Source: Loxodes magnus
Taxonomy: Eukaryota > Ciliophora > Karyorelictea > Loxodida > Loxodidae
Direction: 5' to 3'
Assembly (NCBI GenBank): GCA_946699065.1
Contig: CAMPDV010000088.1
Coordinates: 310,001-374,000, forward strand
DNA: 64,000 nucleotides
Both the position numbers and the translations under genes were made by a program. The number at the start of each line of letters is the position of its first letter. Position 1 is the stretch's first letter. Shown one piece after another: positions 1 to 64,000 of the stretch. The notes below the pieces were generated by a model. The model saw only the letters and a program-made list of their open reading frames with translations. It was not told the DNA's origin and searched no databases.

Positions 1-409
1 TATAATGTTGCATGTATCCTTATAATTAACATGATATCATTAAAAATAGCATGAACTCTTTTTTTTTATGTATTCATCTTAATAATAACTGAAGCATAAT
101 ACAATTGTCCTATATCAGTATAGCTTGTTATGATTTATAATAAATTCCTTTAGTTTAATTAAAGAAGCTAATTTAATAATAGAAATCCTTTAGATTGCTT
201 ATTCTTATTTTTCTTTATAAGCTTATTATAGATTGATGCGTATTATTTGCTAGTGTAAGATAATTATTAAACCCTTTATATAACAAATGTAATTTTTATG
301 GTAGAACTAAAGAAAAGCTTAGATATGAATACTTAAAACAGCCTATTTTATTAATTTCCTTATAATTAATTATTTAATTACCTTTATAACCTTTAGTCTA
401 TTATATTAA

Positions 410-2287
410 ATGAATAACCCAGGATTAATTTAATCTCCTAATTATTTAGACTAAAACCAATTAGACTAAAACCAATTAGACTAAAATATAAAATAAATCG
501 CCGAGGAAAAAATCTAAATACTTAAGTAAATAGAAGAGCAAAAAGGATTTATCTAGTAGAGATATGGCACGCTAATTTAAAATGAAGACTAAGTTTTGAT
601 GTAGCTATAAAACTAATCTTAAAGCTTAAAATAATAACTTGAAGTAACCAACTAGAAAGTTTACTAACTTACAATCATATATGATGAATTAGGTACGTAA
701 ATCAAAAAATTCCAAAATTAAAATAAGATCTTAGAAGGATAAATTAGAGAGGAACAAATGCAGTAGATTTAAAATTAGAAATAAGAGCAAAATAATAAAC
801 AATAATAGCTATCTTAAGAAAAATAAAGCAATATTGTAGATATGTTTGGAAATATAGTTAAAATACAATAAATTGAAAAAGTCTAAATTAAAGTGTAAGA
901 ATAAGAGGAAAATAATTAAATATTTATATTTCCTAGAAATAATATACTAAGTTTAACTTAGGAGTCAAGCTCTTAACACTAATTCTAAGAATGAATTAAA
1001 TAATTATCTCAATTTTATGATGCAGTTAGAAATGTAAAGGAAGACGGAAACAACTATTATAGAGCTGTTGGATTTGCCTTCCTTGAGCATTTGATTAGAT
1101 CTACTACTCATTAATAATAAATTGAGCTATTTCTATTAAACCTGTAATAAGCTAAAGGTTACTTTGCAATTAGAAAATAATAAAACTCGAACAGCAGAGG
1201 CAAACATTTAAAGCTAAGGTCATATTTTATTGAACTAATCTAATTATTAAAGGATAAAAAATAAAATATAGATTTTGATAAAAACTGAGAAAATTGAATA
1301 TCCGAAAATTGGAGCATTTTCGATAAATGTCTAGTATGGGAAATGAGAACACTAACTGCTAATTATTTAGAATACCATAAAGCATCTTATTAAACTTCTA
1401 GTTAAAGCCTTTAAGAATAAATAGAAAATATATTAACAATGGGTAAAAAAGCTGAAAATTTAGCAATTGGTTCACTGTAAATAGTTTTAAAAGTAAATAT
1501 TTAGATTATAAAACTAGATAGAGATTATATAGTACCAGCACAATTTGAATAAATGAATGTAAGTGGAATAAAACCAATCTTGTTTCTATTATATTAGCCT
1601 GGCCATTATGATATAATATACCCTATTCAAATATCTTAAGTAGATGGATATGTAGGAGATAAGTTTATGGGAAAAGAATATTTTAGAAATAAGAAGTTCA
1701 ACTTAGAGAGATTTCCCTTCAAAGTATAATTAGATTAAAGCTAAAATAATATACCATATAGAGAAGAGTAAGACTTTGATATTTAATAATAAATAATAAT
1801 TGATTATAAAGAAACCGTATAATAGAAAAGTTTAAATAAAGAAAGCAAAAATGAAATAGATATATATAGTGAAGAAGAAATACCAAGTGAGGAGTAAAAT
1901 ATAAGTTCAAATATTTAAAAAATTCGAAGTTTTTAAAACGCAAAAAAGACCGCAGAATCGAAATTATTTTTTTGCCAATATGAAAAGTGTAATAAATTTG
2001 TATAAAGAGAATAAATAGTTTAAATAAGTATATGCAGTCATTTGGTATGTAAAGAATGTTTTTTCTCTTGAATTTACACAAAAACAAATGGAAAATTTTT
2101 ATGCTTCCCTAATGAACTTGGCTTTGGTACTAAGTGTCCTGTAAAAAAATGTTAGACTATTTTAGATCATTAAGAGATAAAATAAGTTATGGATGAAGAT
2201 TTATATATTATGTACCAAAACTAAATGATAGAAAGAATGGAAAAGAATGAGAATAAATTACTTCTGAAGAATTAATAAAAGTATTGA
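410..2287 (+). CDS. Otubain-like (peptidase C65) pseudo-deubiquitinase fused to a RING-like finger, 625 aa
   Basis: The frame is continuous from ATG 410 to TGA 2285-2287 with TAA/TAG as Gln. Residues 1-200 are Q-rich and probably coiled. An otubain core follows: D-G-N-N-Y-Y-R-A at 212-219, then a W-E-M-R-T-L-T-A-N-Y-L segment, and Y-Q-P-G-H-Y-D-I-I-Y near 395-404 with His399. In active otubains (OTUB1/2) the first motif is D-G-N-C; here the nucleophile position, residue 215 (bases 1052-1054), is AAC (Asn). The histidine motif is intact, so a ubiquitin fold without protease activity is inferred. Residues 522-576 hold a RING-like array: Cys522, Cys527, then C-S-H-L-V-C-K-E-C, then C-x4-C. It may bind ubiquitin or act as an E3 scaffold. 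In-frame TGA codons (for example two near 1290-1310) read as Trp. Confidence 0.85.
448..488 (+). repeat. 15-bp tandem repeat inside the otubain-like gene
   Basis: A 15-base unit (ttagactaaaaccaa) is repeated about 2.7 times and encodes Leu-Asp-Gln-Asn-Gln repeats near the N-terminus. The period is a multiple of three, so copy-number changes would keep the frame. Confidence 0.8.
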
Positions 2288-4999
2288 AATATTTAAATTT
2301 ATAAATCTAAAAATAAAGCTATAAATCCCTTTTATTTCAGTTATAAGTCTTCTTCTGTATTATTAAATTAAACTTTTCGAATTATAAAAGCATTTAAGTT
2401 TTCAGTTGCTTTCTAAATTTTTTTATTTTTAGAATATGATTTCTCGATAAAATTTTTAAATGTTTATAACTAAAAAAATTTTGAGTATTATCATTCGTTT
2501 TAATATACTTTATTACATCTTAAATTTAAAAATAATCTCATTAACTAATTCATGGGAAATAAATTATTATAAGTAAGAAAATCTTAGATCAAAATGATAA
2601 AATGTAATAAATTTCACTTAAGTGTGAAACATTCGGAAACAAACTTGTTTTTACTTTAGCATTTCAATTATTGATTTATTTAAAAGCTTTAGATTAAAAT
2701 TACTCCTGATTTCAATTAATTATTTCGCTGAATATTTGGAAGCTATTATTTTTCTGGAATTTGATAAAATAACTAGAATTTAAGTTAAGTATTTCAATTT
2801 TATTAAATTCACTTGAATCTGCTTAAATTAAAGTGATAGCAAGATTATATAATGATGTTTAAGTAAATAAGAGAATTATTGTTTAATTGGTATTTTATAA
2901 TTGTAACTCACCACTTTTATTTCTCTTAAAATTTTGTCTCTTTAATTCGAAAAGCTATCTAATTAATATTATCCCTGAGGATTGTTTATAGATATTTGAT
3001 TTAGTAGAATCATTTAATTTAATTTAGTTTAAAAATAAGAATAGTAATTATCAGTTTAGACTCAAATCCAATTTAAATTAAATTGTTTCTTTGTGTTATT
3101 TTACTCATATAACTTAATTAAATGTTGAAATAAGTTTAATTATAGCAATTCTTTAAACCGCAACTAAAAGCTCAATTTAGATCTACTAATAAAGTATTTA
3201 ATTACAGACTCTAGAAATCTATTAGGAAAAGCAATTTTATCCAATATCCTTCATTTATCCTTACTTTTATTAATCCATCAAGAGTGATAGATTAATTGTT
3301 TTATCACTAATGTTTCACAAACTAAGAACTTAAAAAACTCAGAAATTGTAAATTTTAAGTTTTTAACTAAATTCTTAGCTAATTTTTTAAACTAGTGTAA
3401 TTAAGAAGACTTTTGAATGATGCTTATAATATTTTAATTTCTTTATTATATTTTATCTTTAACTATATATGATAAATCAAATGTATAAATCAAATACTTT
3501 TATATTCACTACAAAAATTATTATATCAAGAAGCCATTCAAAGATATCTTGAATATATATCTATCTTTATTTTAGTTAATGTTAATGATACTTTTGACTC
3601 ATCCTTTACCTTATCTTAGTTTTTATAGTAGCATGTTTAGCAAAAAAAGGAGAATATTTGTTGGATAAGACAATTTTTTTCAAGAATTTAAAGATAAAAG
3701 ACCAAGTTTCATGAATAAAAATTAATAAGGTATAAGATTAGTTGGAGTTTGATTGTATTTCAACTAAATAAAAGCTAACTCTATTGATATTATTATTTAC
3801 CTATACATTTTTCATAAAGGATTCTTATAATTCTACCAAAGCAAAAGAAGCCCTTTGAAATGGTTATAAAATCTGATGATGCATAAATATATTTGGTATT
3901 ATTAAAGTTATTATTAATTATTTATATAGTAGATGCTTGTTTTTAATTTAAGCTAAAATGATAATTATTAATTATCATAAGAAATGATATTTAATTTTTT
4001 AGTTGTTTAGTTAAAATTTAATAAATCTTCCTTAAGAAATATTGTAAAGCAAGAAAAAAGTAAAGCAATAAATAACTAAAGCAGAAATTATTAAGTTTGA
4101 ATAAGGTAATAATACCTATATTTATAAATATAGATATCCTTATATGCTACCATTTTAGTTTATTTCTCTTTTAAACTTTAATAGAAATATTTTAGTAGAA
4201 CTTAAACTACTTTTAAGAGATGATACAGATAAGATTTAACCAAACTTGATTTAAGATAAATTAAATCTTTATATTTGCAATAAATTAACTTTCAAACTTT
4301 CAATTTAAATAAAAGGGAAAAATAAAAGCAGAGAGTAATAGAGAATAAATAATTAAACTTGTAAATCCCCATGCTATATGATATTTAACTAAGGAATAAA
4401 CTTTTGATTTTATAATTTTCTGATTTTAACTTATATAAAACTATTAAAACTTGCTTTAGGCAATGCTAATTGCATTTCTCACGCTAATTAATCTTTATTT
4501 GATTCTTCATTATTAAATCAATTTTTCTACTTTTCTCTACAACATGTAAAATCATAGCTCTATATATCAAATTTAGAACTTCTTCAACTAACTCCAAATA
4601 AGTCAGTTTAATAAATAACTATAAATGATTTAATTTAATAAGAGATTAAAGCTTTTTAACATATCCTTACCTTTATTTAGTTAGAAATAAATTAAAATGA
4701 TTAATGAAATTTAATAAGAAAGATTCCTTTTGCTTGATTACTTTTTCTTAAGAATTTAAATAATAAGAAATATATCTTTATATACTTTAGTTAAATTGCA
4801 ATGCTAGACATATGGCTATATAATTTATTCTATTAGAGTATTTATAAAGCAAAGATGTTAATAATTTTTAATTTTTATTCATACTTTAATATTCTATCTA
4901 AGGTAGAATATCTTATTTTGTAAAATGGCTTATTCATTTTTATAATTCTTAATTAAGACTTAGTAAATCTTAAAAAATTATTTAATTGAAGTTTTTCCT
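2288..4999. other. No gene supported
   Basis: AT-rich sequence. Long frames are open on both strands because only TGA can terminate, but their composition (Ile, Asn, Lys, Leu, Phe, Tyr, with few Glu, Asp or Gly) and lack of motifs fit noncoding DNA. A minus-strand frame at about 2.4-3.3 kb is the least unlikely candidate. Confidence 0.4.
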
Positions 5000-6047
5000 T
5001 TGCTTTAAAAATGTTAGCTAACTAGTTTTCTTAACTGAATTCAGTTTGACTTCTTAAGTCATAAGAGCATCATTGATATCTTTATCTAGAAACTCAAAAT
5101 TCATTTTGTCGATGACAAAAATGTATAATATTGAGTAAAATTTCCACATTCATATTTTTATTTTTCTTCGAATTTGAGTAGTAGTAACAAAACGAGTATG
5201 GATATGAAAATTTAGTATAAGTCATTCTTTCTAAACTTCTAAATTAATCCACTAGTTTAGTTGTTTTGAAATCTTCCTCCAAAGAATATTACTTTATTGA
5301 GTTCCTTTACAAAACATGTAGTAAAGTTTTGAATTCTACATCTAGCATCAATTAATTTTCATTTACTTGCACTTATTCTATGCTTGCTTATTAATCCCAT
5401 TACATTGCGACCTCAAAATATCATTATAAAGACTGTAATAATTACATAGGCTGAATGACGGTCAACTTAATTGGGAATTGAAACTAATTTAATTTAAGTT
5501 CCTAATTTTCAATTAAAGTTCAAATCATAAGCACTGTGCTTATTATCTTATGAGCCAAATAGATATGCATTTTCTTTTATAATTGCACAAGCATGTGATT
5601 AGATTGGATAAATTAAATTATTTAGTAGTCTTTAAATTACTTTAATCATTCTTGAAATATGCGTCTAAGATAAGTTGTTTCTTTAAGGATCTTCTAATCC
5701 TCCTACAACCAAAATTCATCCGTTATGCAAACCATTTAAAGTAAACCCTCTCAAAATTCCTAAATATCCTAAATTGTAAATTCTTAAATAGATTTAGTAT
5801 AAGGATTATATATTCTCAGTATTTTGCTATTTTTACCATTATAGCAATTCTCTCAAAATTACAATAATTAGGAAATATTTCGTTTTTCATAAGTGGGATT
5901 AAATTATAGACGTCTTATATAAACTGGCTTTATTTTTTTCTAAATTTCCTAAGAAACAGAATCTTATCTATTCTCTAGCTTTTATTATCTGAAATTAGGT
6001 GATTATAATTGATTGATTTTGTTATATTAAAAAACTTTAAAATCCAT
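5000..6047 (-). CDS. Kelch-repeat protein, interrupted by one frame change; 3' end approximate
   Basis: The likely start is the ATG at 6047. The first part is basic and Q-rich and ends in a Kelch-like stretch. Downstream in another frame are canonical Kelch blades: N-G-W-I-L-V-V-G-G near 5700-5720, N-A-Y-L-F-G-S with a following W-K-L near 5480-5570, and N-K-V-I-F-F-G-G-R near 5270-5300. Trp in the first and second blades is encoded by TGA. The frame changes between about 5850 and 5720, through an intron, a real frameshift or an assembly indel; no clean short GT-AG intron restores it. Kelch repeats form beta-propellers used for protein binding. The end lies near 5.0 kb but the terminating TGA cannot be fixed. 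Confidence 0.6.
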
Positions 6048-7510
6048 AATTTTATTTATCTTTATCTAAGGAATCATAATTAAAATATTTAGGATTTAAT
6101 TTAAAGTTTCTATTTTATATCCAATAATAATTAATTAATAAAGGAGATTAAATAAGTTACAGAAACGCAATGCATATTGATAGTAGTCTATTTCCTTATT
6201 TAGAATTAATAATTTCTCTCTTGAGCTTATCATTAAGATTTATTAGGTATAAAATTAACTTTTCATTTACCTTTAATATTTTCCTTTTTTATCTTAGCTA
6301 AAGTTCATAAATAGCTAGCAAGGAAATTATTAGCAAAATACTTTAAATTGGATTAATATTGATTTGAACTTATAAACTTAATCTTATCTAATCTTAAGCA
6401 CATTTTAGGTTCCTTTTTTAATATTTCCTAAACTCTCATTTTGCTTTAATAAGCTCTAATTATCTTACTTCTTTAGTCTTTATTTAACATTTTTTATTAA
6501 TAAATTGAAACAAATTATTTTATGCTTAAACTAACTTCTAATTTCTGCGATAATATCAATTATCTATAGTTGGTAATTATTTTAAAATTAGAGAATTAAT
6601 TAAAGATTTTAGAAGAGTAAAGAAGCAAAGGAAATATATAAAATAAGGAAATTTATGCCATTAATAGATATTAACCAGCGACTATTTTTCATTTAGCATT
6701 CATACCTACCAAAGTAGTAATCTAGATAATAATCTCTTTAATATATTCATTCTCAATTAGATAACATCAGAGAAAAACGATCCATGGAAGATTTTATTAG
6801 CAAAACAGAATAGAGAAATAGCTAGGAAAATTTCTTAAATAATAAGATCTCCTTGTAAAATAATGGATATAAGTTAGGAAGAAATGAGTTCTAAAATTAA
6901 TTCTAAAACAAATGAATAAAAAATAAATAAGCACAAGATTAAATTTCTATAGAAGCAAAATAAGAAAGATAATAGGATTGTTAATTAGTTAAGCTATTAA
7001 ATTCTATTATAATTCATAATAATAAAATTACAGTATAATTTAAGCTTTATTTCTTTTATTTAGTTTCTCCTTTATCATATTTTCTAACTTAGTTAAGTTT
7101 TATTGCAAATATCAGTCATTTAAATTTACTCTACTTGTGATTTAATTTAAAATTTGTAAATTTATAGAAAATATACGATAGAGAGAATAAAGTTAAGTTG
7201 GATTATATAATGTATATAAGCAGTTTATAAAGAAAAGGATGAAGCTATTTAGTGTAAATAAGTTTTCTCTAAATCTAGTTATTCCATTTTCTTAGTTTGT
7301 TCCTTAAATATCCTATCTTATATTTATTAGCCTCTAGTAGATAGCTTTCCTTTATAATCTGAATGAGAGAGCAATAATTAATTAAATAAGTAAATTCTTT
7401 TGGTTGTATTAATATAAATGAGGATAATAGTTAATTTTATAGTTGTTAATAAATAGTGATATGAAGTTATAAGGGATTTTATTATAAATAAGCTTATAAA
7501 TTATTAAATT
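6048..7510. other. Unresolved; possible plus-strand coding at about 6600-6916
   Basis: A plus-strand frame from about 6600 to the TGA at 6914-6916 has Glu/Asp/Arg-containing composition unlike its surroundings, preceded by a hydrophobic stretch at 6360-6590. It has no recognisable motif and no clear start. The remainder, up to the kinase start at 7511, holds nothing I can support. Confidence 0.25.
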
Positions 7511-9472
7511 ATGAAATAACAAAATTCCATGTAAGAAGAGAACCAATTCAAGAAAACTTTGGGCAAATATATACTACAAGAATAAATTGGAAAAGGACAG
7601 TATGGAGTTATTTACAAAGCGAGTGTGATTGGCTAGAACAACTATTAGGTAGCAGTTAAGTAGTTAGAAAAGAAAATTTTAGATGAATAATAGTAATAAT
7701 TATTAATGAAGGAAAAACTGATTTAGAAGGATCTTTTACACCATCCTAACATAGTGGAATTATTTGACATTATAGAAACAAATAATAATTTGTATCTTAT
7801 AATGTAGCTTTGTGAAGAAGGCAATTTAAAGACTTTTTGTCAAAAGTTTCAATAATTTATCACTGAAAGCTAAGTTTAAGTATTCGCAGCTTAAATCTTA
7901 TCAGGGGTTAAGTATATTAATGACAAAAATATAATTCATCGTGATTTAAAGCCTGAAAATATCATGGTACATAAAGAAAATAATTAGCTGTTTTTCAAAA
8001 TATGCGACTTCGGATTATCAAGAAAATTAGAAAAAGGAAATTTAGCAAAAACTTTATGTGGAACTCCTCTTTTTACATCTCCCGAAATACTATAAAGTGA
8101 TAGTTATGATTTTAAGGTTGATCTATGGTCATTTGGAGTTATAGTTTTCTAACTGTTGACAGAAAAATTTCCCTTCATTGCAAATTCAATTGGCGAGCTA
8201 ATTTAAGAATTTAAAAGAAAAATAGAGTGAGATCAAATAAAAATTTCAAATATAGCAAAGGATTTTCTACAGTAAATACTAGTAACTGATAAAGACAAGA
8301 GAAAAAGCATTGATGAGATGTACGAGCATGAATGGATAACCCAAGGATTAAAAGAGACTTCTATAGAATATCAATAACAGTTAGCATTTTTCAAATAATC
8401 TTATATATAATAATTTGAAAGCACGAAAAATTAACAGCAAAGTAGTCTAATTTTTAGAAATCCCTGTGATGCAAAAAAGACTTAGGAAACTTAGCGAATT
8501 TCCTTGTCTTAAAAAAATATAAAAGTCAGATAATAGAGTAACTAAATTAGATAAGATTAATAAATCTAAGTAAATTAGATTGTACTAGCTTAATAATAGC
8601 ACTATAGAGAGAGTATAAACTTATAAGCTTAACAATTAATAAAATAAATCAAAACTTAAGTTTGAAGATGTTAAGGAAGAAATGCAATAGCAAAGTAAAT
8701 GAGCAATCTTTAAATGATGGACAAGTAATTTAATTATAATCTCTAATTTGCTCTTTATATCAAATATTTCTCAACTATAGAGATGCTCGATAATATATGA
8801 AAAACTAACCAATGAATATCAAGCATCACTAATATAGAACTTCTTGACTAAAATAGCAAGTAAGATCTAGTTTAATGAATAGATAAATGCTATAGCTTAC
8901 ATATTTAATGACTTAAAGAAACAAGAAAGTTTACAGAAGAGGTTTTATTACAAACATCAGAATAATGAAAAATTTACTCTATTAAATAGTTCAAATAACT
9001 AACGATTAATGAAACTATCTTGCTGCTTATTAAGCTAAATAAAATAATTATTACATAAGAAAGTCAAGCAACCTAAAATTAAAAATTCCTATTAAATTTA
9101 CATTTATACTAAAAAGTGATACTTGAAGAATTTATTAAAGAAGATATAAGCTAACAAACTAAGGGAGGAATAAAAAAGATTACCTAAGTTCTGATTGAAA
9201 GGATAACAAGGAAAAAATATATTGCTGATTAGAACTAAAAATAGACAAATAATTAATATTTTAGGTTTTATTTTAGCTAATATGCTTATTATTTAAAAGA
9301 ATATTCTCATTAAATAAATCTAATAATGAAAGTAGCTGTATTAATAATCTTTATTTATCTATTTATTAGACTATTATTCTATCCCTTTTATCCTTTTATC
9401 TTTTATCATTATACCTTTACTATTTGTATAGTCTTTAGCTTTTTAATTTCCCTTTATTTTTTATTTGGCTGA
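7511..9472 (+). CDS. Protein kinase 1 (Ser/Thr type, catalytically complete), 653 aa
   Basis: ATG 7511 begins a continuous frame to TGA 9470-9472. The kinase domain occupies about residues 15-280: glycine loop G-K-G-Q-Y-G-V, catalytic Lys in V-A-V-K, H-R-D-L-K-P-E-N at 143-150, C-D-F-G-L-S, C-G-T-P-L-F-T-S-P-E, and D-L-W-S-F-G with TGG. A TGA at about 8230 encodes the Trp of the loop where relatives have L-P-W. A Q/N-rich linker follows, then a helical region that aligns by eye with the C-terminus of the kinase at 25957 (shared W-L-K-E and I-Y-x-x-x-Q-F segments). The overall layout recalls ATG1/ULK kinases, but this assignment is inference. The last 45 residues are hydrophobic and may be read-through into T-rich sequence if another stop signal is used. 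Confidence 0.85.
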
Positions 9473-10836
9473 ATTATTTAGATTAGAATTCATCTGTTTA
9501 TTAAAGATAAGCAGTTTGTATTAACAAATTAAGGATTTTTTCGTTATAAAGTTTGAAAGTAGTGATACTTAGGCAATTATGTATATAAAGATAAATAAAA
9601 ATGATAAGGTATAGAGAGATATAGTTATAAAAGTGTATAATAAGGTAATTATAGTTGTATAGCTAGCAAATTATAGCTATAATAGTTTAAACTCTAGAAG
9701 CTTTAGTTAGTTGTATATAATAACTATAGCTTATTTTATATATATAAGTGACTTTATCCTTTAAGGTTCTTAGTAACTTGAAGATGCTTAGTACTTGAAT
9801 AAGATATTAATAATTTTGATTTAAGAAGATACTTAATATTTAAAATCCTTAGAAGGTATAGAAAGATTATTTTTATATCTAGGCAAAAAAGAAAAAAGTT
9901 GAAAGTGACTAAGAATTTAGAGAAAGGCTTCTATTAAAGAATCCCTTTTAAACATTTATAGGATTTTACACTTAAAAATAAATAAAGCATAATAGCTAAA
10001 TAGAACTTAAACATTGCCTTTTTCTAAATTACTAAAGCTTATTCTAAGGCTAAATAGCAATTATAAAAATACGAATCAAGTATTTTATGATGCTTAATCA
10101 TTTTGAACAGAGTAAAATATCTATCTGATAGATTGATATATCATGATATTAAAGGACTTTAGATTAATAGGATAATAATGCTGACGAGATTAATTCTTCT
10201 ATTTTAGTCTACAAAGCAAACTATTAAGAATTAGTTTTAGAAGAGACTAAAGAAACAGATAGAGAAGATAGCTATAGATTATTTGTTTTAATAATACAAA
10301 GAGGTTAAAATCATAATCTAAAGTTCTAGGTTTAAGCAGAAGATTTCTTGTTAAAATGTTAGCTCTAAAAGTTGCTAATTTAAAAATTATAAACCAAAGT
10401 TCGAAATCTCATTACATATTGCAATTCAAGGTTAATATGTTAAAAATTTTATACAAGAAGAGAAGAAAATTGTTAACTTTTGACTAATTAGGCTTAGTTT
10501 AAGGTTCTATCATAATAAATCTTACAGAAGAAAAAATCAGAAACAATTCTAAATTTTTATTGGATTAGGTTTCAGAAAAGGCAGAGATGTTCAGATAGTC
10601 AATTTATTATAGTAATTGATTAGAGAGAATTTCATAGCATGGCAAAGTGGAGTTTATTCATAAACTAAGATAAAACCTAAATTAAATATACGTTTTTAAT
10701 AATGGCTAGCCAACTAAAAATAAAAGAATTGAATAGATTAGAACATAATTAAATAAGCTAATTAAATAAGCTGGTTTAAATTTTTTAGGATGTAGAACTC
10801 TAAATTAAATTAATAGAATTTGATATCATTCATAAA
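9473..10836. other. Intergenic, no gene supported
   Basis: AT-rich sequence between two kinase genes. No motif, tRNA-like fold or conserved repeat was recognised. Confidence 0.45.
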
Positions 10837-13302
10837 ATGTCTAAACAGAAACAGATAGGAAATTTTATCATCTAAAATTAAATAAAAAAGGGTAAATTTG
10901 CAACATTACATAAAGGGATTTAAAAAACTAAGAACAATTAAAAAATAGACTAAGTTGCTATAAAGGAAGCTTTTATACAAGAAAATAATGAAATCCAAAT
11001 GAAAATGTGATAAAGTGAAAAAGAATACTTAATTAAAGTTTAGAAGCATCCTAATTTTGTAGAATACAAAGAAATTTTCATTTTTAAACAATAGCATTAT
11101 ATTGTTATGTAATATTGTGAAGGGAAAGACTTAAATACTTATTTAAATCATTTTTAAGAATAGCTTTAGGAAGAATAAGTTTAAGTCTTTGCAGCTCAAA
11201 TCTTAAATGGACTTAAATATTTAAAAAAAAATAACATTTTGCATAGAAACTTGAAGCCTTAGCATATCTTAGTTCATAAGGAAGGATAAAATATCATTTT
11301 GAAAATATGCGATTTTACCCTATCAAAAAAGCTAAATATTGATGAAATGGCCAAAGCTTAATTAGAAATTTCAAAATATTAAGCTCCTGAAATTTCGAGT
11401 GGATAAGAGTATGATTTCAAAGCTGATCTATGGTCATTTGGAATTATTGTATATGAGATGCTAGGAGAATCCTTTGAGTAAAATAATGGATTATAAAGCT
11501 AGTTGAAGGACGAAGTTAACTTAGAGACTTTAAAAGCTTCCCCAGAAGCAAAGGATTTTTTATAAAAAATATTGTAAGTAGATTGTAAGAAGCGAAAGGA
11601 TATTTCTGAAATAAAAAAACATGCATGAATACAAAAAGGACAACAGATGAATAATAGAGCTTATTAAGAAGAGCTAAGGAGTTTTAAAAGCAAGTAGAAG
11701 TTATAAAATGCTATAACCAACTAAAATATCAATCATAATAATTAAAAAACTTAACAATAAGGAAACTAACTTATCAGCAATTAATAAAATCCTGCATCCT
11801 AAGTCTATTATACAAATTAAATAGTCCAATAAGATTTTAATTTATTTTAAAATTCAAGCTTACCACTATAGTAGAAGTATAATCAAATCTATAACGAAAA
11901 TGCTTAATAATTTACTTAAAGTGACAAGTAATAAGCTCCAATATAAAACTATGTTCAATATCCTGAAAAATAAACTTTATAAAATCAATTTCAGCAATTT
12001 AAAAATTTAAATCAGCCAAAATTAAAAAATTCATCAACTTTTAAAGTATGGGAAGAAAAAGAACGGTCTTAAGCTAATTTGAAGCAAGAAAATTAATCAT
12101 CTCAGAGGCAGAATAGCGTAACTAATTAAAATTCGTAAGCTCATTAAAATGAATTGCTATATTAAAACTCAAATCAAACTTAAAACGGCTTACAAGAGTT
12201 AAATTATTAGCTTGGATATTAAAACTTTTAATAATCTCTTTCCTTATAAAATTGAAAAAATATTAATAATATATAAGGAGATAAACTCCCAAGTTATCAA
12301 ACTTACTTAAGCAATAGAGATAATTAAAATAGCATACTTCAAAATTTCTAAGCAGTAAATAGCAATCTCAACTTGTAGCAACAATAATAAAATTCAAATA
12401 TATCAAATTAAAATTCTTTAATCCTTGAATAAAGCTAAACCACAATTTGTTAGAACTAAAATCCGAGTAACGTAAGTTATGATTTCATTTAATAAAAAAA
12501 GAATTGTTTTGATGATTAGCAGAAGAACTATGTATTCAATAATACTACATAATCAATTCCAAAAGCTTTTTAGGAAAAGCTTTAGCCTTTTCAGAAATTC
12601 GATTTCTTTTTTAATTAGACGAGTAATTTATAGCAGAAAAGTACACAGCTCTTAAATCAAGATTCAAACAATGAGATCTAAATTTAAATTTATAAAATTT
12701 AAAATGAAGTTTCCAGGTGTAATCTTAGAAGCAAAATACCATAATTAATAAATTTAACTTACGAAGAAAACGAATATGATAGTGTTAGCTTGAAATTTAG
12801 CTTACTAAATTGTTTTTATTCTCTTAAATAAATGAAGATCTTGTAATATTAAACTATCCAACTAATATTAGATAATAAAAAATTAGAATCAGTAACTTAA
12901 TAAAATAAGAAAGATTTAGAAGAGTAATTTTAGATAATCTAGTAGAAAATTGATGAATATATAAGTGAGATAAGCAAAAAACTTAAAGAAGCTTTCTTTT
13001 TATCTATAGACATATCTTAGAGTGAAATAGATAATCTTGATAAGTTTATAAAAAATAGAATAACTAGTTTTATCTAAAATCTCAGCGGATTAATTAAACT
13101 CTAAGAAGAACTAGAACAATAGCAAGACATAAAAATTGCTATTTTAGATTTCTTTTATGAAAAGTAAGAAAAATTATTAGAAATACTAATTTTAGAAAAT
13201 TTAACGCAATGTAAAAAAGAAGGATTATAAAAGATAATTGAGATAATTAGCAAGAAAAGGAAAGCAAGAAAATAGAAGTTTGATTACGTGAGTGAAACAT
13301 GA
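10837..13302 (+). CDS. Pseudokinase 2, 821 aa, same architecture as the neighbouring kinases
   Basis: The frame is continuous from ATG 10837 to TGA 13300-13302. The kinase fold is clear but catalytic motifs are altered. The glycine loop reads K-K-G-K-F-A instead of G-x-G-x-x-G. The V-A-I-K lysine is kept. The catalytic loop is H-R-N-L-K-P-Q-H (residues 136-143), so the catalytic Asp is Asn and the Mg-binding Asn is His. D-F-G is D-F-T (159-161). A-P-E, D-L-W-S-F-G and the C-lobe are intact. A long Q/N/S-rich linker (about 290-640) and a charged helical C-terminus follow. The intact frame and neat stop argue for a maintained pseudokinase, possibly a regulator or scaffold for the active paralogs. 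Confidence 0.85.
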
Positions 13303-13476
13303 TTAAGACTTAAACTCTTTTAAGAAATTTGAATTATTAAGCTGATTTGCAATATTTAAATTTTTTTCTTTAATTTTAACTTAAAAATCAATACAATTTT
13401 CTTGCTCTAATAGCAAAAATTAACTAAATCCTTTTTATTTAAGTTGCTTTGTTACTAGGATAAAAAATGGATCTAT

Positions 13477-13863
13477 ATGAGTTTCATCACGTAATAATCC
13501 AAGCTATTAATTAGTTAAAGTATTAAACTAAAGAAAGTAAAAATAAATCTTTCACAAAATGATTTTGTGAATTAAGTTGGAATTTATCTTATGCATCTGC
13601 ATTAGAAAGTTATAATTAATTCATTTCTTAAATAAAAAAAGGACTAAAGATAATAAAAGCGAATTCTACTATAATTAATAAAAAACTCAGTTAAGTTAAA
13701 AATAAATTCCAGATTTAATAAGTTATTTTTCCTAAAAAATTATAATTAAAATTAGATATTCTAATAAAAGATAGCTAACTTAATATTTTCAAAGCTGTCC
13801 ACATTTAAAATTTAAAATTTGTAAACAATTAAAAACTTTCAAAATAAAATAAAAATCTTATGA
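13477..13863 (+). CDS. Hypothetical basic protein, 128 aa
   Basis: The frame runs from ATG 13477 to TGA 13861-13863, starting 175 bases after kinase 2. It is rich in Lys, Leu and Gln with no motif I recognise. No TGA interrupts it, which is mild evidence only. Confidence 0.25.
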
Positions 13864-14625
13864 AAATAATAAATTAGACAGGATTTTGTAGCTTAAGAAT
13901 TTAAATTTAATAAAATTTAACTTATAATATTAAAGCAAAAATAAAGATAATAATAGGAATTCAAGAGACTTAACTAACTTTATTTACTCATAATTTCATT
14001 TTAAATTTGTTTTTATTCAAAACATCTTAATAAAAATGCTTTCTAGAAATTTATAAGAACATTGGTTTAATAAATAAGCGAATTTAATGCGAAATTTCTC
14101 GGATTGTAGAAAGTATTACTATGGAAATTTTAAATCTTTAAAGAGTGATGAGTTTATGTAAACATATTGAAGATAAATAATTTTAGATTTAATTTAAATT
14201 TAATTTAGTGAATACTATTTACGAAGGTATTATTAAAAGCTTGGCAGCATAAATATTTGAAATTATCTTAAATTATAAAGAAAAATGATAAATCTAAAAA
14301 ATGATTTAAACATAAAAATTTAAGCAAGTGAATTAATAATATTTGAAGCATATAAGCACACATATTCCTTTAAATTTATATTTAGGCTATGATAAATTAA
14401 AATATAATAAATTTGAATTCTATTTCTTTGAGATTTTAAAATAAAAAGCTAAAGCTATAAGATATTAAACTTTATTTTAATTTTTTAGTTTTTTATTTTA
14501 ATTCATACAAGAAAAATAATAAAGAGACATACATAATAAGTTTTATATTTTTCTTATATTATATAAAATAAATTAAGCCTAAGAAATAGCAGACCTCTTG
14601 AACAAATATAATAACTTTGTCTAAT
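13864..14625. other. Intergenic, no gene supported
   Basis: AT-rich, no motif or repeat recognised. Confidence 0.4.
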
Positions 14626-15223
14626 ATGACCAGTTATCCTGATCTCCTTTAGATGAAGAACTAAGATTTAGCAAAGAATATTTTGGTTCTTTACCAACGA
14701 ACTTAAGATTTAATAAGCATACGAAATTTTTAAATATGAAAATTTAATATTAAATCTGGAATTAGCTCTAGACCCGTATTTGCAACAAATTTAAGGGAAA
14801 ATCTCATAGACAGAATAAATCGTAAAGGAAATGCAAAATTCTAGAATATGTAAGCCAGAGCAATTCTAATAACTCAAAGATCCAATGGAAATAGAACAAT
14901 AACCTCCAATATTAAAGTCTATCTATCGAAGAATAACGTCATGCTGATTCTGCAATCTGGCAGGGTATAAAATACGGGTTTGCTACCAATAAAAAAAATA
15001 AATTAGAATAATAGAACATTAATGGTATGATATATTTAAAATTTATTTTACAAGAGAAAGATATATTTCTAGAAAAAAATTCGAATCAATAAAGAAATTT
15101 CCTATATTCAAAAAGCAGCCAATAAATTTATTAAACAATAATTGGGACTATTTATCGGAAAAAATAAGAAAAAACTATCTAAAAATCAGCATGATTATGA
15201 TAGAGAAGATCCAACAAATTTGA
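14626..15223 (+). other. GC-elevated island with competing reading frames, possible mobile-element fragment
   Basis: Base composition is noticeably less AT-rich than its flanks. Two plus-strand frames look protein-like: one starts at ATG 14626, another is open to TGA 15221-15223. A 22-base GT-AG stretch at 14686-14707 would join them into 191 residues, but this is not proven. A dispersed terminal repeat (15262-15330) follows immediately, as it follows similar islands at 35.8, 37.2 and 51.7 kb, so I favour a mobile-element remnant. No catalytic motif is visible. Confidence 0.35.
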
Positions 15224-15261
15224 AATTGATACTCTTATTTAAAATAAAACTTTTATAAAAG

Positions 15262-15330
15262 TTAAACGCTATTGAAGTGCTACGCACTCTATAATCTAAT
15301 TTTTTTAATAATAAATTCAATTTAATCTCC
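15262..15330 (+). repeat. Dispersed terminal repeat, copy 1 (diverged left arm)
   Basis: The right half (gaagtgctacgcactctata) matches the repeat consensus seen at 35812, 37174, 51686 and 53389, followed by the same T/A-rich tail. The left arm is degenerate. In the frame shared with other copies it would read E-V-L-R-T-L-Q-S. Confidence 0.6.
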
Positions 15331-15540
15331 ATCAAATATGGATAAATATATTTTTTTAATAATAAGTCCTATTAATTTTTTCATCAAATTGAGATAAAAA
15401 TTAGTAGTATTTTACGCAAGTAAGTAGTTTGAATCTTCTAATATAAAAATTTGCTCTTATATAAACTAAATTATAAAAAATAACAAGCGAATAAAGCAAA
15501 AGCTTAGAAAAAAGTAAATCAATCTATTTTTTTTGCAAAT

Positions 15541-16206
15541 ATTTAGTAAAAAAATTCTGGAAAACAATTAAAAGTAGATTCTTCTTTTATATTTATCAAC
15601 TGAAAGTTTAAATAATGTTACTATTACGTAATTTTCAACCAGTCCAGGTTATAAAAATTTATTGTGGTTGAATTCCTAGTGAAAGATTATCACTCTTCCA
15701 CAAAAATTTCTCTAGTTGTGTATTTTCTTTATTCTGATACTTTAGCTTTTTAAGTTAAGCTTAATAAAAATTTGAAATAGCTTAACTATTAAAATTAATA
15801 TTTTCACAATTTAAGAAATTATAGAATAATAAGCATCTAGTCTTTTAAACAAACTGTGTAATTTTAAAATTAGTAGCAATACTTTATAAAGCTTAGTTAA
15901 AAACCAAATTCATTTATTTTATAAGAAATTTTAATTTATAAGTCATACTTTAATTTATTCATTCTAGGTACATACACCCTGCTTAAACTGACTTAAATTA
16001 AAGATCTAATTAGACATTTTAAACCTTTATCGAAGCAAGCCTTTTATAATTTAATAATATTTAGTAAGGCTAAAACACACTAAGCCATGAACTAATAATA
16101 AGCTTAGCTTAATAAGAAGGTCGCGTTTGTATCGTTGATGATATGCTTATTTATAGTATTTGCATTAAGAGTATAATATGAAGCTTATTTAAATAAAATA
16201 TTTTGA
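15541..16206 (+). CDS. Putative single-pass membrane protein, 5' end unresolved
   Basis: A plus frame ending at TGA 16204-16206 encodes a polar, Q/N-containing stretch and then one strong hydrophobic segment near the C-terminus (V-A-F-V-S-L-M-I-C-L-F-I-V-F) followed by a short charged tail. There is no in-frame ATG between the preceding repeat and 15541, so the start may lie in another frame (an ATG at 15338) with an intron. The family is not recognised. Confidence 0.3.
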
Positions 16207-17111
16207 GTACTTATATAATTTAAAAAAGTATATAGAGTCATTATTTAAGATTAAAGAAAAATAATTTATTTTAATTTAAGTTTATTTTCAGAACATTTGC
16301 AAGAGGTTATTAATTACAATAATTCTTAGCAAGCAAAATTAAAATCAAAGACCATCTAATGAATAATAAAATATAGCTAACGTTTAATAAGACTGAAATA
16401 GAAATCCAATTAACAAATTTGGTAAACAATATAGAAGAAAAAACTTAAATAGCATCATCCCTATTATATTTCTCACTTCAATCAATATATTTAAAAAAAT
16501 TCTAAAATATCTATTTAAACAGATAAATAAGGATAGTTATGTATAATTTTATCTTATAGCAATCTTTATATATTTATATAATTTACTTAGAGTGATTATT
16601 AATTAAAATACCTTAGCTTTAGATAGTTATATAAAATATTTTTCCTTTACTATTAATCTTTATACAGATTTAATTATTAGTACTCTAGGTAGTGTACTAA
16701 ATAACTAAGTAGATAAAGTTCATTTATTTATTATAATTAAAGCTTATTGTCTTTAATTCAGTTAAAAGAAAAAATTAGAGTACTTTCTTAACGCTTTTGC
16801 TATATCTTTATAATCTGGTTATAAAGTTTAGAAACGTAAAGTGAAAAACTAAAATTGCTAAAGTTAGTACCTTTTCCTTTTATTTTCAAGGATTAATTAA
16901 AGAAAAAAAAACCATTTGAGATTTAAGAATTTAGCAAAAATAATAATTTATGAGTCTTAAGAGCTTATTTTAGTTTATGCAACTGAAAATACACTGAAAA
17001 TTATTTGGGATATAATAATGAAATCGGAATAAGGATAAATAGCAACATTTTAATTGAATATGACACAAAATAAAGCACGTAGAATAGAAAAATCTGAAAA
17101 TAAATAGAAAC
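16207..17111. other. Intergenic, no gene supported
   Basis: AT-rich, no motif recognised. Confidence 0.4.
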
Positions 17112-17706
17112 ATGAACTCACATGAAAAAGAAATTTAAGCAACTAAAATTCTTGAGCCAAAAAATGAAAATAACTATAAGAAAAGTGACCCAACAGTCAC
17201 CAAACAAAAATTACTTTTGCAATAAAATTAAGAAATATTAAAAGAGTAGAAAATGGAGATAGTTAAATTAAGAATTAGAGTTTAAACTCAAGCAAAAGCA
17301 CTAAAAAAGCTAAAATCAAAAATCAAAAACTAAAAATGTTTTTGTCAAAGCAATAACGAAAAATTTTGGAGAAATCCAATTATAATATAAATAAAATAAA
17401 AATTTTAATTTAGAGTAGGAGTCAACTAATAATTATCATATTGATATCCCTTAATTATTAGAAATTGAGAAGAAAATAAATCAACAGAACAAAATTTCAG
17501 AGGAAAATAATTTTATCAGCAAAGGTAATAATACGCTACTCTCGAAGAAATTTTTAAGAGAAGATAAATGCTCTTAAAGAAGAAAATCCTATTCTTAAAG
17601 TTTATTTATACAGAAAAGATAAATAAAAGAAATGAAAATTAACGTACTTAAATACCAGAAAGCATAAAAAGTTTATAAAAGCTAGCTTTATAAACTAGCT
17701 AGTTGA
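17112..17706 (+). CDS. Hypothetical basic coiled-coil protein with one frame change
   Basis: The first half, from ATG 17112, is Glu/Lys/Gln-rich with heptad-like spacing (K-E-Q-K-M-E-I-V-K-L-R-I-R). The second half, ending at TGA 17704-17706, lies in the next frame and also has convincing composition. The switch falls in A-rich sequence near 17320-17345, where a one-base indel or a short intron would join the halves. It lies 180 bases upstream of kinase 3 on the same strand. Function unknown. Confidence 0.4.
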
Positions 17707-17886
17707 ATAAAAATAAAAATAATTAAATAAATAGAAATTTCTTTAGAAGTTTAATAAAATAATAAACATTTATTAATTGTATAAAATAGTTATAAATTAA
17801 ATCAAATTAAATCAAATTATTAATTAAATTTAAATTTAAGTTTAACAATCTAAAATTATAAAATAATTTAACTTTCCCAAATTAAA

Positions 17887-19896
17887 ATGACTAGCTATTA
17901 ACAAGAGCAAAAGAAACGAATTGGAAATTATATCCTTTAAGATACTTTAGGATAAGGGTAATATGGAATTGTCTTTAAAGCAATTAGACATCAAAACTCT
18001 TAAGAAATTTAAATTTTTGTTGCTATAAAATAAATTGATAGGAAAATGAATGATCAAAATTTGTTAAAGGCATATGAGCAAGAAAAATAAAATTTAATTT
18101 CTCTTAACATGCATATTAATATAGTAAAAACTTTTGAGATAATAGAGACAAAAAATAATCATTATATAGTCATGGAATTTTGTAATGGAGGAAACTTAAA
18201 AGAATATTAAGAAAAATATAATAATAAACTTGATGAAAAGCGTGTTCAGGTATTTGCAGCTCAAATTATTACTGGCCTTAAGTTTTTAAGAGATAATTAA
18301 ATTATGCATAGAGATATGAAGCCTGAAAACATTTTAATAGATTATTAAAATTAGGAACTTATTTTAAAAATAAGCGATTTCGGTTTATCTAAATATTTAT
18401 AGAACTAAGAATCTATCTAAACTCTATGTGGAACTCCTTTATATTCATCTCCTGAAATATTGAATTATCAAGAATATGGCTATAAATCAGATTTATGATC
18501 ATTCGGAGTTATAGTCTACGAAATGCTAGTAGGAGAAGTGCCATACAACGCTATTTCTCTCTATAACCTTTTAAGTATGATGAAGAAAGAGCTACCATGA
18601 TAGACTTTAAATATATCAAACTAAGCAAAGGATTTTTTATAAAAAATACTAGTAGTAGATTAGAATTAACGCAAGGATGTTTATGAAATGTATAATCATT
18701 AATGAATTTAAGAAGGAATACAATTTAATTCTTAGGAATATTTAAAACATCTAAAATATTTTAACAATTGATATTAAGAGAATGGATCTACAGCATCACA
18801 TTTACAAAATGAATAAATAAACTTTGAAAATTAAAATCAGCAAATTTAACCAGAAAAGAAACAAAATTTTTAAAAAGAATAAATGTATTAAAATGTTGAG
18901 GATTAGTCTTTTTAAAATATTTTGTATTTAAAGCAAGATTATTCAACAGTTGTAAATTAAGAAAATGTAGGCAGCAAAGATTAAAGTTTACTATATCTAT
19001 TGTAAAATTAAGAATAATTAAATAATAAACAATAAACAATTTCTATTAATAAAAATGTAAATATTTAATAACTACCTTAGAAAGAAACTGAAAATCAATT
19101 TATGTCAATTACTAATTAAATCTAGAATAGTCCCATCAATGAAAATCTAGATCCTAATTTAAAAAATTAAGGTTAGTATTAAGAATAAGATTTTCGAATA
19201 TAAAAATTTATAAGCAAAATATAATAAATGAAATAAAAATGCTAAAATTGATGATTCATTGCTAATCAAATTATTTATTTTCTAAAAAAATATAAGAGTC
19301 TGCTTTAGTACCAAGTATTGGCATTAAAATTATCCTTTTTTGCTTCTTATCTCTCGCTTTAAATAAATAGAGAAATTATATCTTTTTTTAAGGAATTTCC
19401 GCAATATAAAATAGAAAAATAGCAAAAATAAGCTTTAATTTAGAGTATTGAGTTGTGTAGAGATAAGTAATAAGATTATAATTAAATGGCCCATGAGCTT
19501 TTGAATTAACTATACTGATAAGATGCTAAAATTTACTAATTTCATATTATCGATAATATTTTCATGAAAGAGATAGTCTAATTCTTGATAGATTTGGATA
19601 CCTATATGAAGATGAAAGAGAAAGATGATAGTTAATACGATTAAGCATTAAATGATTTTTGTATAGGCTAAAAAAAGATATTAGATTAGTTAATCGTAGG
19701 TGATGAAGGAACTTAATAATTACTAGGAGAGTGTTTAGCTATTGTAAATAAGAAATATAAGAAGATTATTTAAAACAAAATATTTAAATATGTTTTAGCA
19801 CCTTATTAAGTATTAAATTAATTTACGTTAAATAAATTAAATAAATGTTTTGCATAAATAGCTCTATTCATTCTATTTATCCATTTATTAAGATGA
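17887..19896 (+). CDS. Protein kinase 3, catalytically complete, 669 aa
   Basis: The frame is continuous from ATG 17887 to TGA 19894-19896. The glycine loop is G-Q-G-Q-Y-G-I, with V-A-I-K, H-R-D-M-K-P-E-N at 141-148, S-D-F-G-L-S and C-G-T-P-L-Y-S-S-P-E. D-L-W-S-F-G uses TGA at 18496-18498, and the Trp of L-P-W and of H-Q-W-I are also TGA. An N/Q-rich linker and a helical C-terminus follow. Two tracts are shared at or near 100% nucleotide identity with kinase 4. The same frame stays open beyond the TGA into the next region, so the C-terminus is less certain than the kinase domain. Confidence 0.85.
18112..18317 (+). repeat. 206-bp tract identical to 21331-21536 (kinase 3/4)
   Basis: Base-for-base identity by eye across 206 bases of the two kinase genes, at a constant offset of 3219. 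The tract ends just inside the catalytic loop codons. Confidence 0.9.
18441..18715 (+). repeat. Second shared tract, near-identical to 21660-21934
   Basis: Same 3219-base offset with no indels. The first ~110 bases are identical and the rest carries a few substitutions. It encodes the SPE motif through the end of the kinase C-lobe. Confidence 0.85.
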
Positions 19897-20220
19897 GAAG
19901 CAATTATAATACAGTAGTCTTGATTCTTTCTACAATTAAACTTTAATTTCGCTCAAATTTAAATATTCTTGCTTAAGTTATTTCTAAAAGCATTTTTTGA
20001 AAGAAATAATTTATTTAACTCTGATTAGATTATAATTTTTATAATTTATCTAAATTTAAATAAAAGCTAGGTGGTAATAATTGTCGTAAAGTGCACTAAG
20101 TTAAATCTGTTTTAGTTTTTAAGTAAGGTAAAGTGTACTAATTGCTAGTAATAGGATTGCTTGTATTCTCTCTTAATTAAATTATTTGTATTTCTAAATC
20201 TTAGGTAACTTTATTCTAAT

Positions 20221-21063
20221 AATTGATAGATATTTTTACAGCATAATTACTCTGCTAATTATTTTCGAGAAATCTTTTAAGAAAATTTAAGTGAAAAATT
20301 TCAAATTAGCTATAAAGTTTAAGGAAGCTTAGGTAAAAAGGAAAAAAGATGGTACTTAAATCTTGAGAAGGTTTACCTATGATTTATATTAATAGCCTAT
20401 AACCATTGAAATAATGAGGTATTCGAATAACTTTCTATTAATTTTTTAACGAAATAACCATAAAAGAATCAAATACAGGTAGAATTTAAAATATGTATAC
20501 ATTTAAGCAAATACTTAAAAAATAATAGCCTTCATTTCAAATTTTAGCACTACATAGGCTAAAAATAAAATTAATAGCTAATAAAAGTGGTCATTTAAGA
20601 TGGTAATCAACTGTAAATTATAGTTGGAAAAAAACTTAAGGCATTATGATTTAGCCAACTGTATAAAGTTAGGATTTAATGAAATGGAATAAAGTTATAT
20701 CTTATATTATATTTTTGTCTTTAATAAAGCTAAGAAGTAAGCTAAATAGATTTGATTTATTTCTAAGAAATCATAAGTAGAAAACTGAAGTTGATATGCT
20801 GAAAAATTTTTAATCTAAAATACAACTTTGCAGATCTGATGAATTGTTAAATCAACTGTGGATTTTTTAAAAAATCCTTAAAATTTGAAGTTTACTAGAA
20901 TTTATTCTTATTCATTAAGGATATTAAAATGATCAAAATATAATAGCAAAAGGATTTGATTTTAGTTGAATCCTTTCAAGTAAAAGAATAAAAATACCCA
21001 GAAATTTTATTTTATACTAGCTTAAATAATTATTTTAGAAAGATTGGTATTACTAAATTATGA
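20221..21063 (+). CDS. Hypothetical protein, multi-frame, probably intron-containing
   Basis: Plus-strand segments with convincing composition lie between kinases 3 and 4, ending at TGA 21061-21063 (for example K-D-L-I-L-V-E-S-F-Q-V-K-E). They fall in more than one frame (changes near 20660-20740 and 20870), implying short introns or indels. Upstream, the frame is contiguous with kinase 3 through a TGA, so a single longer gene cannot be excluded. No family recognised. Confidence 0.3.
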
Positions 21064-21120
21064 TATATACTTCAAACATATTCAAATTAAATAGATATAT
21101 TTGTTGTAAAATTAATAATT

Positions 21121-23064
21121 ATGAGTATCTCTGGCCAAGAATTCCTTAAACAAGTTGGCTTATATAAGTTCATAAAATTACTAGGTTAAGGAGATCATGG
21201 ATATGTCTATTTAGCGAAAGATTAGTAAAATAAAGATTTTGCAATAAAATATGTTTGATTCAGCCCTTCGGATAAAAGAATCATATTAGCATATTAGAGA
21301 GAAAAATAAAAAATAGATTAGTTGCAGCAGCATATTAATATAGTAAAAACTTTTGAGATAATAGAGACAAAAAATAATCATTATATAGTCATGGAATTTT
21401 GTAATGGAGGAAACTTAAAAGAATATTAAGAAAAATATAATAATAAACTTGATGAAAAGCGTGTTCAGGTATTTGCAGCTCAAATTATTACTGGCCTTAA
21501 GTTTTTAAGAGATAATTAAATTATGCATAGAGATATTAAACCAGAAAAAATTTTACTAAATTATTAGGATTAAGAACTTATTTTAAAAATAAGCGATTTG
21601 GGATTTTCTAGAGCGAAAAAAGATCATGATTTTAATGCAAGCATTTAGCATAACTTTTAATATTCATCTCCTGAAATATTGAATTATCAAGAATATGGCT
21701 ATAAATCAGATTTATGATCATTCGGAGTTATAGTCTACGAAATGCTAGTAGGAGAAGTGCCATACAACGCTAGTTCTCTCTATAACCTTTTAAGTATGAT
21801 GAAGAAAGAACTACCATGAGAAAATTTAGAAATATCAAACTAAGCAAAGGATTTTTTATAAAAAATACTAGTAGTAGATTAGAATTAACGCAAGGATGTT
21901 TATGAAATGTATGAACATTAATGAATTTAAGAAGGATTGAAATCTTAAAATAATATTATTGAGGTGAAGCTTCAAACTTATAAAACAAATTAAGAAATCC
22001 CCTAGGTCAATTCATATTATTCAATAAAATTCGTTGAATATGAATACTCAGAAATATAGCAAAAAAAATGCTCTTAAAACCAAAATAAAAACTAAAGATA
22101 ATTTAAAAAAATTGAAATATCTTCAAATCCACATTTAAATTAATAGCATAACTATAAAAATTCTATAAATAATTAGTAATTCCCTTAACAAAATTCTGAA
22201 GTGCAAAATTTGTTGATTTAAAATCAAAAAATAAATAATCTTCATTTTGAATAAAAAAATATATGATGGTAAGAATAACAAAAATATAATACTAAAGAAA
22301 TAATCTACAATTCGTAAGGTGAAAATATCTAAAATTAAAATGTCTTAAATAAGAATCAGTATGAAAGTTAAGCAAGAAAAACTTAAAATTTTCACAAAAA
22401 TATTTAAGACTAAATAAAATAAATCAGCCTTAAAGAACAAATATAGTCTAATGATTATTAAGATCAATTAACAAATCTAATTAACAAAATAAAAGATTTC
22501 AATAAGAGATGACAAAGCACATAAAATATTGCTTTATTATTTATTTAAATAGTGTAAAAATAATAAAAGCTTAAATAACATTTAATATCTGCTATTTAAA
22601 TATTCTAACTTATCTCTATTTAAATTTATCAAGTCATTTTGTAAGCCTCTTCTCTTATTTAAAAAATTTAAGGAAGCAAGTTGGAAAAATAATTAATAGA
22701 AACTTTTATTGAGAGCATTAAGAAAAGTTTATCAATTTTTTAAGAAACAAATGAAGAAACTAAAAAGTGACGAAAAAAATTCTGATTTTTAACAATCGAC
22801 AATAATTAAATTAGAATTTTTCAAAATTGTGACAAACTTGTACTGTGTGGAGCAATCGACCTTATATTTGACATGGACGCTCTTATAAAAGAATGAGAAA
22901 GAAATTAAAATGACAACAAAGAAAATTTAAGTGAAACGTATAAAGGTAAAAAATATATATTAGAAGAACTAATCAAATTAGAGAGCAATAAAATATTTTA
23001 ATAAGCTCTAAGACAATGCTTAGCAAAAAATACTGAAAAGATGAATTAGCGAGGCTATCACTGA
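21121..23064 (+). CDS. Protein kinase 4, atypical and probably impaired, about 647 aa
   Basis: ATG 21121; the first of two nearby in-frame TGAs is 23062-23064 (the second, 23071-23073). The N-lobe is unrelated in detail to kinase 3 (glycine loop G-Q-G-D-H-G-Y-V-Y, F-A-I-K), while the middle and C-lobe are nearly identical to it. The catalytic loop is H-R-D-I-K-P-E-K (136-143), so the conserved Mg-binding Asn is Lys. D-F-G is D-L-G (159-161), and the C-G-T-P motif of the activation loop is lost although S-P-E remains. D-L-W-S-F-G uses TGA (21715-21717). An N/Q-rich linker and helical C-terminus follow. Likely a pseudokinase or a weak kinase. Confidence 0.8.
21331..21536 (+). repeat. Partner of the 206-bp identical tract in kinase 3
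   Basis: Identical to 18112-18317. Sequence on either side inside the gene is much more diverged, which suggests gene conversion or selection localised to particular segments. Confidence 0.9.
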
Positions 23065-23299
23065 AGTACTTGATATGACTTTAAATAATAAAATTTATTT
23101 TACATTGTAAAAGTAAATTGAAATGATTATTTTATATTAAATAGTTTAAAATTAATTTATTATAAAATAAATTAAGAATAAATTATGTTATAATATGCTT
23201 CTACTAATTTCCTTTATTTTAAATTCAAAATTTAGCTAGTAAATTACTCTTTATCGATAACTTCATTCTTAAGCTTATATAGATTTTTAAAAATAAATA

Positions 23300-25325
23300 A
23301 TTAAGAAGGAAGAAATAGAAAATGCTAGAGTTGCTTATTATTATAAGCTATAATAGGTAAATAAAAGAAATATGTAAGAGATATTTTGCTTCTAAAAATT
23401 TCTCTTAAAGATTTAAATGCTAACTTGATAATAATTCAACCCTTGCTTATTAAATAAAGTCCTAGCCTTAAAGATCTTAATATTAAATGAATTATTTATT
23501 AAATCGAATGAAATGTTTCAACTAAAATCATTGAGTAGTAAAATAAAGTCTCGCAGTGATATACTTATAAAATTCAGAAAAAGATAGACTGATCAAAGTA
23601 TCAGAAAAGAGATAATCAAATTTTTTTATTAAATAAAATTATACAATTCTTCTTCGATATTTTCTTAGTTAATTTCATTTAACTAGACTTCAGTCCCTTT
23701 AAAGCAGTAATAATTTTGAAAGAAATAAAACTTAATACTGTATGAGAGTGAAGTTTTTTTCTTTAAATTAATATCAATAGTAATATTTAAAGTGATTAAA
23801 GCATTGTTTAATTCCTTCGTAAATTTCTTTAATTTTTCCTTATGTAATTTTAAATTAATATTTTATATTTTTATTTTAGTTTCTTAATTGAAAATATTTA
23901 TATTTTATTATTTCATTTTATATACAGTTTTATAACTCCAGAAAAGAGAATGACGTTCATCATCAATCATTCTTTATATAAATAAATATTTTCTTGCATA
24001 GTAGCTTCATGCAAAGAATTTCCTTCTCAACTTCTTCTTCTTTGATTTTTTGCTTTCTTTTTACTATATTAGAAAATTATTGTTTAATCTTTTAGATTTT
24101 CATCACTTATGAATATCTTTATCCCATCATTTACATTTATATAATTGAGTCTTAAGCTTTTAATTAATAAATCTATTTTTATTCTATATACTTTTGAAGA
24201 ATTTAGTTCCTAGTTTAGGTATTTTATTTATTGCTTAAATAAATTTAGCACTATTTTATCTTTTATTGGCATAATTGAAGTAAAGTGAGGGATTGGGCTA
24301 ATATTTTAGAAGATCTTTTATAAGGTAGCTATATGACCTTTAACTGCTTTAATGTACTAAAGCTTATTAATTTATAATAATAGTTTGTTATGAAAGGGAG
24401 ATTTATCATTTAAAAAATATTAGGTTTAAATAATTATTAAAATGTCTCTAATTTTAATTACAACTCAACCATCTAATTTCTAGATACTAATTATAAGGTT
24501 TTATCTTTTTTATAAGCTCTATTTATTATTTTTCCTCACTATAGCCATCAATTAAATTCCTAAATACCAAAAATTAAGTTTCATTTCTTTATTTATGTTC
24601 CTAAGCTCAATTTATTAATAAAATAAAACTAATTTATCCCTGCTATTTATACAGAGGATTATAAGCTAAATTTCTAATTTCATTTTTAAAATAAAAATAA
24701 CTTTTTAAAATTATTTTTAATTATCTGTTTTGAGTTAGTCTAGTTTCTAAATCAATCAATCTATTAAATTTATAGCTATATCAATTTTTAATTTTTTAGT
24801 TACAAAGAAGTTCCAAACAAGCTCAGTTGAAGTTAAAATTTTAATATAATTAGATAAAATAGAGGATTAGAAGTTAGCTGCAAATTACTTAAAACTAATT
24901 TTATTCTTTCTAGTTTTAAAGTTATAAGAGACAGCTTTTCTATTTGTAAATTGGATTAAATTAGCAACTCTTAATATATAGCAAGCTATTAATCATCTAA
25001 TTTATTTACTAAATTAGTGTCTATTGTCTATCCTTATTTATCACTAGTCTAAGTTAAATAGCTTTTAATTTTTATAGGTCTCTATTAAAATTAGGCACTA
25101 GATTTGAATGATCATAAACTAGAATATTATATATGAGATATAATAAAGCTTTAACTTTAGAAAAGAGCAGAAATAGCTTATTATAAATTAATACTTTAAG
25201 AGCTAAATTTGGAAAGTATAAATTATTTGCTCTTAGAAGCTTGCAAGTTTCTTAAAGGGAAGGATATAAGCATAATGATTAAATTTAAATTATAGAGCAA
25301 AGATTTGATTTCAAACAGGATTTGA
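23300..25325 (+). CDS. TPR-like protein, poorly delimited and fragmentary
   Basis: The best segment runs from about 24960 to TGA 25323-25325. It has tetratricopeptide-style spacing: A-L-D-L-N-D-H-K-L-E-Y-Y, then A-E-I-A-Y-Y-K-L and L-L-L-E-A-C-K-F-L-K-G-K. A similar A-R-V-A-Y-Y-Y-K-L motif occurs near 23310-23350. Between them the sequence is AT-rich with no clear frame. TPR repeats form helical protein-interaction surfaces. Whether this is one gene with introns, two genes or a decaying copy cannot be decided. Confidence 0.3.
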
Positions 25326-25500
25326 ATCTAAAAGAATAAGTAAATTTAACAAAATTACACTAAAACTTTGAAGGATTAAAATATCATGACTTATTCTTAT
25401 AGTTGCATCTAATAAATTTTATAAAAAAGTAAAATCTTTGAAATATAAGATAAAACTTATAAAATTAAAAATACCTTTAAAATACTTTTGTCACAACTAA

Positions 25501-25900
25501 AATGCAAAAGGAAGTTGCAAATTAATACTAGCGTTCATTTGATTAGGCAAAAAGTAGAGAAATAGCTAAAGCTTACTATAATTTTCTCATTAATTATGTA
25601 ATTACGTAGAGGGTAAATTTCTATTACCGATATTTTCCTAAAATTATATCTTGCTGGAAACTTTTATTTAATTTCTTAATGAGTGTGAATTTCAGTCTAA
25701 GTACCAGTATAAAAGTAAAGGTATTATACATCTGGCTTAAAATATAAAATTAAAATATAAACTTAGAAGCATTTTATTTAAAAAAGGATAGTTAAATAAT
25801 AAATAGCTATTAACAAATAAAATTTAAATAAAGAGTAAATTCCTCAATTTATAAGAGAATTTATTGTTAATTGACTAAATCTTTATAATCTTTATAAATA
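25501..25900 (+). CDS. Second TPR-like fragment
   Basis: From ATG 25501 the frame includes S-R-E-I-A-K-A-Y-Y-N-F-L, matching the motif of the previous entry. Just downstream another frame continues with Y-V-E-G-K-F and F-L-N-E-C-E-F-Q-S-K-Y. A frame change near 25600 is needed to join them. It lies directly upstream of kinase 5. Confidence 0.3.
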
Positions 25901-25952
25901 GAATTTTATATTTAAGCGGCAATGATTTAAATAGGTTTGAAATTTAAAAAAA

Positions 25953-28095
25953 TAAAATGGATCAGAGGAAAATTGAAAATAAAAGAATAGGAAATTATAT
26001 TTTATAAGAAGTTCTTGGAGAAGGCTAATTTGGCACAGTTTATAAAGCGTTATGCAAAGAAAGCAATCATAAAGGAAACTGAGTTGCTATAAAAAAGATC
26101 TCAAAAAGTAAAATAAATAACTAATAGTAATAAATTTATATATAAGAAAAAGAAAATCAGATAGATCTTTCTAAGCATCCTAATATTGCATAAATTTTTG
26201 AAATGATTAAAACTAATAACAATTGGTACTTTGTAATTGAATTTTGCGACGGAGGAGATTTGAGATCATATTCCAAAAAATATAATAACTAGTTAACAGA
26301 ATAAAAAGCATAAACTATAGCTGCTCAAATTTTAAGTGGACTTAAATATATGAGAGATAAAGAAATTATTCATAGAGATTTAAAACCTGAAAATATTATG
26401 CTTACATCTAAGTATGAATAAGATACTATTAAAATAAGTGACTTTGGCTTGTCTAAAGTTATAAAAAAAGGTGAAGTAACTGAAACAATGTGTGGAACTC
26501 CTCTATATGCCTCTCCTGAAGTTCTTTATGGTGAAAAATATGACTTCAAAGCTGATCTATGGTCATTTGGAGTTATGATATACGAGCTATTAGTAGGAAC
26601 TTTGCCATACAACGCTATTTCCATTACAAGCTTGAAGAAAATGTTTTAAAACAAATTACCTTGGGAAATATTTGAAATATCTGAATAAGCGAAGGATTTC
26701 CTTTAGAAAATACTAGTGGTAGATTAAACATAACGGAAAGATGTCTATGAATTGTACGATCATCCCTGAATATAGCAAGGACTTCAATTAAACTCTCAGC
26801 AATATTAATCTGCATTAGGTTCTATTAATAAGTTCATTTATCAACTTCAAGCATCACAAATATAAGGCAAAAATAATCCAAACGATAAACTATTAAACTA
26901 GAATGAACCTAATTTAATTAAAAATTATATGACTTAATAAAGAAATCCTTAAAACTAAATTTTTGATTTCCTGAAAACTACTGAATTCACTTAAATCGCT
27001 TCTTACTAAAATAATTTCCATCTCCAAAATCAGCCAAATATAGGAAACTAGATTTAGACTGATTATAATAAATTCTAGCTTTTTTAAGTAAATCAATAGT
27101 AGCAGATTAATAATTTTCCTATTAATTATCACTTTGAGAACTAAGATCAGAAAGTAGTTCCTGAACTCCCATAACAGTATTAAAATACTTAGCATGAACC
27201 AAATTAGAATTACTAGTAGTATCCTATAAATATTCAGGCTGCAAGCAACCAAACTAAGTTTAACTACATTCAAAATAAAGATTCAAGCGATACTTATAAT
27301 AAAAGATAGCAATAATAAGAAGATGCCTAATTAAATATTTAAAATGCTTTAAAATATCAATTTCAGTAGAATTTATAAATAGACAAGTAGCATTAAGTAG
27401 CTAATGCAAATTAATAAACTCAAGAATAAAATGAAAAGACTTAATAAGACCAAAAGAATAATTAACTTCTTTTAGAGTAAATAAATAAATCAGTAAATTA
27501 TATAATTTAACATTTGAAAATTAAGCTAAACAAGTGCTAGAAAAGATGTGAAATAGCAAATGAATTTGACTTTATGACTCGAATAGAAACTAATTTAAGT
27601 CCCAAGTTCGAAATAATAGCTATGCAACTATATTTATTCTCTTCTCTTACTATGCATGAAGAAATTTTCAAAATAAGCGTATAATTTTAGAATAATTTAA
27701 ATATCGTAGAAATAGAATAATTTTATAAAGACAATTTGATTTTCTGAATCAATGAAAGTTAGGAATATTTAAAAAAATGATTAAAAGAAGCTAAAAGATT
27801 AAAAGAATAAACATCTTAAAAGCATTTTGAGAATGCAAAAATTTACAAGTTCGAGTAGTTTGAAAATTAATTGATTAATGAGTCGCTTTGTATGGTTGAA
27901 ACTTAGAACGAAATAATAGAAAATTTAATAAAGAAAAATGAAAATTAAGTGAAATAAGGAGAGATTATAAAAAGCCAGAAAACAATTTTGTAGATTTTAC
28001 AGCAAGAAGAATGGAAAGAAACAACAAAAGCAGCTATTAAGAAATTAGATATTTTACTCGATAGCAAATTTAAAAACATATAGTGAGTGGATTTA
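25953..28095. repeat. Left arm of a 2143-bp inverted repeat
   Basis: Its reverse complement is 42562-44704 (coordinates sum to 70657). No mismatch was found in the stretches compared. The arm begins 4 bases before the ATG and ends 9 bases after the TGA of kinase 5, so the duplicated unit is essentially the coding sequence alone. Confidence 0.9.
25957..28086 (+). CDS. Protein kinase 5 (plus-strand copy), catalytically complete, 709 aa
   Basis: The frame is continuous from ATG 25957 to TGA 28084-28086. All catalytic motifs are present: G-E-G-Q-F-G-T-V-Y-K-A, V-A-I-K (preceding Trp by TGA), H-R-D-L-K-P-E-N at 139-146, S-D-F-G-L-S at 161-166, M-C-G-T-P-L-Y-A-S-P-E, D-L-W-S-F-G (TGG), and L-P-W-E. 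A long Q/N-rich linker (about 290-480) is followed by a charged helical domain to the end. The kinase-linker-helical layout and the C-G-T-P-L-Y-x-S-P-E segment recall ULK/ATG1-type kinases, but CAMK-like kinases share parts of this. It is the best-preserved family member and it exists in two copies here. Confidence 0.92.
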
Positions 28096-28290
28096 CTATA
28101 AAAGCTTAGATATTAAATTTTGTATTTTGAAATTAATTAAATTTTATCTTGTAAATCTTAAATTCAATTAATTGTCATTTTAAGTAAGCATATATAAGAA
28201 TATTTCTTAATAAAGCATATATCTTCTATAGAAAGAAACAGTCCAAAATAACAAGTTTAATTTTGAAATAATTTAAAATTCATAAGATAA

Positions 28291-28656
28291 ATGGAGAGCA
28301 AAACTTTAACTATTTTGATTTATGAAATAATTTAGGAATAATGGTAGAACTCATTGAAATAAGTTGCAATCAGTCATTTCAGTTCTATCTTGACAACTAG
28401 AAAATTTTATACAACTTTTTGCTTCGAATATTTGAACTTTTAAATTAAAATCAAATTAAATTAAAACTTTTAAATTTATAGCTAGAAACATTATGATGTT
28501 GAGGATTAATTTCTTGATAATTAATAATTTTAATAACTAAATTAAAATAATTATTAATAGCAAAGTTCTAAATTATAATAATACAAAGAAAAAATTAAAA
28601 GATTCATTATTTCAGCTAATAACTAAAAATAATAATAGAACATAATATTTTAATGA
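28291..28656 (+). CDS. Hypothetical small protein, 121 aa
   Basis: The frame runs from ATG 28291 to TGA 28654-28656. The N-terminal half is mixed, with hydrophobic residues; the C-terminal half is Q-rich with charged residues (Y-K-E-K-I-K-R-F). It lies 204 bases downstream of kinase 5, just outside the inverted repeat. No family recognised. Confidence 0.35.
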
Positions 28657-30856
28657 ATTTTTGGTTCATCATTTTACAATTTTAAATTTGGCGAATTTTA
28701 CAACTTAATTTTTTAAATAGCTTATTTCCTCATAGAAGCTACAGCTACTATTTGTAATCAACTTTCACTCTTTTAATTATATTTTTAATGATAATTATTC
28801 ATTAAATTTAGTTTTTATTACTATCAAGTTTAATCGAAATGATGTAAATTAGAGTTTCTGTACTATAGAAATCTAAGGTAGTCATTCAAAAAAATTAAAG
28901 TAAAAATTCTGAAATATTCTTCTACTCTTTTACTATTTTCAATGCTTATTATTTAAATACAAAACAAATATAATTTTTTAAAATTTTATTCAGTCAACTT
29001 TTAAAATTCACAATTTATTTTGCTCAGAATTTAATTTTTTTCATTCTAAATAGATTTTATAAGAAATGCATGAATGCTACTATTCATAATATAAATTTAT
29101 TTAATTTATTTATTAATGTCATTATTTTCTTACATTAGTAGCTTTTAGAGTAATAATAAATTTTAATTAGTCCTTGATTAAAGAGGTTCAAATCTTTATG
29201 TATATTAAAGCAATAAGGAAATTGAAAGAAGCTAGTAGATGGTAATTTTAAAGTACTTTAATATGATTTTAACTCTTAACTATGCTAATAGGATTAAATG
29301 AAAAGATTAGATAATATAAAAAATAAAAAGGATGTGAATAAGCTAGATTAAGTAATAATGATAGCTTTAAAATAATTTTATATATTTATTATATTTATTA
29401 TATTTATTATATTTATTATATTTATTATATTCATATTTTAATAAAGTTTATTACATTTTACAATTTAAATTTAATAACAAAATTAAAATTAATTTAATTT
29501 AATTTTTTCCCTAAGTTATGTAATATGAATTAAATAATTCAAGTGCTTTTAGTTTAAAAAATCGAATCAAAATAAAATGTACTTTCGGTATTTTTTTATG
29601 AAAAATGAAGTTTGAAAAACTACTAAAAATAAATTTCAAATCTACAATAGCTTTGAATAATTTAATGTCTTATTCCATAAAAAAATATCACTAATAAGTT
29701 AAATGATTTCTCTATTTAACATGGAATTTTGGAAACTTAAATTTGTAGTGAACAACTAATATAATGTACTAAGATTTGTGCTTATATTCAATTTTAATAA
29801 TATTGCTAATAAAGAGGTAGCTTTATTAATAAATCATATTAGTAATTTTAGAGGAATAAAAAATCCCTCTGTGCTTTTTAATAAATTAGTTCTTTATTAA
29901 ATTTGGTTTTGCATGAAAAGTAGTTTTAAAATTCTTTAGTTTATACTAAGAAGAAAATTTAAAAAAATTAAGCGAAGGTTAGGATTTTTGGTTTATAATT
30001 ATAAAATAAAATAAAATAATTTAATATAATTTCTGACATCTTAAAGTTATATTATTTTATCTTTATTTTCTATAGTCTATTATTTTATTTAAAAAAGCTA
30101 TTTTTTAAATTTTAATTATTTTTTATTTTTAGAGCAAAGAATAAATTTTTAAAGGTTTAAAAATTATTAGGTAGCGAGATTATTTTATTCTAAAATTTAA
30201 TTAAATTTTAAATCAAATTTCACTTAAGAATATTAACTCTTGAAATTTTCTCCTAGTGACTTTGGATGAAAATTATTAAAATAATAAACTTTTATTTTTA
30301 GTAAAACTTCAACATAACTAATATCTAAATTTTAGATTTAGTTAGTTGCTAATAAAAATCATTTAATTTTTCTTTTTTGGATGTTTATATATTTTATGAT
30401 ACTCACTGTTTATAAAAGTTTAATTATTAATTAGATCTCATTGAAAAAAAAGTTTATTAATGTTTTAAGTTTAGGATGAGGATCAAGAGTTTACAGTAGG
30501 GTTGGGCAAATTTTATGAAAATGAATTTCTACTTTAAATTGAATTGAAGATATTTCAATTATATAAAAAGAAGATCCCATAAAAGATGCTTTTATTCATC
30601 TAGTAATTTTTAATTATTTTAATCAGATTTATCTACTATTTTTAAAGGTGAATCTTAATATATCTCTATTTTAGATTTAACTAAGTTTTATTAAACAACA
30701 AGTCATACAGATATTAAAGCTTTTATGAATTTATTGTTTATAATATAGGTGTCTCCCATTAAAAAACAAAGGATTAAAATAAATATAAGCATCATATATT
30801 ATATAGATTATTTTAGCAATAATTACTAATTAAAAAAATCTAATAATTGCAAATAC
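28657..30856. other. Gene-poor zone where the main coding strand switches
   Basis: T/A-rich, no motif in any frame. The strongly supported genes from 7.5 to 28.1 kb are on the plus strand and those from 30.9 to 57 kb on the minus strand, so this is the convergent junction. Confidence 0.5.
29380..29432. repeat. 9-bp tandem repeat (tatttatta)n, about six copies
   Basis: A simple tandem array visible directly in the sequence, inside the gene-poor strand-switch zone. Confidence 0.85.
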
Positions 30857-32767
30857 TCAATTAACATTATATCTAACACTTTAATTATCTTAAAATAAAT
30901 AAATTAATTAAATATGGTTTTAATGCTACGTTTATTATATACAATTGGATGTTTTCCTGATTTTATGTTCCAAAAGTTCAGTTGCTTGCTTTAGTAACTT
31001 TTAAATGTTTATATCAATGTCTTCTTAATTGATCTATTCTTAAATAATTTTTTAACTAAAGATAAGATTCAATTTATTATAATTTTAATTGTGCTTACTA
31101 TTTTCGCAAAATAAAATTTCTTTATTAATGGCCAGGAGAAAGTTAACGCTTTTTATTATAATTTCTTGCTCAAGTTAATTAGTCATGATAACTTTTTCTA
31201 AATTTGCAGATTCTCAAAATAAATTTTGAATCAATTTACTAGCTTCTTCTTTACTATTTTTGAAAATATTTTAAACTTCTGCTATCAATTATTTTAACTC
31301 TTGTCTGTGCTAATTTTCATTGATAATGGAATTATTTTTCATTATTAAATTTCAAGACTCCTTGATTAATTTCAGCATAGTAAGAGCTGAAACTTCATAA
31401 ATTAGAATAATAATCATCATGTAAATTTTAAATTACTTATTAATGCTTTAGACATTTTTCACTTATTAAATTATTTTATTTCTGGATTTTTACCTTTATA
31501 TTTAATTTTTTATTTTTCTAATTAATGAAACCATTTCACAAGGGGGGTTAAGTTGTTCAGATTTAATATTCAACTATTATGTTTATAAATTTTAATTTAG
31601 TGGACTTAAGACTGGAGAGTTTTGGGTTCAATTAGAGTTAATATTCTCTTCTTATCTAAAAAAAACCTATTCTTATTAATCGCTATTTTTAAATCTAGGA
31701 GTTTCGATATTTTAGTAATCAAACTCCTTTTTTGGAATATCTAAAAAAAATATAGGCTTTTTAGGCCTTTTTAATTAACTGGTTTATCCAAAGTTTTACT
31801 GCAATTCTGGTTATGATAAATCCTACTGAAGATAATTACTTTAAGCTTTATTTTAGTTTATATTGCTCTATATTAATTGCATTTTATACTAGCTTTACTT
31901 TTCTTAAACTTAATCAAAGCAAGTTTTTAACGCTTACTTGTATTTATAACTAGTCAATTATAGTCCTTGCTTTATTCAAATATGATTGTACATTTCGTAA
32001 ACGTCCTTACGTTTATTCTAATCAACTTACAGAATTTGATCTAAAAATTATTTGCATGGAGGTGATACTTACAGCGATTCTCATATATATTGGCTTTTAG
32101 GAAAGTTTTTCTAATTTAAAAATAAATGAAGGGCTCTAGGTTCCGATCCAGTTAGCATTTAAAGAACTATAAATCCAAACGATCATAAATCAGTCTTGTA
32201 ATCAAAGGGATCTGAATTTGTAATCTAAGGAGATGAATAAAAGGAGTTTTCTACGTTGAATACATTTTATTATTTTTGACTATTTAACGAAAAAGAGAAT
32301 TCGCTTATTTTATAAGTTAGTTAATTATACTCATTAGTTATTAAAATGTTTTCAGGTCTTAGGTTTCTATGAATGATATTCCTATCTCTCATATACTTAA
32401 GTCCACTAAGAATTTGCACAGCTATAAATTAAACTAATCCTTCTTATAGTCCCGCTTATTTACTTTTCAATTAAGAACTTAAATTTCCTTCTTCGCAAAA
32501 ATCCATAATTAAGTAAAAGTTATTTTATGTCTTTTCTATTTAGCGAATTTTTAATATATTAGGATGATTTTAAACTTCACTTTAGTTAGTAAGCTCCTGA
32601 TCGAATAATTTTTCTCATTCTAAAGCATAATTCTTACAGATAAAGTGATTGATTTAAAGTTTTTAATTACTTTTTTATTTCTAAGCTACTTTATAAGTAG
32701 TTACTATTTAATCAGATCCCATCTTTTCTTCTATCTCAAACTCTTTTAGGAAGTTATCAGTCTACAT
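30857..32767 (-). CDS. Pseudokinase 6, strongly degenerate, 636 aa
   Basis: The frame is continuous from ATG 32767 to TGA 30859-30857; motifs at 32371, 31987, 31534 and 31378 all fall in it. The glycine loop is unrecognisable and there is no V-A-I-K lysine. The catalytic loop is H-R-N-L-R-P-E-N (133-140), D-F-G is E-F-S, and A-P-E/S-P-E is S-P-Q. Yet H-P-N-I, F-C-E-E-G-N-L, D-L-W-S-F-G (TGA for Trp) and the C-lobe R-K-D-V-Y-E-M-Y-N-H survive, as do the Q-rich linker and the helical C-terminus aligned with kinase 5. An undamaged frame over 636 codons with lost catalysis suggests retention as a noncatalytic protein, though recent decay is possible. Confidence 0.82.
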
Positions 32768-33152
32768 TTTTTATCTTGAATTACTGTTTAATCTTTTAAA
32801 AGCTATTTACAATATAAAATGTTTTCTTTCACAATTTTAGTACCTTAATTTTAAATTCTAACTAAAAATTCAAATATTACATTCAAATATACTATAAAAA
32901 GAGAAATAAAGTAGTAAATTATTTTGATATAAGCAGAATAGTAAATTACGAATGAATATATAACAGAGTAATATCTGGATTCACAATAATTGCTTCTATT
33001 CATAATAATTGATTTTACATAATAGTTAATTTCTATCCATAATTTTATTATTATATAATTGGTTAGGTTTACGAGCATTATATGTTTAAATCTGAGCTTT
33101 AAATTTTTATTTTTATTATATATTTATAAAACTGGATGAAATTTAAATTCAA

Positions 33153-33980
33153 ATGGCAACATTTAAAAAGGTATTATATGAAATATGTGTTTAAATAGTT
33201 TAAAAATATAAGCAAAAGATTAGTTTTATAAAAAATGGTAACCTAAAAAATAGCAGACTCTATCCAATAAAACATAAAAAATAACCAGATTTTTCTAGAG
33301 ATTTATATTAGCTACAATTGAAGGATTAGAAAATTTGCAGAAGAAGTTTAAGTTCTTAAATACTCAATTTAATTTCTTATGATAAAAGTTAACAAGTTGA
33401 TAAATGATTAGAACCCATAGCAAAAACTTAACTAATAGACTACTTCTTAAGAGATGGGAAGGTGGATTAATCTAATTGAAAGAAGTTTAAAATAAAATTT
33501 TTTCAAGAGAATCAGTTAGCAGAACATACCTAGCTCAACTAGCAATCTGATCCAGTGAAAATTATAGAATTCGTACTTTAGCTACTCCTCTTAAAAAGAA
33601 AAAAAAATTTAACATTGCAATAAATATGGAATCAAGGTAAAATAGTGATTTAGATAGCAATAAAATTAAGAAACAAAAAAGAAGTATTTAAAACCTTTTT
33701 TTAGATCTATTGCTCGCTTAGCTGAAAATTCTATTAGAAAAAAATTTCAGCCATATTTAGAAGTTCCTAAATCTTAGATGACCTAAGAAGAATTGAGAAT
33801 TAAAATATGGCATTTATTTTCAAGCATAAAAGAGTAAAAGCAAGCGAATCATAAGAATTTATGACCCTGAAAAACCAGAGGGATATGACATTAAAACATA
33901 CTGATGATGAAAGACTTCTTCAAATTTTAATTCGTGGTAAAGCAAAAAAGTTGATGCAACGTTTTATATATAGTAATAAT
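33153..33980 (+). pseudogene. Possible transposase-derived remnant (piggyBac-like motif), frames broken
   Basis: A frame from ATG 33153 is open with plausible composition, but better-looking segments lie in the other plus frames. One holds a Y-L-E-V-P-K-S-Q-M-T-Q-E-E-L segment near 33755-33800. Another, at about 33857-33905, reads R-I-Y-D-P-E-K-P-E-G-Y-D-I-K-T-Y, resembling the Y-x-P-x-K-P...I-K-x-W block of piggyBac/PiggyMac transposases, followed by three consecutive TGA codons. The catalytic Asp triad is not demonstrated. I treat it as a decayed or intron-split transposase candidate. Confidence 0.3.
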
Positions 33981-34845
33981 AATGATAATTATTTTTAATT
34001 AAACTTATATTATTTTTATTTTGAATTTAAATAGATTATATTGCATTTTTAATAATCTTTTAGAAATATTTAAAATTAAATTTATTATTTATTAATTTTT
34101 ACATTTTATATAACTTATTTCCCATTTTTTATATTTTTAAAGCATATAACAATTTATTTATATCTTAATAAATTATTTTTTAAGTTTTATAATGTTTTAT
34201 TTTAATATTTTAATATTAGAAAAGCTGTGATTCAAATATCACAAATATAAAAATAATAGTTATAGATTTACTATAATTTAAACATTTAATTAACTTCTTT
34301 TTATTTGAAGTATATCAATGAAAATCTATTTTTAATGAAAAATTAGATAGATTAAATTTTTTTTTTTTCCGGAAAAAAGAAAATTATAACTCATAAAATA
34401 ATTTTTAACTTAATTTAATTAAATGTAAAAAATAAGGCTATAATTTAAAAATACATTTCTATTTTTATTTATTTGCTTAATAAACCATTTAAATTTTATT
34501 TTTCTAGCATAATTACAATAAAGTTATTATAATTAAAATTCAATTTTGGCTTGATTTTTTACGTTCTCTTTTAATTTTTTAAGTAATTTTTTAAAATTTA
34601 AATTTTACTAATTTGCTAAAATTTATTAGCTTAAGGTTTTTTAATTTTAAGTATTAAAATACCTAGTTATGTTATTAATGTATATTCCTAAGATTTTATT
34701 CTTTTTATTTCTAGTATTTTTAACAAAAATATTTTATTCATTAAAACAAAATAAAAATTATTTAGTGCTAGCTTGATATTTTATTTATATAACTAAAACT
34801 AAAAATAGTATTAAAAAGAAGATCATATAAATAAAATAAGTAAAT
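33981..34845. other. AT-rich spacer, nothing recognised
   Basis: Very T/A-rich with homopolymer runs; no motif or repeat family recognised. Confidence 0.5.
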
Positions 34846-35880
34846 ATGATTATAGAGAGTGTAGCACCTCGTTTGGGCGCAACTCTTTCAATATTAATAT
34901 TTAATAATAAAAAAATTGTTCTCATACTTCTTGTTATCGGTCTATTTGCCCAATTAGTCATGTCAACTTCTCCAAATGGGAAATCTACTTATTCAAAAAT
35001 TCTTGAGACCCAAATCAAATTTTCCAGTCTTCTTAAATAAGATCCAAATAAGAATTAGCAATTTAGTTAGTAGGCATATTAATAAAACTTTCATACTGCT
35101 AGCAAGAACTCTCAGGCAAGTTAGGCTTATCTCTTCCTAGCTTGTTCATCCTTCTCCGTGGTGGCATCTAGTGCGAGATTACTTTCAATGCAGTATAAAC
35201 TATACTAGATTACCTACTAGTTCTTCTGAATACAATCTACAGCCATATTTTTATTATAATAAATATATTGCATAAAAATTAAAAATAAATTCTAATTAGT
35301 GCTTCATCTTCATCTTAATCTTAGAACTTGGTTACCTTTATTTATTTTTATTATAAGATATATATTATTAAATAGTTGTTCGAAGGTGAGCAACAAGGTC
35401 ATCTTCATCAGAGGTTGGGGAAGTGAAGTACCCATAATCGACTTTATGTCTTCCTCTGGTTTGGTTTGGCCTCGAGACATAAGATTCTTAGACCTTCGGC
35501 ACTGGCTTAGTTTAGCTTTAATTCTGGAACAAAAAAGGAATAATATTGCGAGCTTCATCAGAGGTGGGGAATTTAAGTACCCATAATTGATACATGTCGT
35601 CCTCTGCTTTGGTGATGCAATGAGACGCAATCCTGCCATGTCCTTGGACCTCCAACAAGTATTAAAGATTACGAGTATTCTTAAATTATATCAGTATTGA
35701 ACATTTTTATCAATACTGAATAATTATACCAGTATTGAACGAGGTCTACCAGTATCTGATAATTTTATCAGTAACAAACATTCTCGTCAGTATGAAACAT
35801 TTTTTTTAAAGAGATGCGCACCAATGAGAGTGCTACGCGCTCTATAATAAAATTTATTTATTTATAATAATTAATTTTAT
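34846..35880. mobile_element. About 1.03-kb GC-elevated element bounded by inverted copies of the dispersed repeat
   Basis: The left end (34848-34905) carries the repeat in minus orientation and the right end (35809-35880) in plus orientation, giving imperfect inverted ends of about 40 bases that start with the same ttatagag bases. The left half (34846-35260) is homologous in reverse orientation to 51333-51740. The right half contains a unit near 35400-35480 that recurs at 35550-35630 and at 37025-37100. It looks like a nonautonomous TIR element or two opposed insertions. No transposase is inside it, and target-site duplication could not be established. Confidence 0.6.
35686..35800 (+). repeat. 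Short tandem repeats of about 20-28 bp inside the element
   Basis: Variants of a unit centred on atcagtattgaac follow one another about five times between the coding-like part and the right-end repeat. Confidence 0.7.
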
Positions 35881-36120
35881 TTAATTTGCAGTTAGGAATT
35901 ATAAAAAAGTTGGAATTTGTGTATATTATGTTAGTGTTTAGATTATTACATTGCATTTATTAATAAAGACTATTTTTATATAGAATTTATATTAAAATAG
36001 CTTATTTAGAAAATTTAAAGAGCTTGGGAATTAATAAATGAATTATTTATAAAAAATGGAGTATTTTATTCGTCTCTCAAAGAATTAACTAAGAAATTTA
36101 AGAAGAAAATTGCGAAAAAA

Positions 36121-37000
36121 ATGCAGAAAATTAAACATTAGCGAGAAAAATTATCCTAATCTTCCAAAGGAAAAAGTTATGATCAGATCCGTTGAATTTA
36201 ATAACCTGAGAATGAAGCTGATTAAAAACTACAAAACCAGATAGATTAAATTAAAAATTAATCTAAAAATATGAAGAAAAATTAAATTAAAGGGAAAAAT
36301 GAGCCAATTAATAAAAACATCGAATATCAAAATAATGAATTATTAATAATTCATCGGTAGCTATTCTAAATAGCGTAGATAAAGAATAATAACTATACTA
36401 ACATTCACAATTGATACTAATCAAAACAAAAAATGGCTATAGAAAATGAATAAGTTAAAATTATTTATCAAGAAATAAAATAAGATGAAAATATTGATTC
36501 AAATTTATAAAAGATAATATAATTACTAGAAAAAAATTCAGAAAAAGATAAAGAAAAATTAGATCAAAAGTTTCTGGTACTGCAAAATAATATTTTAATA
36601 CAATGCTGGGCCTAAAAAACTTAAGTCAAGAAAACAATAAAAAACGGAAAGATGCTGAAATACATCTGAATAACTGAAAAAGGAATCTATAAATAGAAAA
36701 TTCTACTAGAACTTAAGATAATTATTAGTGATAATCTACCACATATAAAAAAATTTTAGTATTTATTCACGTTAAAAAATGGCAGAAGATTCTGGTTAAA
36801 AGTCTAAAGAAAGCTAAAATCTTTATTTTTTAAATATATTCTTATTTTTATTATTATATAATTTAATTTAAATAGGGTGGAAAGCCTTCTTCTTCGGATG
36901 CTGCTTGGAGGCCCAGCAAGGCAACTAAAAAAATGAGCGCGGACGGAGAATAAATCGGAAGAAGAGAAGTCGGTGGTGGGGGAAGGAAGATGCGACAAGT
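36121..37000 (+). CDS. Putative mobile-element ORF, Lys/Glu/Gln-rich
   Basis: A single plus frame from ATG 36121 (open from about 36001) stays continuous with clear protein composition to about 36810 (for example E-K-N-S-E-K-D-K-E-K-L-D-Q-K-F). It then runs into the GC-elevated island at 36880-37110 and the terminal repeat at 37174 without a TGA. The arrangement ORF-island-repeat is the same as at 50456-51760. There is no recognised domain. Its 3' end cannot be fixed because no TGA occurs before the repeat. Confidence 0.45.
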
Positions 37001-37173
37001 TGGATTACTCTGAATGCATGGAAATTTTCTTCATCATAGGTCGGGGAAATGTACCCGTAATCGCATATTGCATCCTATGCTTTGGAAGGAAAAATTATAG
37101 GGACGTATTGAAGGAAGAGAAAACAAGGTAGAGAGACCAATAAAATATTTTCTCTACATTAAATAAAATTAAT

Positions 37174-37250
37174 TTAAAGAGCTGCGCACCAAAGAGAATT
37201 TTACGCTCTCTATAATCGAATTTATTTATTTATGATAATTAATTTTTAAT
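37174..37250 (+). repeat. Dispersed terminal repeat, plus orientation
   Basis: Matches the consensus aaagagctgcgcacca...ctctataat followed by a T/A-rich tail beginning aatttatttattta. It ends the GC-elevated island. Confidence 0.8.
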
Positions 37251-37847
37251 AAAGTAGGATTTTATCTAAAAGCCAAATAAATTTTATTTTTAGATTTTAA
37301 TTATTAAATCAATTTTTATAATGTTAAATAAAAATAACTTACAATAAAATTATAATGACCAAATAATTAATATTATTATTCGTAATTCATTTTAGCCTCA
37401 TTAAAAAGCAAAATCCTTATGTAAGGCACATTATTATTCAAATTAATCTAAAATAATTATTAATAAAAACTTTCAGAGTATTTTTCCTACAAAAAAATAG
37501 TAAAATAAAAGTATAAAATAAAATTTTTCCATTTTATAAAAAATATTCCATAAATAGTCATTTTAAGATTAAGGGATAAATTAGAAAAATTAAACTAGCT
37601 AATATTTATAATCTTTTGAATATTATAAAATATTTATAATTTTTTAAATGATATATATTTATAATATGAATAAATAAATTATTATATTTTATTCTCATTT
37701 TATTTTATTCAATTTATGCGTTAAAATGCTAAACATATATATTAAATAAAATTTATTTAATATTGATAAAAATTTTTATTAATTGTAATTATTAGATTAT
37801 TTCATACAGAGACTAATATAATTATATAAAAAGACTTCAATAATATA

Positions 37848-37920
37848 GTGCTGCACACCATTGAGGTGCTATGCGAATTAAATTAAAGTTTTTTTTAATA
37901 ATAATAATTAGTTTTTAATT
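37848..37920 (+). repeat. Diverged copy of the dispersed terminal repeat
   Basis: Core gctgcacaccattgaggtgc matches the consensus. The right arm has decayed; the A/T-rich tail is present. It is not next to a GC-elevated island. Confidence 0.6.
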
Positions 37921-38019
37921 AAATAAGCTAAAAACTAAAATTATTAATATTTTAATATAGATATTTTTAATTAAAATTAGTAATTAAATTTATTTATTTT
38001 TAAGTTTTTATCTCTCTCA

Positions 38020-39700
38020 AGATAATTTGTCCTATTTTATTTTTTTTAATTTATATAAAGGATACAGTTAAGTATCCCTTGCTGAATACATAGAAATATA
38101 TTTAATTCTGTCAAAAAGAACGGGAATCATTGAATGGAAATTATTATCCATACTCCTTGAAATTCTTAAAATCAAATTTAACAGTATTTTATTAATTACT
38201 CTGTTATCATTTATAATTATGATTTCTTTATATAAGCAAATCATGCTGATGCATTACTTGCTTCTCTTGAAAAATTTCTACTATTCTATTTCCAATTGCT
38301 TGTTATAGCATTATAATTATATAAATGATTTAGAACTCTTAAATTATATCCTCCAAATGTAAATATAGTTTATTAAACATAACAATTTCTATTAATACAT
38401 ATTTTAAGCAGATGGGTATCTATGCTATTTATATTTATATAATTTTTTACATTAAAGCTTTCGCTATTTATAATGTAGCCGTCCTAATAATTACAACCTT
38501 CTACAGCATGAATATTTTATTAATTGTAGTAAGTTAGAGAAGGGCATGTTTTATAATACCTTAAATTGAACTTTTCAATTATGGTTTCATTAATTTTATA
38601 TATGTTGCTCATGTGAGTTTTATTATTTCTTGCTTCTCCCATAATATTTAATAAATCGTCAATCTATTAAGAAAATGTTCCATCCTCATATATTTTTCCA
38701 AAAGAAGCCAAGCTTTTTTAAGAGAAAGCTATATTGAGCAAATCAAATTTGTATTTGATATCACTTCTTCATTTTATTCTTTATCAGCTATTATATAAAT
38801 AATAGGGTTACATCTTTGGTTCTGCAAATTTCAATTAAATTTAAGAATTAATTTACTCTTTTATCTATCTTCTTACTATATCTAATTGTCTGATTATAAA
38901 ATCTATTCCTTTAATTAATCTTTATCTTCTAATCATTCTTAATCTTTCTAATATAGGTAAAATTTTTCTTCTTCTAAGACATAAATTTAATTATCTTTCT
39001 TAATTTTATTAATTTAAACCTTTTGTTTTTTTTCTTGTTTTCATTAATTAATAAATGATATAATTATCCTTTTAATTTTATAATTAATTCTATTTATCAA
39101 TTTATTATTTACTTAAATTGTCTTTAATTTCGATTAAGTTTTATAATATTCTTTTATATGCTTTAGTCATATGTTTTAATAGCTCAATTATTTAATAGAT
39201 TTTCTATTTTTTTATTTACTCAAATTGAATATTTATTTATGCCCTTATTTATTCCTTTCTACGAGATATTCTTTTTTCTAACTTCAGAGATAATTTATTT
39301 TTTTAATGCTAGTTTATTATCTATACTTATGCAAAATTTGAGGTATCTAGTGAATATTTCATTGCTTCCTAAGCTATTATTGCAATAATTCTTGTTGGCT
39401 TAAATTTTCTAGTGAAAGTAGTAATTCTTTAGCTATATTGCTTTAATAATTATTAGAATACCTAAAATGCTTTAAATCTTCTATTCACTTATTCGTTACC
39501 AAGTCATTTTTGCATATTCTAATCTTTTTAAAAACCTAAGCTTTACTTTCAAACAACTTTTACAATAAAAACATCCACAATCTAGTTGTCTTAGAATTTA
39601 AATATTTTCATCAAATACATTTTAGTATCCTTCACTTTAAGATTTTTAATTTTCAAATCTTAAAATACTAGCTGCTAAGATACCCTGCAAGAGCAAAATA
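38020..39700 (-). CDS. RING-like / coiled-coil / Kelch protein, with frame changes; ends approximate
   Basis: Near 39550-39585 is a RING-style block D-C-G-C-F-Y-C-K-S-C. Downstream, in another frame, a coiled coil (L-E-K-R-I-S-R-R-K-E-Q-I-R-A-Q at about 39230-39280) and then Kelch blades (T-I-F-T-F-G-G-Y-N at 38330-38360, with a following W) share one continuous frame for about 1 kb. A final Kelch-like stretch lies in a further frame after about 38290. Candidate short GT-AG introns (23 to 29 bases around the RING block, 25 bases near 38290) would explain some changes, but none is proven. RING-coil-Kelch layouts resemble ubiquitin ligase adaptors; an E3 role is inferred. Confidence 0.6.
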
Positions 39701-40732
39701 GAATAGGTTTAAAAAAAGTTTAGAGTTTCTAATTATTTTAATATTACTTTCTTTAATATAACTTCAATTAAAAATTATTACTTTGATGCTACTTTTGTCT
39801 ATAAGCTTTTGAATAAAAGCTTAGAAACTTTTAAAGCAATTTAGTTACAATAAAATAAATAGAGTTTATCTTTATTTTAGCCCTTAAATTTAACTGTCTT
39901 AAATAATTTAAAAGCTAAATTTTTATTAGATTCTTCTAAATTTTTCTTTCATCAATGAAGAATTAATAATTATGCAAGTTGAATAAATCTAAAATTTATT
40001 TAGTAAAATCTAGTTGCTACTATTTATTATTAGTTGAATAAAAATAAAACTTGCAAGTAGGAATATCTTGGAAAGAAATGTAAAAATATAAGAACATACT
40101 AAACAATTATATATTTTATTGGTTTTAGTTTATTTTAAGTCACTCCTAAAAAGCTTTTCATCTACAAAACTTTAATAAATGAATGGCTTGAAATATAAAA
40201 TTTTTAAATATCTCATTGAGGAAGTTTATCATTTAAAGCAAATCTTATTCTCATAAATTAAATTTTGGAAAGAAAATATTTTGAAACATAATTTTAATTT
40301 TGAAGCAAGGTTATAATTACAATTATTTATCCATATAATTTAAGATTATCATAGATCTTTATGAAAAACTAACGATTTTTCTATAAATTAATAGTAATAT
40401 GGATTGTAGAAGATTATGATAGAAACTAACAATATTTAAGCAAACTTATTTCCAACTAATCCTTTAAATTATATACTTATTTAATCCTTAACTATTTTTA
40501 AATTATTAATCATAATCATATTAAGCATCTTTTAATTAGATTTTTATAATTTATTCAAATAAAATTATTTTTATCTATTTCTTATCTTTTCAAACTATTT
40601 TTGGGGAACTTTATATCTAAATATTTTCTTGATTTATAACTAGAAAGTTTTGCTCTAAAGAATAATTAGAATGATGCTTTTATATAAAAGTTAATATTAT
40701 ATTTATTAAATATTATAGATGTAAAATTCATA
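39701..40732. other. Intergenic, no gene supported
   Basis: A minus frame is open through much of it, but composition is poor in Glu/Asp/Gly and no motif is visible; it could contain the 5' part of the preceding RING/Kelch gene. Confidence 0.35.
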
Positions 40733-41683
40733 TCATTTTAACGAACTTCTCAGCTCTCTCCACCTTCCATTTCTTAAATCATAACTAAATAAAACACATT
40801 TTCAGTTAAATTGAAAAACACGAAATCCGCTTAACACTGGTTATGTATAAACTTAGCCTTTAGAATATTTTTCCCCTTAAACTTAAAAGGACTTAAAATC
40901 AAATGTTTGAGTTTCAATTTCTGACGCATTTGCGTAAATAAGAAAGGATTTTACATGAGGTACAAACAATGCAGTAGTTTGGGCTTTTAAGTTCAGATTT
41001 TTTTCGCTCAATTTTCATTCGTCAAGTCCACAATCATAAACTTGAATTCGGTCCTAATCTTACTTAAATTTCCAATTATATCCTCCAAAGACTCATATAT
41101 TTTGATTAATAAAGTCACATCCAAATTAGTGAACTGAGTTTATGATTGGCTTGATACTAATAAAGTCTTAGGTACTTAGATTAAACAATTCACAGTCCTA
41201 AACATCCTATCATTCAAAATTCCAGCCAGCAATACCAGAAATAATGTAAATTTTATCTCTTTTATTGAACTTAGTTCTATGAAGACTTCTTTTATTTATC
41301 ATTTAATGCTATAATAGTCCTATATGTTAATATCATAAGTTAAATCTTTTCTAGAAAAATTGCCTTCCACCCGAAATTACCAATCCTTATTCTGCTATTT
41401 GTTCAATTTGAGTTTAAAGATCATCAGTCTACTACATTTACAAAGTTTACTCTTCAAACTTCTTAGTAGATATTTTGTAACTCTTAACTTTGCTTGAATT
41501 AGTGTATATAGAGCAAATATTTTTGAACTGCTTTCTTGGTGTTAAATTAGAGCAAATTTCATACTTAATAACTCCAATCCCAAACTTACCAATTAATCTA
41601 GAGCCACTCATATTACTAGATTTCCTTATGAACTTCCTTATAAATAAAATTTTAGCTACTTAATTTAATTTTTCCTTCAGCAT
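40733..41683 (-). CDS. Kelch-repeat protein, 316 aa
   Basis: The frame is continuous from ATG 41683 to TGA 40735-40733. Kelch blades are seen as G-L-V-I-S-G-G-R, I-Y-I-I-S-G-I-A-G-W, and N-I-W-V-F-G-G-Y-N-W followed by V-Y-D-C-G-L-D-E-W, with a last L-R-N-G-R-W-R-E-L strand. The Trp of N-F-E-W, N-I-W-V and D-E-W are encoded by TGA, which supports the code assignment. There is no RING or other catalytic domain. It is likely a small beta-propeller binding protein. It lies on the same strand as the RING/Kelch gene at 38.0-39.7 kb and could be a relative of it. Confidence 0.8.
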
Positions 41684-42561
41684 TTTTATCTTTAGTTTTC
41701 TTTTAAATAAGATCTACAACTTAGAAGCAACAATTTATATAGTTAGAAAAGAGATTAGTAGAAAGCCATGAATAGCATTATGCATAAAGAGATTAAAACA
41801 AGCTAAGATATGATAACTAGTGCTAAAAGCAGATCATAGCACATTGAGAGATTATTTTTGATAATTAACATGCTAGAAATCTCTTTTATAGCGTGCTAGC
41901 TAATAACTAACATTCATTAGATTAGTCATTTAAAAGTTCTTATCTTTATTTTATAATAAAAGTTCATGAGGATTGAAGCTAGGAAATAAAAATTGATAGA
42001 AAGTATGAAGTCAATAAAATAAAAGGAAAAATTATACCTAAAATTAATTAAAAATTAATAGTAAAGTTAATACTAGCAAGACTTTAGCTATTTATTTAAT
42101 AAAAATATTTTCAATTTTTATTTTTAATTTATATGAAAGGAAATAGCAAAGAGATTTGCATTAAGATATAATATATAATTATAAAAGCTAATTAGTTTTA
42201 TATTTAATTTATAGGAAGAAATCTAACAAATATTGTTATTCTTTCTATTAATTTTACTAAAAAAAATCAAAAAAAAGATTGAAGAAAAATATTTTTGACT
42301 GAGTAGTAGATTCTTTATTTGATTTAGCATTCATAACAAATATTCTATGCTTATGATGATCTAAATCATTAATTTTAGAATACAGTTAAATAATTTTATA
42401 ATTAGTATATTTAAATTTAAAAAATAAAGATATAAATACTTTAATATATTTACTTTTATAATTTTTAAAAGAATTTAAAAATTAGAAAATTTAAGACACA
42501 AAAATAGCTTTATCACATGCTTAAATTATAATTAATATTAATTATAATAATACTTATTTAA
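41684..42561. other. Intergenic, no gene supported
   Basis: AT-rich spacer between the Kelch gene and the inverted-repeat arm. No motif recognised. Confidence 0.45.
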
Positions 42562-44704
42562 TAAATCCACTCACTATATGTTTTTAAATTTGCTATCGAG
42601 TAAAATATCTAATTTCTTAATAGCTGCTTTTGTTGTTTCTTTCCATTCTTCTTGCTGTAAAATCTACAAAATTGTTTTCTGGCTTTTTATAATCTCTCCT
42701 TATTTCACTTAATTTTCATTTTTCTTTATTAAATTTTCTATTATTTCGTTCAAAGTTTCAACCATACAAAGCGACTCATTAATCAATTAATTTTCAAACT
42801 ACTCGAACTTGTAAATTTTTGCATTCTCAAAATGCTTTTAAGATGTTTATTCTTTTAATCTTTTAGCTTCTTTTAATCATTTTTTTAAATATTCCTAACT
42901 TTCATTGATTCAGAAAATCAAATTGTCTTTATAAAATTATTCTATTTCTACGATATTTAAATAATTCTAAAATTATACGCTTATTTTGAAAATTTCTTCA
43001 TGCATAGTAAGAGAAGAGAATAAATATAGTTGCATAGCTATTATTTCGAACTTGGGACTTAAATTAGTTTCTATTCGAGTCATAAAGTCAAATTCATTTG
43101 CTATTTCACATCTTTTCTAGCACTTGTTTAGCTTAATTTTCAAATGCTAAATTATATAATTTACTGATTTATTTATTTACTCTAAAAGAAGTTAATTATT
43201 CTTTTGGTCTTATTAAGTCTTTTCATTTTATTCTTGAGTTTATTAATTTGCATTAGCTACTTAATGCTACTTGTCTATTTATAAATTCTACTGAAATTGA
43301 TATTTTAAAGCATTTTAAATATTTAATTAGGCATCTTCTTATTATTGCTATCTTTTATTATAAGTATCGCTTGAATCTTTATTTTGAATGTAGTTAAACT
43401 TAGTTTGGTTGTTTGCAGCCTGAATATTTATAGGATACTACTAGTAATTCTAATTTGGTTCATGCTAAGTATTTAAATACTGTTATGGGAGTTCAGGAAC
43501 TACTTTCTGATCTTAGTTCTCAAAGTGATAATTAATAGGAAAATTATTAATCTGCTACTATTGATTTACTTAAAAAAGCTAGAATTTATTATAATCAGTC
43601 TAAATCTAGTTTCCTATATTTGGCTGATTTTGGAGATGGAAATTATTTGAGTAAGAAGCGATTTAAGTGAATTCAGTAGTTTTCTGGAAATCAAAAATTT
43701 AGTTTTAAGGATTTCTTTATTAAGTCATATAATTTTTAATTAAATTAGGTTCATTCTAGTTTAATAGTTTATCGTTTGGATTATTTTTGCCTTATATTTG
43801 TGATGCTTGAAGTTGATAAATGAACTTATTAATAGAACCTAATGCAGATTAATATTGCTGAGAGTTTAATTGAAGTCCTTGCTATATTCAGGGATGATCG
43901 TACAATTCATAGACATCTTTCCGTTATGTTTAATCTACCACTAGTATTTTCTAAAGGAAATCCTTCGCTTATTCAGATATTTCAAATATTTCCCAAGGTA
44001 ATTTGTTTTAAAACATTTTCTTCAAGCTTGTAATGGAAATAGCGTTGTATGGCAAAGTTCCTACTAATAGCTCGTATATCATAACTCCAAATGACCATAG
44101 ATCAGCTTTGAAGTCATATTTTTCACCATAAAGAACTTCAGGAGAGGCATATAAAGGAGTTCCACACATTGTTTCAGTTACTTCACCTTTTTTTATAACT
44201 TTAGACAAGCCAAAGTCACTTATTTTAATAGTATCTTATTCATACTTAGATGTAAGCATAATATTTTCAGGTTTTAAATCTCTATGAATAATTTCTTTAT
44301 CTCTCATATATTTAAGTCCACTTAAAATTTGAGCAGCTATAGTTTATGCTTTTTATTCTGTTAACTAGTTATTATATTTTTTGGAATATGATCTCAAATC
44401 TCCTCCGTCGCAAAATTCAATTACAAAGTACCAATTGTTATTAGTTTTAATCATTTCAAAAATTTATGCAATATTAGGATGCTTAGAAAGATCTATCTGA
44501 TTTTCTTTTTCTTATATATAAATTTATTACTATTAGTTATTTATTTTACTTTTTGAGATCTTTTTTATAGCAACTCAGTTTCCTTTATGATTGCTTTCTT
44601 TGCATAACGCTTTATAAACTGTGCCAAATTAGCCTTCTCCAAGAACTTCTTATAAAATATAATTTCCTATTCTTTTATTTTCAATTTTTCTCTGATCCAT
44701 TTTA
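42562..44704. repeat. Right arm of the 2143-bp inverted repeat
   Basis: Reverse complement of 25953-28095. Flanking sequence diverges immediately on both sides (first mismatches at 42561 and 44705). Confidence 0.9.
42571..44700 (-). CDS. Protein kinase 5 (minus-strand copy), 709 aa
   Basis: Start ATG at 44700 and stop TGA at 42573-42571, mirroring the gene at 25957. The protein is expected to be identical: G-E-G-Q-F-G loop, H-R-D-L-K-P-E-N, D-F-G-L-S, C-G-T-P-L-Y-A-S-P-E, Q/N-rich linker and helical C-terminus. Upstream and downstream sequences differ from those of the other copy, so the two would have independent flanking regulation. The identity with unrelated flanks points to very recent duplication or ongoing gene conversion, or to an assembly artefact. 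Confidence 0.9.
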
Positions 44705-45866
44705 CTATCTAAATATAAAGCATTTTTCCTCTTCTTTTGAAGAAAAATTACAATTTTTAACTAACTAGAAAATTAATAGGTTTATTTCATGTCTTTAAAT
44801 AGGGTTTACTTAGAAATTATTTTAAAATCAAAATTTTTTTATAATATCGAAATAATTAACCTCAACTTGATCTTCACAAAAACTAAAAAATATTTATTAT
44901 AAAAATAAAATAAAATACTTTTGTATATTTGTCACCCTCTCTTATTTTTTATTTAAAATCTTTATAAAATAATTATTATTTCTAAACTTTTAATTTCTTA
45001 AAATTTTCTTTTATTAGTGGTAAAATCTTTGGTATAATTTAATTTTAATGAGTTCAATATCAATTTTTTCATTTCATTTCATTTAAGTTTGAGTTTTGAA
45101 TATTATCTAACTATTCTAATACTTCAATATCCTTTTACTAAGTTCTATTCTATTTATTATTTCTTAAAAACCTTAAGAGTTATTACTTGGTTAAATTTCA
45201 TATATAATGTAAATATAATTGTTTGAATTCAATTTTTTTGATTATAACTAATATGATATTTTTCATCTTTTCTTGCTTAAATTTTATTAATTTTTATTTT
45301 TAAATACCTTAATTAAGTTTTTTATTTGATGTAATATTTCTATGTATCGATTTATCTAGCTATCACAGGTTAGTTTACCTTTAATTACTTTGATTATGCT
45401 TCTTTTGTATGCTAAAGTATATAAATTCTTATTTTATATTAAATTAATTATGGACTTTTCATATCTCTTTTCATTTCAATTTTATACTTAACCAAAATTT
45501 CTCATAAAAGGTTATTTGAAATAATTAAGCATCTAATCACTCAAAATCTCGATTTATCTACTTTAAAATAAGAATAAAAGTAAACTATTATATTTAATAT
45601 ATTTAATAAATATAAGCATATGTTTAATATTTTCCTTTTCTATCATAAATTTCTCCTTTGTTTTTAATTATAGCCTTATTTAAAATTTAACGCTTGCTTT
45701 ACCTTATTAATAAAACCTTAATATAGCATTTATTTCATATGGATTAAATTTAATATTAAAGTTAGCTTTTAAATTATTTTAACATAATATAATTATCTAA
45801 AAGGTTTGACTGTTTTAAACTAATTATATAAATTTATTTAATTCTAGCTCCATTGCTTAAATCGCT
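44705..45866. other. Intergenic, no gene supported
   Basis: T-rich. It should contain the upstream region of the minus-strand kinase copy, but no conserved regulatory motif shared with the region upstream of 25957 is visible. Confidence 0.45.
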
Positions 45867-48800
45867 TCATTAATGCTTATTAATTTCATTTTTAAATTAA
45901 ATTTTTATTTTATCTAACTTTGCTTTGATGTATTAACTTATTTTTGTGATTGTTAAATTAAAGATTTATGAAATTCCTACTAAAGTTCTTTTAAGTTTTA
46001 TTTAATGCATCTTTTGGATTGAATTAAATGATTTAGATTTAAAAAAAGGTAAACAGCTTATAAAATGACTTAGATTTATAAATTAAGAGTGTGATAGATT
46101 AAAAGTTATTTCCTACTCATCTTTAGATTTCTGCTATTTCTCCGCTTTTTTCAATCCTTCATAATTATATTTTTTGGCTTAGCCCATTAGTATTTATTGA
46201 TTTTGACTAGTGTTTATGTTAGTTATAATTTAGCTTTCTATAGAATGAGAGCAAATATATTCAGATTCACTATTACTGATGAACTATTATTTTTAGGGGC
46301 TAATTTGCTTTTTATCCATGCTAAGTATAAAATTATTTATTTCATGGTTTTCTTCAGTAGCTATTCTTGCTTTTGAGCCTTTAACCCTTATAAAAGAGTG
46401 CTAATCTTAAAGTTTCTCTCTTAGCTTTTATTAATCTTCATACTCTTCACTTTCTTAATCTATCGAGTCTTCTAAGTTTTAAAGTAATAAAGCTCTTGAA
46501 ATTTTAATTCTTTCGTTCTATAATTTTACATGGTTAGCTAGAATTTCAGCCTTAACATTTCATTTAAAAGCAAACCTAAAGAGACTCTCTAAGTCAGGCT
46601 TTATTTACTTTAGAAAGGTTCTTTAACTCTTCAAAAATAGCAAACCCATCAATACTATCAAAAATACTCCAACAACATAAATTATTTAAATTGCCAGTTT
46701 TACTTGTTCACTTCTATTTAAAGATATAGCAACCATTGCTGTGGTAAATGAAGTTAGTAGAAAGAATATGAACTAAATTCAATTTAATTTTAGGTAAGTT
46801 AGAGGCTTTTTAAGCAAGACTATACTCGCAAAAATAGAGAAGAGAATAGAATAGACAATAGCATGAATCATGGGATAAAAATGCTTTAGCATCTGACTTA
46901 AAATTACTGCTATAATCTGCATCGAGCTTTTAGCAATTATGTATCATGATTGCTGCTTTAAGTGCAAAGTATCTCCTTATAATATTTATCAATGAGGACG
47001 CACTAAAATTACTAAGGGAATATAAAGCATCAAAGAGAAACTTGATAAGACCACAGTCTTAATATGAATTTTTGAAAGGCATTGCATCGAACAGTCTAAA
47101 TCTAAAAAACTTTCTTTTAACTCAATTTTTTGGTTGAAATTGCTATCTCTCCCATAGCTACATTTAAAAATTTAAGTTAGAATAAATAAAATAGGCATGA
47201 TAGATATTTCTGTTAAGAAAGGAGAAAAGGTATAAGATAAGCTTCCTAGCTTTTTTAGAACTTAGTTTTTCTTGCATTTCACTTCTATTTAGTATAAGAA
47301 AGATATAATTAAAACTACTACCAAAAATGCAAAAGAGATACAGATAAAACAGCTTACCCAAAAAACAGAATTACTCAGTTTTATATGAATGAAGTCTAGA
47401 GAGATAAATGATATTATTTATGCCAGTATTGGTGGAAATAAATTTTCCAAGTCAGATCCTATTGAAACAAATTACAGAAACTAAATGATCATTATACATA
47501 TAAACATTTAATCTTCACTACTCATTCATACTTCTCTATCTAGAACTGGATAATTTATACCTTTCCAAATTTTAAGGCCAAATATCGTTACTAAGAAAGT
47601 TACTAAAATTATAAATCCTGAAGTTAGAAACATTGCGTCAAATCCCGACTAATAGATTTTAAGTCTTCTAACTGAGATGTCACAATCATCACTGAATTTA
47701 TCAAAAGAGTCTTTAGGTATGTTAGTTGTGTTGTCATTTCAAATTGGATTAGTTTTTATAAATTTTCATACAATTGAACAAGTTGGGCAATACTCTAAAT
47801 AGGGAACAAGATGTAAGTTTCCTTACCAGTCGTAAATATTATTCACAAAGTTCAGATTTAAATTATCTCTAAAATTAAGAGTTCTTTGAAATTTAACAGT
47901 GCCACTATACCCTGTAAATTTGGAGTTTCTTATAATAGAAGCTAAATTATTAAAATTATAATAATCTTAACCTTAGTCAATGCACTTTTTAATTCCATTT
48001 GCTATAATTAAAGGCTATTCTACATAATAACTTGAAGATATTGGAATTTCTGGCTAGCACTTTTCTATTGCTTATTTAGCTCTCTAACCTTCTTCTCCTA
48101 CATACTCAACAGGAGTTATAGTAATAGATCCATGCATTATTCTTCTAATTTTGTTCTTCTATTCTATATCTAGAGATCCACTTTCAATAACATTAGCTGT
48201 TCACAAAGTTATAAAAGTAACATCTCCTTTTTCTCATCCAAGTTCAACTAGTTTATTAATAATCATATTAATAAAATAAATAGCAGGATATGCTAAAGCT
48301 ATCTTAATTTCCTTTTGCATAATTTGATATGCAATATCTTCATAATAAGATACATTTTTAAATACACTCACCTTCGCAAAGGTAGTTTGATTAGAATTTA
48401 AAATCCTTTTATTGCTATTATAAGCTCATTATTTTATTTAATTATGTATCTTTTCATTTGCAGGTTCGAATTTATCAAAAAACAAGCCAAAGTTGTTTCA
48501 ATTGTTTCTCTCGATGTATTTAATATACATATCTCCAAAAAACTATCAGGAGATATAGTTATCAAATACATTTCTGAATTTTTCTTCTTCTTTTAATTCA
48601 TCTTCTCTGGTTTATATTATAAAGGGAATGCCTGTACTTATTTACTATAAAACATAATAAGCAGGTAGCCAGCTTAGTATAACAAAGCTAGACATATGAG
48701 CAATTCCAATATTTTGATAATTATCCATAAAGGCTATTAATGTTGCGTTTATATTGCCTGTTAATCCCCCATATGAAAGCTTATGCTCTTTTAGTTTTTA

Positions 48801-50057
48801 TCTATTAAATAGTTTTTACTCTTGGTTTATGATTTCTACTGAGCATGGTATATGCAATGTTGGAATTGTTAGAAATTAGCGATCCTTAGATCCATCAAGT
48901 TCTTAATCATTTGCAGAGTATGAAAAGTCTATAGTTATAACTCCTGAAGGAATATTTAAACTTGGTCCTGGAAATACAATTTACTGTTTTTGAATTACTT
49001 ATTAGTCAATAATTTGATAAACTTCAACCGGTTTTTAATCCTAAACGTTATAGATTGAAAACTCCTAAATAATTTTTTAGCTCTTAAATATTTAACTTTA
49101 TTACTTTTAGAAAACTTCTTCAAAGTTCTGATTCTTTTAAATTGACTAGAGTTAGCTAATTTTATCTAAGAAGGCTAGAGTGAATTATATGTAATAGTTG
49201 GTTAATTAAATATAGTTTTGAGGAATGAAGCCTTTAGGAGTAAGAGCTATCATTCCATTATCCAAAATATCAATATGTGTTAGTGAATTGTCTTATGCTT
49301 ATAAAGCTACAGAAGGCTCAATTAAATAAGAAGATTCTAAGCCTAGTAATCAAAAATATTAATCCCCTATCATTCTCAATGAAGCAGCTAAATTTAGAAT
49401 AAAAATCTATCAACAAATTTCGGTGTGCATTAGTATAATCGAAGAGCCATAAATTCTTATAGCTTTAGTGAATTCACTTACAAACCTTTCTTGGAAGTAT
49501 CTATTATTGCATCCGTTCTAATCCTAGTTTAGATGACTAGCTCTTAAAGGAATATTAACAGAGGTACTAACTCTTATCTGATTAATATACTCTGTAGGTT
49601 TATAGAATTTTTCTTCTTGCTAATTGATAAATGAAAAGTTCTTGATATTTAGGTATTAGAAAAAAGCCTGCAGTGCCTTTCCTTCTTATTAATAACTAGG
49701 CATAATATGGTAAGTTTTGCTATTATTGTATTATGAATCTGTCCTATAGGCTACAAAGTGTATAAAGCTATATTGTATTTGGCTTATTCTGCTGGTATAT
49801 AATTATCTAAAAGTAACATCAATCACTACTTTTATATCAAGGGATTGCATCTTTTCTTCAATTTCAGACATCGTAAAACTTTAATTTTCCATCCTTAACT
49901 AGAAAGGTATAAAGTTAGAGTAGTTAAATTAACTCTAGGCAATTTGACAATAAATGGAATCAGTAATATTAGGTAATGTGTAAGGAGAGCTAATAATGAG
50001 AAGGTTAATAGACCAAACGGAAAAGAAAAAAGCAAAGAATAATATTAGCTTAAACAT
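45867..50057 (-). CDS. Large membrane receptor with PBP type I (ANF-receptor-like) ectodomain, 1396 aa
   Basis: One uninterrupted frame runs from ATG 50057 to TGA 45869-45867 (preceded by TAA). Residues 1-20 form a signal peptide (L-I-L-F-F-A-F-F-F-S-V-W). Residues about 20-800 are extracellular. The second part has type I periplasmic-binding-fold features, notably F-T-G-Y-S-G-T-V-K-F near 712-721 followed by a strand with N-I-Y-D-W-Q-G-N, as in ANF receptors and class C GPCRs. Residues about 806-1140 contain seven to nine hydrophobic segments, then a charged cytoplasmic tail of about 250 residues. A ligand-sensing, class C GPCR-like role is inferred; no kinase or cyclase domain follows. Many Trp are TGA. 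No introns are needed. Confidence 0.8.
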
Positions 50058-50455
50058 TTAAGAGTATTAATTGTTTAAAAGTTATTAGTTATATTTAACT
50101 ATAATAACTTAGTTATAAACTCTTATAACTTTTAAATAGATTCATTATAGCTAACTTTAAAAATAAAGTAATAAGCTTAATTAGCATAAATTGACTTAGA
50201 ATAATTGATATTACTAGTAGGAACTGCTTTATTTCCGTTATATTAATAATAATAATACAAATAAAATAATCAAGGGTTAAAATATTTACTTTTTCTGGAT
50301 TTTCAATCGAGTTTCTACTATTATTTTGTAAACGTAGATGATTATAATGACCATTTTTTATGTGAAGGCTATTTCTTATAATTTTCTTTTATTTTTGCGT
50401 ACATTTTCTATTTTAAAGTTTCAGTTTCAGTTATTCACAGTATTATGAAAATAAA
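50058..50455. other. Intergenic, no gene supported
   Basis: AT-rich spacer upstream of the receptor start (minus) and the mobile-element ORF (plus); nothing recognised. Confidence 0.5.
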
Positions 50456-50545
50456 ATGGTTCCTAAGAAATAATCCATTAGAAAAAAAATGATTTCTAAG
50501 AAATAATAGACTAGAAAAATGGTTTCTAAGAAACAAGCCATTAAA
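50454..50545 (+). repeat. About 32-bp tandem repeat, three copies, at the ORF start
   Basis: Units beginning aatggtttctaagaaa are repeated three times with small differences and encode M-V-S-K-K-Q-like peptides, each with an ATG, so the true start could be any of the three. Confidence 0.75.
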
Positions 50546-51436
50546 ATTAACAGAATATCAATTAATGAAACTCTCCCATTGAAATTTACTCTCTAGAAGC
50601 AGAAAACAGAATGACGTAACAGTAATTCTAATACTTAAATTAACGAATCGTTTTTCGTATTTATACTACGCAATAATTATTAAAAAAAATAATTATTAAA
50701 AACGGAATTAATCACAAGGCCTCAATATCTATTGAATTAGGAATTGGAAAGAATGAAACAAAAAATAAAAGATATTAATAATCAGAATAATACGGAATAA
50801 CTTCTTTTCCTTCACAATGATTCTATGATCATAGAATAAAAGAAGTAACTAACTTTTTCGATTCAGAAAAAATCAAAAAATGTTGACAAAAAGATAATGA
50901 TTAGAAGATCTGTAATAAAAAATGTTACTATTATTTAGAGACGTGATATATATAGAAACTGTAGATAATTTCAGAAAAAATAAAAGTTTTAAAGTCAGAA
51001 ATTTTGGAAAAAAATAACCATATCATACTGCACTGCAAACGGAGAAATATTCAGGAGAAAACTAAACAATGGAGACCAGCTTCTAGAAGATATTACTAAT
51101 GCTTAAGAGAGAAGGATTAGGTAATGTTTTGGAAAAATAAAACTGGAATAAGATTGCAATCGTAAGAAGGAAAAAATCGCAATAAATTGATATATAATTG
51201 AAGAAATTGATTACGAAGAAAAAAATGAAATTATTATTTACAACATTTTGATTAACCTTGATCAACCGAATAAAGGTAAACATTAAGATAATAGATTATT
51301 TTTATTATTTTATATATATAAAATGTATGTTGGCCGCATCAGAAATACTAGTAGGTAATCTGGTCCAGTGCATATTACATTGAAAGTAATCTCGCAATAG
51401 ATATAACCACGGGGAAGAGTGGATAAGCTCCGTTGA
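50456..51436 (+). CDS. Mobile-element-associated ORF, 326 aa
   Basis: Checked line by line: ATG 50456 to TGA 51434-51436 in one frame, with two internal TGA-Trp. It is Lys/Gln/Arg-rich with acidic blocks (E-E-I-D-Y-E-E-K-N-E) and a segment I-S-Y-C-T-A-N-G-E-I-F-R-R-K-L. The last 35 residues lie in the GC-elevated island. They are conserved in the inverted copy at about 35110-35230 (shared T-S-R-Q-S, L-K-V-I-S and P-R-x-R), so this region has been under protein-level constraint or was copied as coding sequence. No known transposase or integrase motif was recognised. Confidence 0.6.
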
Positions 51437-51685
51437 GACATGCCTAACTTATCCCGAGGGTTCTCTCTACCAGTATGAAATTTTAACAAACGGGCCTTCT
51501 AATTAATGACTTAATAACTAATTCTTATTTGGAACTTTTTCAAAAAAACTGAAGCATTTGACTCAAGATTTAAGAATAATTTTTAATAAGAGGATCCTCA
51601 TTTAGAGAAGCTGACATAACTCATCGGGCCTCTATAATTTAATAAGAATCGTGAGAACATTTTTCTAATATTAATATTGAAAGAG

Positions 51686-51760
51686 CTGCGCCCCAATGAG
51701 GTGCTACCGTTCTATAATAATTTTTATTTATTTAAGAAAATTTTGTGATATTTAAGGGTT
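51686..51760 (+). repeat. Dispersed terminal repeat, plus orientation
   Basis: Close to the consensus: aaagagctgcgccccaatga, then ggtgctacc and a T/A-rich tail. Confidence 0.8.
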
Positions 51761-53388
51761 ATATCTTAAGGCAACTTCTATAATTATTTAGTTTAAAATA
51801 TTAGATAGTATTTTTAATTAAATTATTATAAACACACTATAAAGTTAGAAATTAAATTAAAGAAAATAAACAAAATTTAAATCTAACTATATACATATTG
51901 GCTTCTTTTGATGAAAAAGCTAAATATAATAAAGAATTATTTATCTTAATAAGTTCATTTAATAAGGAACTGACTGTATTTAATAATTAAATCAAATTTA
52001 ATGAACAATTACCTTTATGGATAAAAGGCTAAATATAAAAACGATAATTGAAGTGACTAAATGTATAATTATCCGATTTAATGAATGATAATTTTATTAT
52101 ATAATAAAAAGTTAGAACTTAGAGAAAAGGGAATGCTTTGCATTATATATGCTACTTATTTAATAATAAAATAAAAAATAATTAAGTGATTAATAAATAT
52201 ACCAAAGAAAATAAATTTTTAGATAAAATTTAAAGCAGAACTATAAGATTAGCTATAATTAAAAAAAATTACAATTATTAATAAGTTAACTCTTAATCTT
52301 ATTCAATAAGAGCTTATATTAAACTATACTTCATCTTCTTATTCCTATAAATTATAAAATATAAAACTTCTACATTCTAACCTTTTTAAGAGGTTTAAAT
52401 TAATATAAGTAAAACAGGAGCATTTTTAATTTAATTAATTATAGCTCATAATTTTAATTTAAAACTAAATTAATAGTAAAGGAGATAATCAAAGAAATTT
52501 TAAAAGGTAAAACATTTTAAATAATCCAAATTAATTTAAAAGATATAAGAATAGATAGAGATAATGGAAATCTAATTAATAATTAGATTATATTACATTA
52601 GTAGCAACTAAATAGATCTATATATTTATAAAAAGAAAATAAGCATTTTATAAGAATATATTTCTTAATCAATCTTAAAAATATTATCTATAAATTATAA
52701 TCCTTTAAAATAAATTAAATATTGTTAGCAAACTTAAATTAATAATATACAATTAAGTTTTTATTTTTGATTGAATAATCACTTTAATAATACCAGATTA
52801 AAGAGAGTTATATAAATAGTAAAACTTAATTTTTATTTTAGCAAGATTAAATTTATTAAAATAATAATATATCTATAAAGTTTATAAATCATTCTTATAA
52901 ATTTAAGCTTTTTATTTAAGAGCTTAACTCACATTTATAATTTTTAACTCTTCTAAAATAAAAATCATTATAATTAAGTTAATTAAGCCTTCCTTTTTAA
53001 TTTTCGAACTTATTCCTCTATTTTTATTTTTTATAATGGTAGAAAAGAAGTACTCACCTCTTATTATTAAATTTAATTAAATTTAATCGCTCTGCTTCTA
53101 AATGTTTACTATCTATAATTAAATTATGAAATGAATAAAAAAGTTTTAATTATTATTTATAGACTGAAACTGGAGATTATTATATATGAAATCATTATAT
53201 TTGGGAAAATAAAATAAAGGTGAAACCACGTTAATACATTATTATATAATAAATTTAAACCAAAAAGAATGAGGTAATTGAAAGAAAAAATAGAACTATA
53301 TATATCCCAAGTATAATATTATGAGCTATCATTTAATTAAAATTCAGATAAATTTTGCTTTGTATGAAAGAAACTAACTATTATTATA
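51761..53388. other. Intergenic, no gene supported
   Basis: AT-rich; all frames open but composition is noncoding-like. Confidence 0.45.
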
Positions 53389-53460
53389 AAGAGCTGAGTA
53401 CAAATAAGGTGCTACACGCTCTATAATCAAATTTATTATTATTTATTATTATTATATAAT
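53389..53460 (+). repeat. Dispersed terminal repeat, solitary copy
   Basis: Matches the consensus through aaagagctgag...ggtgctacacgctctata and the AT-rich tail. No GC-elevated island precedes it. In the shared frame it reads K-E-L-S-T-N-K-V-L-H-A-L-Q-S. Confidence 0.75.
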
Positions 53461-54237
53461 TCGATCAAATTTTTTAAAATACGTTTACATCTTTAAGTAA
53501 AAATAAAAAAGTATTTTTTATTTGATAAAATTTTAATTGTTCTCTGAATATAATCCAGTTCAATGTTTTGATTTAGCTAGTCTATTTTGGCCTAATACTT
53601 TTAAGTATTTATCCTTTTGTTCTTATTCCTGAAGATTATTTCCTTATTTATCTTAACAATTAAAATAAGTATTTAACTTTCTTTTGATTTAAAGAAACTT
53701 TACTAGACTCTTGAGAGTTAATTTTAATTAAAAAGAAATGCTCTAAATATGTTTTTCTATTTGATGTAAATATTTATCAAAATACCTTCAACTTAAACAA
53801 ATAAAATAAATTTCTATCTATAATTATCTTTTACTATATACAAGCTTAAAAGCATATCTCTTTATAAGTTTATCTTATTTAAAATATTAGTTCTATTTTA
53901 TACATATTTAATTTAAATATTCTAATTTTTCTATTTTATTTACCATTATTTACCATCCTTCTATCTAATTGTTATGAACTAATTTAAAGCGAGTTTATAT
54001 CAAATTTTCTTTAATTGCTTAATTTTAATTTAGTGAATTAAGCTTGCTATCTCTTTAGATTCAGTTTGAGATATTAAAATTTATGAAGAGGTAGATTAAG
54101 ATGAGATTAGGAGTCATGAATGTAAATGTTTTTTAAGCTGATTAAGATTTATCTATTTGCTATAATTTCATAATATTTGCTCTAGTTATTAGTTTATAAT
54201 TTAATAATGACTTAATGACTCATAAGCTTATTTTATA
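53461..54237. other. Intergenic, no gene supported
   Basis: AT-rich; may include 3' untranslated sequence of the histidine kinase gene. Confidence 0.45.
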
Positions 54238-56979
54238 TCATCTTTCTATTAATAGTTAAGCTTTAATTATTAGTTTAAATATGCATGCATTGTGACTCAC
54301 AAGGAAATATCTCAAGTAAATGTTCTATTTGTTAGTGATGAGTACTTAAAGCTAGTTAGAAAAATAAATGTTATTTATTTCTAACTTATTTATAGAGGCT
54401 TTGGTTAAAATGTATACCTAACGTTAATTTAAATTAGCATAATTAGATATTCTTTTAGATGTATGTATTGAAGAAATTTCTTAGCAAGATTAATAGATTT
54501 TAGATATTAAATAGATAATATTAATTTATTCATTCCACTTTTAAAATTTTGGCTCATACTTTCTGATCTCTTCGATAATCGCCTCACTTTTAGCAGGTTT
54601 GATCAATACATTATTCATTCCTACTTTCAAGCATCTTTAAATATCTTGATGATATGCATATGCTGTGTGACCTATTATAGCTGCTTTATATCCAAGTTAT
54701 CTTATTTTTAAAGTTGCTTCCCAGCCATCTAGATACGGCATCTCACAATCCATTAATATTGCCTGAAAAGTACTACAGCATTTATTTTGCATTCTCTATC
54801 TTACAATATCTACTCCTTGCTATCCATTACTTGCCTATAAGTAAGAATATCCATTTAGCTTCATAATATCAGATAATATCATCCTAATTATTTCAGAGTC
54901 ATCAACTAATAATATTTTTTTACAGGAGCATTCTTTAGTTTCTTTATCTGGAAGCTATTATTATTCAAAGCTATCAACCTTTGTAAAGTTAACTATATCA
55001 GTCTCTTATAAAATTAAGGAACTTGCAGATATTTTATGTTTAGAAGACTTTTTAAATTTCTTATGGATATTTTAATTTAATTAGTGCTGTCTAAATATTT
55101 TATCTTAAATCACTTTACTTGTGTTCTTAGACCTTAATAAAAAGCTAAATTTGCTGCATTTATTTAGTTGAGACTTAAGTTATAAACTTTCTCCTCCTAG
55201 TAATAAGGCAAGCTTTTAAGCTATTTAGAGTCCAAGTCCATTACCTTAAGGCTTATCCAGGTTTATTTCCTGTCTATCATATAGCTACTAGAAAATCTAT
55301 TTTTACTTTTGGCTGCTTATTCCTTATCCAGTATCCTTTACCCACATTTTATATAGCAAAAACTCCCCTTCCGTTTACTACTTTTCCTTCTTAATTCCTA
55401 GAGTGATAAATCCTTACGTAGTATACTTCAAAGCGTTAGTCAGCAAGATTTAAAGTATGAACATTATTTTTTCTTTATCAACTGAAATTAATTCTGGTAT
55501 ATCTTATTTGATTATCTACTAAAGTTAAATAGGTTTGCTTTGTATGTGATATCTAATAATTTTAAAAGCTTCCTAAACTAAATCAAATACTCTCACTACT
55601 TCATATTGTAAAATTTGCTTTTCATCTGATAGAAACTATGTTAAGGAAAGTGTCATATTTAGTAAGTTTTAAGCTTCTTGCTCTATTATTTGAATATTTT
55701 AAATTAATCATTTTGAATTATTTTCGGAGCTTTACTCTGATTCCTGATTATATAAAAGAGAAGGATCGGGAAACAAATTTTCATTTACTCTCTCCTTTTA
55801 AACTAGTTAGTTTAACAGGAAACGTGGATTTTTTATGAAAAATCTCTTTTCAGTTTCAGTTTTCTCTTCTGTGAGTTCTTAAAATGTAGATATTCTAGTG
55901 TTTTAAGAGCTGTCTTTATAGTAGTTTTCTGTTTCTGTGATTTATTTAAAATTATTTTGAATTCGCTAAGCAACATTTAGTATTAGCGTGATAGGATGTC
56001 TCACATTATGATTGAACTCTCTAAGGAACAAAGTTTTGTACCTATCAGATAGACTCTGTCTTTATGTTTGATACGACTGAGTTATATTAGTTACAATCAA
56101 AATAGTTGCTATCTCATCTTGCCAGTAAAAGCTGAAAGTGAGGATTTAAAAATACATAATATCCTAAGAGTTAGTCTAACTCCAGAACTTCTTAGCTTTT
56201 ACTATTAAGTTATAAGATTATCCTAAATCACTTACATTGTAACTCAAAAAGCTTCTTAGCTTAAGGCTATTCTTATCTATTACAATAGCTTAATCAAGGA
56301 AATCGTAGAAATATGATATGTCTATCATATTTTAGAATGCTGTGTTAGAGTAAAATATTTGGTTATCGTTGAAAATTATTTTTCCTGTAGTACAGTTTCT
56401 CATTAAAAACTAGCAAAGCTACTTGTCCTTTTTCATTTTAAACTACTTTTCGAAACAATTCCTCGTGATGTTAGAGTAGTTAATTACTGTTCCTCAGCAA
56501 AACCCAAAAGAGGCTAAAATAGTAATTAAAAGCTCTAAATTTAAGGTATATAAGTAACCATTAAAAATAGAGAGTCCAAAACTTAAAGTAAATTGGAGAA
56601 ACAAAAATGCTTTGATGATTTTATCATTTCCAGGATATAAATTGTTGAATAAAGGAATTAATAAAGCTACAAAGAAAGAAATCCAAGTATTATTGATGTT
56701 CTCCAAAGCATATACAACGGATATGAGCATCAGATATAATATAATTGAAACCATAGGAACGAGGGTATCTTTTTTAAAGCGTGAAGAAAATCAAAATACT
56801 TCCAGCAGAACTAATCTTATCAAAGATATAAAGAGAAAGTCTTCCTCTACCAAAAAAATAAAATTCTTTAAAATCGATAAGTAAACAAAAGGCATAAGTC
56901 ACTTGATTATAACTTTAGCCTAATTATTTAAATTTTTATGTAGGAATCTCTTATACTCAGCCTATTTTTAAGTTTCCAT
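54238..56979 (-). CDS. Hybrid sensor histidine kinase with C-terminal receiver domain, up to 913 aa
   Basis: The ATG at 56979, H-box (56010), G-box (55245) and receiver motif (54753) all share one frame. Residues about 15-165 contain five to six membrane segments. The H-box is F-L-R-E-F-N-H-N-V-R-H-P-I-T with His324 as likely phosphoacceptor, an unusual variant of S-H-E-L-R-T-P. The ATPase G-box G-N-G-L-G-L-Q-I-A follows at 579-587. The receiver has M-D-C-E-M-P-Y-L-D-G-W, with Asp744 as phosphoacceptor, and the signature Lys in L-I-K-P-A-K-S. The first TGA after the receiver is at 54240-54238, about 110 residues later; that tail is low-complexity and may be untranslated. The role is two-component phosphorelay sensing at a membrane. 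The ligand is unknown. Confidence 0.85.
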
Positions 56980-59900
56980 TATTCTGTATTAATAATTTTA
57001 AATATGAAATTAAATTTTAAATGATTGGCATATTTAACTCCAACAGATATAAGCAGATCTAAACAGATCTTAGAAGATAATATCTTTATTTTACCCTTAC
57101 TTCTAGTTTCATTTAGTAATTTCTTAATTAATGCTATAACATTAACATTATACCTTCATATTCTCAAGAAACCAAATTTAAATAATATAAAGAATATCTT
57201 TAGTTTTAAGTATACTTTAAAGCCTCTTTTTCCTATTTAACATATGCTCTAACCTATATAGTAAAAAGTAATTTATTTTAAAAAAGCCTAAGTGTCAGTT
57301 CTAAAATACCTTGATAGCAATTGTCAATGAATTTCTTTAAAAAAGAGCAAATTATTTAAATTATTTAGAGAGCTTTTCTGGATTTTCTTAGTACAATTGA
57401 TTTTATATTTTTACTCTAAAGTTTATTTGATAATTATACAAGTTATAGACTTGAATCCTTTAGAAATAATAAATAGAATAATTTAGTCTTTAGGATAGAT
57501 GTAAAAATGAATAGCAATAAAAAAGATACCTATTTTAAGAAATAAGTGATTAAATAAATCTAAAAGCTTAGCATCTAAAATTATTTAATAGTTACAATAA
57601 TTAATTGCTATCAATTAAATATTAAAGGCATAAAGAACTTTGGTATATAAACAAGTTTTAATTAAAAGAGAAATTAACATTCAAAAACAAAGTATCTTAA
57701 AGTTTAATTAAAATAGAAAATATACTTAAATCTATTTTAAAATAAAGATCAAACAACTTGATCATCCTTTTTTAAAACTTATTTAATAATAAATTAATCT
57801 AAATTCAACCAATTTTGATTCTTTGCTAAGTAAATAAAACTTGTAAAAAAGCTTTCCTTACTCTAAAACTTTGATTCATTTTTAATTTTTCAATAAAATA
57901 AGCTTTGGACCTTCTTCAAAAGTATTTCTGCTTCTTCATATATAATTAATTTTAAAATTATTGACTTTTCTAGTTTTATTAAATTAAATCTTTAATTTCA
58001 GATTTTTATCTCCAGCAGAGTTAAAAGGATTAATTAAGCCAAAACTTTATTTTAAATTTTATATAAAAGCGGAATGCAAAACACAGTTGCTATTTTAGCT
58101 TAGTAAAAAGTAAACTTTATAATTTGAAAATCCTCAAAAATAATAATTAAAATAAGCATAATTAATTATAATTCGTTGCTCTTATAATGAAAGTTGTCTA
58201 GCTAATAAAGCTGAAATCTAAGTATAAAACATGTGATCTTAGAAGTCTTGGTTGTATTAAAATAGTCAGGCTATTTCTAGAACTAAAACAATATTCCCTT
58301 TACTTATTAATGCTAGATATAAAATTATGTTATTTTATTTAGGTTGCAAGTTAATCAAACATCTTATTTATAATTATTCTAAATTAAAGCCTTTAAATTA
58401 GAATTTCTACCAATTATAAAAATTACTAAGAGTATCATTGACTAAAGTTTAGTGTATAAGAAGTAAATATTCTATTTAGTTGGATAAGCTTAAACTATAT
58501 AAATAGTAAAGCTTTTAGCTTTTATTAAGTCTTTAGATATTATTTTTTACTATAGCTTAGTAAATATTCATTTATAGCTATCCTAAGAATTAAAGTTAAT
58601 ACATTCTATTTGTAACTAATTTCTCTATTTAAGATTATAGTCTATTGAGAAGAATCTAAGCTAGCTTAAATATAGCTTCTTAAAGAATTAAATAGCTATA
58701 AAGAATTTGGGTTTTAAAAATGATTTAAAAGAAGATTTAATTTAAGATTGGACAAAAGGTATAAGATTATTAGGAAGGAAATTACTTAAACATGCATAAT
58801 TTAACTTAATATACTAATGATATAACTATAATAGCTATAAAATCTCAGTAGAAATAGATTCTAAAGAAATAAATTTAAATTTATAGAATAAACTACTTTA
58901 ATAGAATATAAGTAGATAATTTTAAAGTTTACAGTTATAGCTTTATATTTTTAATCTTATTAATCAATAGATAGAAAAATATTAATTTAAACTTATTATA
59001 CATGCTAATTAAAGAGTACTTGTCTGCTCAATTTTCTGAAGTATGATGGTTAAAAAATTGGAAAAATAAGGAGACAATTATCTTGAAAATAAATAAAAAT
59101 ATAAAGTTAACTTATATAAATCAATAATTAATCTTAATGCAAAATTATAATATAAAATAATTTCCTTTAGTATGTATAAAGAAGGTTGTTTAGATAATAT
59201 TAAGTTAAAATAATTCCAAAGATAACAAAATTTGAAGAGAAGTTATCTATTATTACTTAATACCTAGGGGTAAGCTTTTTAATAAAAAATTAAATAAATG
59301 ATAACTATTATTCAAATAACTTCAAATTAAAATCTAAAAATTAAAGGCTGGAAGCAATTTCAGTAAGTAAACACAAAGAAATACATAATTTAGATTTAAA
59401 AATATTCAAATTAATTTAAGAATATAAATTAAAATCTAAAAAGCTTAATAATTACTATAAATTTAGGAAGTAGCTTTGTATTTACTTTTATAAATATAAT
59501 TACACTGAAATTCTGGATTTAACAATAAAAACTTTAATTTTTATTTTTGAGCATTCATATGAAAACCCATTTATATTTAATTTGATGATATCATTTATAA
59601 CTATAATTTAGACTAATAAACTTAGAATTTTAGCTAAGTTGATTAAATTTATTATAGTATGCTTTATATTCTATCACTCAAGAGCCTTAATTAGCTTTGC
59701 TAATACTCAGTTATACTTAAATGTTTAGAATATAATTTTAAAAATATAGTTACTCTTTTCTATTAAATGCAACCTTTTATATATGAGTTTAGATAAGGCT
59801 TATTACTACAATTACATATATATCTATCTTCTTTGTACTAATACTTAGATTTATGAAGCAACTTCATCAATAATTATAATTAGGTTGAAACTTTAGCAAA

Positions 59901-60553
59901 TTAGTAAATATCAATAATAAAGTAACAATAGTTATACAGCTTTTCTAATTTTGTCTATAGATATTTAGTCTTTTATTTTTCTCTTAAATTCCTAATTATA
60001 CTCCTATACTATAAAAAATAATTTTATAATTAAAATTATTAAAATAAAGACTGAAATCTGAAATGCTTTAAAATAGTTATTTATTGGAGATTACTAAATG
60101 CTATTTCTGTAGTATATAGCATTTTTCTATTGCAATGAATGATAATTTATTTAATTGATTCTATCTATAATGTAAAAATATATTTATATAAAGCAAGGCT
60201 TTTATTTGTTTAATCATAATCAACTAACTATACATTTAAATTATAAATGCTAAACCTTAAATGTAAGTAAAGCTAGAAGTATTAGGATTAGAAACAGAGA
60301 AATTATATTATTTATCATATTAATTAGACTACATCTGCTTAGATTTATTAGAACTAATTAGATTATAAATTTATATTAATAAATTAGATTTGGAATAAAT
60401 ATAAATTGCAACCATTCAAAAGAGATTACCACCTCTTAAAAATTGCAGACGAAACCTTAATCCAATCTAGGATCGTTTTTTTCCCTAAACTCTAACCTTT
60501 TTCTTAATCCTAATAACCTGGAGAGGAGCAGAAGCAAGCTCAGAAGACAGGAA
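56980..60553. other. Long region without a supported gene
   Basis: A plus frame from ATG 57021 can be read past 60 kb if TGA is Trp, but TGA frequency in it is near random expectation and composition lacks Glu/Asp/Gly, so it is not accepted. From about 60430 the sequence becomes less AT-rich, leading into the Gag-like ORF. Confidence 0.45.
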
Positions 60554-61195
60554 ATGCAACATCCAACCGAATAAGAGAAACCAAGGAAGCAGATGAAGTC
60601 TGCTCTTCACTAGGAAGCCTTGGAGTTAAATCCTTATAGTCAGATGAGTATGGAATAGCTCATCAAAGTGGTACTGAACCTCTAGGAAGAGGTCAGGAAG
60701 CTGAAAAAGGACAATGACAAACTAATGGAGAATCTGAACAAGCAAGAGGAAATCGAATCAAGACTCATACCTCAGGAGAGAGATCTAAGAGCTTTCTGGA
60801 ACATATCTCAGAGTCAGAACAGCTAATCACTGAATAAAGATTAAAAATACAGAGAAATTGACGGTAAAGCAGCAAAACTAGTAGAAAATTAGCAAACATT
60901 GTAAAAGTAAATTGAATCAAGGGATTAGAAATAAGATAAGATGGAGATCGAAAAAATCGAAATTGTCAAGCTTTTATACAAGCGAGAAGTGAAATCCTGC
61001 TACTAATGTAGCTCAAGAGAACACTTGTTAAGGAAATGTAGGAAATTCCTAAATTTCAAACAGAGTTACTGGTAAAAACAATAATAGCAGTAGGAAAAAA
61101 GGAAGAGGTAGCAACAGCTCAAAGTAAGAAGGAATAGGGAACAGTTATGGATGAACACTCTTAGGAATATATAAGAAAAAGGCAATTAGTAATGA
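60554..61195 (+). CDS. Retrotransposon Gag/ORF1-like protein with CCHC zinc knuckle, 213 aa
   Basis: The frame is continuous from ATG 60554 to TGA 61193-61195. The centre is a coiled coil (L-Q-E-E-V-R-K-L-K-K-D-N-D-K-L). Near residues 151-164 is a perfect C-x2-C-x4-H-x4-C knuckle, C-Y-Q-C-S-S-R-E-H-L-L-R-K-C, flanked by basic residues, then a Q-rich basic tail. Such knuckles bind single-stranded nucleic acid in Gag and LINE ORF1 proteins. Base composition and codon use (CTG, CTC, AAG, GAG) differ sharply from neighbouring genes, although TAA/TAG are still used as Gln, so the element is adapted to the host code. No reverse transcriptase is in the window, so the element is partial. Confidence 0.75.
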
Positions 61196-61330
61196 AAGAG
61201 AGATTGGAGACTTCAAGAACAAATAAGGTAGGATAGTAGTTGGAGTTCGATTATCTAATTTTTTGCCTCCGGAGCAATCTGGATGCAGGCTTGAAATAGG
61301 TTGAATACCTACAAGAAGGCCAAACACTTT
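61196..61330 (+). mobile_element. 3' part of the retroelement fragment
   Basis: The less AT-rich sequence continues to about 61330 and ends at a taa-type simple repeat, after which composition returns to the AT-rich background. Taken as the 3' limit of the inserted fragment. Confidence 0.4.
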
Positions 61331-63795
61331 TATTAATAATAATAATAAATTAGATTTGCTTTAATAATAATTTTGTAATTATCTACTTTCTTTATACTTT
61401 AGAACAATTTCCCTATTTAAATGTAAAATTAAGAATTTGTGCAATTAGTGTAGTATCTTTATTTTATGAAGATATATCCAAATATTTTAAGATTCAATTA
61501 ATAATTCTATAATAGTTACTATTTTAAGTCTTAAATATTTCTAAAATGTATATGAAAAGCAATATTTATGAGTATAAGATAGATCTACTTATTATTTAAT
61601 TAATAAGTTCTTAAAAATAATAGAATGGTATAGTAGTAAGTTTATAATATAATTGTAATGATATGGTACTTAGAAAGTTATAATATACTAGATATTAACT
61701 TTACAATTATCAATTCATTAATGCTTCTATCTTAACAAATTAAAAAATTTTAATTTAATGTAGATCTAAAAATTTGATAGGATTTAAAAGGAATAATTTG
61801 AATGAATCTAATTTAAAAACTTAAATAATTCTAAATTATGGAAATTATAATTTTGCATTAATTATTTTCTAGTAGATCTAATATAATGCGATCAATATAA
61901 ATTTCATCCTTCAATATAAAGTAACTAAAATATTTCTATTAACTTTTAAGTTATATCTTAAATTTAACATAAAAACTTTTCATAGCTAAATGTTAAAATT
62001 ATAGCTATTATTGCAAGCCTAGCAAAGTAAATAAAGTTATAATTATAAATGGTTTTTAGATATTTTTATTATTTATTATAAGCTTTAATTGTTCTTTTGC
62101 TTACTAAGATTAACTAAAATAAAATAGTCAATTGAAATAAGTAAATTCAAGTATCATTTCGCTTAAATTTTTCCACTATAAATATTATTCAAAATTTTCT
62201 TAACACATGATGTTAATAAATTTTAAAGGATAATGTAAAGATTTCTTATTATTAATAGTTAGATAATAATAACTTTATTTTTCTATATTTATAGTTCCAA
62301 TTATTAACTATAAATATAACCTTTATTAATATACCCTTTTATTATATTATATTCCTTTAAAAAAATCCGATGAATAGTATAATCAAATTATCAGTCTCCT
62401 TTTAAAAATTAATGCTTTTAAACGCAATATTTGTATAGTTTTAGGCATAGCTAAACCAAAAATAATCGCAATCAAATAATCCTGAGAAATAAATTTTAAA
62501 GTTCTTATTCAAATTGTTTAAACAGTTTTTCTGATATTCTTAAACTCTTTGAGTGTAATAATGAATTTATTTATAACTAGCTTGTGCAAAATAAATTTTA
62601 AGTTTTTACTCTGGATCTGATAATTAGTTGAGTTTGATATACTCCAGTTAATTTTCCTTTTGATCAAAATTTATCTTAAATTCCATTCTATTTGAATAAT
62701 CTATCTTTCATATCTTAGAAAATAGTATATTATTTAATTTCTTGTTTAGTGTCTTAACCATTTAATTTTTTTAATGGTAAACATAAAAGATTAAGTTATT
62801 TATTTAAGGCCTGACACTTATTTTGTTATTTTCTTATTATCTATTGTAGCAATTAGAATAATTTGAAAAATCTTGCTGAGTATTAGGTTCTGTTGGAAAG
62901 ATCTGCTATTTCTTAGGTGTCATTCTTTATTTTTTTAAATAAAGAATAGCATACTAAGTTTATATTCTATCAACGAAAAATTATAAGCAATTTAAAAATT
63001 TTAATTTTTATAAACTTAAAAATAGTAGAATTTCATTTAATTCTTATATTATTTACAATTATGTGTAGCATAAATGATTCTATCGAAATTTTTAACTTTT
63101 ATGAATAAAAGTAGTTTAATTTCCTTAGTTAAATAATTTTATAAAAATACACATTCTTAAATATTATATGATTTCTGATTAGTTGCTGAATTTTATTTTT
63201 TTAATTTTCACTACTGTTTAATACTAAAATTATAATTATAATTACAAATTTCTTTTTTAAATTCCTAATGATTATACTCTAGTAATTATAATGCTAAATA
63301 ATTTTATTATCTTTCAAATTTGTTATGATAGAAGAAATTTACAGTTTATACCTTTTTTATTTATAGTTACTTTTAATTATTTGAAGAGTCGATATGGTAG
63401 CAATTAAAGTATATCCATTTTATGAAAATGTACCATTAAATAGTTTATGCTAAATCGATTTTAAAATGAAGAAAACATAATTTAAAGAGTTGCTTCCTGT
63501 TTATATAGTTAGATATTTATGTTTCATTAAGATTTATGATTAGAGAAAAGTTTTAAAATTTAGTAAAGTATGCTAGTAACAAGCGTTTTGTTATAGAAGC
63601 TTTAGAAATAATCCAAATAGAAAAGCCTAATATTTTATAAAATTATTGATGATGCTTAGCAAAAAAGAAAATAATTAATTTATACATTTTTAATTATCTA
63701 GATGAGTGAAATTTTTAAAAGTGAAATAGTTTAAAGCAATTCTAATATTGGCATAATAATTATATCTGTTTGAAAAGCAATAATTCTTTATAATT
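61331..63795. other. Intergenic, no gene supported
   Basis: AT-rich; no motif, structural RNA or known repeat copy recognised. Confidence 0.45.
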
Positions 63796-64000
63796 ATGAG
63801 CACTGAAGAAAACTTTAAGGACTTATTTTCAAAATAGCATAAATAAATAATTAGCAATATTTAAAGGCTGATCAAGTAATTTTTAACATTATACAAAACT
63901 TTAAATTATTATAAAATTTTAGAATTTTAAACTAAAGCATGTCTTCACTTTTTCTCTTATTAAATAAAATATATAAGCCTAAGTGTAAACTACATTTAAC
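63796..64000 (+). CDS. Start of a gene cut by the window end
   Basis: ATG 63796 opens a frame beginning M-S-T-E-E-N-F-K-D-L-F-S-K-Q-H-K, with coding-like composition and no TGA before the window ends at residue 68. Family unknown. Confidence 0.4.

Follow-up and report, generated by a model that had tools for sequence, protein, structure and literature searches.

We asked how two kinase genes on one contig of the ciliate Loxodes magnus came to be nearly identical over their coding sequences while the DNA on either side of them differs. Both genes lie in the stretch of 64,000 nucleotides analysed here (the window), which corresponds to C88:310001-374000, where C88 denotes contig CAMPDV010000088.1. 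It belongs to the macronuclear assembly of L. magnus, described in its source publication as spanning 706 Mbp and using genetic code table 27 (PMC11441545); our genome searches covered 705,730,643 bases in 7843 contigs. A single long inverted repeat lies in the window, with arms at 25944-28104 and 42553-44713 that are 99% complementary. Alignment placed the exact near-identical tract at 25953-28095 on the plus strand against 44704-42562 on the minus strand, a length of 2143 nt with no gaps and nine substitutions, or a divergence of 0.42%. Each arm carries one kinase gene, E at 25957..28086 (+) and E′ at 42571..44700 (−), about 19 kb apart from start to start and members of the same kinase cluster. 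A preliminary description had called these genes apparently identical and opposite in orientation. The alignment bears out the inverted pair and its near-identity, but strict identity does not hold: three of the substitutions are synonymous and six change the protein. This proportion shows no departure from what neutrality predicts by sites (chance of six or fewer nonsynonymous changes = 0.25, with nonsynonymous sites making up 80.6%), and the kinase domain (codons 12-275) carries a single substitution (chance of one or none = 0.10).

All three of TAA, TAG, and TGA appear in frame, and reading them by table 27 (TAA and TAG as glutamine, TGA as tryptophan or stop) yields a single frame of 709 codons plus a TGA stop in each copy. 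In-frame TGA is present at codons 42, 271, 597, 608, and 710, the last of which we took as the stop. The product is a serine/threonine kinase with a glutamine-rich C-terminal half, in which the VAIKK, HRDLKPEN, and DFGLS motifs are intact in both copies. A Pfam profile search run on E′, the twin of E, recovered Pkinase (E=1.7e-66), and among the best 60 of 2750 solved structures the closest were those of CDPK and AMPK.

The homology extends upstream of the ATG (25957 and 44700) by only the four nucleotides TAAA, and downstream of the TGA (28084-28086 and 42573-42571) by only the nine nucleotides GTGGATTTA, exactly the borders that had been claimed. We sought longer homology beyond these borders, and the flanks of E and E′ scored only at the level of shuffled sequence: in single-base shuffling, the 5′ flank score of 34 was matched by 179 of 200 shuffles and the 3′ flank score of 42 by 52 of 200. 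An ordinary segmental duplication, which would be expected to carry shared flanking DNA, finds no support in these scores, and chance, weighed against the sequence, was likewise unsupported.

The pair is embedded in a group of seven related kinases within the window, encoded on the plus strand at 7.6k, 10.8k, 17.9k, 21.1k, and 26.0k and on the minus strand at 31.8-32.7k and 42.6-44.7k. Comparison of the kinases within the window delimited homologous parts in A (7553..9184), B (10849..12219), C (17908..19026), and D (21148..21942) on the plus strand and in K342 (31823..32734) on the opposite strand; by blastn, the array paralogs other than E′ match E in the kinase-domain part only. The surrounding region, C88:290-444k, contains both an old inverted duplication and a recent direct one, which indicates that duplication at the DNA level is common here. 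The old duplication pairs 311.3-330.7k with 421.8-401.3k at 69-75% identity in pieces, its left arm lying at window 1304..20728 (+) against C88:421789-401280; its arms, of about 20 kb, both carry kinase genes, with otubain-like sequence at their outer ends. The direct duplication is an ordinary, recent, segmental one of 8.2 kb (C88:364028-372181 against 385304-393473, 98.9%), and its first copy begins at window 54028.

To place the pair in the genome as a whole, we counted matches to its tract and found at least 41, of which two stand at 99-100% and the other 39 at 66-75%; this count is a lower bound, as 40 of 102 candidates were scored. Among the matches listed, E and E′ are the only copies at 99-100%. 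A decayed kinase copy, E″, lies 142 kb away at C88:497.2-498.5k; relative to E′, it is missing the 5′ portion of the gene together with the sequence immediately before it. Its surroundings are collinear with those of E′ and inverted (493.6-497.1k against 360.0-355.2k, and 498.3-503.6k against 352.8-347.9k), so that the E′ locus forms part of a block at window 37899..50004 (−) that corresponds to C88:493578-503562 at 69-77% in pieces. The match extends outward to window 56210 and C88:490.0k, where its outermost part (79%) matches two other places on the contig slightly better (82-83%). Since the surroundings of E″ match both flanks of E′, the E′ locus is old and intact, and there has been no net inversion between E and E′. 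Compared with the whole genome, the flanks of E found nothing but their own locus and short repeats (17 and 39 hits including self, the best others at 57 and 69 bits); for this reason, together with the age of the E′ locus, we took E as the recipient. The event itself is about as young as the differences between haplotypes, given that presumed haplotigs differ, in the stretches compared, by 0.5-1.5% (C355 against C178 or C7735) or 0.07-0.27% (C178 against C7735).

On balance, and with modest confidence, we favour non-crossover gene conversion, in which the coding sequence of E′ was copied over a resident array gene at E. E and E′ are linked paralogs within a serine/threonine kinase cluster, and under this model a DNA break would have been repaired with the other gene as template, so that E′ (44700-42571, −) was written over the resident at 25957 (+). 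As the flanks had long since diverged, the copied tract would have ended where homology ended, close to the start and stop codons. A complete conversion erases its own evidence, and we therefore infer the former resident, the transfer from E′ to E, and its templating by DNA rather than observe them directly. Conversion limited to the coding sequence, as had been proposed, is the best-supported reading, by analogy for this pair, since linked paralogs both here and elsewhere in the assembly show conversion-like tracts within their own coding parts. In the window, C at 18070..18717 and D at 21289..21936 (both +) are 90.5% identical over 650 columns, patchily so inside the region, and about 43-63% identical per block outside it. 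Abrupt-edged tracts of identity within diverged homologous sequence occur in C/D, K403/K408, P/Q, and X/Z, whereas E/E′ has no homology outside its tract. Permutation tests covering these four pairs gave results as extreme in 0 of 2000 permutations for C/D, K403/K408, and P/Q and in 1 of 2000 for X/Z; an earlier, narrower test had supported K403/K408 but left P/Q (224/2000) and X/Z (276/2000) unsupported. Kinases do not seem to be the only genes affected, as an otubain gene (Pfam C65; window 407-2281), from an unrelated family, has a conversion-like 828-nt tract internal to its coding sequence (window 986..1813, +) that is 95.9% identical to its paralog at C88:298148-298975 (34 mismatches in 828 nt) between flanking blocks of 41-70%.

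Several observations weigh on the other side of this reading. The C/D, K403/K408, P/Q, and otubain tracts are all shorter than 1 kb and end within the coding sequence, and, because the array paralogs align with E in the kinase domain only, the resident gene would have needed a closer likeness to E′ over its full length than any of them has. We looked for a trace of the resident by comparing the flanks of E with those of nine other kinases, E′ included, and found no convincing similarity; several of the paralog starts used were estimates. The best likeness was to the 5′ flank of C, reached by 9 of 500 dinucleotide shuffles (two-base blocks) before any correction for nine comparisons.

The main competitor is a coding-sized duplication at the DNA level, in which template switching during replication or repair copied E′ inverted into the E site and the breakpoints happen to lie near the ends of the coding sequence. 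Such a duplication is possible, though we judge it rather unlikely. Linked, gene-sized kinase pairs with unrelated flanks and looser edges do exist here: X/Y starts 305 nt upstream of the ATG and ends about 25-35 nt past the stop, whereas c1/c2 begins at roughly the ATG and runs well beyond the presumed stop. Duplicates limited to the open reading frame and lacking flank homology are also documented in C. elegans, as described in PMC3966223, and the fit of E/E′ to the coding sequence is in part a selection effect, the most striking pair having been picked. A genome-wide search with both flanks of E, moreover, found neither an empty E site nor a second copy of those flanks. Against this, duplication requires that both breakpoints lie, by chance, no more than 4 and 9 nt from the ends of the coding sequence, and it leaves the internal tracts of the other pairs unexplained, which need conversion anyway. 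An assembly artefact, with a misjoin at either locus, is the least probable explanation considered here. Arrangement does vary between contigs of this assembly: C355:182-198k, C178:515-531k, and C7735:24-41k, 98.5-99.9% identical in the stretches compared, each carry kinases P and Q, which are inverted in C355 and direct in C178 and C7735, through either a haplotype inversion difference or an assembly fault. E and E′, however, differ at nine sites and sit within different flanks of one 899-kb contig, their repeat is just 2.1 kb in an assembly reported to be built from PacBio CCS reads (PMC11441545), and the surroundings of E″ independently confirm the arrangement at E′.

Capture through an mRNA or a cassette had also been suggested, and a processed retrocopy, in which LINE machinery reverse transcribed the E′ mRNA and the resulting copy integrated at E, appears quite improbable. 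The assembly paper reports about 2,700 reverse-transcriptase domain copies with many LINEs, and 3′-UTRs that are short (mean 53, median 41), short 5′-UTRs being an assumption of its authors (PMC11441545); UTRs of this kind would leave the ends of an mRNA-derived copy near those of the coding sequence. Even so, a 9-nt 3′-UTR would be short, and the two loci are linked by 19 kb in one kinase cluster within a 706-Mb genome. Neither 3′ border shows poly-A within about 100 nt (longest A run 4 at E and 3 at E′); 1121 of 2000 random 104-nt stretches also had a longest A run of four or fewer, and local LINEs may leave no poly-A. Nor is there an abutting target-site duplication: the longest direct repeat is 9 nt at the borders of E, non-abutting and equalled or exceeded at 64 of 2000 random positions, and 5 nt at those of E′. 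The absence of introns is uninformative, as E, E′, and the relatives read here are all single-frame, and an intron of 3n length is still possible in the open frames of E and E′. Capture via mRNA thus finds no support at this locus, and no cassette-like features were noticed at the tract borders. A hybrid of these ideas, in which Loxodes overwrites the coding body of a paralog from a cDNA or mRNA template by reverse-transcriptase-mediated conversion at a homologous gene, seems to us more doubtful still. If it were true, coding bodies would travel as units and promoters and 3′ ends would stay local. The abundant LINE reverse transcriptase and the short 3′-UTRs are in keeping with it, and because Loxodes treats UGA as a stop only close to the poly-A tail, local retention of 3′ ends would be important.

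Coding-limited homogenisation of inverted pairs is already known, and under the favoured conversion reading E/E′ adds another case. The Drosophila Amylase genes Amy-p and Amy-d form a palindromic pair whose homogenisation, as described in PMC3924832, is limited to the coding region, as we read it for E/E′; there, however, it was shown by comparing species, whereas E/E′ comes from one genome, and the E/E′ cluster has more paralogs, with the two genes starting about 19 kb from each other. Insect Hsp70 genes likewise include inverted linked pairs with conversion and a homogeneity that drops away from the coding sequence, but their homogenised blocks are described as taking in 5′ flank of less than 200 bp in one fly species and more than 650 bp in the other, compared with 4 nt in E/E′ (PMC3071340, PMC3924832). 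The ORF-limited duplicates of Caenorhabditis resemble E/E′ in near-identity of coding sequence, in little flank homology, and in fitting either conversion or duplication, although their surviving tracts are given as mostly about 50-200 nt (range 12-2,958), against 2,143 nt here (PMC3966223). In open-licence PMC text, we found no paper that combines 'Loxodes' with 'gene conversion'. If the conversion reading is true, multigene families in this karyorelict ciliate would be kept alike by conversion among linked genes. Phylogenies of such families, and ages estimated for their duplications, would then be misleading, and coding bodies would evolve apart from promoters and 3′ ends, which bears on a code where UGA means stop only near the mRNA end.

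Two further features of the contig were recorded. A gene at window 54526-55935 (−) combines a histidine-kinase ATPase with a response-regulator receiver (Pfam HATPase_c and Response_reg). In addition, a 0.84-kb repeat at C88:307607-308448 is 97% identical to C88:508144-508983 and is probably part of a LINE; its translation holds a stretch that we take to be zinc-knuckle-like.
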